Shown here in pieces: positions 1-64,000 of a DNA stretch of 64,000 nucleotides. The position numbers and the translations under genes were made by a program. Every line of letters begins with the position of its first letter. Position 1 is the first letter of the stretch. The notes beneath the pieces were generated by a model. That model searched no databases. It was given only the letters and a program-made list of their open reading frames with translations, and was not told the origin of the DNA. This stretch comes from an uncultured Flavobacteriaceae bacterium (GTDB lineage Bacteria; Bacteroidota; Bacteroidia; Flavobacteriales; Flavobacteriaceae), in contig CAJQLD010000028.1 in the NCBI GenBank assembly GCA_905479095.1, forward strand, positions 1 to 64,000, in the 5' to 3' direction.

Positions 1-62
1 TTTAATGTTTATAATATATAACTTAAGGTGCATCTTTGCAGCTTAATACTTAAGAAACTATT

Positions 63-1730
63 ATGTGTGGAATTGTATGTGCATTTGATTTAAAACAAAA
101 ATCGGAAATCTTAAGACCTCTAGTGCTTGAGATGTCAAAAAAAATAAGACACCGTGGTCCAGACTGGAGCGGTATTTATAGTGATGAAAAAACAGTGATG
201 TCGCATGAGCGTCTCGCAATTGTGGACCCTGCTTCTGGAAAACAACCTCTTTTTAGTGAAGATCGTAAGCTTATTTTAGCAGCGAATGGAGAAATCTATA
301 ACCATCAAGACATTAGAAAGCAATTTGAAGGAAAATATGCTTTTCAAACCCAAAGTGATTGTGAGGTTATTTTGGCGCTTTATAAAGAAAAAGGTGTTGA
401 TTTTGTAGATGACTTAAACGGAATTTTCGGATTTGCAATTTACGACGTCGAAAACGACGAATATTTTATTGCACGCGATCACATGGGCATCATTCCTTTA
501 TATATAGGGTGGGATCAAAACGGTACTTTTTATGTGGCATCAGAATTAAAAGCTTTAGAAGGAACGTGTTCTAAAATTGAGTTATTTCCACCAGGGCATT
601 ATATGTCTAGTAAAGATGGAAAGTTTGTGCAATGGTACAAAAGAGATTGGAGAGAATATGACGCAGTAAAAGAGAATGAAACAAGTATTGCAATAATTAA
701 AGAAGCATTAGAAGCTGCTGTGCACAGACAGTTGATGTCCGATGTGCCTTATGGTGTTTTATTGTCTGGTGGTTTGGATTCTTCAGTGGTATCTGCAATC
801 GCAAAAAAATACGCTCAAAAACGTGTGGAATCTGGCGATGAAACCGATGCATGGTATCCACAAACACACTCCTTTGCGGTAGGGTTAGAAGGCTCTCCAG
901 ATTTAGCGGCGGCACAAGTGGTTGCGGATCATATTGGAACCGTACATCATGAAATTAAATTCACCATTCAAGAAGGATTAGACGCTATTAAAGATGTGAT
1001 TTATAATATAGAAACGTATGATATCACCACCATTCGTTCTTCAACGCCGATGTATTTAATGGCACGTGTTATAAAATCGATGGGAATTAAAATGGTATTA
1101 TCTGGTGAAGGAGCAGATGAGATTTTTGGAGGTTATTTATACTTTCATAAAGCACCAAATGCACAAGAGTTTCATGAAGAAACAGTTCGTAAATTAGATA
1201 AGTTACACATGTACGATTGCCTAAGAGCCAACAAAAGTTTGGCGGCATGGGGTATAGAAGGACGTGTGCCATTTTTAGATAAAGAATTCATTGATGTCGC
1301 AATGCGTATCAACCCACAAGATAAAATGATTAATGGTGAGCGCATGGAAAAATGGGTCATTAGAAAAGCCTTTGAAGATATGTTGCCAGAAAGTGTCGCA
1401 TGGCGTCAGAAAGAACAATTTAGCGATGGCGTCGGCTATAGTTGGATTGATACGCTGAAAGAGATTGTTGGCAAAGAGATTTCTGATGAACAGTTAGCAA
1501 ATGCTAAATTCAGGTTCCCAATTCAAACCCCTCAAAACAAAGAAGAATTTTATTACCGTTCTATTTTCGAAGACCATTTTCCAAGTGATGCAGCAGCTTT
1601 AAGTGTGCCTCAAGAGGCAAGTGTAGCGTGTAGTACGGCGATAGCTCTAGAATGGGATGAAGCCTTTAAAAACATGAACGAACCTTCCGGAAGAGCAATT
1701 TTAAATGTGCATGACAAAGCATACGATTAA
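63..1730 (+). CDS. asnB: asparagine synthase B, glutamine-hydrolysing
   Basis: Makes asparagine from aspartate, glutamine and ATP in the cytoplasm. The protein is 555 aa, the normal length for AsnB. It begins MCGI, so after Met removal Cys becomes the N-terminal nucleophile of the class II glutaminase domain (about 1-190). The synthetase domain carries the ATP-pyrophosphatase loop SGGLDSS near residue 235. The ATG at 63 is fixed by the need for Cys at position 2. Upstream, CATCTTTG at 31-38 is one base off the flavobacterial -7 box TAnnTTTG. Two hairpin terminators follow, so the gene looks monocistronic. Assignment is very secure. Confidence 0.97.
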   Translation: MCGIVCAFDLKQKSEILRPLVLEMSKKIRHRGPDWSGIYSDEKTVMSHERLAIVDPASGKQPLFSEDRKLILAANGEIYNHQDIRKQFEGKYAFQTQSDCEVILALYKEKGVDFVDDLNGIFGFAIYDVENDEYFIARDHMGIIPLYIGWDQNGTFYVASELKALEGTCSKIELFPPGHYMSSKDGKFVQWYKRDWREYDAVKENETSIAIIKEALEAAVHRQLMSDVPYGVLLSGGLDSSVVSAIAKKYAQKRVESGDETDAWYPQTHSFAVGLEGSPDLAAAQVVADHIGTVHHEIKFTIQEGLDAIKDVIYNIETYDITTIRSSTPMYLMARVIKSMGIKMVLSGEGADEIFGGYLYFHKAPNAQEFHEETVRKLDKLHMYDCLRANKSLAAWGIEGRVPFLDKEFIDVAMRINPQDKMINGERMEKWVIRKAFEDMLPESVAWRQKEQFSDGVGYSWIDTLKEIVGKEISDEQLANAKFRFPIQTPQNKEEFYYRSIFEDHFPSDAAALSVPQEASVACSTAIALEWDEAFKNMNEPSGRAILNVHDKAYD

Positions 1731-1750
1731 AAATTCTGAAAGCTCAAATA

Positions 1751-1771
1751 AAGACTTCTGAAGTCTTTTTT
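1751..1771 (+). terminator. hairpin terminator after asnB
   Basis: AAGACTT and AAGTCTT form a 7-bp stem with a 3-nt loop, followed by a T run, 20 bp past the asnB stop. Confidence 0.7.
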
Positions 1772-1800
1772 GTAAATTTTTAATTTACTCTAATATATCA

Positions 1801-1831
1801 ACGCCCTTAAATTTAATTTAAGGGCGTTTTT
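1801..1831 (+). terminator. second strong terminator between asnB and gyrB
   Basis: ACGCCCTTAAAT (1801-1812) pairs perfectly with ATTTAAGGGCGT (1816-1827) around a 3-nt loop, then TTTT. It is a 12-bp stem, stronger than the first hairpin, and isolates gyrB from asnB. Confidence 0.75.
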
Positions 1832-1923
1832 AGTTGTTTTAAGAGCGTTTCACGAAAATAGCCAATTGTTAATAATTCCACTTAAATTACGTAAAAAGAC
1901 TTTAAATTCGATTAGAGATTAAT

Positions 1924-1931
1924 TATCTTTG
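1924..1931 (+). promoter_or_regulatory. gyrB promoter, flavobacterial -7 box
   Basis: TATCTTTG matches the Bacteroidota -7 consensus TAnnTTTG, 56 bp before the gyrB ATG. No clean TTG -33 element is present at the expected distance. Confidence 0.6.
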
Positions 1932-1966
1932 TTTCCGTAGTTGCGGTTTTGCCGCATCTATGTTAA

Positions 1967-3928
<1,962 letters not shown>

Positions 3929-3954
3929 AAAAACAACCCCCAAAACCTACCATA

Positions 3955-5001
3955 ATGAAAAACCTAATTTTCATTTGCACCATCTTTTTTGGTGTGAATG
4001 CAACAAACGCACAAGAACTTGAAAGTATTTTACTGGCATCTGATGATGCCAATCAATTACTTGAGAATTATCTCAATCCTGTAATGAAAGGATTAATGAC
4101 TAGTATGAATAACGGTTGGTACACAACGGCAAAAACGCACAAGAAATTCGGATTTGACATCACGATTGGAGCTAGTGCGTCTTTTACACCCGATAAAGAC
4201 CAAATGTTTCAATTTGTAGCGGATCAGTATAATTACATTTCAGTTTCAGATGGAAGCAGTAGTATTCCAACGATTCTAAGTAAAGATGAAACAGAAACTG
4301 AGATTAACGTATCGGTTCCTTATGATGGAAATAAATTTAAAGTCGGTTCATTCAAAATGCCTGGAGGAATCGCAAAAGATTTGCCAGCCAATGCCACCCC
4401 AGCACCGTTTGTTCAAGTTGGCCTTGGTTTGCCATTAAAAACAACAGTCAAATTAAGGTTTGTGCCTAAAACTAATTTTGCTTCAGATGTTGAAGCCAAT
4501 TTAATTGGAGTTGGACTTCAGCACGATTTAACCCAATACCTCGGTATTGTTGGGAAACTTCCATTTTCAGTTTCACTGTTTGGAGCTTACACCTCCGCAA
4601 GTGTCGAATATGCGATTAAAAATGATGCTTTAACAGATAGAGTGTCCGTAATCAACGGATCAGCTCAATTTAAGTTAAACACTTGGACGGTTCAAGCGTT
4701 AGGGTCTTTGGATTTTAAGATTGTGACTGTTTACGGCGGACTTGGCTATAATGGCGGAACCTCTAGTTTTGATATTAAAGGAGATTATTCATTAAGTTAT
4801 GACATTCAAGATTCAGGTCAAAATAATCTATCAATATTAGATGAAACAATAAAAGATCCTATTAACTTAGATTTTAAAACAAGTGGAACTCGTGCGACCA
4901 TTGGTGCCCGATTAAATCTCGCCTTTTTCAAAATTTTTGCAGATTACACATTACAAGAATATAATACTGCAACCGTTGGAGTTGCATTTAGTTTTAGATA
5001 A
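3955..5001 (+). CDS. DUF6588-type outer-membrane-like protein
   Basis: A 348-aa exported protein of unknown function. The first ~19 residues form a signal peptide ending NATNAQ. The rest alternates polar and hydrophobic residues with many Gly/Thr/Asn, and the final residues end in VAFSFR with aromatic Phe, as in outer-membrane beta-barrels. It resembles the flavobacterial DUF6588 family, from memory of the N-terminal region. It lies between gyrB and mdh on the same strand with gaps of 26 and 28 bp. Barrel topology is inferred from composition only. Confidence 0.7.
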   Translation: MKNLIFICTIFFGVNATNAQELESILLASDDANQLLENYLNPVMKGLMTSMNNGWYTTAKTHKKFGFDITIGASASFTPDKDQMFQFVADQYNYISVSDGSSSIPTILSKDETETEINVSVPYDGNKFKVGSFKMPGGIAKDLPANATPAPFVQVGLGLPLKTTVKLRFVPKTNFASDVEANLIGVGLQHDLTQYLGIVGKLPFSVSLFGAYTSASVEYAIKNDALTDRVSVINGSAQFKLNTWTVQALGSLDFKIVTVYGGLGYNGGTSSFDIKGDYSLSYDIQDSGQNNLSILDETIKDPINLDFKTSGTRATIGARLNLAFFKIFADYTLQEYNTATVGVAFSFR

Positions 5002-5029
5002 ATAATCACAACAATAAATTAAAAATAAC

Positions 5030-5956
5030 ATGAAAATAACAGTAGTAGGTGCCGGCGCAGTAGGAGCAAGTTGTGCAGAATACATTGCCATTAAAAACTT
5101 TGCTTCCGAAGTTGTTTTATTAGACATCAAAGAAGGCTATGCCGAAGGAAAAGCGATGGATTTGATGCAATGTGCATCCTTAAATGGATTTGATACTAAA
5201 ATCACGGGATCGACCAATGATTATCATAAAACGGCCAATAGCGATATTTGTGTCATTACTTCGGGAATTCCAAGAAAACCGGGAATGACTCGTGAAGAAT
5301 TAATCGGAATCAATGCAGGCATTGTAAAAACAGTATCGACGAGCTTGGTTGAACACTCTCCAAATACGGTGCTTATTGTTGTCAGCAATCCAATGGATAC
5401 CATGACATACCTCGCACACAAGGTCACAGGACTTCCAAAACATAAAATTATTGGAATGGGGGGCGCTTTAGATTCTGCACGTTTCAAATATAGATTAGCA
5501 GAAGCTTTAGGCGCACCAATTAGCGATGTGGACGGGATGGTCATCGGAGGACATAGTGATGTAGGAATGGTACCTTTAACCTCGCATGCCACTCGAAATA
5601 GTATCAAAGTTTCAGAATTTATTTCAAGCGAACGCTTAGAGCAAGTAAAACAAGACACCAAAGTTGGTGGCGCAACGCTGACCAAACTTTTAGGAACCTC
5701 TGCTTGGTATGCACCAGGCGCGGCCGTAAGTGGATTGGTTCAAGCAATTGCTTGCGATCAGAAAAAAATATTCCCGTGTTCAGTTTTATTAGACGGTGAG
5801 TACGGTTTATCTGATTTGTGTATTGGAGTTCCTGTTGTATTAGGAGCAAATGGTATCGAGAAAATCGTTGAAATAAAGTTAAGCGATAGCGAAAAAGCGC
5901 ATTTACAGACAAGTGCCGATGGCGTTAAAAAAACAAATTCATTATTAGACGTATAA
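5030..5956 (+). CDS. mdh: malate dehydrogenase
   Basis: Interconverts malate and oxaloacetate with NAD in the TCA cycle. The 308-aa protein starts with a Rossmann dinucleotide loop GAGAVGAS (residues 7-14). It has the substrate-binding Arg region RKPGMTRE near 81-88 and the catalytic His in GGHSDVG near 173-179. It belongs to the LDH-like MDH group found in Bacteroidota. It is closely spaced behind the DUF6588 gene and followed by a 150-bp gap carrying the secDF promoter. L-lactate dehydrogenase is less likely because of the R-K/R-P-G-M-T-R loop. Confidence 0.95.
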   Translation: MKITVVGAGAVGASCAEYIAIKNFASEVVLLDIKEGYAEGKAMDLMQCASLNGFDTKITGSTNDYHKTANSDICVITSGIPRKPGMTREELIGINAGIVKTVSTSLVEHSPNTVLIVVSNPMDTMTYLAHKVTGLPKHKIIGMGGALDSARFKYRLAEALGAPISDVDGMVIGGHSDVGMVPLTSHATRNSIKVSEFISSERLEQVKQDTKVGGATLTKLLGTSAWYAPGAAVSGLVQAIACDQKKIFPCSVLLDGEYGLSDLCIGVPVVLGANGIEKIVEIKLSDSEKAHLQTSADGVKKTNSLLDV

Positions 5957-6039
5957 ATAGATGACCAGTGGTGTGATTTGTGTTTTTCACTAAAAAAGAG
6001 ACTTTAAAATGCCCTTTTTATTGAAAACAAAAGAATCTA

Positions 6040-6070
6040 TTGTCAATTCACATCGTAAATCATATATTTG
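6040..6070 (+). promoter_or_regulatory. secDF promoter with -33 and -7 elements
   Basis: TTG at 6040-6042 and TATATTTG at 6063-6070 are separated by 20 bp, a textbook Bacteroidota promoter. The -7 box ends 40 bp before the secDF start. Confidence 0.75.
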
Positions 6071-6110
6071 CTCGTTTATAAAAAATTAATGCAGATTAAA
6101 TTAACTCACA

Positions 6111-9104
6111 ATGCAAAATAAAGGACTCGTAAAATTATTTGCACTTCTATTTGGTTTGGTAAGTATTTACCAATTATCATTTAGTTTTAAAGCAAATCAA
6201 ATAGAAGATAATGCAACGCAATTTGCTATTGAAAAAATAGCAGATACCGAGACAGACTATGACGCTAAACGCGCGCTTGAACAAGGCAAGTATTTAGATT
6301 CGTTGAAAAACGAAGAAGTGTATAACATCGGAATTGCAAAATTTAATTTTGATGAAGTAAAGGAAAAAGCCATGAACCTTGGTTTGGATCTTAAAGGAGG
6401 AATCAATGTAATTCTTCAAATATCGGTCAAAGATATTTTAGTTGGATTAGCAAACGAAAGTAAAGACCCTGTCTTTAGAAAAGCATTAAGTGATGCAGAA
6501 GAACTTCAAAAGGACAGTCAAAACACCTATTTAGAAGACTTTTTTGTAGCCTTTGAAGCAATTGAAGGTGATACTAAATTAGCGTCTCCAGATGTTTTTG
6601 CGAATCGAACATTAAGCGAAGAGATTACATTTGATATGACAAATGATGAGGTGAAACCTGTATTATCTGCCAAAATTGATGAGTCGATTGTATCGGCCTT
6701 TGAAGTCCTTCGTAAACGTATTGATAAGTTTGGGGTTACACAACCAAACATCCAACGTATCGGAAACTCTGGACGTATTCTTGTTGAATTGCCAGGTGCT
6801 AAAGAAATTGAACGAGTCAAAGGATTATTGCAAAGTACAGCTCAACTAGAGTTTTGGGATGCTTTTAAAGGAGAAGAATTTGGAACCTTTATATTTCAAG
6901 CCAATGAAACTTTAAAAGATATTGTTGATGTCACTCCAGCCGAAGAAAAATCAAACGCAACCGAATCAACAGAAGATTCAATCTCTGATATTATTGGTGA
7001 TACCGATGCTGAAACTGGTGACGATGGTGAAGTGAATCCATTAATCGATTTAATACGTGCTCCTGGTTATAACGGAGGCCCTGTCATTGCGTCTTTTGAA
7101 CAAAAAGATAAGCAGCTCGTTACCGATTATCTAAACAACCCTCAAGTGCGTTCGCTGTTATCAGCAGAACAACGGTATGCAAAATTTGTTTGGGGAATCC
7201 CCGAAGTGCAGCAAACTGTAGGAGAAGATTCTCAAAGTATAGAACTCGTACAATTATATGCTTTAAAAGGAAATAGAGATAATAAGCCACCGCTTAGTGG
7301 CGCTGTCATTACAGACGCACGTCAATCGTACCAACAAAATGGAAGCCCAAGTGTATCCATGCAAATGAACCTTAAAGGGGCTAAAATGTGGGAAGAAATG
7401 ACAGGTAATGCTTTCAATACAGCGGGTCAAATTGCCATTGTATTAGATGAAATTGTCTATTCAGCACCTGGGGTTACAACAGGGGCAATTTCAGGAGGTA
7501 ACTCTGAAATATCAGGATCCTTTAGCTTAAATGAAGCGGTCGATTTAGCAAACGTTTTGAGAGCGGGTAAATTACCAGCCTCTGCAGATATTGTACAAGC
7601 AGAAGAAGTTGGACCCTCTTTAGGTCAAGAAGCCATTGATAGTGGAATGAAATCATTCTTAATAGCTTTATCTTTAGTACTTTTATGGATGATTTTTTAT
7701 TATGGGAAAGCAGGTATTTATTCAGATATCGCATTACTATTAAACATCTTATTAATCTTCGGGATTCTATCGGGATTAGGCGCTGTGTTAACTTTACCTG
7801 GTATTGCTGGTATTGTATTAACCATCGGTATTGCAGTAGATGCAAACGTTCTTATTTACGAGCGTATTCGAGAAGAATTATTTAAAGGAAAAGGCCAAAT
7901 TGAATCGGTTAAAGACGGATTTAACAATGCGTTATCTTCAATCTTAGATGCCAACATTACAACGGGTTTAACGGCTTTGATTTTATATATATTTGGAACG
8001 GGGCCAATCAAAGGATTTGCAACGACCCTTTTAATTGGTATTTTAACCTCATTATTTACAGCGATCTTTATTTCAAGATTATTGATCGATTGGCATTTAA
8101 GTCGTGGTGGGAAATTAGAATTCTCAACAGGAATGACCAAAGGTTTATTTCGTTCTATTAATATTGAATTCCTTAAAAAACGCAAAATTGCTTACTTAAT
8201 TTCGGGATCTATCATTATTGCTGGACTTGGATCTTTGTTTACTACAGGGCTGGATCAAGGAATTGATTTTGTTGGAGGTCGAACCTACACCGTTCGTTTT
8301 GCACAAGACATGAATACTGAAGAAGTTAAAACGGCATTAAACGACGTTTTCAACAGTGCTGAGGTAAAAACAATTGGGAGCGCGAATCAATTGAAAATAT
8401 CGACGAAGTATAAGGTTGATGAAAATTCTGCAGAAGTCGATCAGGAAGTGCAACAAAAATTATATGAAGCATTGATACCATTTTTACCAGATGCAACAAC
8501 GTATAAGCAGTTTATTGATGCCGAAAATAATATTGGTAAAATGTATTCAGGAAAAGTAAGTCCAACGATTGCCGATGATATTAAAAAATCATCTATCTGG
8601 GCAATTTTAGGCTCATTAATTGTTGTCTTTTTATATATTTTAATACGATTCAAAAAATGGCAATTTTCACTAGGAGCCGTCGCAGCTGTATTTCATGATG
8701 TCTTAATTGTATTAGGGATCTTTTCAATTGCTTGGAGATTTTTGCCATTTAGTATGGAAATCGATCAAGCATTTATTGCAGCGATTTTGACCGTGATCGG
8801 ATATTCATTGAATGATACTGTGGTGGTCTTTGATAGAATTAGAGAATACCTTAACGAACATACAAGTTGGAAATTTGAAAAAGTGGTCAATAGTGCATTG
8901 AGTAGCACGTTGAGTCGTACTTTAAACACCTCATTAACGACTTTAGTCGTGTTATTAGCGATGTTCACCTTTGGTGCAGATTCCTTAAGAGGCTTGTTGT
9001 TTGCGCTTATTGTAGGGGTGCTTGTAGGAACCTACTCATCGTTATTTATTGCAACGCCAATCATGCATGATACATTAAAGCGTTTAGATAAAAAAGAAGA
9101 TTAA
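6111..9104 (+). CDS. secDF: protein translocase subunit SecDF (fused)
   Basis: Membrane component that uses proton motive force to pull proteins through SecYEG. SecD and SecF, separate in most bacteria, are one 997-aa chain, as is usual in Bacteroidota. The SecD half has an N-terminal membrane anchor, the DLKGGINV-type motif, a large periplasmic domain with an acidic low-complexity insert near residues 280-310, and a six-helix RND domain (near 510-670). The SecF half begins near 680 and repeats the anchor, a short periplasmic loop and membrane segments with YSLNDTVVVFDR. A strong promoter precedes it and a terminator follows. Confidence 0.97.
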   Translation: MQNKGLVKLFALLFGLVSIYQLSFSFKANQIEDNATQFAIEKIADTETDYDAKRALEQGKYLDSLKNEEVYNIGIAKFNFDEVKEKAMNLGLDLKGGINVILQISVKDILVGLANESKDPVFRKALSDAEELQKDSQNTYLEDFFVAFEAIEGDTKLASPDVFANRTLSEEITFDMTNDEVKPVLSAKIDESIVSAFEVLRKRIDKFGVTQPNIQRIGNSGRILVELPGAKEIERVKGLLQSTAQLEFWDAFKGEEFGTFIFQANETLKDIVDVTPAEEKSNATESTEDSISDIIGDTDAETGDDGEVNPLIDLIRAPGYNGGPVIASFEQKDKQLVTDYLNNPQVRSLLSAEQRYAKFVWGIPEVQQTVGEDSQSIELVQLYALKGNRDNKPPLSGAVITDARQSYQQNGSPSVSMQMNLKGAKMWEEMTGNAFNTAGQIAIVLDEIVYSAPGVTTGAISGGNSEISGSFSLNEAVDLANVLRAGKLPASADIVQAEEVGPSLGQEAIDSGMKSFLIALSLVLLWMIFYYGKAGIYSDIALLLNILLIFGILSGLGAVLTLPGIAGIVLTIGIAVDANVLIYERIREELFKGKGQIESVKDGFNNALSSILDANITTGLTALILYIFGTGPIKGFATTLLIGILTSLFTAIFISRLLIDWHLSRGGKLEFSTGMTKGLFRSINIEFLKKRKIAYLISGSIIIAGLGSLFTTGLDQGIDFVGGRTYTVRFAQDMNTEEVKTALNDVFNSAEVKTIGSANQLKISTKYKVDENSAEVDQEVQQKLYEALIPFLPDATTYKQFIDAENNIGKMYSGKVSPTIADDIKKSSIWAILGSLIVVFLYILIRFKKWQFSLGAVAAVFHDVLIVLGIFSIAWRFLPFSMEIDQAFIAAILTVIGYSLNDTVVVFDRIREYLNEHTSWKFEKVVNSALSSTLSRTLNTSLTTLVVLLAMFTFGADSLRGLLFALIVGVLVGTYSSLFIATPIMHDTLKRLDKKED

Positions 9105-9123
9105 TAGCTAATTATTAAATATC

Positions 9124-9153
9124 AAAAAAGCCACTCATTGAGTGGCTTTTTTT
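9124..9153 (+). terminator. terminator after secDF
   Basis: GCCACTCA and TGAGTGGC form a stem flanked by A and T runs just past the secDF stop. The symmetry would let it work from both strands, so it may also end lgt transcripts from the other side. Confidence 0.75.
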
Positions 9154-9255
9154 GGTTTTATGTTGGACACTGTAATTTCTGAGTGGATGCAATATGGATA
9201 TATAAAGCTTTAGAGAATACTTCAGTTCTATACTGATACTACAAATCGCCTGTAA

Positions 9256-10089
9256 TTACGCTTCCTTAGGCTTATACAGAAACATAAAATAAAGACCACA
9301 AAGCACAAAAGGAACACTCAATACTTGTCCCGTGTTTAAACCAAAAATCCAATCCTCACGACTGTCAATTTGAGCAATTTTAAATTGTTCAACTACCACT
9401 CTGACCGACATTAAAAGCACTAAAAACAGCCCAAATAAAAATCCTGTCTGCGTACTTTTTTTCGTTTTCCAATATAAAAAGAATAAGATGAGAAACACAA
9501 ACACATAGCCAAAAGCCTCGTACAATTGTCCCGGGTGTCTAGGAAGTGAGTCGAGTTGTTTAAAAATAATAGCGAACGGTAAATCCGCTCCAGCAGGTTT
9601 ACCGATCATTTCGGAATTGAAGAAATTTCCAACACGAATAAATACAGCTCCAAGTGCAGATGCAATGACCACACGGTCAAGAATCCAGAGTACTGATTTT
9701 TTCAATACTTTTTTATTGTAGAGCCACATCGAAAAAATCATTCCAATGGCAGCGCCATGACTAGCCAAACCTCTAAACCCCGTAAACTCAAACCCACCAC
9801 TAAAACGGAAGGGTAGGAAGATGCTAAAAAAGTCGTCTTTAAATAATTCAGATTGATAAAAAATGACGTGACCCAAACGCGCTCCAATCATAATTCCTAA
9901 AACAGAATACATGAACAGACTGTCTAATTTGTCATCAGTTTGTCCTTCGTTTTTATAAATCTTTTTCGTCAGATACCAACCTGTGATAAACGCAGCCATC
10001 CACATGAGGCTGTAATAGTGAATTTTAAAATCTCCAAAAAGGGCGATGCCATCAGAAGTAGGGTCCCATACGGTTTGTAGCAAATACAT
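9256..10089 (-). CDS. lgt: prolipoprotein diacylglyceryl transferase
   Basis: Inner-membrane enzyme that transfers diacylglycerol to the lipobox Cys of prolipoproteins. It is multi-spanning, with the Lgt signature region RVGNFFNSEMIGKP and the conserved HPGQLYEA. The frame is open to a GTG at 10143, but the normal Lgt N-terminus (MYLLQTVWDP) starts at the ATG at 10089; an ATG at 10095 is equally possible. A TATATTTA element lies just upstream of these ATGs, which makes the longer form unlikely. It is the last gene of the folE-cysS-yidD-lgt row. Several lipoproteins in this window would be substrates. Confidence 0.93.
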   Translation of the reverse strand: MYLLQTVWDPTSDGIALFGDFKIHYYSLMWMAAFITGWYLTKKIYKNEGQTDDKLDSLFMYSVLGIMIGARLGHVIFYQSELFKDDFFSIFLPFRFSGGFEFTGFRGLASHGAAIGMIFSMWLYNKKVLKKSVLWILDRVVIASALGAVFIRVGNFFNSEMIGKPAGADLPFAIIFKQLDSLPRHPGQLYEAFGYVFVFLILFFLYWKTKKSTQTGFLFGLFLVLLMSVRVVVEQFKIAQIDSREDWIFGLNTGQVLSVPFVLCGLYFMFLYKPKEA

Positions 10090-10166
10090 AGTCATTTGTT
10101 TAGAGTGTAAATATAGAAAATAGATACGAAACTCAAGGCTCACGGATTCTAATTAACAACCATCGT

Positions 10167-10394
10167 CTAATCCTTTGGAACTGGATCCTGTCCAGAGCCT
10201 CCCCAAGGATGGCAGCGTAAAACACGTTTAATGCTTAGATAGCTCCCTTTTAGAAGTCCGTGGGATTGTAAGGCGTCTTTAGCGTAATGGGAACAAGTCG
10301 GTTGAAATCGACAAGTCGAAGGCGTTAATGGCGAAATGAGATTTTGATAAATCCAGATGATAAACAAAAAAGGTGCAATCAAAATAGATTTCAT
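10167..10394 (-). CDS. yidD: membrane protein insertion efficiency factor YidD
   Basis: A 75-aa YidD-family protein that assists YidC-dependent membrane protein insertion. It has a short N-terminal hydrophobic stretch, then the family core [18 protein letters not shown] and [17 protein letters not shown]. All conserved Cys are present, so it looks intact. It sits 5 bp downstream of cysS on the same strand and upstream of lgt. The usual rpmH-rnpA-yidC neighbourhood is absent. Confidence 0.93.
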
Positions 10395-10399
10395 AGCTA

Positions 10400-11881
10400 T
10401 TAATCTAATAAAAAGGTGGTACCGTCCTTGCCGTCTTTTAATTGAATTCCTATAGTTAGTAATTCATCTCTTATTGAATCAGACAGCGCAAAGTTTTTTT
10501 GAGATCTTGCGTCGTTTCGCATTCTGATGAGTAATTCTACAGTCTCTCCCAATTTTTGATCTTGATTGTTTGAAGTCACATTTTTAAGCCCTAAAATATC
10601 AAATACAAACTGATGCATCACTTCGGTTAAGTCTCCTAAGTCTGAAGCGTTAATATGTGCTTTTCCATCCTTAATTTGGTTGATGTATTTAACAGCACTA
10701 AACAATTCTGCAATTAGAATAGGCGTATTAAAATCATCATTCATGGCCGTATAACAATTCGATTTCCAAGTTGCGACATCAAAGTCATTGGCATCTGAAG
10801 TGGCTTCGATTTTGTCTAAAGTCGAGACCGCTTCCATGAGTTTTAAAAATCCTTTCTCGGAAGCCAATAGAGCGTCGTTACTAAAATCTAGGATGCTACG
10901 GTAGTGCGCTTGCATCATAAAAAAACGAACCACCGATGGCGAAAAGCCTTTGGTTAATTTGTTTGTATTACCGCTTAAAATCTCAGCAGGTAAAATATTG
11001 TTTCCTGTTGATTTTGCCATTTTTTGGCCATTGAGTGTCAGCATGTTGGCATGCATCCAGTAATTCACTGGCGTATGACTGTGCCAAGCTTTTGCTTGGG
11101 CAATTTCACATTCGTGATGCGGGAATTTTAAATCCATCCCACCGCCATGTATATCAAAATGCTCACCTAGGTATTTTGTACTCATCGCCGTGCATTCTAA
11201 GTGCCAGCCAGGAAATCCATCACTCCAAGGTGAAGGCCAGCGCATAATGTGTTCTGGTTCTGCTTTTTTCCAAAGTGCAAAATCTTGTGGATTTTTCTTA
11301 TCGGTTTGCCCGTCTAAAACGCGGGTGTTGTGTATGAGATCTTCAATTTTTCGACCACTTAAAATTCCATAATGATGGGATTCATTATATTTTAAAACAT
11401 CAAAATAAATAGACCCATTCGCTTCGTATGCAAAGCCTTTTTCTAAAATTGATTTAATGATTTCAATTTGTTCTACAATATGACCGGTTGCAGTCGGTTC
11501 AATGCTCGGTGGTAAAAAATTAAAGGTATTTAGGATCGTATGAAAATCAACGGTATAGCGTTGCACGACTTCCATCGGTTCAATTTGTTCTAAACGTGCT
11601 TTTTTTGCAATGCGATCTTCGCCTTGATCGGCATCATTTTCTAAGTGCCCAGCATCGGTAATATTACGCACATAGCGTACTTTATAATTAAGGTGTTTAA
11701 AATATCTAAAAATCATATCAAAGGACATGAATGTACGGACATTTCCAAGATGAACGTTGCTATACACCGTAGGGCCGCAAACATACATGCCAATCGCTCC
11801 TTCATTGATTGGTTCAAAAATTTCTTTTTTACCAGATAATGAATTGTAAATATGAAGTGTGTTTGTCGTGTATTTGCTCAT
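10400..11881 (-). CDS. cysS: cysteinyl-tRNA synthetase
   Basis: Class I synthetase that charges tRNA-Cys. The 493 aa contain the HIGH-type motif HLGN at 44-47, a zinc-site Cys in CGPTVY near 35, further zinc ligands in the WHLECTA and FPHHECE segments, and the KMSKS-type loop KMAKST near 287. Length and motif order are normal. It lies 11 bp after folE and 5 bp before yidD, so it is part of a four-gene minus-strand transcript. Confidence 0.97.
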
Positions 11882-11892
11882 AAGTTAGAGGA

Positions 11893-12570
11893 TTAAAATT
11901 TGGTCTCTAATTGTATGTAGTTCAAGAATTCTCTTTTGGTTTCTTTGTCTTTAAATTTCCCGCCAAATTCACTCGTAACGGTACTGCTTTCAATGTCTCT
12001 AATCCCTCTGGAATTGACACATAAATGTTTGGCATCTATAACACAAGCGACATCATCTGTATTTAATACGTTCTGAAGTTCTTTAACAATTTGAATGGTC
12101 AGTCGTTCCTGAACTTGTGGTCGTTTAGAAAAGTGATCGACAATACGGTTCATTTTTGAAAGTCCAACGACCGTTCCATTTGAGATGTAAGCAACATGCG
12201 CTCTTCCAACAATTGGAAGAAAATGATGTTCACAAGTAGAGTAGAGTGTGATGTTTTTTTCTACCAACATCTCTCCGTACTGATACTTATTTTCAAAAGT
12301 GGACGCTTTTGGTTTTTTTGTAGGATCTAAGCCCCCAAAAATCTCATTGACAAACATCTTTGCAACACGGTTGGGAGTTCCTTTTAAGCTGTCGTCACTC
12401 AAGTCTAAGCCCAAAGTTTCCATGATGTGCCGTACATCGTCCTTGATAATGTTTATTTTTTCGTCTGCACTTAATATAAATGCGTCAGATCGCATCGGAG
12501 TCTCTGAGGAGGTTCCGATATGATTGTCACCAATGGTGTCAAGCTTTTCAGTATTGTTTTTCAGTCCCAT
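11893..12570 (-). CDS. folE: GTP cyclohydrolase I
   Basis: Converts GTP to dihydroneopterin triphosphate, the first step of folate synthesis. The 225-aa protein has the zinc site STCEHHF near 110 and a second Cys in AKHLCVNSRG, plus the family signature GLSKMNRIVDHFSKRPQVQ. A 40-residue N-terminal extension precedes the catalytic core, as in many FolE proteins. It heads the folE-cysS-yidD-lgt row and has a -7 box 39 bp upstream. folP, a later step of the same pathway, is at 23.9-24.8 kb. Confidence 0.97.
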   Translation of the reverse strand: MGLKNNTEKLDTIGDNHIGTSSETPMRSDAFILSADEKINIIKDDVRHIMETLGLDLSDDSLKGTPNRVAKMFVNEIFGGLDPTKKPKASTFENKYQYGEMLVEKNITLYSTCEHHFLPIVGRAHVAYISNGTVVGLSKMNRIVDHFSKRPQVQERLTIQIVKELQNVLNTDDVACVIDAKHLCVNSRGIRDIESSTVTSEFGGKFKDKETKREFLNYIQLETKF

Positions 12571-12608
12571 TCGAAATTTGCAATATAGTTTTCAATGTTA
12601 TATGACGA

Positions 12609-12616
12609 CAAAGATA
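12609..12616 (-). promoter_or_regulatory. folE operon promoter -7 box
   Basis: On the minus strand the sequence reads TATCTTTG, matching TAnnTTTG, 39 bp before the folE ATG. No good -33 TTG is visible. Confidence 0.55.
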
Positions 12617-12730
12617 ATTAAATTCAGTGTTAGGCACTTTTAATTTTAGATTAATAATTTCTTTTTTCTTAAATAGAATGTCATCTTAAACGGAAATCAA
12701 GTAGATTTGAAACTGGGAGTATTTAAAATA

Positions 12731-12766
12731 AAACAACCCATCGCAAAGGGATGGGTTGTTTTTAAT
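12731..12766 (-). terminator. terminator after the FadL-type porin
   Basis: AAACAACCCATC (12731-12742) pairs perfectly with GATGGGTTGTTT (12750-12761) around a 7-nt loop, with T runs in both directions. It lies 20 bp past the porin stop. Confidence 0.8.
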
Positions 12767-12780
12767 CTATAGATGATTTC

Positions 12781-14292
12781 TTATAAATTCATACTTAATG
12801 TAATTGAAACATTGGTGTTTGTAGCGTTGATCTGAGCAGCGCCTAATGTACCAGCATTAAATAATTGGTAATCAGTTTCTCGTTTCGAGTTTTCATACGC
12901 AAGGTCTAATCGAGTGTTTCCAAAATTGTAACCTAGTCCAAGCGAAAACCCCTTTAAATCGCCATAAACAGAAGTGTCTGAATACGGGCTTTGTTCCATT
13001 TTATAGCCCCCTCGAAAGCTGTATTTTTGATGTCTTAATTCGCCACCAATTCTAAATGTATCAGCACTCGTAAGGGAATTGCTTATTAGGGTGTTTTGCT
13101 GAGAAAATCCAATTTCGCTTTCTGGTTTAAATTTGGTTTTACTGTAGTCTTTTCTAGAATAATCAATGCTAATGAGTCCTGTTTCTCCAATAATATAGGC
13201 GGCACTCCCCGTGATTTTAGCGGGTGTTTGGATTTTATAATCTTGAAATAAATTTATAACATCAGGATTAACCACTGTGCGAGTGTTGTCAGTGTCGTTA
13301 ACAGTAGAAATATACTGATTTGTTTCATCTCTTAGCGTAATCCAGGTAGGACTGTCATAAGTGAGGCCAACTCTAATAGCATCATTCAACTTAAAAATGG
13401 TTCCTAATTGTAGTGAAAATCCCTCTCCAGTTGTGAGGAGGTTGTTTTCAAAATCAACTTGATTTACGTTAGAGCCAACGTTGGTGTTTTCTTCATTGAG
13501 GTAGGCGCTTCGTTCATAATCAATAAAATGAGAATTTAAAGTCATTCCAAAATAAATATTTTTGTCATACTGAAATCCAGCATTTACAGAAAATTTACCA
13601 TTATATCCAGTGGAACTGTAATAGTATTCCTGATCGAAATCACCAGGAGCAATGTTGGAGGTGTAAGCTGAGTTGTCGTCATCTTCAGATCCAGGTTCTA
13701 AAATATAACTTTCGTATCCTAAATAAGCTTGCTGAAATCGGGAACCGTAGTTAGAGCCAATATTACTATAAGCATCAGAAATAGACTCACCAGAAAATGC
13801 CGAAATTTCATCAAGTCTGAGCCCGTTGGCATAGTCTGTAAAATAACTGCCAATAGAATTAGAAGACGCACCTGCTGCTAAAAAATTGTCATCGTAATTG
13901 TCGAGTTGTTCGTAAAAGACACTTAACACAAATTTATTCCATAAGGAAGCGTCATTTTTGTTTTTAAAAACAAACGCCGCTCCAATTTGATTCAAATCAA
14001 AATTGTCTTTATTTTCTTTGGTACTGCTGCCGCTATAGCCAACGTCATTTGAAACACTGTTGTTTGACAAGGACAAAGAGCCATGACTGAGATTAAAAAG
14101 GGCGGATCCAGCCGGGTTAACACTAACTGCAGACATATCACCACCCAGGGCGCCAAAGGCACCACTCATGGCTCTAAAACGCGCAGTTCCTTGTGTGTTT
14201 TCAGTTGAATAGCGCAACGCATCTGAAATATTTTGACCATAAGAGGCTGTGAGGGAAATGACTCCCATAAATGCTAAAATTATTTTTTTCAT
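12781..14292 (-). CDS. OmpP1/FadL-type outer membrane transport protein
   Basis: A 503-aa outer-membrane protein. A signal peptide of about 19 residues (ends TASYGQ) is followed by the FadL-family N-terminal segment AMSGAFGALGGDMSAVSVNPAG, here with the NPAG hatch motif. The rest is beta-strand-like, ending in LSMNL. FadL proteins move fatty acids or other hydrophobic compounds across the outer membrane; the substrate here is unknown. It is transcribed right after the lipoprotein at 14317-15360 (24 bp gap), so the two may form an operon. Confidence 0.85.
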   Translation of the reverse strand: MKKIILAFMGVISLTASYGQNISDALRYSTENTQGTARFRAMSGAFGALGGDMSAVSVNPAGSALFNLSHGSLSLSNNSVSNDVGYSGSSTKENKDNFDLNQIGAAFVFKNKNDASLWNKFVLSVFYEQLDNYDDNFLAAGASSNSIGSYFTDYANGLRLDEISAFSGESISDAYSNIGSNYGSRFQQAYLGYESYILEPGSEDDDNSAYTSNIAPGDFDQEYYYSSTGYNGKFSVNAGFQYDKNIYFGMTLNSHFIDYERSAYLNEENTNVGSNVNQVDFENNLLTTGEGFSLQLGTIFKLNDAIRVGLTYDSPTWITLRDETNQYISTVNDTDNTRTVVNPDVINLFQDYKIQTPAKITGSAAYIIGETGLISIDYSRKDYSKTKFKPESEIGFSQQNTLISNSLTSADTFRIGGELRHQKYSFRGGYKMEQSPYSDTSVYGDLKGFSLGLGYNFGNTRLDLAYENSKRETDYQLFNAGTLGAAQINATNTNVSITLSMNL

Positions 14293-14316
14293 TGTATTTT
14301 TTTTAAAGTAATTCTA

Positions 14317-15360
14317 CTAATTTCTTCGTCGACTGCTTGAACTTCGGGAGCTACTTCTTGAAGGCGAGCTTGAGCTTCTAGATGTAGAGCTAGAACTTCT
14401 GCTTCGAGTTGTGGTTGTTCTTGAACTCGAAGTTGAAGGGCTTCTTTGTCGTGTCGTCGTCGTCCTAGTAGGAGTTTTAGACTGTGTTGTACGCGTTCTT
14501 GCTTTGGTTGTAGTCGATTGCGTAGGACGTGTTGTACGTGTTCGAGTTGTTGTAGTTGATTGCGTAGGACGTGTTGTACGTGTTCGAGTTGTTGTAGCTG
14601 ATTGTGTTGGACGCGATGTTCGCGTTCGAGTCTCTGTAGCCGATTTTGTTGGACGGCTTGAGCGAACAGCGGATTGTGTTCGTGAAGCTGCAGAACGTGT
14701 TCGAGCGGTCGTGCTCAAAGCACTTCGGCTGCTCAAACTGATGTTTCTGGAAGTCGTATAAGACCTACGGCCATTTACATAGGCGATTGATTGTCTTCTG
14801 TAGTTGTTGTAACCATAGTTGTTATACCCATAGCCGTAACCAAAGTTGTTGTAACCGAAATTGTTATAACCATAACCAATATATGGATTACACCAAGGAT
14901 TATATCTGGAGTTCCCCCAGTTATTCCATCCTAATGACCACCCATTGTTCCAGCCCCAATAGTTGTTATAAGGGTTTCCCCATCCATAGCTATAATAAGG
15001 ACTGTTATCATAAACATTGATCGTAACTCCGCTGTCATTGTTTTGTCCCCAGCCTGCGTAATTAGTTGAGTTTGTAGCATCTTCTTGATAATCCCCTTCA
15101 TAGGCGTCAACATCTGTAAAAACAGCGTTATCTTCGTCCACTTGAAGCGATTTTTCTTTAAAATAATTTTTATAATAATCAGAGGAATTTGAGGTGTTGT
15201 CAGCAGTCTCATTAGTTTGTACTTTAGGTTCAGAATCAGAATAAATCCCATCTTCATAGGTTCCCGCATACTGGAAAGATCCACAAGACGTAAAACTTAA
15301 AAGAACTCCAACTACAAATACGAGTGCCCATTGTTTCTTTAAGTAAGTAATAAATTTCAT
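14317..15360 (-). CDS. Ser/Thr/Arg-repeat lipoprotein
   Basis: A 347-aa lipoprotein of unknown function. The N-terminus is a lipoprotein signal with lipobox SFTSC (Cys near 26). Three zones follow: an acidic Asp/Asn/Ser segment (about 30-100), a Tyr/Asn/Gly/Trp-rich tract with YGYNN repeats (about 115-190), and a very basic C-terminal third of Arg, Ser and Thr. The last zone holds about five tandem 14-residue units like RPTQSTTTTRTRT, then Ser/Arg runs ending SSRRRN. It shares a strand with the FadL-type gene. The plus-strand frames through it are shadows. A role in binding polyanions at the envelope is only a guess from charge. Confidence 0.75.
   Translation of the reverse strand: MKFITYLKKQWALVFVVGVLLSFTSCGSFQYAGTYEDGIYSDSEPKVQTNETADNTSNSSDYYKNYFKEKSLQVDEDNAVFTDVDAYEGDYQEDATNSTNYAGWGQNNDSGVTINVYDNSPYYSYGWGNPYNNYWGWNNGWSLGWNNWGNSRYNPWCNPYIGYGYNNFGYNNFGYGYGYNNYGYNNYRRQSIAYVNGRRSYTTSRNISLSSRSALSTTARTRSAASRTQSAVRSSRPTKSATETRTRTSRPTQSATTTRTRTTRPTQSTTTTRTRTTRPTQSTTTKARTRTTQSKTPTRTTTTRQRSPSTSSSRTTTTRSRSSSSTSRSSSSPSRSSSRSSSSRRRN
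14479..14690 (-). repeat. 42-bp tandem repeat inside the lipoprotein gene
   Basis: Units start at about 14479, 14521, 14563, 14605 and 14647 with a 42-bp period, encoding 14 residues each. The second and third units are nearly identical and the outer ones have diverged. The period is a multiple of three, so copy-number changes keep the frame. Confidence 0.75.
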
Positions 15361-15379
15361 AAGAGTTTAAATTAAATTG

Positions 15380-15407
15380 TTGAACGTCACAAAAATACTT
15401 AGTTTTG
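15380..15407 (+). promoter_or_regulatory. proS promoter
   Basis: TTG at 15380-15382 and TAGTTTTG at 15400-15407 are 17 bp apart. The -7 box ends 50 bp before the chosen proS ATG. Confidence 0.7.
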
Positions 15408-15457
15408 TCAAACTAATTATATAAAGCACTACAACAGTTGTGCCAAATTACGACAAT

Positions 15458-16936
15458 ATGAGCAAAAACCTTACATCAAGATCCGAAGATTATTCAAAAT
15501 GGTACAACGAACTTGTCGTTAAAGCTGATTTAGCTGAAAACTCGGCCGTTAGAGGCTGTATGGTGATTAAGCCTTATGGCTATGCAATTTGGGAAAAAAT
15601 GCAAGCAGAGTTAGATCGCATGTTTAAGGAAACAGGTCATCAAAACGCTTATTTCCCGCTGTTTGTACCCAAAAGTTTGTTTGAAGCTGAAGAAAAAAAT
15701 GCCGAAGGTTTTGCAAAAGAATGTGCCGTAGTCACACATTATCGCTTACAAAATGATCCCGATAACCCTGGAAAACTTCGTGTCGATCCAGAAGCAAAAC
15801 TAGAAGAGGAGTTGGTCGTCAGACCAACAAGTGAAGCGATTATATGGAATACGTTTAAAGGATGGGTTCAGTCTTATAGAGATTTACCGCTTTTAATTAA
15901 CCAGTGGGCCAATGTGGTGCGATGGGAAATGCGAACGCGTTTGTTTTTGAGAACGGCAGAATTTTTATGGCAAGAAGGGCATACCGCACATGCCACCAAA
16001 AGTGAAGCCATCACTGAAGCCAAATTAATGAATAATATCTATGCCGATTTTGCTGAAAATTTCATGGCCATCCCTGTAATTCAAGGGGTAAAAACAGAAA
16101 GTGAACGTTTTGCTGGTGCCGAAGAAACCTATTGTATTGAAGCCTTAATGCAAGACGGAAAAGCATTGCAAGCAGGAACGTCTCACTTTTTAGGACAAAA
16201 TTTCGCCAAAGCATTCGATGTTAAATTCGCTAATAGTGAAGGAAAACAAGACTATGTTTGGGCCACCTCTTGGGGCGTCTCAACCCGATTGATGGGCGCA
16301 TTAATTATGACTCATAGTGATGACAAAGGCTTAGTCTTGCCTCCAAATTTAGCACCCTACCAAGTCGTCATCGTTCCGATTTATAGAAATGAAGAGCAAT
16401 TGGCAGAAATCACAACCCAAGCCGAGGCAATTATGAAATCCCTGAGAGTTCAAAATATTTCTGTAAAATATGACCATAGAACCACTCAACGTCCTGGAGC
16501 TAAATTTGCACAGCACGAATTACAAGGGGTGCCTTTAAGACTGGCTATTGGGCCAAAAGACCTAGAAAGTGGCACTGTGGAGTTGGCTCGAAGAGATACC
16601 TTAACAAAAGAAGTGATTGCTCTAGAAAACCTAACAGACACTGTGACAGCTTTAATTGCCGAAATTCAAAGCAGTTTATTTCAAAAAGCAGTTGATTTTA
16701 GAGCAAACCACATCACAAAAGTGGAAACATTTGAAGACTTTAAGACTGTTTTAGAAACCAAAACAGGATTTATATTAGCGCATTGGGACGGAAGTTCTGA
16801 GACAGAAGATAAAATTAAAACCATCACCAAAGCGACAATCCGTTGTATTCCAATAGATTCGGAGCTTGAAACTGGTGTTTGTGTGTTTTCTGGAAAGCCC
16901 TCTAAACAACGTGTTTTATTTGCCAAAGCATATTAA
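15458..16936 (+). CDS. proS: prolyl-tRNA synthetase
   Basis: Class II synthetase charging tRNA-Pro; 492 aa, of the shorter archaeal/eukaryotic-like ProRS type used by Bacteroidota, lacking the editing insertion of the E. coli enzyme. Class II motif elements include the RPTSEAIIW segment and the [23 protein letters not shown] region. The frame runs back to a GTG at 15440, but the family N-terminus [19 protein letters not shown] begins at the ATG at 15458, which I use. It has its own promoter. The next gene is tRNA-Glu, an unrelated transcript. Confidence 0.97.
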
Positions 16937-16969
16937 ATTTAACTTTTTTCAAAAAAAGTTAGTAAGAAG

Positions 16970-16999
16970 TTGTAACATTTAAAAATAGTTGTATTTTTG
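16970..16999 (+). promoter_or_regulatory. promoter for tRNA-Glu and rpsT
   Basis: TTG at 16970-16972 and TATTTTTG at 16992-16999, 19 bp apart. Predicted transcription starts about 70 nt before the tRNA, and nothing promoter-like lies between the tRNA and rpsT. Confidence 0.7.
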
Positions 17000-17076
17000 C
17001 AACCGCATTAGAAATAATGTGTGCTATTTGAAATAAAATCAGATTCATCACTATTGTGGTTTTGATTAAAAAAAAT

Positions 17077-17148
17077 GGCCCGTTCGTCTATCGGCTAGGA
17101 CGCATGGTTTTCATCCATGTAAGAGGGGTTCGATTCCCCTACGGGCTA
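17077..17148 (+). tRNA. tRNA-Glu (anticodon TTC)
   Basis: All four arms fold. The acceptor is GGCCCGT/ACGGGCT (first pair G-U), the D-stem GTCT/GGAC with a normal GG in the loop, the anticodon stem CATGG/CCATG around TTTTCAT, and the T-stem AGGGG/CCCCT around TTCGATT. The discriminator is A and the following bases are CA rather than an encoded CCA. rpsT starts 31 bp downstream. Confidence 0.97.
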
Positions 17149-17179
17149 CAATTATTTAATAATAATAAAATTAAGAATT

Positions 17180-17431
17180 ATGGCAAATCATAAGTCAGCT
17201 TTAAAAAGAATTAGAAGTAACGAGTCAAAGCGCGTGCTAAATAAGTACCAGCATAAAACAACACGTAATGTGATTAAGAAGTTACGTGAAACAACCGACA
17301 AGAAAGAAGCTCAGAAGTTGTTTTCTACAGTATCTTCAATGATCGATAAGTTAGCCAAAAACAATATCATTCACGATAATAAAGCGGCGAACCTTAAATC
17401 TGGTTTATCTAAATTTGTTGCAGCTTTATAA
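17180..17431 (+). CDS. rpsT: ribosomal protein S20
   Basis: Small-subunit protein binding the 5' domain of 16S rRNA. The 83 aa are highly basic and begin MANHKSALKRIRSNESKR, the S20 N-terminus. Helices with Lys/Arg spacing continue to VAAL at the end. The gene follows tRNA-Glu by 31 bp without a terminator or promoter, so the tRNA and mRNA probably arise from one transcript that is cleaved at the tRNA 3' end. A hairpin terminator follows. Confidence 0.97.
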   Translation: MANHKSALKRIRSNESKRVLNKYQHKTTRNVIKKLRETTDKKEAQKLFSTVSSMIDKLAKNNIIHDNKAANLKSGLSKFVAAL

Positions 17432-17451
17432 GTTTGTAATTCACCTTATTT

Positions 17452-17483
17452 AAAAGTCTTTCAAAATTTGAAAGGCTTTTTTT
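17452..17483 (+). terminator. terminator after rpsT
   Basis: AAAAGTCTTTCAAA pairs with TTTGAAAGGCTTTT (one G-T pair), followed by more T. It lies 20 bp past the rpsT stop. Confidence 0.75.
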
Positions 17484-17532
17484 ATGCGTTAAAGTGAATG
17501 GAATCGCCATTTATCTAGAATAAAATAGTAAG

Positions 17533-17566
17533 AAAAAAGCCTCTCGATATCGAAAGGCTTTTTTTG
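17533..17566 (-). terminator. terminator after rho
   Basis: GCCTCTCGATATCGAAAGGC (17539-17558) is a near-perfect palindrome with A and T runs on its sides, 23 bp past the rho stop. Rho's own gene thus ends at an intrinsic-type hairpin. Confidence 0.7.
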
Positions 17567-17588
17567 TAAATTAAAAACGAATAACTAA

Positions 17589-19340
17589 TTACCCATTCAT
17601 CGAGATTAAAAACTCCTCGTTGTTTCTGGTTTGTTTGAAACGGTCGTTGATAAACTCCATCGCTTCTACAGGATTCATATCTGCAAGGTACTTGCGCATC
17701 ACCCACATTCTTTTAATGGTTTTCTCATCCAATAATAAATCATCTCTACGTGTACTAGAAGAGGTCAGGTCAATGGCTGGGAAAATACGACGGTTCGAGA
17801 TCTTACGATCCAACTGAAGTTCCATGTTTCCTGTTCCTTTAAATTCTTCAAAGATGACTTCATCCATTTTAGAACCTGTTTCCGTAAGGGCGGTTGCGAT
17901 AATGGTTAAAGAACCTCCATTTTCAATATTTCTGGCGGCTCCGAAAAAACGTTTTGGTTTGTGAAGTGCATTCGCATCTACACCACCACTCAAAATCTTT
18001 CCAGAGGCGGGTTGAACGGTATTGTAAGCACGTGCCAAACGCGTAATCGAATCGAGTAAAATGACCACATCATAGCCACATTCGACAAGACGTTTTGCTT
18101 TCTCTAAAACAATGTTCGCAATTTTCACATGCTCATGCGCTTCCTTATCAAAGGTAGAAGCAATCACTTCGCCACGCACATTACGTTGCATGTCGGTCAC
18201 TTCTTCAGGACGCTCATCAATCAATAAAATCATTTGATATACTTCTGGGTGGTTTGCTGCAATTCCGTTAGCAACATCCTTAAGAAGCATTGTTTTACCC
18301 GTTTTTGGTTGGGATACAATCATCCCACGTTGGCCTTTTCCTATGGGAGAAAATAAGTCCATAATTCGAGTAGAAATTGTACTTTGTTTTTCAGCAATAT
18401 TAAATTTTTGTGTTGGGAAAAGTGGTGTTAAGTGTTCAAACGCTACACGATCTCTTACTGCTTGAGGGTCAAACCCATTGATTTTACTCACTTTAATAAG
18501 TGGAAAATATTTTTCCCCTTCTTTTGGTGGGCGCACATGTCCTAAGACAGTATCTCCATTTTTCAATCCAAATAATCGGATTTGAGATTGCGACACATAA
18601 ATATCATCAGGAGATGATAAGTAATTGTAATCTGAGGATCTCAAAAAGCCATACCCATCTTGCATCACATCTAAAACCCCTTCACTTTCAATGATGGCTT
18701 CAAATTCAAAATCGGGTTCTTTATAACGGTTTCTAGTGTCCTTATTACCGTTATTGCCTTGTTTTTGATGCTTTTGGTTTGGGTTCTGATTTGGGTTTTG
18801 GTTTGGATTCTGATTTGGATTCTGTTTCGAATTCGGGTTTTGGTTCGGATTCTGTTTAGAATTTGGATTCTGATTCGGGTTTTTTTGTTTTTGAGGCCTT
18901 GGTTTATTCGGTGTATCTGTTTTTGGGCTCGCGGGTGGATTTGTCGATCCTTCTTTAGATTTAGTATTTTCTGAATCTACTTTCGGCGCTTCTGTGACAG
19001 GTTCCGATTTTGATGGATTCTGTTTAGGAGTCGCAGGTTTTTCCTGGTTTTGTTTAGGAGCTTCAGCTTTAATTTGTTTTGGCGCTACGGGAGTTTTAGT
19101 CGATTGAGAGGCTGCGTCTTTCGATTTAGAAATACGTTCTCTTCTTGGTCTTGGTGTCTTTACAGCCGCTGCAGGTGTCACATTTGGTGTCACGATGGTA
19201 GGATTGGCCGCTTGTAAATCTAGTATTTGGTATACAAGATCAATTTTTTTTAAACTTTTAAATTTAGGAACGTTTAGCTCTTTGGCAAGTTCTTGTAATT
19301 CAGGAAGTTTTTTTTCTTTTAATTGTGAAATTTCAAACAT
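17589..19340 (-). CDS. rho: transcription termination factor Rho with disordered insertion
   Basis: RNA-dependent hexameric helicase that ends transcription. The 583 aa are much longer than the ~419 aa of E. coli Rho. An N-terminal helical Rho_N/SAP-like domain (about 1-40) is followed by a low-complexity tract (about 60-200) rich in Pro, Lys, Thr and then Asn/Gln repeats such as [14 protein letters not shown]. The RNA-binding cold-shock-like domain is at about 205-285 and the RecA-type ATPase begins near 300, with Walker A SQPKTGKT near 343-350. The insertion is a known feature of Bacteroidota Rho. Downstream are intrinsic hairpins; upstream is DUF4293 on the other strand. Confidence 0.96.
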
Positions 19341-19524
19341 TATGTATGGTAGTTAATTGTCAAAGTCTTTAATTAAATTAAAGGTCTAATTGGTGAAATA
19401 ATTTTGAAGAAGTGATTTATTGTGAAAATGGATAGGGCGAAAAAAAGTATAATTTCGCTGTTATATATGCAATTATACAACTTTATTTTTAAACTTTTTA
19501 TAGATGTAATAAAAAAGAAACTAT

Positions 19525-19532
19525 TATTTTTG
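19525..19532 (+). promoter_or_regulatory. promoter -7 box for DUF4293 gene
   Basis: TATTTTTG matches TAnnTTTG and lies 18 bp before the ATG at 19551. It sits inside the longer open frame and therefore argues for the internal start. Confidence 0.6.
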
Positions 19533-19550
19533 TGTCCAATTATATTATTA

Positions 19551-19958
19551 ATGCTTCAAAGAATCCAATCGTTGTACTTATTAATCGCTGCTGTTTGTTC
19601 AGGAGTACTATCTCATATATTGTCTTTATGGGTTGTGAGCGGTCTTGCTGAGTTTGCGATAGATTCTATTCAATATTATATTTTATTTCAAGGTTCCGCC
19701 TTGCTATCGTTAATTTCTATTTTTCTTTTTAAAACGAGACAGACTCAATTTGTTTTGGGGCGTCTAAATATCATATTAAACTTAATTTTACTAGGGTTAT
19801 TTGTATACCGACTGCTAACTATATCTGGAGAACCTGCGAATTCTGAGAAAGGTATTGGGTTGCTACTTCCTATTTTTACTATCGTGTTATTGGTTGTTTC
19901 CAATAAGGCCATAAAAAAGGATGAAGCACTCGTAAAATCTGTCGATCGGTTGAGATAA
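19551..19958 (+). CDS. DUF4293 membrane protein
   Basis: A 135-aa integral membrane protein of unknown function in the DUF4293 family of Bacteroidota. The core begins MLQRIQSLYLLIAAVCSG, and four hydrophobic segments are visible, with a basic C-terminal tail. The open frame extends back to 19422, but those extra residues are not part of the family and a -7 box lies within them, so I start at 19551. It is divergent from rho, a linkage I remember from other flavobacteria. Confidence 0.85.
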   Translation: MLQRIQSLYLLIAAVCSGVLSHILSLWVVSGLAEFAIDSIQYYILFQGSALLSLISIFLFKTRQTQFVLGRLNIILNLILLGLFVYRLLTISGEPANSEKGIGLLLPIFTIVLLVVSNKAIKKDEALVKSVDRLR

Positions 19959-19986
19959 ACTCATAATTTTAGTAGTATTAGTGCGA

Positions 19987-20017
19987 AAAAAACCTCGAGA
20001 ACTCTCGGGGTTTTTTT
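19987..20017. terminator. bidirectional terminator between DUF4293 and phosphoesterase genes
   Basis: AACCTCGAGA and TCTCGGGGTT pair (one G-T) with A and T runs outside, placed between two converging genes. Confidence 0.7.
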
Positions 20018-20513
20018 ATGGGTTTCTTTTAAACTCGATTACTTCAAGATTTTGAATTTTTTCACCAGATATTTCGAACCGTAATAGAGTTCTGACTTTA
20101 TGAATTCCATACGTTCCTGCGGCGCCTGGATTCATGTGTAATAAATTCAGTTTTTTGTCATTTATTACTTTTAAGATATGCGAATGCCCACAAATAAAAA
20201 GGTTAGGGGTGTGGATTTTAATTTGATCTCTCACGGCTGGTGCATAGCGACCGGGATACCCTCCTATATGCGTAATCCATACTTTGACGCCTTCACATCT
20301 AAATTTTAAATGTTCGGGGAATTCTAAGCGTGCTTCTGCATTGTCAATATTTCCATACACAGCACGTAAAGGTTTTAATTTTTTAATCGCATCTGTGACA
20401 CTCAAGTCACCAATATCGCCCGCATGCCAAACTTCATCGGCTTGTTTCACATATTTAAGGATGTCTTCTCCCATATAACTGTGCGTATCTGAGAGTAATA
20501 AAATTTTTGTCAT
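20016..20513 (-). CDS. YfcE/MJ0936-type metallophosphoesterase
   Basis: A 165-aa calcineurin-like phosphodiesterase. Metal-binding motifs appear in order: SDTHS (8-12), the HAGDIGD block near 31-37, GNID near 54-57, and ICGHSH near 107-112. Short single-domain members hydrolyse model phosphodiesters; the natural substrate is unknown. It faces the DUF4293 gene across a shared terminator and is divergent from truA. Assignment to the superfamily is secure, function is not. Confidence 0.88.
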   Translation of the reverse strand: MTKILLLSDTHSYMGEDILKYVKQADEVWHAGDIGDLSVTDAIKKLKPLRAVYGNIDNAEARLEFPEHLKFRCEGVKVWITHIGGYPGRYAPAVRDQIKIHTPNLFICGHSHILKVINDKKLNLLHMNPGAAGTYGIHKVRTLLRFEISGEKIQNLEVIEFKRNP

Positions 20514-20555
20514 TAGAAAATGTTAATGTGAAAGCTATTAATGATAAAGTCTATT

Positions 20556-20563
20556 TATCTTTG
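20556..20563 (+). promoter_or_regulatory. truA promoter -7 box
   Basis: TATCTTTG matches TAnnTTTG, 30 bp before the truA TTG start. No clear -33 TTG. Confidence 0.55.
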
Positions 20564-20593
20564 TCTATCTAACTACAAAAGTATCAAATTAGC

Positions 20594-21349
20594 TTGAGAT
20601 ATTTTATTGATTTATCTTATAATGGTCGCGCCTATCATGGCTGGCAAATTCAACCCGATGTATCCACGGTACAAGCGGCTCTCAATCATGCGCTTTCTAC
20701 AGTACTCAGGACACCGCTTGAATGCATGGGTGCGGGTCGAACCGACACCGGAGTTCATGCCCAACAAATGGTCGCACATTTTGATATCGATACACCAATA
20801 GATGTCAAAGACAGTGTATATAAACTCAATGTGTACCTTCCTAAAGATATCCATATCAACACAATCAAAGAAGTACATCCTGAAATTCATGCCCGTTTTG
20901 ATGCATTGAGTCGTACCTATATCTATAAAATTTCTAGAACCAAAGATGCTTTTAATTATCAAAATGCACATACATATACGCTTCCGTTAGATGTTGATTT
21001 AATGAATGAGGCAGCTAAAATTTTATTCGACTTTACTGATTTTCAATGTTTTTCAAAAGTAAAAACGGATGTTAAAACCTATGATTGTAAAATTATGGAA
21101 GCCCTGTGGGAGGTTGATCAAAACAGTCTTAATTTTAAAATTAAAGCCGACCGTTTTCTAAGAAATATGGTACGCGCTATTGTGGGTACCATGATTGAAG
21201 TCGGAGCAAAAAAACGAACGCTCGAAGAATTTCGGAAAATTATTCGTTCCAAAAACAGGTCTAATGCGGGGACTTCTGCACCAGCTAAGGGACTTTATCT
21301 TATTAATATAGACTATTCTAAATCAATTTATATCGATGAAAAACCCTAA
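20594..21349 (+). CDS. truA: tRNA pseudouridine(38-40) synthase TruA
   Basis: Isomerises uridines 38-40 in the anticodon arm of many tRNAs. The 251 aa include the catalytic Asp motif GRTDTGVHA near residues 47-55, the N-terminal YFIDLSYNGRAYHGWQ segment and the C-terminal FLRNMVRAIVGTMIEVG block. The start is a TTG at 20594, which restores the family N-terminus; there is no nearby ATG. Its last 14 bases overlap the start of the ABC transporter gene, so translation may be coupled. Confidence 0.96.
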   Translation: MRYFIDLSYNGRAYHGWQIQPDVSTVQAALNHALSTVLRTPLECMGAGRTDTGVHAQQMVAHFDIDTPIDVKDSVYKLNVYLPKDIHINTIKEVHPEIHARFDALSRTYIYKISRTKDAFNYQNAHTYTLPLDVDLMNEAAKILFDFTDFQCFSKVKTDVKTYDCKIMEALWEVDQNSLNFKIKADRFLRNMVRAIVGTMIEVGAKKRTLEEFRKIIRSKNRSNAGTSAPAKGLYLINIDYSKSIYIDEKP

Positions 21350-23099
21350 AAACAAGGTTTTTGACTCGCAGTTATTTAAAAGGTTGCTGCATTATATTAA
21401 ACCCTACTCAGGTATTTTTATTATTGCGCTAATGACCGTTATAGGCTTAGCCGTTTTTGGGGCATTACGTCCCAAAGTGTTACAATTAGCTATTGATCAA
21501 AATATTGCTCAAAAGTTTGAGCCCGGCTTTTCAAAATACATCCTTGCGATGCTCGGATTGTTAATTTTAGAAGTGACGTGTAATCTTTTATTTATCTATT
21601 ATGCAAGTTGGCTTGGACAGTCGGTGGTAAGAGACATTCGAACGAAGCTTTTTAAGCACATTCTTGGTTTTAAAATGACGTATTTTGACAACTCTTCTGT
21701 GGGCGTTTTAATCACCCGAACCGTGACTGATATGGAGCGAATTGCCGATATTTTTGGGGAAGGATTATTTATGATTTTCAGCGATATTTTAAAAATGGGC
21801 GTTGTAGGAGTGGTCATGTTTTATATGAACTGGCAACTTAGTGTCATTGTTTTTTGTGCGCTGCCTATCGTCTTGATTGCTACCAAAATATTTCAGAAAT
21901 ACATGAAAAAAGCGTTTGAAGATGTGCGAACCGAAGTGTCTAATTTGAATTCGTTTGTACAAGAACGGATCACCGGCATGAAAATCGTTCAAATATTTGC
22001 GAGAGAAAAAATTGAATCCGAAAACTTTAGGGCCATCAATGACCGTCACAAAAAGGGATGGATTAAAACGGTTTGGTATAATTCTGTTTTTTTTCCAATT
22101 GCAGATTTATTATCGTCGGTAACCTTAGGAACTGTGATCTGGCTTGGCGGTCTAAATACCGTGTTGGATCAGACGGCTTCTGTGGGCGATTTAACCGCTT
22201 TTATAATGATGGTGCCAATGATGTTTAGGCCGCTCAATCAAATCGCAAATAAATTTAACACCCTTCAAATGGGCATGGTTGCTGCCGATAGAGTTTTTAA
22301 AGTATTAGATACAACCTCTAACATACAAGATCACGGGGATGTGGTCCTTAAAAATATAAAAGGCGACTTGGAATTTAGAGATGTTAAATTTGAGTACGTG
22401 GAAAACGAACCCGTTTTAAAAGGCGTGTCTTTTAATGTTTCCGCTGGAGAAACGGTCGCAATCGTTGGATCAACAGGTGCCGGTAAATCCACCATTGTCA
22501 ATTTATTGAATCGTTTGTATGACATCAACTCTGGAAAGATTACGATAGATTCTAAGGATATAAAAACCATTGCTCTTAAAAGTTTAAGACAAAACATAGC
22601 GGTAGTACTTCAAGATGTGTTCTTGTTTGCAGATACGATTCTGAATAATATCACCTTAAAAAATACAGAGATCACGGAAGCGCAAGTCCAAGAAGCCGCT
22701 AAAGAGATTGGTATTCACGATTTTATAATGAGTTTACCAAAGGGCTATCATTATAATGTCAAAGAAAGAGGGGTGATGTTATCCTCTGGACAACGTCAGT
22801 TAATATCATTTTTAAGAGCGTACGTTACCAATCCAAAGATTTTAATTCTAGACGAAGCGACCGCCTCCATAGATTCTTATGCGGAACAATTGATTCAAAA
22901 GGCGACTCAGAAAATCACTCAAGGCAGAACCTCTATTGTGATTGCCCATCGGCTGGCAACCATCCAGAAAGCCGATATGATTATTGTGTTAGAGGCAGGC
23001 GAAATTGTTGAAAAAGGCACCCATGCTGAATTGTTAAAAAACAAAAACGGCGCGTATCGGAATTTATACGACGCTCAGTTTTTGACCAAAAACAGTTGA
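21336..23099 (+). CDS. ABC transporter, fused permease and ATPase (exporter type)
   Basis: A 587-aa half-transporter: type I exporter membrane domain with six helices (about 20-310), then an ATPase. Walker A is GSTGAGKST near 377-385, the signature is LSSGQRQ near 481, Walker B ILILDEATASID follows, and the H-loop is IAHRL. It resembles MsbA/multidrug or lipid exporters and would act as a homodimer or with a partner. The first position of the signature is intact and Walker B Glu is present, so it should be active. It overlaps truA by 14 bp. Substrate unknown. Confidence 0.9.
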   Translation: MKNPKNKVFDSQLFKRLLHYIKPYSGIFIIALMTVIGLAVFGALRPKVLQLAIDQNIAQKFEPGFSKYILAMLGLLILEVTCNLLFIYYASWLGQSVVRDIRTKLFKHILGFKMTYFDNSSVGVLITRTVTDMERIADIFGEGLFMIFSDILKMGVVGVVMFYMNWQLSVIVFCALPIVLIATKIFQKYMKKAFEDVRTEVSNLNSFVQERITGMKIVQIFAREKIESENFRAINDRHKKGWIKTVWYNSVFFPIADLLSSVTLGTVIWLGGLNTVLDQTASVGDLTAFIMMVPMMFRPLNQIANKFNTLQMGMVAADRVFKVLDTTSNIQDHGDVVLKNIKGDLEFRDVKFEYVENEPVLKGVSFNVSAGETVAIVGSTGAGKSTIVNLLNRLYDINSGKITIDSKDIKTIALKSLRQNIAVVLQDVFLFADTILNNITLKNTEITEAQVQEAAKEIGIHDFIMSLPKGYHYNVKERGVMLSSGQRQLISFLRAYVTNPKILILDEATASIDSYAEQLIQKATQKITQGRTSIVIAHRLATIQKADMIIVLEAGEIVEKGTHAELLKNKNGAYRNLYDAQFLTKNS

Positions 23100-23101
23100 T
23101 T

Positions 23102-23887
23102 TTATGACAAATCTGCTTTGATTTTTTCGATCAAATCTAAGGTGTCTTTATAAATCACAAATTCTCCATTATTCACATAAGAAACCAGTCCAGTTTCTTC
23201 ACTGACCACCAACGCAATCGCATCTGTTTTTTCAGAAATTCCTATCGCTGCTCGGTGCCGTAATCCAAAATGAGACGGAATCTTTTTTTCATTATTAACC
23301 GGAAGAATAACCCGGGTTGCTTTGACTGTATTGTTAGAAATGATAATGGCTCCATCGTGAAGTGGACTGTTCTTAAAAAAAATACTTTCCAAAATAGGCT
23401 GTGTGACTGTGATGTTCATCTCATCGCCAGTTTCTACTAGAAAGTCTAAATTGTTATTCCGCTCAATCACAATGAGCGCCCCTGTTTTGGTACTTCCCAT
23501 TTTGGTACAAGCTTTGACAATCACGTCTGCATCAGATGTATTTTGAGCTTGAGCTTTTAAGAAACTGAATCGTCTTATAAAGGAGCCGCCTTTGCTCAGG
23601 TTCGTGGAGCCAATCATTAATAAAAATTTACGTATTTCAGGCTGAAAAACCACAATTAACGCAATGATTCCAACACTCATAAAACCGCCTAAAATCTTAC
23701 TCAGCATTCGCATTTGAAGCACATCAACCAATAAGTAAAACAGGTAAAAAATAACAATCCCAAAAAAGATATTAATGGCAACGGTTCCTTTGATTAATTT
23801 GTACACATAATACAGTAAAAAAGCGACTAACGTAATGTCGATAATATCTAAAATATTGAAATTTAATAAGTCTTTAAAAATATCCAC
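23102..23887 (-). CDS. cdaA: diadenylate cyclase CdaA
   Basis: Makes cyclic di-AMP from two ATP at the inner membrane. The 261-aa protein has three N-terminal membrane helices (about 15-90) and a DAC domain with both signature motifs, HDGA near 175 and LRHRAAIG near 208. This is the CdaA type. In Firmicutes cdaA is followed by cdaR and glmM; neither is here, and it sits downstream of folP instead, 44 bp away on the same strand. c-di-AMP commonly controls potassium and osmotic balance. Confidence 0.95.
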   Translation of the reverse strand: MDIFKDLLNFNILDIIDITLVAFLLYYVYKLIKGTVAINIFFGIVIFYLFYLLVDVLQMRMLSKILGGFMSVGIIALIVVFQPEIRKFLLMIGSTNLSKGGSFIRRFSFLKAQAQNTSDADVIVKACTKMGSTKTGALIVIERNNNLDFLVETGDEMNITVTQPILESIFFKNSPLHDGAIIISNNTVKATRVILPVNNEKKIPSHFGLRHRAAIGISEKTDAIALVVSEETGLVSYVNNGEFVIYKDTLDLIEKIKADLS

Positions 23888-23931
23888 TGGGTCTAATAAT
23901 TTGAATAAATATAATAAATATAAAATGAACG

Positions 23932-24756
23932 CTACTTTTGGAGGGCGTTATGAAGTTGAATACACTCAACGGCTTCTTTGACATCGTGTACTCTGAGGAG
24001 TTTCGCGCCTTTTTGAAGCGCCACCATATGGAGTGCTGAGGTCCCATTCAGCGCTTGGTCGGCGGTGGTGTTTAGAGTTTTATAAATCATGGATTTCCGC
24101 GAAACGCCTGCCAAAATAGGGAGGTTTAAGTGGTTGTAAAAATCGAAGGCTGCTAGGAGTTCAAAGTTTTGTTCTCTGGTTTTTGAAAATCCAAACCCTA
24201 AGTCCAAGATGATATCTTTTATTTGATGCGTGTTTGCAAGTTGGATCCTTTCTGAAAAATAGGTGTAAACCTCCTGAACAACGTTTGAATAATTGGTCAT
24301 TTGTTGCATGGTTTGTGGGGTGCCTCGCATGTGCATCATGATGTAGGGGATGCCAAGTGATCCAACCGTTTTAAACATTAAAGGATCTAACTGACCACCC
24401 GAAATATCGTTGGCTATTGCAGCGCCTGCTTCAATAGATTCTTTAATCACACGACTTCGAAAGCTATCGATCGAAATAATACTGTCTGGAAAGCTAGCAG
24501 TGACTAAGTTTATGATCGGAATGAGCCGTCTTAATTCTTCCTCTTCAGAAACAAAATCAGCACCAGGGCGAGAGCTATAGGCACCAATATCTATAAACGT
24601 AGCACCTTCTGTAGTTAGTTTTTCAACTTGTGATAAAATACTTTTTTCGTCTTTAAATCGGCCACCATCATAAAATGAATCGGGAGTCACATTTAAAATA
24701 CCCATCACTTTTGGAGTGTTGAGATCAATAAGTTTGCCTTTACAGTTCAGGGTCAT
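23932..24756 (-). CDS. folP: dihydropteroate synthase
   Basis: Condenses a pterin pyrophosphate with p-aminobenzoate in folate synthesis. The family pattern is intact: VMGILNVTPDSFYDGG near the start, DIGAYSSRPGA, ISIDSFRS, NDISGG and the C-terminal GVSRKS, RVHDV blocks. The open frame extends to 24867 but overlaps the divergent DUF1599 start. The family N-terminus MTLNCKGKLIDLNTPKV begins at 24756, giving 274 aa, which I use. It is upstream of cdaA and probably co-transcribed with it. Confidence 0.95.
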   Translation of the reverse strand: MTLNCKGKLIDLNTPKVMGILNVTPDSFYDGGRFKDEKSILSQVEKLTTEGATFIDIGAYSSRPGADFVSEEEELRRLIPIINLVTASFPDSIISIDSFRSRVIKESIEAGAAIANDISGGQLDPLMFKTVGSLGIPYIMMHMRGTPQTMQQMTNYSNVVQEVYTYFSERIQLANTHQIKDIILDLGFGFSKTREQNFELLAAFDFYNHLNLPILAGVSRKSMIYKTLNTTADQALNGTSALHMVALQKGAKLLRVHDVKEAVECIQLHNALQK

Positions 24757-24861
24757 ATAAATACAGGATCGATGGTTTTTATCAAGATTTAAAACTTTAA
24801 ACCATAAATCTTGATGTTTTGAATATTTTAAGCGAAATTTACGGAAAATTCGATTTATTTC

Positions 24862-25401
24862 ATGCAAAATACTTCAAAAGAATACGATGCCGTTGTACAA
24901 GTCTGTAAAGACCTGTTTTCTAAAAAAATGAAAGACTATGGATGTGCGTGGCGAATTCTTAGACTCCCATCGCTAACTGATCAAATTTTCATCAAAGCAC
25001 AACGCATTCGAGGTTTGCAACAAAACGTGGTTCAGAAAGTCGACGAAGGCGCTGCGAGTGAGTTTGTAGGAATTATCAATTATTGTGTGATGGCACTGAT
25101 TCAAATTGAAAAAGGCGTGGTTGAACAGCCCGATTTATCTTTTGAGGAAGCGGTCGCTCATTATGAAGATAAAATTACGGTCACCAAACAGTTGATGCTC
25201 GATAAAAATCATGACTATGGTGAAGCTTGGCGCGATATGCGAGTCAGCTCACTAACCGATTTGATTTTACAAAAATTATTACGCGTCAAACAAATAGAAG
25301 ACAATGCAGGACAGACCCTAGTTAGCGAAGGAATCGATGCAAATTATCAGGACATGATTAATTATGCCATCTTTGCATTAATTCACTTAAACGACTCTTA
25401 A
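24862..25401 (+). CDS. DUF1599 protein with two internal repeats
   Basis: A 179-aa soluble protein made of two copies of an ~85-residue unit. Each copy has a K(D/N)YGxAWR block (KMKDYGCAWRILRLPSLTD and KNHDYGEAWRDMRVSSLTD) and an INYxxxALI block, so it looks like a duplicated helical domain. This is the DUF1599 family of Bacteroidota, function unknown; its pattern recalls MazG-like nucleotide-handling folds, but that is only an impression. It starts a packed plus-strand operon that ends with clpS, and its stop is 1 bp from the next start. Confidence 0.85.
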   Translation: MQNTSKEYDAVVQVCKDLFSKKMKDYGCAWRILRLPSLTDQIFIKAQRIRGLQQNVVQKVDEGAASEFVGIINYCVMALIQIEKGVVEQPDLSFEEAVAHYEDKITVTKQLMLDKNHDYGEAWRDMRVSSLTDLILQKLLRVKQIEDNAGQTLVSEGIDANYQDMINYAIFALIHLNDS

Positions 25402-25402
25402 A

Positions 25403-26497
25403 ATGAAAATTATAGTTCCTATTTCGCGTATTTTTGTTGGCATTTTATTTATCATTTCAGGATTTATCAAGCTTAATGACCCTTTGGGTTTTTCTTATAA
25501 GCTCCAAGAATATTTTAGTGCAGACGTCTTAAATATCCCTTTTTTAGAACCTTATGCCTTAGTTATTTCAGTTTTGGTTGTGGTACTTGAAGTCGTTCTA
25601 GGGGTGTTTTTACTGATAGGATACAAGCCAAAATTCACCGTTTGGAGCTTGTTGCTCATGATTGTATTTTTTACCTTTCTAACCTTTTATTCTGCGTATT
25701 TTGATAAAGTAAAAGACTGTGGCTGTTTTGGAGATGCCTTAAAATTAACCCCATGGGAAAGCTTCACAAAAGATGTGGTTTTACTTGTGTTTGTACTGAT
25801 TCTGTTTGTTGGAAAATCGTACATAGCACCCATTTTTAAATCCCTTCCAAATACAATTTTGGCTCTTTTGAGTTTTATCGCTAGTTTGGGATTTGGATAC
25901 CATGTGTTGATGCATTTACCAAGCATAGATTTTAGAGCTTATAAAATAGGGGATAACCTAGTGACTAATATGAGTACTCCAGATGATGCGCCTAAAGCCA
26001 TTCAAGAATTTACATGGGTTTTTATGGTCAATGGAGCTGAACAAACCATAGTAACCGATGGATCCTATCCAAACGTGCAAGGGGAGTATGTAAGTGTAGA
26101 AACGAAAGTTATTGATGAAGGGTTTCAGCCTTCCATTTTGGATTTTTCAATTGAATCAGAAGATGAAGATTTAACCGCTCAATTTCTTTCTGAGGAAAAA
26201 CTCATTTTGATTGTATCTTACAGCTTAGAAAGTGCAGAAACGCAAGGGCTTCAAAAACTAAAAGCATTATCAGAAGACGCACATTCTAAAGGCTATACCG
26301 TGATTGGGTTAAGTGCTTCAGGAGGCGATTCTAAATCAAAACTGAAGGCCGCTTATGGGCTTGATTTTGAATTTTATCTGTGTGATGAAAAAGCACTCAA
26401 AACGGTGGTGCGTTCCAATCCAGGGGTTCTGCAACTACGAAAGGGAACGGTTCAACAAAAAGTACACTGGAACGATATTAAAAACTTAGATCTTTAA
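25403..26497 (+). CDS. BT_3928-type DoxX/MauE membrane protein
   Basis: A 364-aa protein. The N-terminal ~150 residues form four membrane helices of the DoxX/MauE type, including the KDCGCFGDALKLTPWESFTKD loop with a CGC pair between helices. The C-terminal half looks like a thioredoxin-fold domain (sheet/helix pattern around LILIVSYSL and GYTVIGLSASGG) but has no CxxC. MauE-like proteins support disulfide chemistry, so a redox role is inferred. It is translationally close to DUF1599 and the OppB-type permease and near a TlpA-like lipoprotein. Confidence 0.82.
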   Translation: MKIIVPISRIFVGILFIISGFIKLNDPLGFSYKLQEYFSADVLNIPFLEPYALVISVLVVVLEVVLGVFLLIGYKPKFTVWSLLLMIVFFTFLTFYSAYFDKVKDCGCFGDALKLTPWESFTKDVVLLVFVLILFVGKSYIAPIFKSLPNTILALLSFIASLGFGYHVLMHLPSIDFRAYKIGDNLVTNMSTPDDAPKAIQEFTWVFMVNGAEQTIVTDGSYPNVQGEYVSVETKVIDEGFQPSILDFSIESEDEDLTAQFLSEEKLILIVSYSLESAETQGLQKLKALSEDAHSKGYTVIGLSASGGDSKSKLKAAYGLDFEFYLCDEKALKTVVRSNPGVLQLRKGTVQQKVHWNDIKNLDL

Positions 26498-26503
26498 CTG
26501 CTT

Positions 26504-27583
26504 TTGGGTAGATATATACTAAAAAAAATACAGCATGCTTTCTGGACCCTTCTTGGGGTAGTCACTGCTATTTTTTTTCTATTTAATGTGTTGCCTGGAG
26601 ATCCTGCTCAAATGATGTTAGGACAAAATGAAGATCAAGCTCAACTAGCGATTGTAAAACAAAAATACGGATTTGACCAGCCGGTCATGACCCAGTACCT
26701 GTATTACTTAAATGACTTATCGCCAGTGTCGCTCCATTCTAAAAATGCCAATGATTATACATTTTTAGAATCGCATCCTTACACTTATAAAACCTTATTT
26801 AAAATAGCGAACACCAGCATTGTTTTGAAATATCCATACCTGAGAACGTCTTTTACAAAACAAGGAAAAAAAGTCAGTCAAATATTAAAAGAAACCTTGC
26901 CTAACACCATTATTTTGGCAATAGCCTCGATTAGTATTGCGCTCCTTCTTGGGTTATTTTTGGGGGTGGTTTCGGCGCTCTACAAAGATCATTGGATGGA
27001 TAAAACCATTTTAGTAGTCAGTACATTAGGGATGAGTTTGCCGTCGTTTTTCAGCGCTATTTTGGCCGCTTGGATTTTTGGGTTTTTATTACATGAATAT
27101 ACAGGATTAGAAATGACTGGAAGTCTCTACGAATTGGACGATTTTGGAGAGGTCTATCAGTTAAAACTAAAAAACTTACTATTACCTGCCTTGGTACTTG
27201 GAATTCGGCCGTTGGCTGTGGTCACTCAATTGATGCGGAACTCATTATTAGAAGTGTTTAACCAAGATTACATTCGAACGGCACGAGCCAAAGGCCTAAG
27301 CGAGTTTCAAATTATTACGAAGCACGCAATGAAAAATGCGCTCAATCCGGTGGTAACGGCTGTTTCGGGCTGGTTTGCTTCCTTATTAGCGGGAGCCGTT
27401 TTTGTAGAGTATATATTTGCATGGAATGGTTTAGGGAAAGAAATTGTAAATGCATTAAACACCCTAGATTTACCCGTAATTATGGGGGCTGTTTTAATAA
27501 TTGCCCTTACTTTTGTGCTGATCAATATTTTGGTTGATATAATTTACACTTATTTGGACCCAAAAATTAAACTGAACGACTAA
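26504..27583 (+). CDS. OppB/DppB-type ABC transporter permease
   Basis: A 359-aa inner-membrane permease of the peptide/nickel importer family. N-terminal DxxxxFFLFNVLPGDPAQMMLGQ-type features and the cytoplasmic EAA region YIRTARAKGLSEFQIITKHAMKNAL are typical. The start is TTG at 26504, 6 bp after the previous stop. An insertion of about 60 residues between the first helix and the core (around 65-125) is longer than in E. coli OppB. No OppC partner, ATPase or binding protein gene is adjacent, which is unusual for a classical operon. Confidence 0.88.
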   Translation: MGRYILKKIQHAFWTLLGVVTAIFFLFNVLPGDPAQMMLGQNEDQAQLAIVKQKYGFDQPVMTQYLYYLNDLSPVSLHSKNANDYTFLESHPYTYKTLFKIANTSIVLKYPYLRTSFTKQGKKVSQILKETLPNTIILAIASISIALLLGLFLGVVSALYKDHWMDKTILVVSTLGMSLPSFFSAILAAWIFGFLLHEYTGLEMTGSLYELDDFGEVYQLKLKNLLLPALVLGIRPLAVVTQLMRNSLLEVFNQDYIRTARAKGLSEFQIITKHAMKNALNPVVTAVSGWFASLLAGAVFVEYIFAWNGLGKEIVNALNTLDLPVIMGAVLIIALTFVLINILVDIIYTYLDPKIKLND

Positions 27584-27595
27584 ATAAATTTTAAG

Positions 27596-28084
27596 ATGAA
27601 AAAAATTCTAGTATTAACACTCTTTTTTACCACTGTTTTAAGTTGTCAAAGTCGAGTGGAAACACAATTTTCAGCCGAGGCCTTAAATGATGAATTTATC
27701 ACTTTAGAAGGAAATTCAATCGTATTTAAATCTATTTTAGAAAAGCATGAAGGCAATACTGTTTTTATCGATGTATGGGCCTCTTGGTGTAAAGATTGTT
27801 TAAAAGGGTTGCCAGGAGTCAAAGAACTTCAAGCCAATAACCCCGAAGTTGATTTTGTTTATTTGTCATTAGATAAATCGCAAGTTGCCTGGAAAAAAGG
27901 CATTGATCGACTCCAAATAAAAGGGGAACATTACTTTATGCAATCGGGTTGGAAAGGTGCTATGGGCACATTTTTGGACTTGGATTGGATTCCTCGCTAT
28001 ATGATTATTGACAAACAAGGCCGTATAAAAGTTTTTAAAGCCATTGAAACCACAGATATAACACTATTAAATAATTTAAAATGA
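27596..28084 (+). CDS. TlpA-like thioredoxin-fold lipoprotein
   Basis: A 162-aa thiol:disulfide protein anchored to a membrane. The lipobox is VLSC with Cys near residue 18. The thioredoxin active site is WASWCKDC near 60-67, so both redox Cys are present, and the cis-Pro region DLDWIPRYMIID follows. It probably reduces disulfides in the periplasm, for example in cytochrome c maturation. Its TGA overlaps the tpiA ATG (ATGA), indicating coupled translation. Confidence 0.9.
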   Translation: MKKILVLTLFFTTVLSCQSRVETQFSAEALNDEFITLEGNSIVFKSILEKHEGNTVFIDVWASWCKDCLKGLPGVKELQANNPEVDFVYLSLDKSQVAWKKGIDRLQIKGEHYFMQSGWKGAMGTFLDLDWIPRYMIIDKQGRIKVFKAIETTDITLLNNLK

Positions 28085-28830
28085 GAAAACAAATTGTAGC
28101 AGGAAATTGGAAAATGAATAATGACTATGTCGATTCAGAATTATTAGTTTCTAAACTGCTTAAAGAACTTAAACACACCACAACAGAAGTCATTATTGCG
28201 CCTCCATTTACGAGTCTTTTAGCGTCTTCAAATTCAGTCAAAGGAAGTCAGGTTGTAGTGGCTGCTCAAAACATGCATTTTGCAGAAAACGGAGCCTATA
28301 CAGGCGAAGTTAGTGCCGCAATGCTAAAAAGCGTTGGTGTTAAAACAGTCATCTTAGGACACAGTGAGCGTCGCGCATATTTTAATGAATCTGATGCCCT
28401 TCTTGCTAAAAAAGTTGATGCTGCATTAGCACATGGGATGCGCTCAATTTTTTGTTTTGGTGAAGAATTAGAAGATCGTAAATCTGGAAATGAAGAAGCT
28501 GTTGTAGGTGCACAAATCCAGAACGCTTTATTTCATTTACCAGCCGCCGCATGGGAGCATATTGTTTTGGCTTATGAGCCTGTTTGGGCCATTGGTACCG
28601 GCGAAACTGCCTCTCCAGAACAAGCGCAAGACATGCATGCTTTTATCCGTGAAACGGTTGCTAAAAAGTATTCAGAAAAATTAGCGGATGAAGTTTCAAT
28701 ACTATATGGTGGGAGTGTAAAACCTGCCAATGCAAAAGAAATTTTTTCTAAACCAGATGTAGATGGTGGCCTTATTGGTGGCGCTGCATTGGATGTTGAG
28801 CAATTTTTGGCTATCATAAACGCATTTTAA
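28081..28830 (+). CDS. tpiA: triosephosphate isomerase
   Basis: Interconverts dihydroxyacetone phosphate and glyceraldehyde 3-phosphate. The 249-aa TIM barrel has the catalytic Lys in AGNWKMN (about 7-13), His in VILGHSERR near 93-101, Glu in AYEPVWAIGTG near 163-173, and the phosphate loop GGSVKPAN. Start overlaps the preceding gene by 4 bp and the next gene begins 3 bp after the stop. It is in the middle of the DUF1599-clpS operon. Confidence 0.98.
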   Translation: MRKQIVAGNWKMNNDYVDSELLVSKLLKELKHTTTEVIIAPPFTSLLASSNSVKGSQVVVAAQNMHFAENGAYTGEVSAAMLKSVGVKTVILGHSERRAYFNESDALLAKKVDAALAHGMRSIFCFGEELEDRKSGNEEAVVGAQIQNALFHLPAAAWEHIVLAYEPVWAIGTGETASPEQAQDMHAFIRETVAKKYSEKLADEVSILYGGSVKPANAKEIFSKPDVDGGLIGGAALDVEQFLAIINAF

Positions 28831-28832
28831 AT

Positions 28833-29675
28833 TTGGCAGACTCTATTTATATAGGCTACACATTTAAAGTTGAACCCGTTCAGCCAGGTACCGAAATTTT
28901 AATTGCGGAACTTGGTTTTTCTGGGTTTGAAAGTTTTGTAGAAACGCCAGACGGCGTCATTGCATACATTCAAAAATCAGATCATTTTGACGCGATTCTA
29001 GAACCAATTCAGATTTTAAAATCTGAGGAGTTTGAAATTACGTACGACTTTGAAACCATTGCACAGACCAATTGGAACGCAGAATGGGAGAAAAATTTTA
29101 ATCCGATACTGGTGGATGATCAGTGTGCGATTCGCGCGCCTTTTCATGAGCCATTTGAAGTGAAGTACGATATTATTATCGAGCCAAAAATGAGCTTTGG
29201 GACGGGGCATCACGAAACAACTCATATGATGATTCAGCATATTTTAGCGTCAGATTTTACGCATAAATCAGTGTTGGATATGGGGTGTGGAACAGGAGTT
29301 CTCGCAATTTTGGCCGAAAAAAGAGGCGCACAAACACTGGATGCTATCGATATTGATAATTGGTGTTATTTAAATAGTTTAGAAAATGTTTCCAGAAATG
29401 ACTGTCATCATATCCATGTTTTAGAAGGGGATGCGTCCTTATTAGAGGGCAAACACTACGATGTAATTATCGCTAATATTAATAGAAACATTCTGATTAA
29501 CGACTTAAGTACCTATGTGGCTTGTTTAAATGAAAATGGTTCCCTATTTTTAAGTGGTTTTTATGACAGTGATTGTGAGCTGATTGAATCAACCTGTAAT
29601 CAACTTCATTTGAAACTCGAAAAAAAATTAAAAAGAAACAATTGGGTTGCTTTGAAATTTGTTCAACAATTATGA
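28833..29675 (+). CDS. prmA: ribosomal protein L11 methyltransferase
   Basis: S-adenosylmethionine-dependent methylation of ribosomal protein L11. The 280 aa have a short N-terminal substrate-recognition domain and a Rossmann methyltransferase: SFGTGHHETTHMM, LDMGCGTGVLAI (motif I) and the catalytic-loop IIANINRN. Start is TTG at 28833, 3 bp after tpiA. Its stop overlaps the clpS ATG by ATGA. Confidence 0.95.
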   Translation: MADSIYIGYTFKVEPVQPGTEILIAELGFSGFESFVETPDGVIAYIQKSDHFDAILEPIQILKSEEFEITYDFETIAQTNWNAEWEKNFNPILVDDQCAIRAPFHEPFEVKYDIIIEPKMSFGTGHHETTHMMIQHILASDFTHKSVLDMGCGTGVLAILAEKRGAQTLDAIDIDNWCYLNSLENVSRNDCHHIHVLEGDASLLEGKHYDVIIANINRNILINDLSTYVACLNENGSLFLSGFYDSDCELIESTCNQLHLKLEKKLKRNNWVALKFVQQL

Positions 29676-29947
29676 GTACAAAAGAAAAAGTTAAAGAACA
29701 GTTTGACACCTTAACTGATGAAAGTCATTTAAATGAAATTGTCTTGTTCAATGATGAAGTGAATACTTTTGACCATGTGATAGAAACGCTAGTCGATGTT
29801 TGTAGTCATACCTATGAGCAGGCCGAGCAGTGTGCGTTATTAGTTCATTATAAAGGGAAATGTATTGTCAAAACAGGGCAATATGAGGATTTAGAGCCCC
29901 AATGCGGGAAACTGTTAGAAGCAGGTTTAAGCGCCGAGATAATTTAA
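29672..29947 (+). CDS. clpS: ATP-dependent Clp protease adaptor ClpS
   Basis: Delivers N-degron substrates to ClpAP/ClpCP. 91 aa; the core has the LFNDEVNTFDHVIETL block (the DD/NT region that binds the N-terminal residue) and a C-terminal VKTGQYEDLE segment. The frame is open upstream inside prmA, but the ATG at 29672, overlapping the prmA stop, gives the normal N-terminal extension. It is the last gene of the operon and its 3' end overlaps the HMA gene's 3' end by 4 bp. Confidence 0.93.
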   Translation: MSTKEKVKEQFDTLTDESHLNEIVLFNDEVNTFDHVIETLVDVCSHTYEQAEQCALLVHYKGKCIVKTGQYEDLEPQCGKLLEAGLSAEII

Positions 29948-30216
29948 GATTTCTCTAATCTTCCCACAGCACAACTTACAAACGATTTTGCTTTTTTTCC
30001 GATAGAATTGGCGTCGCCATTCACAGGATATCCTAGTTTAGAGAGTAATTTTGTAGCCTCTTCAATCCCATTTTTAGCATCCGTATCAAATGTCACAGTA
30101 TGTGTGTCGGTATCTACGGCTACGTTCTGAATGCCTTCTAAGGCATTGAGTCTCGTGATAATCGTATGGGCACAACCACCACATTTTAAGTTTTGAATTT
30201 CAAGTGTTGTTGTCAT
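29944..30216 (-). CDS. HMA-domain heavy-metal-binding protein
   Basis: A 90-aa protein whose first ~68 residues are a heavy-metal-associated ferredoxin-like domain with the metal site KCGGCAH (CxxC near 12-15). It resembles CopZ-type copper chaperones. The upstream residues of the longer open frame overlap the preceding gene, and the normal HMA start is ATG 30216. It overlaps the last 3' bases of nothing upstream but starts 12 bp inside the end of the persulfide dioxygenase gene, so the two are probably translationally coupled. A ~20-residue basic C-terminal tail with a further Cys follows the domain. Confidence 0.88.
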   Translation of the reverse strand: MTTTLEIQNLKCGGCAHTIITRLNALEGIQNVAVDTDTHTVTFDTDAKNGIEEATKLLSKLGYPVNGDANSIGKKAKSFVSCAVGRLEKS

Positions 30217-30227
30217 GTGTTTATATA

Positions 30228-31640
30228 TTAAAGGGTTGAAGGACATACAAATTCAGACATTGAAATGCTTGTCTTTTTAAGCGCCGCAAATCCACCGTCA
30301 ATATCAACGAGATTATGAAACCCTCGTGCTTTTAATATGGATGCAGCGATCACAGAGCGGTAGCCACCTGCACAATGGACATAATACGTTTTGTTGGCAT
30401 CTATTTGATCCATTTGATGATTGATGTAATCCAGTGCAAAATGTTGAACACCATCCAATTTTAAATGCATCGAGGCAAATTCACCCTCTTTTCGAACATC
30501 TAAAATAGGGAGTGTTTCTTTTTTGGTTTGTACTGCAAAGGCTTCTGCCGAAATAGACTGTATGCGATCGGTTGTTTTTCCCGAAGCGATCCACGCTTCT
30601 ATGCCACCTTCTAAATACCCAAGGGTGTTATCGTAGCCAACACGCGCCAGGCGTGTCACCGCTTCTTCTGACTTGCCTTCTGGAACCACTAAAAGAATGG
30701 GTTGTTTGATGTTGGTGATTAAGGCGCCAACCCAGGGTGCAAATCCGCCATTAAGTCCTATGAAAATAGACCCTGGAATGTGGTTTTTTACAAAATCTTG
30801 TTGGGTGCGTACATCTAAAATTAACGCTTCTTTAGTTTGAGCACGTTGTTCAAAGGCATCTGCAGAAAGTGGCGTGTCGCCATTTGATAAAACGGCCTCT
30901 AGTTCAGAATATCCCGTTTGATTTAGTTTTGCGTTTTTCGCAAAATATTGTGGTGGCGCACTGATGCCATTCAAAACCTCTTTGATAAATTCATCTTTGG
31001 TCATATCAGATCGCAAAGCATAATTGGTATTTTTCTGATCTCCAATGGTGCCAACCGTTTCTTTGCTTAAATTTTTCCCACAAGCAGAACCGGCACCATG
31101 GGCAGGATATACAATGATAGAGTCGTCTAAAGTCATTATTTTTGTTCGCAAGGATTGGTATAACATGCCCGCTAAATCTTTTTCAGTTAGTTCCGATTTA
31201 ACGGCTAAGTCTGGTCTGCCAACATCGCCAAGAAAAAGGGTATCTCCTGTAAATACCGCATGATTTTGTCCGTTTTCATCGATCAGTAAATAGGTGACAG
31301 ATTCTAGCGTATGGCCCGGGGTGTGAAGGACTTTAATGGTGAGCGCTCCAATTTTGAATTCTTCATTATCCGTGGCATTGTGACAATCAAAGGTTGTATT
31401 GGCATTTGGGCCAAAGACAATCGTTGCGCCTGTTTTTTTTGCCAAGTCCACATGCCCCGACACAAAATCGGCATGAATATGCGTTTCAAAAATATATTTA
31501 ATGGTCGCCTTATTGGCCGTCGCTTTGTCAATATAGTGTTGGGTTTCTCGTAGCGGATCGATGATAGCAACCTCGCCATTAGATTCGATATAGTAGGCGC
31601 CTTGTGCCAAACAGCTGGTGTAGATTTGCTCTATTTTCAT
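30228..31640 (-). CDS. persulfide dioxygenase-rhodanese fusion (CstB-like)
   Basis: A 470-aa three-domain protein. Residues 1-~230 are a metallo-beta-lactamase fold of the ETHE1/persulfide dioxygenase type, with THIHADFVSGH at 53-63. A Cys lies in the GSACGKN loop, as in staphylococcal CstB. Residues ~255-350 form a rhodanese-like domain whose active loop reads VVPEGKSEEA with no Cys, so it is catalytically dead. Residues ~370-460 form a second rhodanese with an intact loop VHCAGGYRS (Cys 423). The expected role is oxidation of sulfane sulfur and transfer to sulfite. It is followed by an HMA protein on the same transcript. Confidence 0.9.
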   Translation of the reverse strand: MKIEQIYTSCLAQGAYYIESNGEVAIIDPLRETQHYIDKATANKATIKYIFETHIHADFVSGHVDLAKKTGATIVFGPNANTTFDCHNATDNEEFKIGALTIKVLHTPGHTLESVTYLLIDENGQNHAVFTGDTLFLGDVGRPDLAVKSELTEKDLAGMLYQSLRTKIMTLDDSIIVYPAHGAGSACGKNLSKETVGTIGDQKNTNYALRSDMTKDEFIKEVLNGISAPPQYFAKNAKLNQTGYSELEAVLSNGDTPLSADAFEQRAQTKEALILDVRTQQDFVKNHIPGSIFIGLNGGFAPWVGALITNIKQPILLVVPEGKSEEAVTRLARVGYDNTLGYLEGGIEAWIASGKTTDRIQSISAEAFAVQTKKETLPILDVRKEGEFASMHLKLDGVQHFALDYINHQMDQIDANKTYYVHCAGGYRSVIAASILKARGFHNLVDIDGGFAALKKTSISMSEFVCPSTL

Positions 31641-31665
31641 GATAATATAAAATATTAGATCTCTA

Positions 31666-31673
31666 CAAAAGTA
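31666..31673 (-). promoter_or_regulatory. promoter -7 box for the CstB-like gene
   Basis: On the minus strand TACTTTTG matches TAnnTTTG, 26 bp before the ATG. No clear -33 TTG. Confidence 0.55.
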
Positions 31674-31700
31674 AGTTTTTTGAAATAGCTACGATATTCT

Positions 31701-31730
31701 TTTGATAAAAAGATTATTACCTTATATTTG
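31701..31730 (+). promoter_or_regulatory. tRNA-Arg promoter
   Basis: TTTG at 31701-31704 and TATATTTG at 31723-31730 are 18 bp apart. The -7 box ends 12 bp before the mature tRNA 5' end, so the leader is very short. Confidence 0.7.
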
Positions 31731-31742
31731 CACCCTCAAAAT

Positions 31743-31816
31743 GGCCTCGTAGCATAACTGAATAGTGCACTTGATTACGGCTCAAGAGGTTGCAAGTTTG
31801 AATCTTGCCGAGGTCA
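31743..31816 (+). tRNA. tRNA-Arg (anticodon ACG)
   Basis: Folds as a normal cloverleaf. The acceptor is GGCCTCG/CGAGGTC, the D-stem GCAT/GTGC, the anticodon stem CTTGA/TCAAG around TTACGGC, the variable loop AGGTT and the T-stem GCAAG/CTTGC. The discriminator is A and no CCA is encoded. The D-loop AACTGAATA has one G only: position 18 is G but 19 is A. The T-loop is TTTGAAT, so position 56 is T. The canonical G19-C56 pair is replaced by a possible A19-U56. Confidence 0.93.
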
Positions 31817-31821
31817 CACAT

Positions 31822-31867
31822 AAAATACTAAAATCATTGACATTCAATGGTTTTAGTATTTTTTTTA
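31822..31867 (+). terminator. terminator after tRNA-Arg
   Basis: An 18-bp stem: 31822-31839 (begins AAAATACTAAAATC) pairs with 31845-31862 with one mismatch, around a 5-nt loop, then a T run. It begins 6 bp after the tRNA. Confidence 0.8.
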
Positions 31868-31909
31868 TCTTTATTTGTCTAATACTTGTCCACATTTTAT
31901 GCTTACTGA

Positions 31910-32368
31910 ATATGCAAAAGAATCATTTATCCCTTAGCACTTTTTAATTTAAATGATGCTTTAGAATTTAAAACTTATTCTGATATTTAAAAAATTAATA
32001 GTCCACAGCTTGAGAAAGCAGATATTTATATAAGTTCGTGTCTAAAAAAATATAAAAATCAACACTTAATAACTCAACTTCTTTTGTTATTTCCGAACCT
32101 TTCTTTTTCTAATATAGGGGAGTTTGATTTAGACGAACTATTAGATGTGAAATCTGTACACAACAAAGAAAAGTTAAAACAGGTATTAAATTTTAGATTT
32201 AATATTTCTTTAATAAATAATATTTTTGATGAGATTGAAAAAACAGAGGGAGCGAAAATTGACAAGAAATTGTTTTACACTGATTTTTTTATTTTTTCAT
32301 ATAAATATTTTTTTACAGAACTCATAAATTGTATTAACTGTAGCTTGGTTATAGAGCCTGAGTTTTAA
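31910..32368 (+). pseudogene. decayed or start-less reading frame, unknown family
   Basis: One reading frame is open from 31910 to a TAA at 31988-31990, then open again to the stop ending at 32368 (about 126 codons). The translated text looks protein-like throughout, for example KADIYISSCLKKYKNQH and DELLDVKSVHNKEKLKQV. The second part has no ATG before its middle; only a TTG at 32084 gives a 94-aa product. I do not recognise the family. The simplest reading is a gene with a premature stop and lost start, lying just behind the tRNA-Arg terminator. A real 94-aa protein from the TTG remains possible. Confidence 0.4.
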
Positions 32369-32385
32369 AAACGTATCGCATTATG

Positions 32386-32415
32386 TTGATTGCTATACAA
32401 AAGTCATTATATTTG
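32386..32415 (+). promoter_or_regulatory. promoter of the FISUMP gene
   Basis: TTG at 32386-32388 and TATATTTG at 32408-32415, 19 bp apart; the -7 box ends 34 bp before the ATG. Confidence 0.7.
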
Positions 32416-32449
32416 AACTTGAAACCAATTACACTTTTAAAATACTAAG

Positions 32450-33325
32450 ATGAGAAAAATAACAGTACTAGTTTTGATGCTTTTTACAACACATATCTAC
32501 GCTCAAGGCATTGAACTCAATGGGACAATAAGCGCCGAAGACAATCAAATCAAAAACTTGCAAGACCCTACAGAGGCTCAGGATGCGGTTACTTTATCTG
32601 TTCTATTGGAAAAGATTTCAGCGCTTCAAGACCAAATAGATAACGCACAGATAGGCTCAATAACAGACGTTGACGGTAATACGTACAACAGCCTAACTTA
32701 CGGCAACCAAGTATGGACTTTAGAAAACGCTGAGATGGAAACCTATAGAGACGGTACAGAGATTCCACAAATCACGGAAGCAGGTGGTTGGGCAGCCCTC
32801 ACCACAGGCGCTTGGTGTTATTATGAGAATGACGAAACAAAAGGAAAGCTTTATAATTGGTATGCAGTGATGGGCATTCACGATGCTGATTCATCGTCAG
32901 ACCCATCGCTTAGAAAAGAATTTTCACCAGAAGGTTGGCACGTACCAAGTGAAGCTGAGTGGCTCACTTTAGAAGATTATCTCATAGCCAATGGATATAA
33001 CTATGACGGCACCATTACAGGAAATAAAATCGCCAAAGCGATGTCTTCTACTACAGGATGGACTAGTACCACAATAGCAGGTGCAGTAGGCAATAACCAA
33101 AGCTCTAACAACAATAGTGGCTTTAATGCTCTTCCTGAGGGTCGTCGTAGCAACGATGGATCGTTTGTCAACGAGAGTTTCGATGCTTTCTTTTGGAGTT
33201 CAACTGAGTTCTCTTTGGATACATATAAAGCGCGGAACCGCAAACTCTCTTACGATTACGGTTTTCTAAACAGGGACTACAGTGACAAGCAGAGCGGCTT
33301 TTCAGTGCGTTTTGTTAGGGATTAA
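32450..33325 (+). CDS. secreted FISUMP-domain protein
   Basis: A 291-aa exported protein. Signal peptide of about 19 residues ends HIYAQ. Residues ~20-75 form a short helical linker with a coiled-coil-like segment SVLLEKISALQDQID. The remainder is a Fibrobacter succinogenes major paralogous domain: DVDGNTYNSLTYGNQVW, then KLYNWYAV, GWHVPSEAEW, and GFNALPEGRR, FFWSSTE, FSVRFVRD. FISUMP proteins are secreted or surface proteins of unknown role. There is no T9SS tail. It has its own promoter and a terminator and is flanked by decayed DNA and repeats, so it is probably accessory. Confidence 0.85.
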   Translation: MRKITVLVLMLFTTHIYAQGIELNGTISAEDNQIKNLQDPTEAQDAVTLSVLLEKISALQDQIDNAQIGSITDVDGNTYNSLTYGNQVWTLENAEMETYRDGTEIPQITEAGGWAALTTGAWCYYENDETKGKLYNWYAVMGIHDADSSSDPSLRKEFSPEGWHVPSEAEWLTLEDYLIANGYNYDGTITGNKIAKAMSSTTGWTSTTIAGAVGNNQSSNNNSGFNALPEGRRSNDGSFVNESFDAFFWSSTEFSLDTYKARNRKLSYDYGFLNRDYSDKQSGFSVRFVRD

Positions 33326-33350
33326 TTTTTCTTGACGCTTGACTCTTAAA

Positions 33351-33380
33351 GGGGCTGGCCTTGTGCAGCCCCGTCTTTTT
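33351..33380 (+). terminator. terminator after the FISUMP gene
   Basis: GGGGCTG (33351-33357) and CAGCCCC (33366-33372) form a GC-rich stem with an 8-nt loop, followed by GTCTTTTT. Confidence 0.75.
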
Positions 33381-33645
33381 CAATCAGCGCCGTAAGGTGC
33401 TTACAAAATCTAACGCAACTTTGGGTTAGATTTTTTCTAAGAAGTATCAAAAAAGTTGTTTAAAAAATCGAGGGTTTGTTTCGAAGACAGCTCAATGGGA
33501 TGTAAAGTCAAACCAGTAATCTACGTTGCGGGTTTATTTTTTCTATCAAAAACAAGTTTCAAAAATATAATTGAGTTTAACTACAAAGTTCGAACTTTGG
33601 ATAGTTTGGGTCACTTAAGAATAGAAAGTCTGCATAATTTGCAGA
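33381..33645. other. gene-free stretch with two more hairpins
   Basis: No supported gene; the open frame at 33456-33662 runs into a hairpin and a repeat and has no family features. AAAATCTAAC (33405-33414) pairs with GTTAGATTTT (33425-33434) before a T run. AAAGTCTGCA (33625-33634) pairs with TGCAGACTTT (33640-33649), again before T's. Each looks like an intrinsic terminator, but no gene is upstream of the second; it may be the end of a lost gene or of a small RNA. Confidence 0.5.
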
Positions 33646-33762
33646 CTTTTTTGTTTTTGTAAGAAACTTAAATGTATTTAAGTTTTCAAGCGGAAACAAA
33701 ACTAAAAAGCTATGGTTCTTGAGGTTCTATTTAGACTACGGAGCTCAAAAGAGCACCATAGG
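33646..33762. repeat. 117-bp direct repeat, copy 1
   Basis: Identical base for base to 35535-35651. It contains a perfect palindrome AAACTTAAAT-GT-ATTTAAGTTT (33664-33685) and a wider inverted pair CTATGGT (33710-33716) / ACCATAG (33755-33761). Flanks differ between the copies. Copy 1 follows a terminator hairpin; the ATPase gene starts 249 bp after it. Confidence 0.9.
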
Positions 33763-34011
33763 TAATCTTGCAGCGGTCGTTTTTTTTGTTGATTCTCAAA
33801 GCGGAGCTTTGTCAAGGTCATGCAACACTCTTGCTGAGGTTCTACTTGATGTCCAAGAGAATGATTAAATATCTGTAAATGTGACCCTTAGAAGATCATA
33901 AAACAGGTTCTTTAAAAAACACTATTGACTTTGGTATAATATTTTTCAATAACAGGCTTTACTTTGTTACAGAAAAACAATATATTTGCAGTTACTTTGT
34001 AACATTTTATT
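33763..34011. other. leader region of the ATPase gene with repeated operator-like sites
   Basis: No gene seen. CAAAGC-GGA-GCTTTG at 33798-33812 is a small hairpin. A -7 box TATATTTG lies at 33981-33988, 23 bp before the TTG start of the ATPase gene. It is bracketed by TTACTTTGTTAC (33959-33970) and TTACTTTGTAAC (33992-34003), spaced 33 bp; the second is inside the perfect palindrome GTTAC-TTT-GTAAC. Confidence 0.5.
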
Positions 34012-35373
34012 TTGATTTTAAAAAGACATCTTACTGCACAATTGCATAAATGGAAAAACAAATCCAATCGAAAACCATTAATTGTTAGAGGAGCAAGACA
34101 AGTCGGTAAAACGACTTTGATAAATGAGTTTTCAAAAACGTATAAAAATCGGCTATACCTTAACTTAGAGAAAAAAGCAGATAGTCAGTACTTTGATCAA
34201 ACGGATAATGTAAATACGATCATTGAAGCTCTATTTATTTCAAATAATATCATTTCTAAAGACATTAGCAATACAGTGCTTTTCATTGATGAGATACAAG
34301 AACAACCAAAAGCAATACAGCTTTTACGGTATTTTTATGAAGAGGCTCCAGAACTTCACGTTATAGCGGCAGGTTCTTTACTCGAATTTGCACTTAAAAA
34401 TGTTAAAAGTTTCCCTGTTGGAAGAGTTGAGTTTTTATATTTATACCCTTTTAATTTTATAGAATACTTAGAAGCAATTGGTCACAGTACAGGTATAGAA
34501 CAACTAAATAATATTCCTATAAATAAAGTTGCACATAAAACGTTACTCGATTTATTCAATAAATACACGATTATAGGAGGAATGCCAGAAATACTTAGTC
34601 AATTTTCCAAAAGTAAAAGTGTCGTAGATCTCTCTTCTATTTATGAGAGTATTTGGAGTTCATACATTAGTGATTCAGAAAAATATACAACCAATACAAC
34701 GGCAAAAAATGTAATTAAACATATTATGTCATCTGCTGCATATGTTGTAGATGAGCGAATAAAATTTCAAAATTTCGGTAATTCTAACTACAGGTCAAGA
34801 GAAGTTGGTGAAGCAATGCGGAATTTACATCAAGCAAAGGTTATTCAGCTAATTTATCCAACAACTGTTACAGAACCACCTATAATTCCAGATTTAAAAA
34901 AATCACCTAGACTACAATTTTTGGATACGGGCATACTCAATCATCTTTTAGGGATCCGAGCAGAGATGTTGGTTTTAGAAGATTTAAGCCAAAGTTATAA
35001 AGGAGCTATTATTCCACATATGATCACGCAGGAACTAATTTCTATCCAAAGTAATAAGCCAGAATCCCCTAATTTTTGGGTAAGAGAAAAGAAGCAAGCT
35101 TCATCAGAAGTGGATTTGGTTTTTGCGATGGATGGAAAGGTTATCCCAATTGAAATTAAATCAGGAAGTACAGGCTCATTAAAATCACTTCATCAATTTA
35201 TAGAGCGCACAAATCATCCCTATGCTATCAGAATATTCGCAGGTGAGTTTTCAATACAAGAGACAAAAACACCCAATGGAACTCCATACTTACTGATGAA
35301 TCTACCTTACTATTTAGGAACTCTAATTCCTAAATACATCACCTATTTTATGAAAAACCACCAATTATTGTAA
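34012..35373 (+). CDS. AAA ATPase with DUF4143 and nuclease-like C-terminus
   Basis: A 453-aa protein. The N-terminal ATPase has Walker A GARQVGKTTLI (about 27-37), Walker B VLFIDEIQE (about 88-96) and an AAGSLLEFAL sensor-like segment. The C-terminal DUF4143 part ends in SEVDLVFAMDGKVIPIEIKSG, the D...ExK layout of PD-(D/E)XK nuclease folds. Start is TTG at 34012, which restores the family N-terminus (ILKRHLTAQLHKWKN). The family is common in Bacteroidota, often in several copies; no function is established. It is the only gene between two copies of a perfect 117-bp direct repeat. Confidence 0.88.
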   Translation: MILKRHLTAQLHKWKNKSNRKPLIVRGARQVGKTTLINEFSKTYKNRLYLNLEKKADSQYFDQTDNVNTIIEALFISNNIISKDISNTVLFIDEIQEQPKAIQLLRYFYEEAPELHVIAAGSLLEFALKNVKSFPVGRVEFLYLYPFNFIEYLEAIGHSTGIEQLNNIPINKVAHKTLLDLFNKYTIIGGMPEILSQFSKSKSVVDLSSIYESIWSSYISDSEKYTTNTTAKNVIKHIMSSAAYVVDERIKFQNFGNSNYRSREVGEAMRNLHQAKVIQLIYPTTVTEPPIIPDLKKSPRLQFLDTGILNHLLGIRAEMLVLEDLSQSYKGAIIPHMITQELISIQSNKPESPNFWVREKKQASSEVDLVFAMDGKVIPIEIKSGSTGSLKSLHQFIERTNHPYAIRIFAGEFSIQETKTPNGTPYLLMNLPYYLGTLIPKYITYFMKNHQLL

Positions 35374-35414
35374 ACATAATTTTTTTTGATGGATTTTATA
35401 AAAGTAGATAAACA

Positions 35415-35514
35415 TGTCATTCTGAATTTATTTCAGAATCTTAAAGTATCGAAACTTAATAATTATGAGACGCTGAAACGAGCTTGTCTGCCGATAGGCA
35501 GGTTCAGCTTGACA
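35415..35514. repeat. palindromic intergenic repeat with nested mini-element
   Basis: A 100-bp element bounded by TGTCA (35415-35419) and TGACA (35510-35514). Inside are TTCTGAA/TTCAGAA (35420-35438) and GCTGAA/TTCAGC (35472-35477, 35503-35508). The right-hand arm is split by a short palindrome CTGCC-GATA-GGCAG (35488-35501). It resembles the CATTCTGA...TTCAGAATG repeats scattered in flavobacterial genomes, from memory. Confidence 0.7.
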
Positions 35515-35534
35515 ATAAAAAAAAATCAGACCTC

Positions 35535-35651
35535 CTTTTTTGTTTTTGTAAGAAACTTAAATGTATTTAAGTTTTCAAGCGGAAACAAAACTAAAAAGCT
35601 ATGGTTCTTGAGGTTCTATTTAGACTACGGAGCTCAAAAGAGCACCATAGG
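35535..35651. repeat. 117-bp direct repeat, copy 2
   Basis: Identical to 33646-33762; 1,889 bp start to start. The upstream terminator hairpin half seen at copy 1 is lost here (CAGACCTCC replaces it). This copy is bracketed by CTGAAACGAGC (35473-35483) and its exact reverse complement GCTCGTTTCAG (35715-35725). Confidence 0.9.
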
Positions 35652-35676
35652 AAATTTTTCCGAGATCCCTTAAGAA

Positions 35677-35725
35677 CCTACCTATTGGCAGGCAAGATTG
35701 TCTACCGAAGGTAGGCTCGTTTCAG
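35677..35725. repeat. second CTRCC/GGYAG mini-palindrome cluster
   Basis: CCTACCTATTGGCAGG (35677-35692) is a diverged, reverse-oriented relative of the mini-element at 35484-35503. CTACC-GAA-GGTAG (35702-35714) is a third short palindrome. The cluster ends with GCTCGTTTCAG. Confidence 0.6.
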
Positions 35726-35822
35726 ATTCTAAAACAACTTTAATTCGCCTCTGTTCCTTATTAATCTTTAAGTTTAGGTTGGGGAATATGTGTTAGCTTC
35801 GTTTTTACGAAATCGATGATTT
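35726..35822. other. short gene-free stretch
   Basis: No gene or clear signal seen; moderately AT-rich DNA between the repeat cluster and the 3' end of the small membrane protein gene. Confidence 0.4.
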
Positions 35823-35978
35823 TTAATACTCATCGATGTATATATCGATCATTAAATACACTATAAAAATAAATATTAAAGCCCATATAGATGCGGTTAT
35901 ATACTTTTTCTCTTTATAGTAAAGTCTCGTTAAAATGCCGTAGCCCATAAGCAATACAATGCAAGTAATTAATTTCAT
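35823..35978 (-). CDS. 51-aa two-helix membrane protein
   Basis: A small frame on the minus strand from ATG 35978 to TAA. The product begins MKLITCIVLLMGYGILTRL, has a basic loop YYKEKKY, then a second hydrophobic segment ASIWALIFIFIVYLMI and ends IDIYIDEY. This is helix, positive loop, helix, acidic tail: a plausible inner-membrane mini-protein with the loop in the cytoplasm. I do not recognise it. No promoter of the usual form is visible. It lies alone between the repeats and the regulator pair. Confidence 0.5.
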   Translation of the reverse strand: MKLITCIVLLMGYGILTRLYYKEKKYITASIWALIFIFIVYLMIDIYIDEY

Positions 35979-36186
35979 ATGTTTTGTTTTTTGGAGGTTT
36001 TCTTATAATAGTATATTTTAGATAATTAAGTCAACACTAGAAAGGAGTCGCTTTTGTTTACAAATTTCATCAAACGCAATACCTCTGTGATTAATTGGTG
36101 TAAATCTATCGACTTGTGAATAAAGGCTGAAATTTGTAATTTTGCAGTTATTGACCATAGATTTAATGTTTTTTGAAGAATTAAAA

Positions 36187-36456
36187 TTACGGATCTGCCG
36201 TTCTGTTTGAAGATTTTTTTTTGAATAAGCTATTTCTTTTTCTTTGAATTTCTAAACGTTCTTCGACGACTCTATAGATAGCTGCTTCAATGATATTATG
36301 CTTTTCGCCGTTCATTACATTAGTGATTTGTCCTGTAGAGTAAGGCTCACCGTGCATGTTGTATTCATTGCAATCGATTAATTCCTTTTGAATGATGGGT
36401 GCACATCGATGTCCGATAATTCTCTTTATGGATTCTTTGGTTGTTTTATTAATCAT
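36187..36456 (-). CDS. small phage-type DNA-binding protein
   Basis: An 89-aa basic protein. The segment YSTGQITNVMNGEKHNIIEAAIYRVV reads like a helix-turn-helix (turn around the conserved G-x-I then V-x-N-G), as in the small regulators next to CI-like repressors in flavobacterial mobile elements. A basic tail LEIQRKRNSLFKKKSSNR follows. It is divergent from the XRE-like gene at 36564, and the 107 bp between them contain operator-like direct repeats. Family assignment rests on the motif and layout only. Confidence 0.6.
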   Translation of the reverse strand: MINKTTKESIKRIIGHRCAPIIQKELIDCNEYNMHGEPYSTGQITNVMNGEKHNIIEAAIYRVVEERLEIQRKRNSLFKKKSSNRTADP

Positions 36457-36530
36457 AGAAAATCTTATTTTGTTAATTCGCTTTTTTCTTTTACTTTACT
36501 GTCACATTACTGCTATAGATACAACATAAA

Positions 36531-36559
36531 TATCTAATATATAAAATAATTATCTAATA
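36531..36559. promoter_or_regulatory. direct-repeat operator between divergent regulators
   Basis: TATCTAATA occurs at 36531-36539 and again at 36551-36559, exactly 20 bp (two helical turns) apart, directly upstream of the XRE-like ATG. The spacing suits a dimeric repressor bound on one DNA face. Confidence 0.5.
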
Positions 36560-36563
36560 ATCA

Positions 36564-36914
36564 ATGACGCATAAAGAAAAAATATTGAAATATCTTAATT
36601 ACAAAGGAATCAAACCTTCCGTTTTTTATAGGAATTGTAATTTTTCAAATGGATTTTTAGACTCCGGAAAGTCTTTAGGGTCAGATAAACTTAGCGTAAT
36701 ATTAGATAATTATCAAGACTTAAGTATCGATTGGTTACTGCGTGATGAAGGCGAAATGCTTTTATCGGACACCAGTAATGTAAATGAACCTAAATTAATT
36801 TATGGTAAAAGTGTCAAGGATTTGCTTTATGAGCAATTTGAAGAAAACAGAATATTAAAGCTTGAAAATAAATCGTTAAAGGAAACTGTGGAGAATTTAA
36901 AAAAAACGGAGTAA
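36564..36914 (+). CDS. XRE/CI-like repressor with coiled-coil tail
   Basis: A 116-aa protein. Residues ~1-70 look like the CI-type helix-turn-helix of Bacteroidota regulators: KILKYLNYKGIKPSVFYRN, then FLDSGKSLGSDKLSVIL, then LSIDWLLRDEGEML, the last being the usual end of this domain. A coiled coil (YEQFEENRILKLENKSLKE) probably dimerises it. There is no peptidase or ligand domain, so induction is not through RecA-type cleavage. It is divergent from the small DNA-binding gene. Confidence 0.75.
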   Translation: MTHKEKILKYLNYKGIKPSVFYRNCNFSNGFLDSGKSLGSDKLSVILDNYQDLSIDWLLRDEGEMLLSDTSNVNEPKLIYGKSVKDLLYEQFEENRILKLENKSLKETVENLKKTE

Positions 36915-36979
36915 CAAGTTCCTTTTTTTCAAACCCACTCGAATTGATAATTTTTCTTAAAAATATAAAACGAGTTAAC

Positions 36980-36987
36980 TATCTTTG
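36980..36987 (+). promoter_or_regulatory. galE promoter -7 box
   Basis: TATCTTTG matches TAnnTTTG and ends 15 bp before the ATG at 37003. It overlaps the TTG at 36985 that would start a longer frame, ruling that start out. Confidence 0.65.
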
Positions 36988-37002
36988 AGTTTTAATAAAT
37001 AT

Positions 37003-38034
37003 ATGAAAGATAAAGTTATTGTTACCGGCGGTTGTGGATATATTGGGTCCCATACAGTAATCACATTGATTCACCACAATTATGAAGTCGTGATCATTGA
37101 TGATTTTTCAAACTCAAGTCCTCAAATTTTAGATCGTATTGAGCGTATTTCAGGCGTAAGGCCCCATTTTGAACAGGTCGATTTGAAATCGTTTGAAGCG
37201 ACTCAAGCCGTTTTTAAGACCCATAAAGATGCCAAGGCCGTCATTCATTTTGCAGCTCATAAAGCGGTGGCAGAATCGATTCAAAATCCATTGATGTATT
37301 ATCAAAACAATCTTTTTTCATTATTAAATGTGTTGAAAGCCCAGCAGGAAAACAGCATCAATCATCTTATTTTTTCCTCCTCAGCAACCGTCTACGGAAA
37401 TCCTTCCAAAATGCCAATTACAGAAGATGCGCCTACGCAGCGGTCCTCTTCGCCTTATGGAAATACCAAAAAAATTGCGGAAGAAATTTTAGAAGATTTT
37501 ACAAATTCTCAATCTGAAATATCCGTCATTTCATTGCGTTATTTCAATCCAATTGGTGCGCATGCGTCCGGACAAATAGGGGAGTTTCCGAGTGGAATCC
37601 CTAATAATTTAATGCCTTACATCACACAAACCGCAGCGGGCATTAGAGAAAAATTGATGGTCTTTGGAAACGATTACCCAACCAAAGATGGAACGCCCAT
37701 TAGAGACTACATTCATGTAGTAGATTTGGCCGAAGCGCACTTGAAAGCACTTGAACGACTGTTAGATACAAGCACCACATCCCCATTAGAAATTTTTAAT
37801 GTAGGTACTGGAAATGGTTTTTCGGTATTAGAAATGATTAAAGCTTTTGAAGCGGTAAGCGGAAGCCCATTAAATTACGAAATCACAGATCGAAGACCTG
37901 GCGATGTTCCAGAAATGTTTGCCTCTACAACTTTGGCCAAAAATGTTTTAAAATGGGAAGCAAGCCGTAATTTAAAAGACATGATTCAATCGTCCTGGAC
38001 CTGGGAACAAAATCTAAGAAGCGAGCTCAAATAA
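37003..38034 (+). CDS. galE: UDP-glucose 4-epimerase
   Basis: Interconverts UDP-glucose and UDP-galactose for surface polysaccharide synthesis. The 343 aa start with the NAD loop TGGCGYIGSHT. The catalytic Ser-Tyr-Lys set is in FSSSATVYG and SPYGNTKKIAE (YxxxK). The C-terminal RPGDVPEMFAS is typical. Start is ATG 37003 rather than the TTG at 36985, because the -7 box ends at 36987. It marks the return to core genome and converges on the cco locus. Confidence 0.95.
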   Translation: MKDKVIVTGGCGYIGSHTVITLIHHNYEVVIIDDFSNSSPQILDRIERISGVRPHFEQVDLKSFEATQAVFKTHKDAKAVIHFAAHKAVAESIQNPLMYYQNNLFSLLNVLKAQQENSINHLIFSSSATVYGNPSKMPITEDAPTQRSSSPYGNTKKIAEEILEDFTNSQSEISVISLRYFNPIGAHASGQIGEFPSGIPNNLMPYITQTAAGIREKLMVFGNDYPTKDGTPIRDYIHVVDLAEAHLKALERLLDTSTTSPLEIFNVGTGNGFSVLEMIKAFEAVSGSPLNYEITDRRPGDVPEMFASTTLAKNVLKWEASRNLKDMIQSSWTWEQNLRSELK

Positions 38035-38063
38035 ATAGTTTAAGTATATTATTTTATTAGGGA

Positions 38064-38771
38064 TCAATGACAGTTATATCTTGATTCAATTTGTGGTTCA
38101 GAAACCATTTCGGAAGGGGAGATGTATTTAATGCCAAGTCCCATCCCGCGTAGGATGAATAATAATCCGATAACGACCACAAACATTGGGATTGCCCTCA
38201 CGATGTTTTGCTTCGCTTTTCCTTTTAAAAAATTTCCAAGATAGATGGCAACAGTCATCAGTGGGATAGTGCCCAATCCAAAAAGAGCGAGGTACAATGC
38301 GCCATAACTAGCGCCTCCGCCAGCCATCGCTCCAAAAATTGCCATATAGACCAATCCGCAGGGCAATAAGCCATTTAAGAAACCTAAGGTAAAAAAGCGG
38401 CTTGAATTCTTTTTTTTCAGATGGACACCCATGGCATTTTTTACTTTTGATACCATTGTATAGATTGGTCTTGAAAAATGATAACGATTTAATATTTTGG
38501 AAGGGAGGAGCGTCACCAGAATCATACCCACCCCAATTAAAATGGATAAGTGTTGCTGTGCGCCAAATAAATTCAGGCTTTTTCCAACAAGCCCAAACAC
38601 AAAACCCAAAAGGCCGTAAGTGAATAATCGACCGGCATGATAGCTTATCAATTGTAAGATTCGTTTGCTACGGTTTTTTCGATTCAGGGGTAACAAAAAG
38701 GCAATAGGGCCACACATGCCAATGCAATGAAAACTCCCTAATAAACCGAGTACGAGCGCAGACCACAGCAT
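38064..38771 (-). CDS. SafE/TauE-like membrane protein of the cco locus
   Basis: A 235-aa polytopic membrane protein of the sulfite exporter TauE/SafE, UreH-like type. The first helix carries HCIGMCGP, with Cys and Met placed as in metal-linked members. About six helices follow. Its position at the end of the cbb3 oxidase operon, overlapping ccoH by one base, suggests a part in copper supply or oxidase assembly rather than sulfite export. That role is inferred from context. Confidence 0.8.
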   Translation of the reverse strand: MLWSALVLGLLGSFHCIGMCGPIAFLLPLNRKNRSKRILQLISYHAGRLFTYGLLGFVFGLVGKSLNLFGAQQHLSILIGVGMILVTLLPSKILNRYHFSRPIYTMVSKVKNAMGVHLKKKNSSRFFTLGFLNGLLPCGLVYMAIFGAMAGGGASYGALYLALFGLGTIPLMTVAIYLGNFLKGKAKQNIVRAIPMFVVVIGLLFILRGMGLGIKYISPSEMVSEPQIESRYNCH

Positions 38772-39226
38772 TAATACACGATTTTTTGTTTATACAAATA
38801 GGATTTTCCTTCATAGGTCCATTGAATGGTGATGTTCCAACGCCCCCCCACAAACCTTTTATGTGGAATGTGCATTTTAGTATCAACGAAAGCTAAAGGG
38901 ATTTCAAAATCCAACTGTTGATTAGAAGGTCTGTAAAAAGCGATTATTCCTTTGGTTTTTGTGGGTTCAAATTCTTTTGGAAATGTAATTTGCCAGCCGT
39001 TAAATACTTTTTTACTGTCTATTTTTTCCACAAGATTTTGCGAATTGGTCTCTGCATCTATTTCGTTTTGATACATCATTTCTTTGGCGTAATAATCATC
39101 TGTTACTAGGTCATGACTGTAGTTTTTGTTCGTACTCATTGTAATAACAAAATAGAGAATAAAACTTATAAAACTTAGTATTGCTAGTATGATCCCTGTT
39201 CCCCAATTCCATTTTATCGTTTTCAT
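38771..39226 (-). CDS. ccoH: cbb3 oxidase assembly protein CcoH (FixH family)
   Basis: A 151-aa protein with one N-terminal helix (about 8-30, ILAILSFISFILYFVI) and a periplasmic immunoglobulin-like domain. The DLVTDDYYAKEMMYQNEID block is the FixH hallmark. FixH/CcoH is needed for stable cbb3 assembly. The frame is open to 39253, but MKTIKWNWGTG at 39226 matches family starts; the ATG at 39232 is also possible. It lies between ccoG and the SafE-like gene. Confidence 0.88.
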   Translation of the reverse strand: MKTIKWNWGTGIILAILSFISFILYFVITMSTNKNYSHDLVTDDYYAKEMMYQNEIDAETNSQNLVEKIDSKKVFNGWQITFPKEFEPTKTKGIIAFYRPSNQQLDFEIPLAFVDTKMHIPHKRFVGGRWNITIQWTYEGKSYLYKQKIVY

Positions 39227-39258
39227 AATCATTTTTTTATGTATTAAAATCAACCAAA

Positions 39259-40680
39259 TTATTTATAACTTCTTGGCCCTAAAAATGAGGTTGTGATGGT
39301 TTCAATAAGGCGATCATCACTATAGATACCTATTTCTAATCGGTCTTTATCCCCCGTCAAAGCACTGGCATCGATTTCTATGAATAAGGTGCCTTCGACT
39401 AAGCTTTCTTTCTCCAGTTTAAAATCTTCATGAGACACCAATTTGATGGTTCCCTTATGAGACAAAAGTTCAAATCGAATGCCATCAATAGCATCAATAG
39501 TTTTATTGAAAATTTTATAGGTGTACACATTGCTAATGATGTTATTTTCTTTGTGTTCATACAATTGACCAGGTAATCTTAGAAAGCGAGCATCGATATC
39601 ATTTCGTAAAAACAGAATGCCAATTAACAAAGCAGTTACAATGCCCAATAGGATCGAATACCCTTTGAGACGTGGGGTGTAACTGAACTTTTTCTTCTTT
39701 TCAATGGCGTCTTCACTTGCATACCGAATGAGTCCTTTTGGTAAATCAACCGCTTCCATCATGTGGTCGCACGCATCAATACAAGCCGTACAATTGATGC
39801 ATTCTAACTGCGTCCCATTTCGAATGTCAATTCCGGTCGGGCAGACATGGACACAAGCAAAACAATCGATACAATCGCCTTTTCCAGTTGTTGGTCGTTC
39901 CTCGTTTTTTTTAAATTTAGCACGACCTGCCTCTTTCTCGCCACGTTTATGATCATAAGCAACGACAATCGATTTGTTGTCTAATAAAACTCCTTGCAAA
40001 CGTCCATAAGGGCACACAATGATGCATACTTGCTCTCTAAACCAAGCAAAAATAAAGTAAAATACGCCTGTAAAAATAAGTAAGGATATCAGAGTGCTTT
40101 TGTGTTTTTGAGGGCCATCAGAAATGTAGCCCAATAGTTGGTCACTTCCAATGAGGTAAGCCAGGAATATATTTGCAATTAGGAATGAAATGATAAAGAA
40201 AACGATCCATTTTAAAACTCTTTTCTTTATTTTCTCAGCATTCCATGGCATTTTGGATAGGCGAATTTGTTTTCCTCTATCCCCATCAATCCAATATTCA
40301 ATCCTTCTAAAAACCATCTCCATAAATATGGTCTGTGGACAAATCCAGCCACAAAATAAGCGTCCAAATGCCACTGTAAAGACAATGACAAATACCACTC
40401 CGACAATCATCATTATGACAAATAAATGAAAGTCTTGAGGCCAAAATGGGATCCCGAAAATGTTAAAACGTCGCTCGAGCACATTAAACATTAAAAACTG
40501 ATTACCACCAATTTTTATAAAAGGAGCTGTAAATAAAAAGATAAGTAAAATATAACTTACATATTTGCGGTATTCATACCATTTTCCATCTGGTTTTTTT
40601 GGAAACACCCATGCTCGATCTCCTTCGTTGTTAAGGGTTCCTATGGTATCTCTAAAATTTTCTTGCCCCTGTTCGGCCAT
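39259..40680 (-). CDS. ccoG: cbb3 oxidase accessory iron-sulfur protein CcoG
   Basis: A 473-aa membrane protein of the RdxA/CcoG family, a copper reductase in cbb3 assembly in the studied case. It has membrane helices with GRLFCGWICPQT and REQVCIIVCPYGRLQ. Two 4Fe-4S clusters bind in CIDCFACVHVCPTGI and CINCTACIDACD. A C-terminal Ig-like domain ends the chain. Its ATG overlaps the stop of the preceding cupin gene by one base. Confidence 0.95.
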   Translation of the reverse strand: MAEQGQENFRDTIGTLNNEGDRAWVFPKKPDGKWYEYRKYVSYILLIFLFTAPFIKIGGNQFLMFNVLERRFNIFGIPFWPQDFHLFVIMMIVGVVFVIVFTVAFGRLFCGWICPQTIFMEMVFRRIEYWIDGDRGKQIRLSKMPWNAEKIKKRVLKWIVFFIISFLIANIFLAYLIGSDQLLGYISDGPQKHKSTLISLLIFTGVFYFIFAWFREQVCIIVCPYGRLQGVLLDNKSIVVAYDHKRGEKEAGRAKFKKNEERPTTGKGDCIDCFACVHVCPTGIDIRNGTQLECINCTACIDACDHMMEAVDLPKGLIRYASEDAIEKKKKFSYTPRLKGYSILLGIVTALLIGILFLRNDIDARFLRLPGQLYEHKENNIISNVYTYKIFNKTIDAIDGIRFELLSHKGTIKLVSHEDFKLEKESLVEGTLFIEIDASALTGDKDRLEIGIYSDDRLIETITTSFLGPRSYK

Positions 40681-40997
40681 TAAGAATTTTCTTTAGGTTT
40701 TTTTAAAAGTAAGAGAAAGATGGCATCAAAAACACCAACTACCGAATGTTGTACGCCTTGTGGGATGTCAAAGGAATCAAATCGTTCGAGGCGGTAGCTA
40801 GAAGTCGCTGTATTAAAATCGATCTCTCCTTGAATCACCATTATTTTTCCTTTTGAAGTTGTCAGGTTTTCGGGTAGTTCAACACCACTCCGCAACCCGA
40901 TCACAAGTAATTTTTTATCCGCTTTATCATAGAATTTCTTGATCAATGGTTTTTTGCTTTTTGAGAGCGATTCGGATATTTCGTTTAAAACTAGCAT
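40680..40997 (-). CDS. small cupin-like protein in the cco operon
   Basis: A 105-aa protein with beta-rich cupin features: an ENLTTSKGKIMVIQGEIDF turn and YRLERFDSFDIPQGVQHSVVG, the latter with a PxGxxH metal-type pattern. The frame includes a TTG at 41000, but the ATG at 40997 is the likely start. It sits between ccoP and ccoG in the oxidase operon. Other Bacteroidota annotate similar proteins as hypothetical. Its job is unknown; a metal- or heme-related sensing role is a guess. Confidence 0.6.
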   Translation of the reverse strand: MLVLNEISESLSKSKKPLIKKFYDKADKKLLVIGLRSGVELPENLTTSKGKIMVIQGEIDFNTATSSYRLERFDSFDIPQGVQHSVVGVFDAIFLLLLKKPKENS

Positions 40998-41074
40998 CAA
41001 TTTTTTTTATTGGTTCATCACTATTTTTAGGTTAGAAAAGAATCCTTCACAGTCTCTTTAATTTTTGAGGATGA

Positions 41075-41965
41075 TTATTCTTGTATTTCTGGATCCACCC
41101 ACAAATCTCCTTCAGCGTCTTTTGGCTCCGCTGGCGTTGTTCCTTGAAAACTCAGTACATAGCTTGAAACTTGTGCCATTTCTAAAGGTTTCAATTCACT
41201 TTTCCAAGAAATCATTCCTTTTCCACTTCGCCCGCCTTCTGAAATGGTGTTAAATACATTTTTGATCCCACCTCCTAAGATCCAGTGCGAATCGGTTAGA
41301 TTGGGGCCAATTCCACCACCACCATCTGCTTTGTGGCAGGCGACACATTTTGATGTAAAAATTTTTTGACCTGCTTTTAAATCACTTGCTTCAGTCAGCA
41401 TCGAAACGGTTGTAGCGTCTACTAAATTCTTGGCGGTTTTTTTCCATTTTTCAATTTCGATATTGGCTTCTGCAACAGCGATTTCGTATTCTTCAATTTG
41501 ACTGTAATCATTGAGAACTTCAAAACGGACTAGATACACAACCGCAAATAAAATAGTGCCATAAAAACCATACACCCACCAAGGTGGCAGTTTGTTGTCT
41601 AATTCTCGGATGCCGTCATAGTCATGATCCAAAATAATCTCAAGTTCTTCTTCAATGGCTTTACTTCCTAGAGCGGCAGTGTACGTTTCCTTAAACCATT
41701 TGAATCGGTTTACTTTCTTTAAAGCGGCTTTTTCATCATATCTCTTTTTTGCTTCCGGCAATAAAGTTTGATAAAGAATCCGTTGTAAGGCTGCGATACA
41801 GACCTCTCCAGCAATGTGGAAAAATACGGTGAATACATATATAGCCCATACCCATGGTTGCTCGATAAAGGCCGAGTTTTCACCTGTTGTCCCTACCCAA
41901 TTCAAAAATAGATATCCTAAAAGGGCAACAACGATCACTCTTAAAAAAGATGCAGTAGTTCTCAT
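41075..41965 (-). CDS. ccoP: cbb3 oxidase subunit III, mono-heme CcoP
   Basis: A 296-aa electron-entry subunit. Two N-terminal membrane helices (about 8-28 and 38-60), a cytoplasmic linker, a third helix (VYGFYGTILFAVVYLV) and one cytochrome c domain with CVACH near 207. Proteobacterial CcoP has two hemes; this has one, as is usual in Bacteroidota. It overlaps ccoQ by 4 bp. Downstream in the operon come the cupin and ccoG. Confidence 0.95.
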   Translation of the reverse strand: MRTTASFLRVIVVALLGYLFLNWVGTTGENSAFIEQPWVWAIYVFTVFFHIAGEVCIAALQRILYQTLLPEAKKRYDEKAALKKVNRFKWFKETYTAALGSKAIEEELEIILDHDYDGIRELDNKLPPWWVYGFYGTILFAVVYLVRFEVLNDYSQIEEYEIAVAEANIEIEKWKKTAKNLVDATTVSMLTEASDLKAGQKIFTSKCVACHKADGGGGIGPNLTDSHWILGGGIKNVFNTISEGGRSGKGMISWKSELKPLEMAQVSSYVLSFQGTTPAEPKDAEGDLWVDPEIQE

Positions 41966-42159
41966 AATGTAGTTTGATTTGGGGTTATCGTATCGTCATT
42001 TAAAGGGATGTTACTGACTTCTTCAATGTGAGTAGTTTTTGCAGTATATACCCACCAGAATAGTACTACAAAAAAGATAAAGAATATAAGTAATGAGATT
42101 AGAGGGTAGATTTCTACACCTTCAATGTTTTCTAGGTTTCCTTTTACAAATTTTAACAT
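41962..42159 (-). CDS. ccoQ: cbb3 oxidase subunit CcoQ
   Basis: A 65-aa protein with a single helix (LISLLIFFIFFVVLFWWVY, about 20-40) and a polar C-terminal tail, as in CcoQ/FixQ. It lies 3 bp after ccoNO and overlaps ccoP by 4 bp. Size, position and topology make the call; sequence motifs are few. Confidence 0.85.
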   Translation of the reverse strand: MLKFVKGNLENIEGVEIYPLISLLIFFIFFVVLFWWVYTAKTTHIEEVSNIPLNDDTITPNQTTL

Positions 42160-42162
42160 GCC

Positions 42163-44367
42163 TTATTTATTTAGTTCGATTTTGGATGTGGTTTCTGTTT
42201 TTACATTTATATCTGTTCCAAGACGTTGCAAATAGGCTATAAGTGCCACGACTTCTCGGTTCCGCATTTCAATGAACTCTTCATCATTTTGTAGCGCATA
42301 TTTTTTGTCAGCTTCGTAGGTTTTTGCAAAATCAGGATCGTTGTATAAGTTTTTCTCTATTTCGGTACCTTGTTCGAGCATCCATTGTTGGGCGGATTCT
42401 ATTTCTTCCTCTGTATATGGAACCCCTAGTGAGCGCATTGCTTCCATTTTAGCTTTCGTATAACTTTTATCCAACTCATTCTTAATAAGCCATTTATAGG
42501 AGGGCATTATGGAGCCAGATGAAGTTGTCTGCGGATCGTAAAAATGATTTAAATGCCAGTTGTCACTATATTTCCCACCGATACGTAAAAGATCAGGGCC
42601 TGTGCGTTTGCTTCCCCAAAGAAAGGGGTGATCATAGACAAATTCGCCAGCTTTGGCATATTCGCCATAACGCTCCACTTCACTTCTAAACGGACGCACC
42701 ATTTGTGAATGACAGCCAACACAACCCTCTCTAATGTAAAGGTCTCTCCCTTCTAATTCTAAGGGTGAATATGGTTTGACACTTGAAATAACTGGAATAT
42801 AATCATCAACAATTAATGAAGGAATAATTTGAACAATGCCCCCAATTAAAATTGCAATGGTTGCAAAAATAGTTAGCTTAATAGGGCGTCTTTCTAGCCA
42901 AGTATGGTAAGCTTCTTTTGAGGTTCGTTTTTTAGTCACTTTTTGAAGCGGTGCTGCTTCCGCAAGTTCATCGGTTACTTTAGAGCCTGCTCGAGCAGTC
43001 ATTATAATATTGTAAACCCCTATCAACGCACCAACAATAAACATAGATCCGCCAATAGCGCGCATCCAGTACATCGGAATAATTTCATTGACTGTTTCTA
43101 AAAAATTACCATAGGTAAGAGTGCCATCTGGATTGAATTGTTTCCACATGGATGCTTGAACAAATCCAGCGACATACATTGGTAACGCGTACATGATAAT
43201 TCCTAAAGTGCCTATCCAGAAATGTGCGTTTGCAAGTCGAGTGGACCACAGTGATGTTTTGAATAATTTTGGAACCATCCAATACACCATTCCAAAGGTT
43301 AAGAAACCATTCCAAGCCAAAGCACCGACATGAACATGCGCAATCACCCAATCGCTAAAATGCGCAATTGCATTGACGTTTTTAAGCGCTAGCATTGGAC
43401 CTTCAAAGGTGGCCATTCCGTAACCTGTGATGGCAACAACCATAAATTTCAACACAGGGTCGGTACGGACTTTATCCCAAACACCTCGCAAGGTTAGGAG
43501 TCCATTAATCATACCACCCCAAGAGGGAGCGATCAGCATGATAGAAAATGCAACGCCAAGATTTTGAGCCCAATCAGGCAAAGATGAATAGAGGAGGTGG
43601 TGAGGTCCTGCCCATATATATATGAATATTAAGGACCAGAAGTGAACAATTGATAGCTTATAAGAATATACCGGCCTATTTGCAGCTTTAGGGACAAAGT
43701 AATACATCAACCCTAAAAATGGTGTGGTTAAAAAGAAGGCGACTGCATTATGTCCGTACCACCATTGTACTAAAGCATCTTGAACGCCGGCATACATCGA
43801 ATAACTTTTCAAAGCACTGACTGGTACCTCCATGCTGTTGACGATGTGTAATACGGCGACCGTCACAAACGTTCCTAAGTAAAACCAGATGGCAACATAT
43901 AAATGACGTTGTCGTCTTTTTAAAATCGTCCCAATTAAATTGGCTCCAAAAGCGACCCAAATTAATGCAATTGCAATATCGAATGGCCATTCTAATTCGG
44001 CATATTCTTTTGAAGTTGTATAGCCCAACGGGAGTGTAATAGCGGCCCCCACAATAATGGCTTGCCATCCCCAGAAATTTAAATTGCTTAACCAATCTTT
44101 CCACATCCGCGCTTTTAGCAAACGTTGGGACGAATAATAGACCCCTGCAAAGATCGCATTTCCTATAAACGCAAAAATCACCGCATTGGTATGTAATGGG
44201 CGTAAACGCCCAAAACTTAACCAAGAAATTCCATCTGTAAGGTTGGGAAATAAAAACATAAAGGCTAATAAAAGCCCGATACTCATCCCGACAATGCCCC
44301 AAATCATTGTGGCGATGATAAATTTATTTACAATCTTGTTGTCGTAATAAAACTTTTGTAATTCCAT
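42163..44367 (-). CDS. ccoNO: fused cbb3 oxidase catalytic subunits CcoN-CcoO
   Basis: A 734-aa protein joining CcoN (heme-copper catalytic subunit, about 1-490) to CcoO (membrane-anchored cytochrome c, about 500-734). CcoN shows His-rich helices with RPLHTNAVIFAF, WWYGHNAVAFFLT, GPHHLLY and HVHVGALAWNG. CcoO shows an anchor helix, then REGCVGCHSQMVRPF with one CxxCH. This fusion is characteristic of Bacteroidota. It lies 2 bp from ccoS and 3 bp from ccoQ. The enzyme reduces oxygen at low concentrations. Confidence 0.96.
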   Translation of the reverse strand: MELQKFYYDNKIVNKFIIATMIWGIVGMSIGLLLAFMFLFPNLTDGISWLSFGRLRPLHTNAVIFAFIGNAIFAGVYYSSQRLLKARMWKDWLSNLNFWGWQAIIVGAAITLPLGYTTSKEYAELEWPFDIAIALIWVAFGANLIGTILKRRQRHLYVAIWFYLGTFVTVAVLHIVNSMEVPVSALKSYSMYAGVQDALVQWWYGHNAVAFFLTTPFLGLMYYFVPKAANRPVYSYKLSIVHFWSLIFIYIWAGPHHLLYSSLPDWAQNLGVAFSIMLIAPSWGGMINGLLTLRGVWDKVRTDPVLKFMVVAITGYGMATFEGPMLALKNVNAIAHFSDWVIAHVHVGALAWNGFLTFGMVYWMVPKLFKTSLWSTRLANAHFWIGTLGIIMYALPMYVAGFVQASMWKQFNPDGTLTYGNFLETVNEIIPMYWMRAIGGSMFIVGALIGVYNIIMTARAGSKVTDELAEAAPLQKVTKKRTSKEAYHTWLERRPIKLTIFATIAILIGGIVQIIPSLIVDDYIPVISSVKPYSPLELEGRDLYIREGCVGCHSQMVRPFRSEVERYGEYAKAGEFVYDHPFLWGSKRTGPDLLRIGGKYSDNWHLNHFYDPQTTSSGSIMPSYKWLIKNELDKSYTKAKMEAMRSLGVPYTEEEIESAQQWMLEQGTEIEKNLYNDPDFAKTYEADKKYALQNDEEFIEMRNREVVALIAYLQRLGTDINVKTETTSKIELNK

Positions 44368-44369
44368 AG

Positions 44370-44579
44370 TTAGGTTCGTTGATCTGTTAGTGGGGTTTGT
44401 TCTTTTTTTGGTGTGGTGATTTGAGTCTTTTCTTTGATGATTTCATCTTCAAAAAGCATTCGAACCGAAGGCGTATATGTATCGTCATACTGGCCACTTT
44501 TCACCGATATAATAAAGGCGATAAAAAAGAGGAGTGCAACCATTACGCTTATTGCAAGTAGCATATAAATAATACTCAT
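44370..44579 (-). CDS. ccoS: cbb3 oxidase maturation protein CcoS
   Basis: A 69-aa protein with an N-terminal helix (about 4-26) and the CcoS block SGQYDDTYTPSVRMLFED. It is needed for heme and copper insertion in CcoN in studied species. It is the first gene after the FNR-type box at 44630-44643 and directly precedes ccoNO. Confidence 0.92.
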   Translation of the reverse strand: MSIIYMLLAISVMVALLFFIAFIISVKSGQYDDTYTPSVRMLFEDEIIKEKTQITTPKKEQTPLTDQRT

Positions 44580-44599
44580 ACTTGTTTTAAATTATAATG

Positions 44600-44643
44600 T
44601 AAAATTACCGTTGTCAATTTTTTAAAAAGATGACTTTTGTCAA
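44600..44643 (-). promoter_or_regulatory. FNR-type site and -7-like box of the ccoSNOQP operon
   Basis: On the minus strand TTGAC-AAAA-GTCAT (44643-44630) is an FNR-type palindrome with perfect TGAC/GTCA arms. TAATTTTA (44607-44600) resembles the -7 box with one mismatch. If transcription starts near 44594, the palindrome centre is about 42 bp upstream, the class II activator position. There is no -33 TTG, fitting an activator-dependent promoter. Confidence 0.5.
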
Positions 44644-44689
44644 CTTTTAGATTTTTTGAAACTACTTTTATAAACGCATCTTTCATGTT

Positions 44690-47128
44690 TTATTCGTTTG
44701 TGTTTATATTCAATTTTTCACCTAATATATGCGTATAAATAGTCGTAAATATGACAATGCTGATTGAGCTTAAAGGCATTAAAATTGCGGCAACTATAGG
44801 CGCGAGATGTCCGGAAACAGCAAATCCAATTCCGATTAGGTTATAGCACAGTGAGAACATAAAGGCATATTTGATCACCTCTTTGCCTTTTCGTGAAAGT
44901 GTCATAAACGTAGCGATGTCTTTAAATCGAGAGGCATCTAAAATACCATCACAGGCTGGAGAAAACACATTAATATTTTCAGAAATCACGAGACCAACGT
45001 TGCTTTGAGCAAGTGCGCCCGCATCATTTAATCCATCTCCAATCATTAGAACCTTCCTCCCTTTTTCCTGAAGGGTTTTTATATAGTTAAGCTTGTCGAC
45101 AGGTTTTTGATTAAAAACAAAATCGGTCGGTTCGGGAAGTATGGTTTTTAAATGTGCTTTCTCACCCTCATTATCTCCAGAAAGAACGATGAGTTTATAG
45201 TTTTTTTCGAGCGATTGAAATACGTTTTGCATGCCTTCACGGTATGCATTATAAAAGACATAACACCCTTTATAACAATCGTTGGTGCTAATGTGAACGC
45301 TGGTTTTGTTTTGGGCAAATTCAGCTAAATCGACTTGTGGGTTCGCTACAAAAGCATACGAACCAACTTTGATTGAATTGTGGTTTAAAACTCCAACGAG
45401 TCCTTGCCCGACTTCTTCTTTAAAATCGTCAAGAGTGTCGATGTTGTGCTCTCGCAATAAATGATATAATGAGCGACTCAAAGGGTGATTTGAGGCGCGT
45501 AAGGTTGAGGTTAATAAGGACTGTTCCTTGTCAGAAAGTTCAATGCCCTCGTAAGTAATTACGTTTTTATAATTGGTGGTGAGGGTGCCTGTTTTATCAA
45601 ACACCACAGTATCAATCGTAGCGAGTTGCTCAATGACGCCACTATTTTTGACGTAGCACTTATGAGTTCCAAAAATGCGTAATAGATTGCCAAGCGTAAA
45701 CGGGGCCGCAAGTGCAATCGCACAAGGGCATGCGACAATGAGAACTGCAGTAAACACATTAAGCGCCAAAGACGGGTTGTAAATCAACCAAAACAGCGTT
45801 GCTAAAAGAGCAATACTTAGAATGCTAATGGTAAAGCGTTTGCTTATTTGATCTGTTATAGATTGAAACGTACTTTGGTTGTTTTTACTAAAAATTTCAT
45901 TTGACCATAGTTGAGTCAAATAACTTTGTTCCACGGATTTTAGGACTTCCATTTCTAAAACACCACTTTGTTGCCTTCCGCCAGCATATAAATGGTCTCC
46001 AGGGTGTTTAGAAATCAGTTCCGCTTCGCCAGTGACAAAACTGTAATCAATTAAAGCAGTGCCGTTTATTAACAGACCATCCACAGCGATCAATTCGTTA
46101 TTTCTAATAATAATTCGATCCCCAGCCACTAAATCATACACTGGGGTTTGTTCTTCTTTTGGATCTGTATTTTGATAATTTTTAGAACTATTGGGATCAA
46201 GTTTTACTTTAATGAGTCGCGTTACCGCAATCGGGAAATACGATTTGTAATCCCTTTCAAAAGAGAGAAATGCATAAGTTTTTTGCTGAAAAAATTTCCC
46301 CAATAACAAGAAAAATATCAATCCAGCCATACTGTCTAAAAAACCAGAACCCAAGTTCAAAACAATTTCAACCGCAGACCGAATAAAAAGCACCAAAATT
46401 CCAATCGCAATAGGCACATCAATATTTAATATTTTTGAGCGAATACTTTTATAGGCTGAAATCAAATACTCACTACCAGAGTAAAATGCGACAGGGAGTG
46501 AAAAGGCTAAAATCAGCCATCTAAACACGTGTTTATACCGGTCTAACCAAAACTCAGAAACTTCAAAATACTCTGGAAACGACAAAAACATGATGTTTCC
46601 AAAAGCAAAGCCTGCGACGCCTAATTTATAAATGAGACTCCGATTGATACTGGGTGGTGCGGCGGTACTGTCGTTTAGGGAGATATATGGTTCATAGCCT
46701 ATTTTACTGAGTAAAAGGACGAGATTGTGCAGTGTGAGCGTTTGAGACGAAAATGTAATTCGAACGGTTTTTTTTGGAAAATTGACCTGTGTGGTTTTGA
46801 TCTCAGGATTTAATTTATTTAAATTTTCGAGGACCCAAATACAAGAACTACAATGGATGGTTGGAATGACAAACGAAACGACTTTTGTTGAAAGCTCATC
46901 AAACTCTAAGAGAGTTTGAGCAATTGTTTCATTTTTTAAAAAATCAAATTTCCCATCAAATTTGGATGGTATACTTCCTGGGGATGTTTCTAGTTCGTAA
47001 TAATACGCCAGGTTGTTTTCGTTTAAAATATCAAAAACAGTTTTGCATCCGTGACAACAAAAATAAGTGTCTTGATGCTTGATCCTTCTGGTCGCACATT
47101 CATCTCCACAATGGAAGCATAGAGTCAT
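44690..47128 (-). CDS. ccoI: copper-type P-ATPase CcoI
   Basis: An 812-aa P1B-type ATPase. The N-terminus has a Cys-rich zinc-finger-like segment (CFHCGDEC, CCHGCK) and an HMA-like domain with CSSCIW. The membrane CPC metal site is in VACPCAIALAAP, the phosphorylated Asp in DKTGTLT, and the hinge in GDGLNDAGALAQS. Its place beside ccoSNOQP marks it as CcoI/FixI, which moves copper for the cbb3 oxidase. It has a separate promoter region shared with the divergent Crp/Fnr gene. Confidence 0.94.
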   Translation of the reverse strand: MTLCFHCGDECATRRIKHQDTYFCCHGCKTVFDILNENNLAYYYELETSPGSIPSKFDGKFDFLKNETIAQTLLEFDELSTKVVSFVIPTIHCSSCIWVLENLNKLNPEIKTTQVNFPKKTVRITFSSQTLTLHNLVLLLSKIGYEPYISLNDSTAAPPSINRSLIYKLGVAGFAFGNIMFLSFPEYFEVSEFWLDRYKHVFRWLILAFSLPVAFYSGSEYLISAYKSIRSKILNIDVPIAIGILVLFIRSAVEIVLNLGSGFLDSMAGLIFFLLLGKFFQQKTYAFLSFERDYKSYFPIAVTRLIKVKLDPNSSKNYQNTDPKEEQTPVYDLVAGDRIIIRNNELIAVDGLLINGTALIDYSFVTGEAELISKHPGDHLYAGGRQQSGVLEMEVLKSVEQSYLTQLWSNEIFSKNNQSTFQSITDQISKRFTISILSIALLATLFWLIYNPSLALNVFTAVLIVACPCAIALAAPFTLGNLLRIFGTHKCYVKNSGVIEQLATIDTVVFDKTGTLTTNYKNVITYEGIELSDKEQSLLTSTLRASNHPLSRSLYHLLREHNIDTLDDFKEEVGQGLVGVLNHNSIKVGSYAFVANPQVDLAEFAQNKTSVHISTNDCYKGCYVFYNAYREGMQNVFQSLEKNYKLIVLSGDNEGEKAHLKTILPEPTDFVFNQKPVDKLNYIKTLQEKGRKVLMIGDGLNDAGALAQSNVGLVISENINVFSPACDGILDASRFKDIATFMTLSRKGKEVIKYAFMFSLCYNLIGIGFAVSGHLAPIVAAILMPLSSISIVIFTTIYTHILGEKLNINTNE

Positions 47129-47134
47129 AGGTTG

Positions 47135-47211
47135 TTAGAATTTGGGGATTATTCTAATTACAAAAATACAAATTTCTAGAAATATATATGTTAAAACGAT
47201 GACTAATATCA
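47135..47211. promoter_or_regulatory. divergent ccoI / crp-fnr control region
   Basis: On the minus strand TATTTTTG (47168-47161) is a -7 box for ccoI. A perfect 7-bp inverted repeat TTAGAAT/ATTCTAA (47135-47141, 47151-47157) lies at the predicted ccoI transcription start. TGA-CTAATA-TCA at 47200-47211 is a looser FNR-type site between ccoI and the regulator gene. Confidence 0.45.
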
Positions 47212-47309
47212 CCACTCTAATCGCATTTATTTTCAATGTAAATCCTCTTTATTTCAAAAAACAATAGCCGTTTTTTTTGAAAGTATATTTATAATGTTAC
47301 TTTTATTAA

Positions 47310-48011
47310 ATGGAAAATGATAAAGAAGAGCGGTGTGAAAATTGTTTAGTCAGGCAATTAAACGCCCTTAATTCTCTTAATAAAGATCAATTAAAACGTA
47401 TTTCCGAGAGTAAAATCTCTAAATCCATAAAAAAAGGAGATTCTATATTTGAAGAAGGAGAAAAACTAAACGGTGTTTTTTGTGTTCGTAATGGTGCGTC
47501 CAAGCTTTCTAAAATGAGTGACAATGGAAAAGATACCATCGTAAAAATAGCAACTCGGGGTGAAGTGCTAGGGCAGCGCTCCGTTATTACCGAAGAAAAA
47601 ACAAACCTAAGTGCCGTTGCTATAAACGATATGGAAGTGTGTTTTATTCCGAAAGCGCTCATTTTAGAGAGTATCAATACCAACCCGCGTTTTGCAAAAG
47701 CAATTCTGCTTCAAATGGCAAAAGACCTCAAATTTGCGGATAATGTAATTGTTAATATTGCTCAAAAAACTGTAAAACAACGCGTTGCTGAAGTTATTTT
47801 ATATCTTGATAAAAATTTTGGCATTGATAATCTAGGTTATATAGCAATGACACTCACAAGGGAAGATATTGCTAACATTGTAGGTACCGCCAAAGAAACG
47901 TGTATTCGAACTCTTGCAAGTTTTAAAAAACAAGGATTGATTGCTACGGATGGCAAACATATAAAAATTGAAAAACACAAAGCTCTAGGTCGATTGGTTG
48001 AGAATCTATAG
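47310..48011 (+). CDS. Crp/Fnr-family transcription regulator
   Basis: A 233-aa regulator: N-terminal cNMP-type beta-barrel (about 30-140), a long dimer helix and a C-terminal winged HTH whose recognition helix is IVGTAKETCIRTLASF, with the E...R pair of FNR/CRP. The N-terminus has CENC but not the full four-Cys set for an FNR 4Fe-4S cluster; another Cys lies in VFCVRN and one in EVCFIP. It is divergent from ccoI, so it is the natural candidate to control the cco locus, but the signal it senses is unclear. Confidence 0.9.
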   Translation: MENDKEERCENCLVRQLNALNSLNKDQLKRISESKISKSIKKGDSIFEEGEKLNGVFCVRNGASKLSKMSDNGKDTIVKIATRGEVLGQRSVITEEKTNLSAVAINDMEVCFIPKALILESINTNPRFAKAILLQMAKDLKFADNVIVNIAQKTVKQRVAEVILYLDKNFGIDNLGYIAMTLTREDIANIVGTAKETCIRTLASFKKQGLIATDGKHIKIEKHKALGRLVENL

Positions 48012-48089
48012 TTTCTAGATTATATTTTAGTTGTCGGCATTATTTTTGAAAGCCATTTATTGTATATTTACTTTTAAGCCCCTTTTGAT

Positions 48090-49490
48090 ATGGAAAAATA
48101 TAAGGTATTCATTTTTTATGTCGTGTTAAATGTTTTTTCGTTTAGCTCGATCCATTCACAGGAACTTTCAGAAACACCTCCAAATATACTTGTCGTCGTC
48201 GTCGATGACTTAGGGTATTACGATTTGAGTTTTACAGGTTCACAACTGTACAACACTCCCAATATCGATGCCTTAGCATGCGCCTCAGTATCCTTTACAA
48301 ATGCGTATGCAAATTATCCACGTTGTGTGCCCTCACGATATGCATTAATGACCAGTAAGTATCCTGTAAAAGAGAACAAAGGAACTCTTCATAAAATTCC
48401 GAGTTCGCAAAATTTTATTCACCAATTTAACGCGCTTGGTTACACAACTTCTTATGTAGGCAAGTGGCATTTGGGAACCGATCAAAGTAATCCAAAGGGA
48501 TTTGGTTTTAAGCACTCGTTTGCGGCTGGGGAAGCCGGTGGATTAGGAAGTCATTTATTTCCTTTTAATACCAAAAAAAACGGAAAACCTGCACAACACT
48601 CCGTTCAAGATTTTGAAGGGCTTTCTGATGAAGGTGATTATTCATCTGATTTACTAACCGATGCTTCTATTGATTTTATCCAAAAAAACGAAAACCGTCC
48701 TTTTTTAGCCGTACTCGCATATTATGCGGTACATACTCCAATCGAAGCGAAAGAGGAAGATATTCAGCGTAACATCGTGCAACTCGATACAATCGATTTT
48801 GGAAAAACACCTGAGTATATTAAAGAAGGTCGCGGGCGTCGAAAAATGCGTCAGGACGACCCAGCATACGCAGGATTGGTCGAAAATGTAGACCATAACA
48901 TAGGGCGAGTTTTAGCGACCTTAAAGTCTTTAAATATCGCAAGTAATACGATTATAATTCTAACATCTGACCACGGAGGGTTGTCCAACGGCGGATTCAA
49001 ATGGAAACGGCATTTAGCCACTTCAAACCTTCCGTTGAAAGCAGGCAAAGGTTGGTTGTATGAAGGAGGTATTCGCGCGCCACTATTTGTAAAATGGCCT
49101 CAAAAAATTAAGCCAAAAACAGAAACAGAATCCATTGTGCTTGGAATGGATGTTTTTCCAACACTTTTGGATCTTGTGTCTCAGAAATCAATCGAAAATA
49201 TTGATGGAGTCAGCTTTAAAAACGTATTGTTAAATCAAGAAAAATGGAACCAACGTACCGTGTTTTGGCATTCTAGCAAAGCACGACCACATTCGACAGG
49301 AGATGATAAAGCCTCAGCAATTCGAATGGGAGATTACAAATTAATCGATTTTTATGAAACAAATAAAATAGAATTATACAACCTTAAAAACGATATTGGG
49401 GAACTTCATGACTTGTCTGAATCTAATCTCGACTTGACCTCAAAATTAAAATACAAACTTGACCAATGGAAACAAAAACACCAACTTTAA
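48090..49490 (+). CDS. secreted sulfatase
   Basis: A 466-aa alkaline-phosphatase-fold sulfatase. Signal peptide of ~23 residues ends SIHSQ. The metal Asp pair is in VVVVDDLGYYD (39-40). The formylglycine motif CVPSR (Cys 79) is of the C-type and would need an anaerobic or FGE-type maturase, not found here. YVGKWHLG and the TSDHGG block complete the active site. Secreted sulfatases act on algal or animal sulfated polysaccharides, fitting a marine flavobacterium. Its 3' end overlaps apt by 25 bp. Confidence 0.9.
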   Translation: MEKYKVFIFYVVLNVFSFSSIHSQELSETPPNILVVVVDDLGYYDLSFTGSQLYNTPNIDALACASVSFTNAYANYPRCVPSRYALMTSKYPVKENKGTLHKIPSSQNFIHQFNALGYTTSYVGKWHLGTDQSNPKGFGFKHSFAAGEAGGLGSHLFPFNTKKNGKPAQHSVQDFEGLSDEGDYSSDLLTDASIDFIQKNENRPFLAVLAYYAVHTPIEAKEEDIQRNIVQLDTIDFGKTPEYIKEGRGRRKMRQDDPAYAGLVENVDHNIGRVLATLKSLNIASNTIIILTSDHGGLSNGGFKWKRHLATSNLPLKAGKGWLYEGGIRAPLFVKWPQKIKPKTETESIVLGMDVFPTLLDLVSQKSIENIDGVSFKNVLLNQEKWNQRTVFWHSSKARPHSTGDDKASAIRMGDYKLIDFYETNKIELYNLKNDIGELHDLSESNLDLTSKLKYKLDQWKQKHQL

Positions 49491-49993
49491 AATCATACAT
49501 CACCGACGTTCCTGATTTTCCCAAAAAAGGAATTATATTTAAAGATCTTACCTCATTACTCGAAAGCCCAGAAGGGGTGGAGCAATGTCTTGAAGCACTT
49601 ATATCGACCCTCAAAAATAAACAAATTGATAAAATTGTAGGGATAGAAGCTCGTGGGTTTTTCTTTGGAATGCTATTGGCAACGGCCTTAAAAGTGCCCT
49701 TTGTGCCCGTTCGAAAACCAGGGAAATTACCGCGTAAAGTGATCAGTCAGTCTTACGAATTAGAATACGGTTCGGATGTGTTAGAAATGCATGAGGACGC
49801 TATAAAATCAGGCGAAAAAATAGTCATACATGATGATGTTTTAGCAACAGGCGGTACCGCCGAAGCCGTCTGCAAAATGGTGGAAACATTAGGCGGTCAA
49901 ATCGTACAATGTAACTTTATCATGCAACTTGACTTTCTTGAAGGGGCTAAAAAAATTGCGCCACACACTGTTTTTTCTGCTGTAAACTATTAG
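49466..49993 (+). CDS. apt: adenine phosphoribosyltransferase
   Basis: Salvages adenine to AMP. The 175-aa type I PRTase has the family opener SYITDVPDFPKKGIIFKD, the GIEARGFFFG block and the PRPP loop VIHDDVLATGGTA. The ATG at 49466 lies inside the sulfatase gene, giving a 25-bp overlap; no later ATG retains the family N-terminus. Its stop overlaps the stop of a small convergent gene by 4 bp. Confidence 0.96.
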   Translation: METKTPTLKSYITDVPDFPKKGIIFKDLTSLLESPEGVEQCLEALISTLKNKQIDKIVGIEARGFFFGMLLATALKVPFVPVRKPGKLPRKVISQSYELEYGSDVLEMHEDAIKSGEKIVIHDDVLATGGTAEAVCKMVETLGGQIVQCNFIMQLDFLEGAKKIAPHTVFSAVNY

Positions 49994-50145
49994 TCCAATG
50001 CTTTTTTGGTGACATAGAGGCGCCAACCAAATAATGCCATTTGTGATTTAGATGCTTTGCTAAGGTCCACTTGTTTTTTTGTCAAACTAGGGAGTATTAA
50101 TTTATTGACCTTCGCAATGATTTTAAAAATTACTTTTGAATTCAT
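49990..50145 (-). CDS. 51-aa conserved basic mini-protein
   Basis: A small frame from ATG 50145 to TAA 49990-49992. The product begins MNSKVIFKIIAKVNKLILPS and continues with KKQVDLSKASKSQMALFGWR, ending LYVTKKALD. I remember very similar mini-proteins in other flavobacteria, some loosely labelled SsrA-binding, without experimental backing. It is strongly basic with an amphipathic start, so nucleic acid or membrane contact is possible. It converges on apt with a 4-bp stop overlap. Confidence 0.75.
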   Translation of the reverse strand: MNSKVIFKIIAKVNKLILPSLTKKQVDLSKASKSQMALFGWRLYVTKKALD

Positions 50146-50224
50146 CGTTCAAAAATAGAGATTCTTCTTTTAATTTTACTCAATTTTCATATCTTAGATT
50201 TATCTTCGTAAAAAAAATAACGTT

Positions 50225-51169
50225 ATGGATATTGTTTTGATGCTGCTAGGATTTGTGCTGTTGGTCGTTGGTGGGGATTTTTTGGTACGAGCGTCGGTTG
50301 CGTTATCGTTCAAACTCAATATTTCCAAGATGGTTGTTGGCTTAACAGTGGTGTCATTTGCCACGTCTTTCCCAGAACTTTTAGTCAGTTTAAATGCGGC
50401 ATTGAATGGCTCTCCATCCATTGCGATTAATAATGTAATTGGATCTAATATTGCCAATATTGGGTTGGTACTTGGAATCACGGCCTTAATTGGGACGATT
50501 TATGTCGATTCCTCTTTTTATAAATTCAACTGGCCCGCACTGATGTTTTTTTCGCTTGCTTTTTATTATTTCTTAAGTAACGACCATCAATTAACTGCGT
50601 TTGAAGGCGCTATTTTATTCATTGGATTAGTCATTTTTGTGATATTATTACTCAAAAAGTCAAATACTGCAAATGATGATCATGACGAATCCTTGGAACT
50701 CCAAACAGGAACTTCTAATTTCAAAATTGTAATCTGGTTTATCATAGGAGGCGTTGCCTTGTATTTTGGGGCCGATTGGTTGGTCAATGGTGCAATTGTC
50801 ATTGCAAAACAAATAGGAGTTAGCGAGGCGGTTATTTCGGTGTCGATAATTGCTGTAGGAACCAGCGTTCCCGAGTTAGCAGCTTCTGTAATTGCAGTGA
50901 TTCGAAAAGAAAAGGCCATCTCTTTAGGGAACTTAATTGGGTCCAATATTTTTAATATTGGCTCTGTTCTTGGGCTTACCGCAATGATTAAACCAATAGT
51001 TATTGATGATGCTCAGATTCTGTCGAGAGATATTATTTGGATGTTAGTGTTTGCGGTTATTTTAGTGCCATTGGCATTGATTTTGAAAAGACATGAGCTT
51101 AAAAAAACCGAAGGATTTGTATTGATTTTTATGTACGGAATTTTTATTTATTTGGCCTTTATGTCCTAA
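50225..51169 (+). CDS. CaCA-family calcium/sodium antiporter
   Basis: A 314-aa inner-membrane cation/Ca2+ exchanger (YrbG-like). The two alpha-repeats are visible: VVSFATSFPELLVSLNAAL with GSNIANIGLVLG, and VGTSVPELAASVIAV with GSNIFNIGSVLG. Ten or so hydrophobic segments in a duplicated layout match. It exports calcium using sodium or proton gradients. It is followed 43 bp later by a Cys-rich mini-protein. Confidence 0.93.
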   Translation: MDIVLMLLGFVLLVVGGDFLVRASVALSFKLNISKMVVGLTVVSFATSFPELLVSLNAALNGSPSIAINNVIGSNIANIGLVLGITALIGTIYVDSSFYKFNWPALMFFSLAFYYFLSNDHQLTAFEGAILFIGLVIFVILLLKKSNTANDDHDESLELQTGTSNFKIVIWFIIGGVALYFGADWLVNGAIVIAKQIGVSEAVISVSIIAVGTSVPELAASVIAVIRKEKAISLGNLIGSNIFNIGSVLGLTAMIKPIVIDDAQILSRDIIWMLVFAVILVPLALILKRHELKKTEGFVLIFMYGIFIYLAFMS

Positions 51170-51211
51170 AAAATTACTAATTTTAAAATCACCAATTTAA
51201 ATAAAAATAGT

Positions 51212-51403
51212 ATGAATACTTACGAATGTAAACAATGTGGAATGGCAGTCAAAGCAACTTGTGGAAACTGTGATGTCCCTTTAGAAAATGGGATGATAGA
51301 CCTACCCGATGGTTCTCAAGTACAAGTCTCTAAATGTCCAGAATGTGAAGGTAAAATTAAATCACCGATGTGCTGTGGAGATGACATGAGTTGTAATTTG
51401 TAA
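51212..51403 (+). CDS. Cys-rich zinc-ribbon-like mini-protein
   Basis: A 63-aa protein with nine Cys: CxxC at 6-9, CxxC at 17-20, CxxC at 42-45, a CC pair at 54-55 and Cys 61. The paired CxxC motifs suggest one or two zinc ribbons. No signal peptide. I do not know a characterised relative. It lies close behind the antiporter and may share its transcript. Confidence 0.75.
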   Translation: MNTYECKQCGMAVKATCGNCDVPLENGMIDLPDGSQVQVSKCPECEGKIKSPMCCGDDMSCNL

Positions 51404-51769
51404 AACCCTCTCTAGTGTTGACACTTCAAAGTGGTAAGGCTGTAATGATTACACAATAGTATTTAGGTTTTTTCACCCTAATGTATTCCAAAAAATTGCA
51501 TGTTAATTTTTTAAATCTAAAACTAATAATTTTCTTATTAGAAAGAAAAATAGCTATATAACCCTATTAATGACTCAAATCACCCTTGTTTTTTTGAAAT
51601 TTAAGGGTATCATTGTTGTAGTTAATCTTTTAAAATTGTTTTTAGATTAAATTTTATTGATGAGTTTATACATTTAGTTCTTCTATTTTTTTCCCAAAAA
51701 AATCATGAAAACAAGTTTGTAATTTACTCACTCAATGTTTTATTATGAATATTTTAAACCCTACTTATC
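51404..51769. other. 366-bp intergenic region before a T9SS cargo gene
   Basis: No gene seen. CTAATAA/TTATTAG and ACCCTT/AAGGGT are inverted repeats that could form leader hairpins. TATCATTG (51608-51615) is one base off the -7 consensus and lacks a properly spaced -33 TTG. The long AT-rich leader before the cargo gene is the notable point. Confidence 0.4.
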
Positions 51770-54448
51770 ATGAAAAAAACCTACTTATGTTTGCTGTTGT
51801 TTTCTGCACTTATGTTTACTGCTTTCGGGCAAACAAGAATATTTAACGGAGGAACCGACAATTTGTTTTCTACCTCCACTAATTGGAAGGATGGCTTACT
51901 TCCAACCCTTCTTGAGATCACCCAAATCAACCAAAGCCCTACGACTGTCACAGTAGATGCAGATTACTCACAATCGAGGTTACAGACAAACTTAACAAGA
52001 ATTACTGATTTACTTATTAGTGGAACTAATACACTTACGATTGATACGCAATCTACAAATGGGACTTTTGGTTCAGGTAATGCAATTGCAATAAATCATA
52101 GAGCAAATAATTTATCAAACTTAGTGATCGACTGTCCAATTACCATCGCAAATTCTGGGACTGGTAAGTGGTCAAGAGTTGATGTTTCTGGAACTACTTC
52201 TGGAAATACTATTGATTTTGGAGTAAATAGTATTTTAAATATTGAGAAACTAAAAAGTAACTTAGGATTTTGGGGAACCGAACATAATTATTTATTTAAT
52301 GGGACTATTTCGGGGACAGGAGATATAGGAATTGGGACTACCGCAACGTTTAGTTCTACCTTTGATAGGCAGTTTACAGGATATGTTTATTTAGAAAGTC
52401 CAGCTAATGTAACTGTTAATTCTACTTCGTTTTTAGATGGTAGTGCGAACGCTAGGCTACAAGCAGAAAGCTCGGCAACAGTTACGTTGAATACACCTAA
52501 TGTTTTTATAAATGAACCGGAAATTAGTTCCAGGGGTTCAGGCACTAACTTAACATTGAATGTGAATGCCAATCAAACAAATATTGGAGTTTTAAGAACT
52601 TCTACGGGTGCAACTTTGACGATTAATTTAGATTCCAGTGTCACTGAGTTTAGTTGTAAAGCTCAAAATTTTAATGCAGGTGCTTGGGCAGGGTCAGTAG
52701 TTATCAATGGCTTTAGAGAGGGTGTGGTTCGTTTTGGAACGTCCGCCGCTGGTTTAACTGCTGGAGAACTCGCCTTAATTTCTACTGATGCTGCTGGAAA
52801 AACGATTGTTGTTGGACCAGATGGGTACCTTTATTTTGATACAACCTATATATTTTCAGGAAGTTGGAATACGGACCCTGGGGTAACAGCCCCCACTGCA
52901 TCCAGTAATTTAATCATCCAGTCTGGAAATCCATTATTAGGAGGTGCAAAGGATACTGGATCAACAACAACTTTTGGTGATATAACCATTGCTCCAGGAG
53001 CTGGGTTAAGGTTTAATGCGGGTAACAGTCTTACAGCAAGCTCTGTAACCATGGAATCTACCTCCACTGAGTTTTCTACGTTTATTATAAATAACCCACC
53101 AGCGGCGCTGAGTCTTGGGGATTTTAAATACAAACGCTATGTATCACAAACAGGGGCTTCTGGCGGTACAAATGATTTAATTTCATCGCCAGTGGCAGGG
53201 CAAACCTTTGGAGGTTTTGCTAGTGATCCTGATAATAGTAATTTATCTGCTTCAGGAACTCTGAGAGCCTTTGCACCTTTTGATAAATCAACTGGAACCT
53301 ATACAAATTATGATGCCGTTGCAGATGCATCAATGGTCATCGAAAGTGGAGTCGGGTATCGAGTGGCTACGGATGATGGAAGCCTCTTGACTTTTACGGG
53401 TAATATGCCGTTAGATAATTTATCAATTCCAATTTCATTTGTTACCGGAACTCCAAGCGGTCACTGGCATTTAATAGGAAACCCCTTTCCAGCTTATTTA
53501 AATCTTGGTAAATTTTTGACTGCTAATACAGCGGTGATGGAACCCAGTTACGCTGCAGTTTATGGATATAATGCCGCATCAGTGAATTCAAATCATAGTT
53601 CATGGACTGTATGGGATTCAAACACACCACCGGATAATTTAATTGCGCCTGGTCAAGGGTTTTATGTAGCGAGTAACGCAGCTGGTGGTAATATCAGCCT
53701 CACGAGAGCCATGAGAGCATCTGGTGGTGGCGATGATTTTATTTCAGGTCGTATTGGAGCTGTCAACCTAGCTCAAGCAAAAATAAATATTAGTAGTGGC
53801 AGTAAAAGAGGAGTAACGAATCTTTATTTCCGAGACATTAATACCCGTGGTTTAGATCCAGGATATGATACAGGTGCTTATGCTACTGACGATTTTGGGG
53901 TTTATTCTCGTTTGGTAGAAGATAACCAAGGCATCGATTTTTATAATCAGTCCTTAGCGTATTCAGATTTAAACGATGTGATTGTTCCTCTAAGTGTTCA
54001 TACGATTGCGAATGAAGCATTTTCAATTTCAATAGACTTAAGTTCCACGGTCCCTGCCGGAACCTATGTCTATTTAGAGGATACTACACAAGAAACTCTG
54101 ACGCTTCTTAGCACTGGAGAAGCTTATCGTTATACCCCAACAGATGCGTTAAGTGGGTCTGGCAGGTATTTCTTACGTTTTTCAGCTTCCGCTTTAGATG
54201 TGCACTCTGAAACGCTTAAAGGATTGGAAATTTTCGCAGTCAATAGAACATTACATATTAATGGTGTAATAGATAAGACGTCTTCTGTTATGATATATGA
54301 TTTACAAGGTCGCCAAGTAAGTTTTAATAAGTTAGAATCAAGTCAACCTTTAAACACATTAGATCTGTCCCATTTTACTTCAGGTTTATATATAGTTTCT
54401 GTTCGATCTAGAAACCAACAACTAACTCAAAAAATAATTATTAAATAA
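51770..54448 (+). CDS. T9SS-secreted beta-rich surface protein
   Basis: An 892-aa secreted protein. Signal peptide of ~20 residues ends TAFGQ. The centre is rich in Thr/Ser/Asn/Gly, pointing to repeated beta strands. A WHLIGNPFPAYLNLGKF block near 565 is common in flavobacterial T9SS cargo. The last ~75 residues are a type A sorting domain (LHINGVIDKTSSVMIYDLQG, then LSHFTSGLYIVSV and a KIIIK end). It would be exported by the type IX system and attached or released. Immediately downstream is a 54-aa exported micro-protein. Confidence 0.88.
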   Translation: MKKTYLCLLLFSALMFTAFGQTRIFNGGTDNLFSTSTNWKDGLLPTLLEITQINQSPTTVTVDADYSQSRLQTNLTRITDLLISGTNTLTIDTQSTNGTFGSGNAIAINHRANNLSNLVIDCPITIANSGTGKWSRVDVSGTTSGNTIDFGVNSILNIEKLKSNLGFWGTEHNYLFNGTISGTGDIGIGTTATFSSTFDRQFTGYVYLESPANVTVNSTSFLDGSANARLQAESSATVTLNTPNVFINEPEISSRGSGTNLTLNVNANQTNIGVLRTSTGATLTINLDSSVTEFSCKAQNFNAGAWAGSVVINGFREGVVRFGTSAAGLTAGELALISTDAAGKTIVVGPDGYLYFDTTYIFSGSWNTDPGVTAPTASSNLIIQSGNPLLGGAKDTGSTTTFGDITIAPGAGLRFNAGNSLTASSVTMESTSTEFSTFIINNPPAALSLGDFKYKRYVSQTGASGGTNDLISSPVAGQTFGGFASDPDNSNLSASGTLRAFAPFDKSTGTYTNYDAVADASMVIESGVGYRVATDDGSLLTFTGNMPLDNLSIPISFVTGTPSGHWHLIGNPFPAYLNLGKFLTANTAVMEPSYAAVYGYNAASVNSNHSSWTVWDSNTPPDNLIAPGQGFYVASNAAGGNISLTRAMRASGGGDDFISGRIGAVNLAQAKINISSGSKRGVTNLYFRDINTRGLDPGYDTGAYATDDFGVYSRLVEDNQGIDFYNQSLAYSDLNDVIVPLSVHTIANEAFSISIDLSSTVPAGTYVYLEDTTQETLTLLSTGEAYRYTPTDALSGSGRYFLRFSASALDVHSETLKGLEIFAVNRTLHINGVIDKTSSVMIYDLQGRQVSFNKLESSQPLNTLDLSHFTSGLYIVSVRSRNQQLTQKIIIK

Positions 54449-54461
54449 TAACTTGCTATTT

Positions 54462-54626
54462 ATGAAATTTAATAAAGATAAAAACACGCTCACAAGAAAA
54501 GAAGCGCTTCAAAAAATGGGTAAATATTCTCTGCTGACTGCCATTGGTACTTTTACGGTTCTTAACCCCCTAAAAGCACAAACATTATCAACACCGCCAA
54601 GTGGAGGAGGAGATCCTTTTGCTTAG
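54462..54626 (+). CDS. 54-aa exported micro-protein
   Basis: A small frame starting 13 bp after the T9SS cargo stop, from ATG 54462 to TAG 54624-54626. It begins MKFNKDKNTLTRKEALQKMG, then a hydrophobic core YSLLTAIGTFTVL, a NPLKAQ stretch and the tail TLSTPPSGGGDPFA. TRKEAL followed by a hydrophobic segment and KAQ resembles a Tat-like or general signal peptide, so the mature piece would be only ~14 residues, rich in Pro and Gly. Too short for most length cut-offs. I do not know an experimentally studied relative. Confidence 0.7.
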   Translation: MKFNKDKNTLTRKEALQKMGKYSLLTAIGTFTVLNPLKAQTLSTPPSGGGDPFA

Positions 54627-54635
54627 ATTACAAAA

Positions 54636-54665
54636 AAACGGCCGACATATGTCGGTCGTTTTTAA
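54636..54665. terminator. bidirectional terminator
   Basis: ACGGCCGACAT (54638-54648) and ATGTCGGTCGT (54649-54659) form a near-perfect stem with A and T runs on either side, between the micro-protein gene and a convergent gene. Confidence 0.75.
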
Positions 54666-54681
54666 TTATTTCATACGACTA

Positions 54682-55560
54682 TTAGTTTATAAAATAGTGG
54701 TTTAACTCTTCTATACTGTTCACAGTTAATGAAGTAGGAATATCAACACCACCTCCAATTAGGTTTAAAATGGCTATTGCTTCTGTACTTAATTCAAATG
54801 TTTGAGTATTTTCTGCTCGAAGAAGTCCAATGTTTTCTCCGTAGAAGTACCGTATCGTTAAAATATCACCAGGCTTAATAATGTTTAAAGATCGAGGCAC
54901 TCCTAAAAAGTTCACAGTGCCTGAGATTGCTATAGTTAAATTTAGAGACGCTTCATATACATTCGTGTACGAAGTCCCGTTAATAGAATGTGTTGGGTAA
55001 AAGTTTTCTTTTTTGGTTGTTAGAGAATAGCTTATCTCTAGAGGTACAGTTCCTTGAATATCAACGCTGTCGGAATAATTACTAGAAAAATCATACATAA
55101 TGTCCCCATTAGTTGCGTCCAAATCGATAAATATCAAATCGGTTATAGCAAGAGTTTGGTCAAGGTCAATGTCAATATCAATGGGAAGTTCTAAAGTTCC
55201 TGTATATTTTAAAGCAGTACCTGATTTAGATAAACTCCCGCTTATTAATAAATTATTCATTGTGGCTGAGGCAACGTTGTCGTCGTTTGCGCCTAATGTG
55301 AAGGCATCTAGATTGGAGGTTAAAACATATAAAGAATCCGTTGCTGTATAGTTCATTTCTGGGGTGCCATTACTGTTACTATCGACGTCATAAATCCAGT
55401 AATTCCCTAGTTCGCTTGGAGCGAAGTCTGAAATATTTAAAGAGGAATCTTCATCCGTATCTTCATCCGTATCTTCGACCATCTCTTCGACCATCTCTTC
55501 GTTGATGTCAGAGGCGTCATTTGAGCTGCTGATACTGATTAATAAAATTACTGCTGTTAT
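54682..55560 (-). pseudogene. beta-rich surface protein lacking a start codon
   Basis: The frame is open from 55560 down to the stop at 54682. Its first ~20 codons read ITAVILLISISSSNDAS, which looks like a lipoprotein signal peptide, but no ATG, GTG or TTG precedes it and the expected lipobox Cys is Ser. The first ATG is internal, at 55494, and would give a 270-aa protein without a signal. The body is rich in Asp/Ser/Thr/Asn beta strands, with a WIYDVDSNSNG block. 12-bp tandem repeats encode DEDTDED and MVEE. No promoter is visible. Either it is dead, or an ATA/ATT start is used. Confidence 0.55.
55447..55501 (-). repeat. 12-bp tandem repeats in the start-less gene
   Basis: ATCTTCATCCGT is present twice in a row (55447-55470), followed by two copies of an ATCTCTTCGACC-type unit. 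They encode acidic TDED and MVEE repeats and are in frame multiples of three. Confidence 0.7.
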
Positions 55561-55603
55561 TTCCTAGTCGTTTAGGATGCGTGTTTAGGTGGTTTGTAAA
55601 AAT

Positions 55604-55634
55604 CAAAAAAGCCCGCTCATTGAGCAGGCTTTTA
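55604..55634 (-). terminator. terminator after hemD
   Basis: GCCCGCTCATTGAGCAGGC (55611-55629) forms a stem with A and T runs; 20 bp past the hemD stop on the minus strand. It also separates hemD from the start-less gene. Confidence 0.75.
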
Positions 55635-55654
55635 AAAATATATTTTAAAAATAA

Positions 55655-56401
55655 TTATTTTTTATTAACGTTTTTAAGATACTTCTCCAGAGCCATGGTC
55701 ATTGATGGCATTTCGGTGGTTGGTGCTGAAATATCGACACGAAGTCCTTTGTTTTCAACCGCTTTAACAGTAGTGTTTCCAAAAACAGCGATACGGGTAT
55801 CGTTTTGTTTAAAGTCTGGGAAGTTGTGAAATAAAGAATCAATTCCGGAAGGACTGAAAAAGACAAGGATGTCATAATAGACATTTGCCAAATCGGACAA
55901 ATCACTAATGACGGTGTTGTAAAACACGGCTTGTTTCCATTTAACGCCAAGTTCGTCGAGCATTATGGGTACGATAGGCTTTAATTTATCGGACGATGGT
56001 AACAAAAACTTTTCTTCTTTATATTTTTTGATCAGTGGTGCAAGATCCTGGAAATTACGCTTTCCAACATAAATTTTTCGCTTACGATATACTACGTATT
56101 TTTGTAAATAAAACGCCACAGCTTCAGATTGACAGAAGTATTTCATACTGTCTGGAACTTTAAAACGCATTTCTTCAGCTACTCTAAAAAAGTGATCTAC
56201 GGCATTTCTACTCGTCAATATTATGGCGGAGTAACTTGAAAAATCAACTTTTTGTAATCGAACCTGTTTAGCTGTGAGTCCTTCGACATGAATAAAAGGA
56301 CGAAAATCAATTTTCACTTTTTGACTATCTTGTAAGTCAAAGTAAGGAGAGTTTTCAACTTTTGGTTCGGGTTGAGACACCAAAATGGTTTTTACTTTCA
56401 T
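55655..56401 (-). CDS. hemD: uroporphyrinogen-III synthase
   Basis: Closes and inverts ring D of the tetrapyrrole in heme synthesis. The 248-aa protein has two HemD-like lobes: the first with SYSAIILTSRNAVDHFF, the second with YDILVFFSPSGIDSLF, and the C-terminal TTEMPSMTMALE pattern. Sequence similarity in this family is low, so the call rests on the SRNAV and FSPSG blocks. It lies 20 bp after the DUF4271 gene. Confidence 0.85.
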   Translation of the reverse strand: MKVKTILVSQPEPKVENSPYFDLQDSQKVKIDFRPFIHVEGLTAKQVRLQKVDFSSYSAIILTSRNAVDHFFRVAEEMRFKVPDSMKYFCQSEAVAFYLQKYVVYRKRKIYVGKRNFQDLAPLIKKYKEEKFLLPSSDKLKPIVPIMLDELGVKWKQAVFYNTVISDLSDLANVYYDILVFFSPSGIDSLFHNFPDFKQNDTRIAVFGNTTVKAVENKGLRVDISAPTTEMPSMTMALEKYLKNVNKK

Positions 56402-56421
56402 AGATCAATTACTCTAAAAGG

Positions 56422-57075
56422 TTAATTTATATCATACGAAAACAGCTTACATATTAATATGTATGGTCCAATTTCGAGAGTGCAAAGATACAAAATAAAA
56501 TAAAAGAAATTATTGATTAGTTGTTTTTGATAGAATTTAATGGATCTAATGAATCCAATAAAGAGAATTAGGCCAGAAAGCATTAAAATTCCAGTTAAAA
56601 GACCCCTGTTATTTGGAACTCCAAAAATTAGCAAAGAATTCAAAGGAAGTAAAACAACACCTAAGAAATTAAAAAAACTAATTTGCTGAAACACATAGCT
56701 ATGAAATAGCTTTTTAATATCAAATAAATCGCCAACCCCTAGTTCTACCAAAATTTTCAGTAAGATGCTCCCCATGAAAATTAATAATAATCGTAAAAAT
56801 AATGGCCAATTTAATTCAATGTTATTTACGAAACTACTGTAGGTGAGTATGCCAATGAGCACAGCGTTTATGCAAAAATTTAAAAACAATAAAACATCAA
56901 AAGGGTCAAAAAACTTATGATCTTTAAAATAGATTCTCAAGTAATTGGAGTTTCCAATTATTTTTATAAAGTCTGTAAATCGGTTCACATTGAGTAGTTT
57001 AGCACTTACGGTGATCGTAAGACTCACCACAATAATTGTAGTGTACCAATCGTTAAATAGGACTTCTCTTAGCAT
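56422..57075 (-). CDS. DUF4271 membrane protein
   Basis: A 217-aa polytopic membrane protein of the Bacteroidota DUF4271 family. The N-terminal LREVLFNDWYTTIIVV block is the family entry, and five or six helices follow. The frame is open six bases further to a TTG at 57081, but ATG 57075 is preferred. It is followed by hemD, a linkage I recall from other flavobacteria. Function unknown. Confidence 0.82.
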   Translation of the reverse strand: MLREVLFNDWYTTIIVVSLTITVSAKLLNVNRFTDFIKIIGNSNYLRIYFKDHKFFDPFDVLLFLNFCINAVLIGILTYSSFVNNIELNWPLFLRLLLIFMGSILLKILVELGVGDLFDIKKLFHSYVFQQISFFNFLGVVLLPLNSLLIFGVPNNRGLLTGILMLSGLILFIGFIRSIKFYQKQLINNFFYFILYLCTLEIGPYILICKLFSYDIN

Positions 57076-57124
57076 AGACAAAGCTAAGAAGAATATTTTT
57101 AAAAAGAGAGAGCTAAAAATAACT

Positions 57125-57132
57125 TACTTTTG
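57125..57132 (+). promoter_or_regulatory. promoter -7 box of the sugar transferase gene
   Basis: TACTTTTG matches TAnnTTTG, 16 bp before the ATG at 57149. No -33 TTG. Confidence 0.55.
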
Positions 57133-57148
57133 CTAAAATTTCTACTGA

Positions 57149-57874
57149 ATGAAAGACAGTGTTGTCATCATACCAACTTACAATGAAATTGAAAATATTG
57201 AAGCAATTATAAATGCTGTATTTTCCCAGAACACTCAGGTTCATGTTTTGATTGTGGATGATCATTCACCCGACCAAACAGCTCAAAAAGTAGAAGCCCT
57301 TCAGGAAAAATATACCAATCGACTCTTTCTAATCAAACGAAGTGGAAAGTTAGGTCTTGGAACTGCTTATATTGAAGGTTTTAAATGGTGTTTGGAACGT
57401 GATTACGAATTTATTTTTGAGATGGACGCAGATTTTTCGCACAACCCGAAGGATCTGATTCGACTCTATGAGGCTTGTAAGGATCAAAACGCAGACGTGT
57501 CGGTAGGTTCTCGATACATCAAAGGGGTTAATGTTGTTAATTGGCCTTTGTCTAGAGTCTTACTGTCGTACGGCGCCTCTTTATACGTTCGACTCATCAC
57601 TGGAATGAAAATTCTCGACCCGACGGCCGGTTTTGTGTGTTATAAGCGTTCTGTATTAGAAGCACTCGATTTAGAGGCGATCAAATTTATAGGCTATGCG
57701 TTTCAAATAGAAATGAAATACAACGTTTACAAGAAAAACTTTAATATCCAAGAAATCCCAATTACCTTTACCGATCGTCGCTACGGAGTTTCCAAGCTAA
57801 GTAAAGGCATTATATCAGAAGCTGTATTTGGCGTCGTCCAAATGCGATTAAAAACAATTTTAGGAACATCATAA
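57149..57874 (+). CDS. polyprenol-phosphate mannosyltransferase-like GT2 enzyme
   Basis: A 241-aa family 2 glycosyltransferase. VVIIPTYNEIENIEAI opens it, the nucleotide-sugar Asp pair is in VDDHSPDQTA, the catalytic-metal site in EMDADFSHNPKDL, and the acceptor part ends with the RRYGVSKLSKGI block. It resembles dolichol-phosphate mannose synthase and would transfer a sugar to a lipid phosphate; there are no membrane helices. It abuts pyrC without a gap. Confidence 0.9.
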   Translation: MKDSVVIIPTYNEIENIEAIINAVFSQNTQVHVLIVDDHSPDQTAQKVEALQEKYTNRLFLIKRSGKLGLGTAYIEGFKWCLERDYEFIFEMDADFSHNPKDLIRLYEACKDQNADVSVGSRYIKGVNVVNWPLSRVLLSYGASLYVRLITGMKILDPTAGFVCYKRSVLEALDLEAIKFIGYAFQIEMKYNVYKKNFNIQEIPITFTDRRYGVSKLSKGIISEAVFGVVQMRLKTILGTS

Positions 57875-59221
57875 ATGCATAAAAAAACGCTACTCATAAA
57901 AAATGCGCGTATTGTTAACGAAGGAACCATTTTCGAAGGCGATGTGTTAATTGAGGATCAAATCATCAAAGAAATTTCAAGCTCTATTAGTGTCAAAAAC
58001 TCCAACGTCACGGTAATTGATGCCGAGAATAATTATCTAATTCCTGGAGTCATTGATGACCAAGTGCACTTTAGAGAGCCTGGCTTAACACATAAAGCTA
58101 CGATAGAAACCGAATCCAGAGCAGCCATTGCAGGAGGGATCACCTCTTTTATCGAAATGCCAAATACCAATCCACAAGCGACTACGATTGAAAAATTGGA
58201 AGCTAAGTTTGAGATTGCCCAAAAAACATCCTCTGCAAACTATTCATTTATGTTTGGTGGGACCAATGATAATTTGGATGAAATTCTAAAAGTAGACCCC
58301 CTAAAAGTTGCGGGACTAAAACTCTTTTTAGGTTCTTCTACAGGGAATATGTTGGTCGATAATCCAGAGGTTTTAGAGAATATCTTTAAAAGCACGGATT
58401 TATTAATCTCGGTGCATTGTGAGGATGAAAACACCATCAAACAAAACACGGCGCGCTATATGGAAACGTATGGTGATGACATTCCTGTGAAATTTCATCC
58501 AGAAATTAGAAGTGCTGAGGCTTGTTATATTTCATCGTCAAAAGCGATTGCCTTGGCTAAAAAAACAGGCGCTCGATTGCATGTTTTTCACCTCTCTACA
58601 GCCAAAGAAACGGCCTTGTTCTCAAATAAAAAAGCATTAAAAGACAAAAAAATTACCGCCGAGGTTTGTATTCACCACCTTTGGTTTTCTGATGAAGACT
58701 ATGATAAAAAGGGCACTTTAATCAAATGGAATCCAGCCGTGAAATCCGCCAAAGACAGAGCTGCGCTATGGAAGGCCCTTCTAAATGATAAAATTGATGT
58801 CATTGCAACCGATCACGCGCCGCATACATTAGAGGAAAAATCAAACAATTATACCAAAGCACCGTCTGGTGGTCCCTTAGTGCAGCATGGTTTAGTCGCT
58901 ATGATGGAAGCCCATCATAATGGTAAAATTTCGATCGAAAAGATGGTTGAAAAAATGTGTCATAATCCAGCAATTTTATTTCAAATTGAAAAAAGAGGGT
59001 ATATTAGAGAAGGGTATTTTGCCGATTTAGTTTTGGTGAATCCAAACAACCCATGGACGGTCAATAAAGATAATATTTTGTATAAATGTGGATGGTCGCC
59101 ATTTGAAGGTTCTACTTTTAAATCGCGAGTAACCCATACCATTTTAAATGGCACCATTGTTTATGAAAATGCAAATTTTACAAATCAAAAAGCAGCCATG
59201 CGTCTAACATTTAACAGATGA
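57875..59221 (+). CDS. pyrC: dihydroorotase (class I type)
   Basis: Cyclises carbamoyl-aspartate in pyrimidine synthesis. The 448-aa amidohydrolase has an N-terminal beta-sandwich and a TIM barrel. The first metal motif reads DDQVHFREPG instead of the usual DxHxHLREPG, so the first His is Gln; the bridging Lys region KLFLGSSTG and the TDHAPH block are present. This substitution is, as I recall, usual in Bacteroidota. It abuts the sugar transferase and overlaps the DUF4296 start by 4 bp. AllB is a related alternative. Confidence 0.9.
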   Translation: MHKKTLLIKNARIVNEGTIFEGDVLIEDQIIKEISSSISVKNSNVTVIDAENNYLIPGVIDDQVHFREPGLTHKATIETESRAAIAGGITSFIEMPNTNPQATTIEKLEAKFEIAQKTSSANYSFMFGGTNDNLDEILKVDPLKVAGLKLFLGSSTGNMLVDNPEVLENIFKSTDLLISVHCEDENTIKQNTARYMETYGDDIPVKFHPEIRSAEACYISSSKAIALAKKTGARLHVFHLSTAKETALFSNKKALKDKKITAEVCIHHLWFSDEDYDKKGTLIKWNPAVKSAKDRAALWKALLNDKIDVIATDHAPHTLEEKSNNYTKAPSGGPLVQHGLVAMMEAHHNGKISIEKMVEKMCHNPAILFQIEKRGYIREGYFADLVLVNPNNPWTVNKDNILYKCGWSPFEGSTFKSRVTHTILNGTIVYENANFTNQKAAMRLTFNR

Positions 59222-59703
59222 AAAAAACGGTTCTCATCATCAGTCTCTTAGTTTTTATGTCTTGTGGAAATACCGCGATAAAAAAACCAACTAATTTGAT
59301 TTCTGAAGATCAAATGGTCGAGATTTTGTATGATGTCATGATTATAAATTCTGCCAAAGGCGTTAATAAACAATTACTCGAAAATAACATCCAAAACCCC
59401 AAAGAGTATATTTATAGTAAACATAATATTGACAGTCTTCAGTTTGCTGAAAGCAGTGCGTATTACACTAAAAAAAGAGCAATTTATAAGTCTATTTATG
59501 ATCGATTGGGTCTGAAATTGAACGCCAAGAAAACGGCTTATGAAACCATAATTGAAAATCAGAAACGCAAAAAAGATTCCATCAAAAAAAGTATTGAAGA
59601 AAGTTCAGACACTCTAAGTCGTGATCGAAAACTAAAACTTGAATCTAAACTCAAACGTCCCTTAAAAAAATTTGACACACTTCCGAAACGGATTCTGAAA
59701 TAG
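59218..59703 (+). CDS. DUF4296 lipoprotein
   Basis: A 161-aa lipoprotein. Lipobox VFMSC with Cys at about 16. The DUF4296 core is PTNLISEDQMVEILYDVMI and the HNIDSLQFAESSAYY block, and the chain ends in a long Lys/Arg/Ser-rich charged tail. Function unknown. Its ATG overlaps the dihydroorotase stop (ATGA). Its 3' end runs 53 bp into the convergent epimerase gene. Confidence 0.85.
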   Translation: MKKTVLIISLLVFMSCGNTAIKKPTNLISEDQMVEILYDVMIINSAKGVNKQLLENNIQNPKEYIYSKHNIDSLQFAESSAYYTKKRAIYKSIYDRLGLKLNAKKTAYETIIENQKRKKDSIKKSIEESSDTLSRDRKLKLESKLKRPLKKFDTLPKRILK

Positions 59704-60655
59704 GTTTAAATTTAAAATCTTTCTGGTTTTCTAAAAACTTATCAGCGCTGTAATAATTTTTATGACCTAAAGTTTTACAGAGGTTTTTAGTTAAATGTCT
59801 CTTTTTGCCTGTTAATTTATGCTTCAACCAATCGAGACGCCATCCGATAGAAAGCATCCAGCTAGGGACTATTTTTTTGGGAGGAGTGATGCCAAAATCT
59901 TTTGAGATTAGCGCTATGAAATCTAAAAACGAAATATTTTCACCAACCACAATATAACGCTCATTTTCGATGTCGCTATTCATTAATAGCAGCATGCTTT
60001 TTATGACGTCACTCACATCGACATATCCAGAAACTCCGGCAGTATTGTATTTGAGTCCTTTGTGGACTAGCTTAAATAAAAGTCCACTTCCAGATTTGAA
60101 AAAGCCAGGCCCTATAATCACCCCTGGATTTACAATCACACTCGGAACTCCTTCTTGAACACCGCGCCAAACTTCCATTTCGGCTTCATGTTTTGTAATG
60201 GCATACACGTTTTTAATTTCGTCTGAATGCCAGGTAGTTTCCTCGGTTATTTTCACAGGATCATGCCCCATCGTCGCCACTGAACTGACATAGCAAAGCT
60301 TTTGAATGGCGTTAAGGATGCATAGATTGACAATGTTTTCTGTCCCAACAACATTGGTGTTTCTTAATAGATAATAATCGTTTGGCGCAAATGAAATCAG
60401 CGCCGCACAATGATACACATGCGTGATGCCTACAAATGCTTCCGTAAGTTGTGGGATGTCATTTAAATCGGCTTCCACCCATTCAATCCTGTTAAATTGC
60501 TCGTCAATAGTATCCGTATAATAAGAGAAAATGGTTCGAACTTTTTCAATGGTTTCTTTACGACGATAAATGGCGCGAATTTTTTGTTGAGATTTGCTGA
60601 GTTCAAACAACAAATGACTTCCTACTAACCCTGTGCCTCCGGTGACTAATATCAT
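59651..60655 (-). CDS. NAD-dependent epimerase/dehydratase family protein
   Basis: A 334-aa short-chain dehydrogenase of the extended type. The dinucleotide loop is TGGTGLVGSHL (5-15) and the catalytic Tyr-Lys is in YAITKHEAE. It resembles dihydroflavonol reductase or 3-beta-hydroxysteroid dehydrogenase-like proteins, but the substrate cannot be read from sequence. Its last 53 bases overlap the convergent DUF4296 gene. It is divergent from tyrS. Confidence 0.88.
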   Translation of the reverse strand: MILVTGGTGLVGSHLLFELSKSQQKIRAIYRRKETIEKVRTIFSYYTDTIDEQFNRIEWVEADLNDIPQLTEAFVGITHVYHCAALISFAPNDYYLLRNTNVVGTENIVNLCILNAIQKLCYVSSVATMGHDPVKITEETTWHSDEIKNVYAITKHEAEMEVWRGVQEGVPSVIVNPGVIIGPGFFKSGSGLLFKLVHKGLKYNTAGVSGYVDVSDVIKSMLLLMNSDIENERYIVVGENISFLDFIALISKDFGITPPKKIVPSWMLSIGWRLDWLKHKLTGKKRHLTKNLCKTLGHKNYYSADKFLENQKDFKFKPISESVSEVCQIFLRDV

Positions 60656-60711
60656 CCCACTAAATTACTATTTTTTCTTTTCTGATCACTAATGAATCTG
60701 TTATCTTTGTC

Positions 60712-60719
60712 TTAATTAA
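60712..60719 (+). promoter_or_regulatory. tyrS promoter -7 box
   Basis: TATCTTTG matches TAnnTTTG and ends 11 bp before ATG 60730. The upstream ATG at 60724 would fall at the transcription start, supporting the later start. Confidence 0.6.
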
Positions 60720-60729
60720 ATATATGATA

Positions 60730-62025
60730 ATGGCCAGTAATTTTATTGAAGTATTGCGTTGGAGAGGAATGATTCATGATGTGATGCCCGGCGCAGAAGC
60801 ACATTTATTAGAACAAATGAGAAGTGCTTATGTTGGTTTTGACCCAACAGCCGATTCGCTACACATTGGAAATCTGGTTCCAATTATGCTATTGGCACAT
60901 TACCAACAATGTGGACATAAGCCGTTTGCGTTGGTTGGCGGTGCAACTGGAATGATTGGAGATCCCTCAGGAAAGTCGACAGAACGTAACTTTTTGGATG
61001 AAAAAACACTGCGTCACAATCAAGAAGCCATTAAAAAACAACTCGCTCATTTTTTAGATTTTGATAACGGCGAAACCAATGCTGCTGTCCTAGTCAATAA
61101 TTACGATTGGATGAAAGATTTTTCATTTTTAGAGTTTATTAGAGACGTTGGAAAACACATTACGGTCAATTATATGATGGCCAAAGATTCTGTTAAAAAT
61201 AGAATTTCAGCCGAAAGTTCGGACGGAATGAGTTTTACGGAATTCACCTATCAATTGGTGCAAGGCTATGATTTCCTGCATTTATTCAAAGCGCATGACT
61301 GTACCATTCAAATGGGGGGAAGTGACCAATGGGGTAACATCACCACTGGAACAGAACTGATCAGACGGGTGGGGAATGGAAAAGGATTTGCCATTACCTG
61401 TCCTTTAATCACCAAATCGGATGGGTCTAAATTTGGAAAAAGTGAAGGTGGAAATGTGTGGTTAGATGCCAAACGAACCTCGCCCTATAAATTTTACCAA
61501 TATTGGTTAAACTCCAGTGATGATGATGCTGAAAAGTATATTAAAATATTCACCTTTTTAGAGGAAGATGAAATCAAATCGCTTATTGAAACCCATACAG
61601 AACAACCGCATTTAAGACAGCTTCAAAAACGACTGGCTCAAGAAATCACCACCATGGTTCACAGTCAGGCAGATTTTGAAAATGCTGAAAAAGCATCCAC
61701 TATTTTATACAGTAAATCATTTAAAGCAGACATTCAAACTTTGGATGAAGCCACTTTCTTAGATGTTTTTGAAGGCGTACCAACGGCTGAGGTTTCAAAA
61801 TCGCTTTTAGAATCTGGATTGGACATGATCGCTGCGTTATCGGCAGAAACCAACTTTTTAGCCTCTAATGGCGAAGCGCGTCGCGCGTTAAAAGAAAATT
61901 CGATTTCGGTAAACAAAGAAAAAGTAGGGGAGGCCTATCAAATTTCAAGTACTGACTTGATTAATGATACGTATGTGATTATCAATCGCGGAAAACGTAG
62001 CACTTTTATTATTCGAGTGGTTTAA
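60730..62025 (+). CDS. tyrS: tyrosyl-tRNA synthetase
   Basis: Class I synthetase for tRNA-Tyr. The 431 aa contain the HIGH-type motif LHIGNLVP, the tyrosine-binding FDPTADSLHIG and GGSDQWGN blocks, the KMSKS-type loop KFGKSEG and a C-terminal S4 RNA-binding domain. The frame also has an ATG at 60724, but MASNFIEVLRWRG at 60730 matches family starts and the promoter position. It ends overlapping the convergent LuxE-like gene by 4 bp. Confidence 0.97.
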   Translation: MASNFIEVLRWRGMIHDVMPGAEAHLLEQMRSAYVGFDPTADSLHIGNLVPIMLLAHYQQCGHKPFALVGGATGMIGDPSGKSTERNFLDEKTLRHNQEAIKKQLAHFLDFDNGETNAAVLVNNYDWMKDFSFLEFIRDVGKHITVNYMMAKDSVKNRISAESSDGMSFTEFTYQLVQGYDFLHLFKAHDCTIQMGGSDQWGNITTGTELIRRVGNGKGFAITCPLITKSDGSKFGKSEGGNVWLDAKRTSPYKFYQYWLNSSDDDAEKYIKIFTFLEEDEIKSLIETHTEQPHLRQLQKRLAQEITTMVHSQADFENAEKASTILYSKSFKADIQTLDEATFLDVFEGVPTAEVSKSLLESGLDMIAALSAETNFLASNGEARRALKENSISVNKEKVGEAYQISSTDLINDTYVIINRGKRSTFIIRVV

Positions 62026-63002
62026 AGCACCATCAAATTACAACCTCTGATATCGGACTGATCAAATCGGCCTAAAATTTCAAACGTCCCATCCGGTTTC
62101 ATTTTACCTAAATCTTGCGTGGCAATAAACGCACACGAATTAATATTTGCCAAATCAATCACATTAATGCCGCCCGATTTTCCAATCGGCTGAATGCAAA
62201 GTGCATCTTCGGGGTCTCTTGTTAAAATTCTCATCCATGGGGGCGTCTCAAACACGCCATTTCCTTTAGAGTAGGCTTGCGATAATAACTCCGTCATCCC
62301 GTATTCGCTATGAATCGTGTCCACGCCAAATCCATTTTTTAAAAGCGCATGTAACTCCGATTTTACCAGTTCTTTACGCTGACCTTTCATGCCGCCGGTT
62401 TCCATCACAATGGTGTGTTTTAAGTTGAATGAATGCGATTCAATCAAATCTAATAAGGCATACGAAACCCCCATAAGCAAGGTTTTTTGACCTTTGGATT
62501 CCAGCCTCAATAAGGTGTTTTTTAAGGCTTCTAAATCATGCAAGTAAAATCCGCTTTCAGGCTGTTTGGACTGTTCAATCATGTCATTGGCCATATAAAC
62601 CAAAGACGAGCCTTCACGTTCCAAATAAGAAGGGAGTAAAGCCAATACAGTAGAGTCTTTAATGGGACCGTAAAACGATTCAAAACCACGTCTAAAGCTC
62701 TGTTTGTAAATGGCTAAATCACTTACAAAATGCTTACTCACACGACTTCCAGTGGTGCCGCTGCTTGTAAAGGTAGCTTCTGCGGGTTGCTTGGTAGAAA
62801 CAATGTCACGAGATTTAAAAAATTCAATCGGTAAAAATGGAATCTGTTCTAGGGTGGTCACATCGCTTGGATGTTTGTAGAGTAAATCACAAAAGGAACG
62901 ATACACAGTATTGTGTTCAAATTGAAATCTGAAAACGTCTAAAGCAACGGCTTTAAAATCGGCTTCGGATTGGATGTTAAAAATTGAATCGTTGATGCTC
63001 AT
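62022..63002 (-). CDS. LuxE-like acyl-activating protein
   Basis: A 326-aa protein of the LuxE/acyl-protein synthetase type, an adenylate-forming relative that activates a carboxylic acid. The phosphate loop is FTSSGTTGSRVSKH, with the STEYGMTELLSQ-type block (HSEYGMTELLSQAY) later. The frame is open to 63062 but MSINDSIFNIQSEADF at 63002 is preferred; a -7 box at 63022-63029 lies just before it. No luciferase or reductase (LuxAB, LuxC) genes are near, so it is not bioluminescence. Substrate unknown. Confidence 0.82.
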   Translation of the reverse strand: MSINDSIFNIQSEADFKAVALDVFRFQFEHNTVYRSFCDLLYKHPSDVTTLEQIPFLPIEFFKSRDIVSTKQPAEATFTSSGTTGSRVSKHFVSDLAIYKQSFRRGFESFYGPIKDSTVLALLPSYLEREGSSLVYMANDMIEQSKQPESGFYLHDLEALKNTLLRLESKGQKTLLMGVSYALLDLIESHSFNLKHTIVMETGGMKGQRKELVKSELHALLKNGFGVDTIHSEYGMTELLSQAYSKGNGVFETPPWMRILTRDPEDALCIQPIGKSGGINVIDLANINSCAFIATQDLGKMKPDGTFEILGRFDQSDIRGCNLMVL

Positions 63003-63021
63003 AATGTGAAATAGTCCATCA

Positions 63022-63029
63022 CAAAAATA
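63022..63029 (-). promoter_or_regulatory. promoter -7 box of the LuxE-like gene
   Basis: On the minus strand TATTTTTG matches TAnnTTTG, 19 bp before ATG 63002; it lies inside the longer open frame and so supports the shorter start. Confidence 0.55.
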
Positions 63030-63036
63030 GCTAAAA

Positions 63037-63074
63037 ATAAAAAGAGCGTTACCATGTGGCAACGCTCTTTTAAA
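63037..63074 (-). terminator. terminator after the T9SS protein
   Basis: AAAGAGCGTT and AACGCTCTTT form a perfect stem around a 10-nt loop, with A and T runs. It ends the gene at 63092-64000, 20 bp past its stop, just before the LuxE-like promoter. Confidence 0.75.
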
Positions 63075-63091
63075 ATATTTAAAAAATTAGA

Positions 63092-64000
63092 TTACTGAAC
63101 AATCAATTTTTTAGTCGTTGTTGCTGCCCCTTGCGTCAGCTTTACAATGTAAATCCCTGTATTAAGCGTAGAAATATTTATACGCTTGTTTGATACCGTT
63201 GTATTGATCACTTGTTTTCCAAGAATATCAAAAATAGCGGCTTGCATAGCTCCGGAACCGGTTGAAGTGATGTTTACAAAATCACTCTTAGTTGGGTTTG
63301 GGTATAAGTTAAATTTCGAAACTTCAAATTGACCTGCAGCTAGTGTTGTTGTAAGGTCTGCAAGGTTTCTAACATACAATTGTGCAGTTCCATTATATGC
63401 GCCAGTGATTCCTGAAACATTCGCAAGTTCTGTTGATGGGATGATCTCACCAATATAATCTGCGCCGTAAAATTCAGTACGAACAACAGTTTCTGCTTGT
63501 CCTTGAGCCAAAACGTAATTTTGTCCAGTTGCAAAAACAGCGGCACCATCTCCAGCACTAAACGTGACATTCTCAAAGTTAATGAATGTTGATTCATAAT
63601 CGCTAGGAGCTGCATTGAAGCCTGCAATAGTGACTGTTTGTGCAACCACAGCATTATCAGAAGAAGCAATTACTCCAGAATCTTCTGTAGGATGTAATTG
63701 AAGGACTCCATTTACAATTACGGCCTTACCTTTTAATCCAGAAACCATGTCTCCTACGTTGTAAGTAGTTGCAATTACGTCTCCTGCATCATAAATATAA
63801 ATTCCAGATGGCGTAGCATCCTGAAACCATTTTTTACCTTTATATCCATCTTTGTGTGTTAGTAACGACCCCTCGGTAATTTCATAAAAACCATCTGGAC
63901 CGTTAGCGGCTACATCTGCTCTTAGAGCTGTGATGTTTGCAACGACTTGTAGAACTCCGACGCTAAAGTTGGTAGTGTCCGTGTCAAGCACGTCTCCAAG
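63092..64000 (-). CDS. T9SS-exported protein, 5' part outside the window
   Basis: The last ~300 residues of a larger secreted protein; the frame stays open to the window edge and the GTG at 63991 is not a real start. An OB-fold-like region (around FYEITEGSLLTHKDGY, IYIYDAGDVIATTY and VNGVLQLHPTEDSG) recalls the DUF5689 or lamin-tail/nuclease-associated domains. The C-terminal ~75 residues are a type A sorting tail (KFNLYPNPTKSDFVNI, then ISTLNTGIYIVKLTQG and KKLIVQ). A terminator follows. The full domain layout cannot be judged here. Confidence 0.8.
   Translation of the reverse strand, partial: LGDVLDTDTTNFSVGVLQVVANITALRADVAANGPDGFYEITEGSLLTHKDGYKGKKWFQDATPSGIYIYDAGDVIATTYNVGDMVSGLKGKAVIVNGVLQLHPTEDSGVIASSDNAVVAQTVTIAGFNAAPSDYESTFINFENVTFSAGDGAAVFATGQNYVLAQGQAETVVRTEFYGADYIGEIIPSTELANVSGITGAYNGTAQLYVRNLADLTTTLAAGQFEVSKFNLYPNPTKSDFVNITSTGSGAMQAAIFDILGKQVINTTVSNKRINISTLNTGIYIVKLTQGAATTTKKLIVQ

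What the first reader, a model, noticed from the sequence alone, without database searches (positions are those of the whole stretch)
33646..35651. A perfect 117-bp direct repeat brackets the AAA/DUF4143 ATPase gene: a possible excisable unit
33646-33762 and 35535-35651 are identical over 117 bp and lie 1,889 bp apart, with only the ATPase gene between. Such long perfect repeats should not persist by chance. Recombination between them would delete the gene and leave one copy. The repeat could also be the target or the product of the ATPase, whose C-terminus has the PD-(D/E)XK layout.
Basis: partly seen in the sequence, partly recalled or inferred. Interest (0 to 1): 0.6.

Follow-up and report, generated by a model that had tools for sequence, protein, structure and literature searches.

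The report
tRNA-linked repeat flanking a defence-candidate gene
The two identical 117-bp stretches are copies of a conserved, folded non-coding segment that normally lies just behind arginine tRNA genes in Flavobacteriaceae, and they bracket a predicted anti-phage gene at a tRNA site where foreign DNA repeatedly inserts; it matters because this segment is missing from the RNA-family library and marks gene cassettes that sit at tRNA genes without carrying an integrase.

Summary
The repeat is real: exactly 117 bp, only two copies in this assembly. In other genera the same sequence sits immediately 3' of tRNA-Arg. It is most of a ~165-nt non-coding unit (outer stem, three hairpins, strong compensatory change, absent from Rfam), usually followed by a copy of the local tRNA 3' end; both window copies are followed by a degenerate one. 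Cargo between tRNA-Arg and galE varies among genus mates: prophage with integrase in one, no ATPase in another. The ATPase matches PADLOC defence candidate PDC-S01; 87% and 83% relatives lie inside 61-kb and 50-kb tRNA-Arg elements with integrase and exact displaced tRNA ends. Best reading: decayed, integrase-less cargo at a tRNA-Arg attachment array, bracketed by duplicated trailer units. Loss by recombination is possible, not shown. The 117-bp sequence is not the ATPase's target: 63 ATPase loci lack a significant copy, and many units lack the ATPase. Yet such ATPase genes elsewhere are unusually often bracketed by unrelated direct repeats, some being 3' ends of neighbouring genes, so ATPase-driven movement stays open.

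The parts
31743..31817 (+). tRNA-Arg (acg); its last 17 nt (31801-31817, AATCTTGCCGAGGTCAC) are the presumed attachment core
   Evidence: ARAGORN; core comparison
31818..33608 (.). 1.79-kb segment inserted between the tRNA and its trailer unit (small ORF 32084-32368, Fib_succ_major protein 32450-33325); ends in ...GGTCAC
   Evidence: In G165 the tRNA runs directly into the sequence found at window 33609 (84% over 137 bp)
33609..33763 (+). trailer unit, copy 1, full length: outer stem plus three hairpins, then TTTAGACTACGGAGC
   Evidence: cmsearch R1 33615-33749, 109.7 bits; covariation
33646..33762 (+). 117-bp direct repeat, copy 1
33764..33780 (+). degenerate tRNA-Arg 3' end behind copy 1 (4 of 17 mismatched)
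33779..33843 (+). remnant of a further unit end (83% to G123 over 59 bp) with degenerate core 33827-33843 (5 of 17 mismatched)
33926..34004 (+). three iterons (TTACTTTGTTACA-like) with 33-bp period in front of the ATPase gene
34012..35373 (+). AAA_14/DUF4143 ATPase, 453 aa, PADLOC candidate PDC-S01
   Evidence: Pfam; PADLOC E 1.9e-190; model pLDDT 87
35535..35651 (+). 117-bp direct repeat, copy 2: trailer unit lacking an intact first hairpin
   Evidence: R1 match 35509-35638, 70.8 bits
35653..35669 (+). degenerate tRNA-Arg 3' end behind copy 2 (4 of 17 mismatched), followed by TTAAGAA as behind intact tRNA-Arg genes
36187..38034 (.). conserved right flank of the hotspot: small ORF (-), HTH-like ORF (+), galE-like epimerase (+)
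   Evidence: same order in G123 and G410

Best explanation
The locus is a tRNA-Arg(acg) attachment hotspot that has collected DNA in tandem. The 117-bp repeat is most of a conserved ~165-nt structured unit of the tRNA trailer, normally lying directly 3' of tRNA-Arg and followed by a second copy of the tRNA 3' end. Integrative elements use the tRNA 3' end as attachment core, and each arrival leaves a displaced copy of that core, with or without the unit. The ATPase, a candidate single-gene anti-phage system (PDC-S01), arrived as cargo of such an element, or moved within one, and survives without integrase between two units. The cores beside it are decayed, so integrase-driven excision is now unlikely; RecA-type recombination over the 117 bp could still delete the gene or keep the copies identical. 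Shown here: unit, structure, tRNA link, array anatomy, variable cargo, intact relatives of the whole element. Inferred: route of arrival, defence function, present-day loss.
For: Homologues of the repeat lie directly 3' of tRNA-Arg in other genera, mostly followed by a copy of the local tRNA 3' end, in several exact over 17 bp. Among 59 tRNAs in the fetched loci, 23 have such a copy within 500 bp downstream and 0 upstream (loci chosen partly for the unit). Folding: 22 of 41 and 25 of 42 pairs with two-sided changes in two separate alignments; 93.6% of cells paired against 37-56% when slid; 0 of 500 shuffles. Islands between unit or core copies: 12.8 kb (G211), 15.6 kb (G258), 3-6 kb cassettes (G150). 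Variable cargo at the same tRNA in the genus, including a ~42-kb prophage with tyrosine integrase. Relatives of the ATPase (87% and 83%) inside a 61-kb element at tRNA-Arg(acg) and a 50-kb element at tRNA-Arg(tcg), each with an adjacent integrase and exact displaced tRNA end; in Flagellimonas the ATPase is the last gene, about 180 bp from that end. The copies differ at 0 of 117 sites while G000 and G123 differ by about 12-14% in unit and ATPase, so duplication or conversion is recent.
Against: No integrase lies near the window array; the only two PF00589 genes of the assembly are on other contigs. The cores beside the copies are degenerate while the 117 bp are identical, which simple site-specific integration does not explain; conversion or a later duplication must be added. 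G123 has the ATPase but only one unit. The unit was not found in phages or plasmids and its motif not in viral contigs, and the two complete elements do not carry it at the ends examined, so it looks like a host tRNA-locus feature rather than an element end. Short ATPase relatives bracketed by other repeats may point to a mobility mechanism of the ATPase itself.
Confidence: 0.6

Rival explanations
1. The PDC-S01 ATPase gene with its iterons is itself a minimal mobile unit. It inserts beside gene ends, duplicating or carrying a copy of the gene end; at this locus the duplicated target was the tRNA trailer unit.
For: Relatives are tightly bracketed by direct repeats of unrelated sequence (59-222 bp, 77-94% identical; period 1.57-1.90 kb); exact words of 14 bp or more in 7 of 55 loci against 0 of 123 control genes, p = 2e-4. 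In L183, L164 and L169 the right copy is the C-terminal coding end of a neighbouring gene and the left copy a displaced version. Iterons with 33-bp period upstream of 49 of 52 relatives.
Against: 48 of 55 relatives show no bracket. At tRNA-Arg the ATPase also sits inside large integrase-bearing elements. No transposase-like signature; the protein is described as a defence candidate. Joining the flanks restored no interrupted reading frame of note. L183 and L202 are one event, so about six independent cases.
Confidence: 0.17
2. The unit is a functional structured RNA released from the tRNA transcript, amplified in tandem for its own sake as with the repeats behind E. coli tyrT; the ATPase lies between two copies by coincidence.
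For: Compensatory changes; G-U cells exceed A-C cells 30:8 and 21:5, so the tRNA-sense strand is the folded one. Gene-free tandem copies, e.g. 163-bp steps behind tRNA-Pro.
Against: The structure contains terminator-like hairpins, so covariation may only reflect termination. Copies are often separated by 3-15 kb of genes. No expression data.
Confidence: 0.18
3. The second copy is an assembly artefact of the fragmented assembly.
For: G000 is fragmented (102 contigs) and G123 lacks the second copy.
Against: Both sides of copy 2 are in the order seen in G123; copy 2 has its own degenerate core and a different left flank, so it is not a collapsed join.
Confidence: 0.03

Closest known systems
tDNA genomic islands as defined by Islander (PMC4383910)
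   Same: Intact tRNA gene on one side, displaced tRNA 3' fragment on the other, cargo between; tandem occupation of one tRNA; intact relatives in Flagellimonas and Lutibacter meet the definition
   Different: In the window no integrase, displaced ends degenerate, segment under 2 kb, and a conserved structured unit accompanies the core
CIMEs and tandem accretion (PMC5704250, citing Pavlovic 2004 and Bellanger 2011)
   Same: Integrase-less remnants between attachment sites, accreted in tandem at one gene end
   Different: Attachment cores mostly decayed here; the flanking identity is in the trailer unit; no cis mobilisation shown
Tandem 178-bp repeats / rtT RNA behind E. coli tyrT (from memory)
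   Same: Non-coding repeat behind a tRNA gene that includes a copy of the tRNA 3' end
   Different: No Rfam match to any such family; found at several tRNA species, with gene cassettes between copies
PDC-S01, PADLOC defence candidate (ATPase fused to PD-(D/E)XK; PMC12988326)
   Same: The ATPase matches at E 1.9e-190 over its whole length
   Different: Nothing functional; the 33-bp iterons and repeat brackets are not mentioned in the passages read
Integron gene cassettes with attC sites
   Same: Gene cassettes separated by a structured recombination-like segment
   Different: The folded strand is the tRNA-sense strand, not the bottom strand; anchored to tRNA 3' ends

Membership tests
tDNA genomic island | intact tRNA gene at one end | tested here: met
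   tRNA-Arg(acg) 31743-31817
tDNA genomic island | displaced tRNA 3' fragment at the other end | tested here: inconclusive
   cores at 33764 and 35653 with 4 of 17 mismatches, above chance, but not exact; exact in Flagellimonas and Lutibacter
tDNA genomic island | tyrosine integrase inside | tested here: not met
   PF00589 hits of G000 only on C21 and C45
CIME | retained attL and attR, integration genes lost | tested here: inconclusive
   integrase absent; cores degenerate
CIME | a related complete element exists | tested here: met
   tRNA-Arg elements with integrase and ATPase in G639 and G641
Integron cassette (attC) | folded bottom strand acts as site | tested here: not met
   G-U exceeds A-C on the tRNA-sense strand, 30:8 and 21:5
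Known RNA family | covariance model match in Rfam 15 | tested here: not met
   only tRNA itself reached gathering level
PDC-S01 | profile match over the full protein | tested here: met
   PDLC04788, residues 1-448, E 1.9e-190
PDC-S01 | anti-phage activity | not testable with these tools
   validation reported as pending for most candidates (PMC12988326)

The most novel reading that the evidence does not exclude
AAA/DUF4143 (PDC-S01) genes with their 33-bp iterons are minimal mobile units that insert beside gene 3' ends, tRNA or protein, and regenerate the end they disturb, leaving direct repeats of target sequence; the 117-bp pair is one such footprint in a structured tRNA trailer.
Probability: 0.15. 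Interest if true: 0.8.

Novelty: new variant of a known kind. Interest (0 to 1): 0.56.

Why it matters
It gives a readable footprint for integrase-less gene cassettes at tRNA genes across Flavobacteriaceae and adds a structured tRNA-trailer unit missing from Rfam. It places a very common but untested defence candidate (PDC-S01) at the edge of tRNA-Arg elements, and exposes two regularities of that gene family, 33-bp-phased upstream iterons and recurrent direct-repeat brackets, that make its mobility and DNA target testable.

Tried and rejected
Repeat as an ATPase-specific target: rejected, no significant unit in 63 ATPase loci. Common dispersed repeat: rejected, only two copies in the assembly. 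attC-like site: not supported by strand bias. Known RNA family: none. Phage or plasmid attachment arm: motif absent from viral contigs, unit absent from phages and plasmids. Interrupted host gene inside the ATPase brackets: joined flanks gave no restored frame of note; the copies are gene ends instead. Contig identity for the Mariniflexile and L153 elements failed, so they are not counted. Brackets around other DUF4143 genes partly reflect tandem paralogues and are not counted. Solved relatives by sequence: none; Foldseek gave only generic AAA-type matches, led by Pyrococcus 2qen.

Full report
1. Observation. The two stretches 33646-33762 and 35535-35651 are identical over exactly 117 bp and diverge immediately outside. 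The assembly holds no other copy. The sequence folds better than all 200 shuffles. The ATPase at 34012-35373 carries AAA_14 and DUF4143.

2. What the repeat is. ARAGORN finds tRNA-Arg(acg) at 31743-31817. In a genome of another genus (G165) the tRNA-Arg runs straight into the sequence that the window has at 33609-33745, 84% identical over 137 bp. So in the window a 1.79-kb segment (31818-33608) lies between the tRNA and its usual trailer. A pattern search found the motif TTTAGACTACGGA plus a tRNA-like end in 12 of 397 family genomes from 10 genera; most hits lie beside tRNA-Arg (acg, tct or tcg), one (L051) does not. The ~165-bp unit between the tRNA end and its copy is conserved: TTAAGAAT, a terminator-like hairpin, two more hairpins, TTTAGACTACGGAG, then usually a copy of the local tRNA 3' end, exact over 17 bp in several genomes.

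3. The unit is structured. RNAalifold on ten sequences gives an outer stem and three hairpins with two-sided changes in 22 of 41 pairs. Twelve further units, found with the resulting covariance model but aligned by sequence, give the same fold: 25 of 42 pairs with two-sided changes, 93.6% of cells paired against 37-56% when partners are slid, 0 of 500 shuffles. These twelve were selected by the model, which leans towards the structure. G-U cells exceed A-C cells on the tRNA-sense strand (30:8, 21:5), which favours an RNA. No Rfam family matches. Part of the signal may simply be transcription termination.

4. Distribution. The model matches 86 of 397 family genomes at E <= 0.01 and 6 of 246 genomes drawn from the order at E <= 1e-5. 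Strong hits lie beside tRNA-Arg; weaker hits lie beside tRNA-Pro, Lys, Phe and Met, and some of these may be look-alike terminators. Many show tandem copies of the local tRNA end: 163-bp steps behind tRNA-Pro in G219, 15.6 kb behind tRNA-Lys in G258, cassettes of 3, 6 and 3 kb behind tRNA-Phe in G150, 12.8 kb in G211. Same-locus copies inside a genome are mostly 96-100% identical (one of four in G150 is 90%), against about 70-88% between genomes.

5. The hotspot in this genus. The order rhodanese-like gene, tRNA-Arg, variable stretch, galE is kept where contigs reach. G123 has a prophage of about 42 kb with a tyrosine integrase directly behind the tRNA, then the ATPase at 92% identity. G410 has the flanks but not the ATPase: 372 bp stand where the window has 2413 bp. 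Only G000 and G123 of 18 genus genomes carry the ATPase.

6. The window array. Degenerate tRNA-Arg 3' ends follow each 117-bp copy at nearly the same offset (33764 and 35653, 4 of 17 mismatched; 0.03 expected in this stretch), and a third lies at 33827. Copy 2 lacks an intact first hairpin. The copies are identical although G000 and G123 differ by about 12-14% in the same sequences, so the duplication or a conversion is recent.

7. The ATPase. It matches PADLOC's single-gene candidate PDC-S01 at E 1.9e-190, described in PMC12988326 as an ATPase fused to a PD-(D/E)XK member, with validation pending for most such candidates. In Flagellimonas hymeniacidonis an 87% relative is the last gene of a 61-kb element running from tRNA-Arg(acg) with adjacent integrase to an exact displaced tRNA end about 180 bp behind the ATPase. 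In Lutibacter oceani an 83% relative lies in a 50-kb element at tRNA-Arg(tcg) with the same anatomy. The ends of these elements that were examined carry no significant unit.

8. A complication. Of 55 ATPase relatives with flanks, 7 are bracketed by direct repeats sharing an exact word of 14 bp or more, against 0 of 123 control genes. The sequences differ from locus to locus. In L183, L164 and L169 one copy is the C-terminal end of the neighbouring gene and the other a displaced version of it, as at tRNA islands. These inserts hold only the ATPase and its iterons, which repeat every 33 bp upstream of 49 of 52 relatives. I cannot tell whether these are decayed islands, inserts mobilised in trans, or units moved by the ATPase.

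9. Judgement. The finding is a true repeat with a different meaning from the one proposed: a duplicated tRNA-trailer unit at a tRNA-Arg attachment array, bracketing a defence-candidate gene. Excision by recombination between the copies is plausible and untested.

Noticed in passing
33926-34004 and upstream of ATPase relatives L151-L202: Iterons with 33-bp period in front of 49 of 52 relatives; several other DUF4143 genes of the order show a 32-33 bp period.
   Followed up: partly
L137 (G302), reverse strand, cores 2787-4562: Tandem array with exact 355-bp spacing behind tRNA-Arg(tct); each unit holds a small GIY-YIG nuclease ORF and a truncated tRNA.
   Followed up: partly
L132 (G150), reverse strand, 2343-14299: Tandem cassettes behind tRNA-Phe, each with a unit, an RHS-type open reading frame and small downstream ORFs.
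   Followed up: no
L129 (G258): 15.6-kb stretch with sugar-utilisation genes (SusC/D-like, glycoside hydrolase-like, kinase, transporter) between duplicated tRNA-Lys ends, no integrase noticed among the ORFs listed.
   Followed up: no
window 33575-33608, L091, L094: A second type of segment end (AAGTTCGAACTTT...TTTGGG) next to the tRNA-like GGTCAC in the window and L091, similar in L094.
   Followed up: no
L034 4746-5486 and 8295-9034: In G123 the small-ORF/HTH pair beside galE has a second, diverged copy near the right end of the prophage.
   Followed up: no
G427 C39 and G174 C3: DUF4143 ATPase genes in tandem.
   Followed up: no
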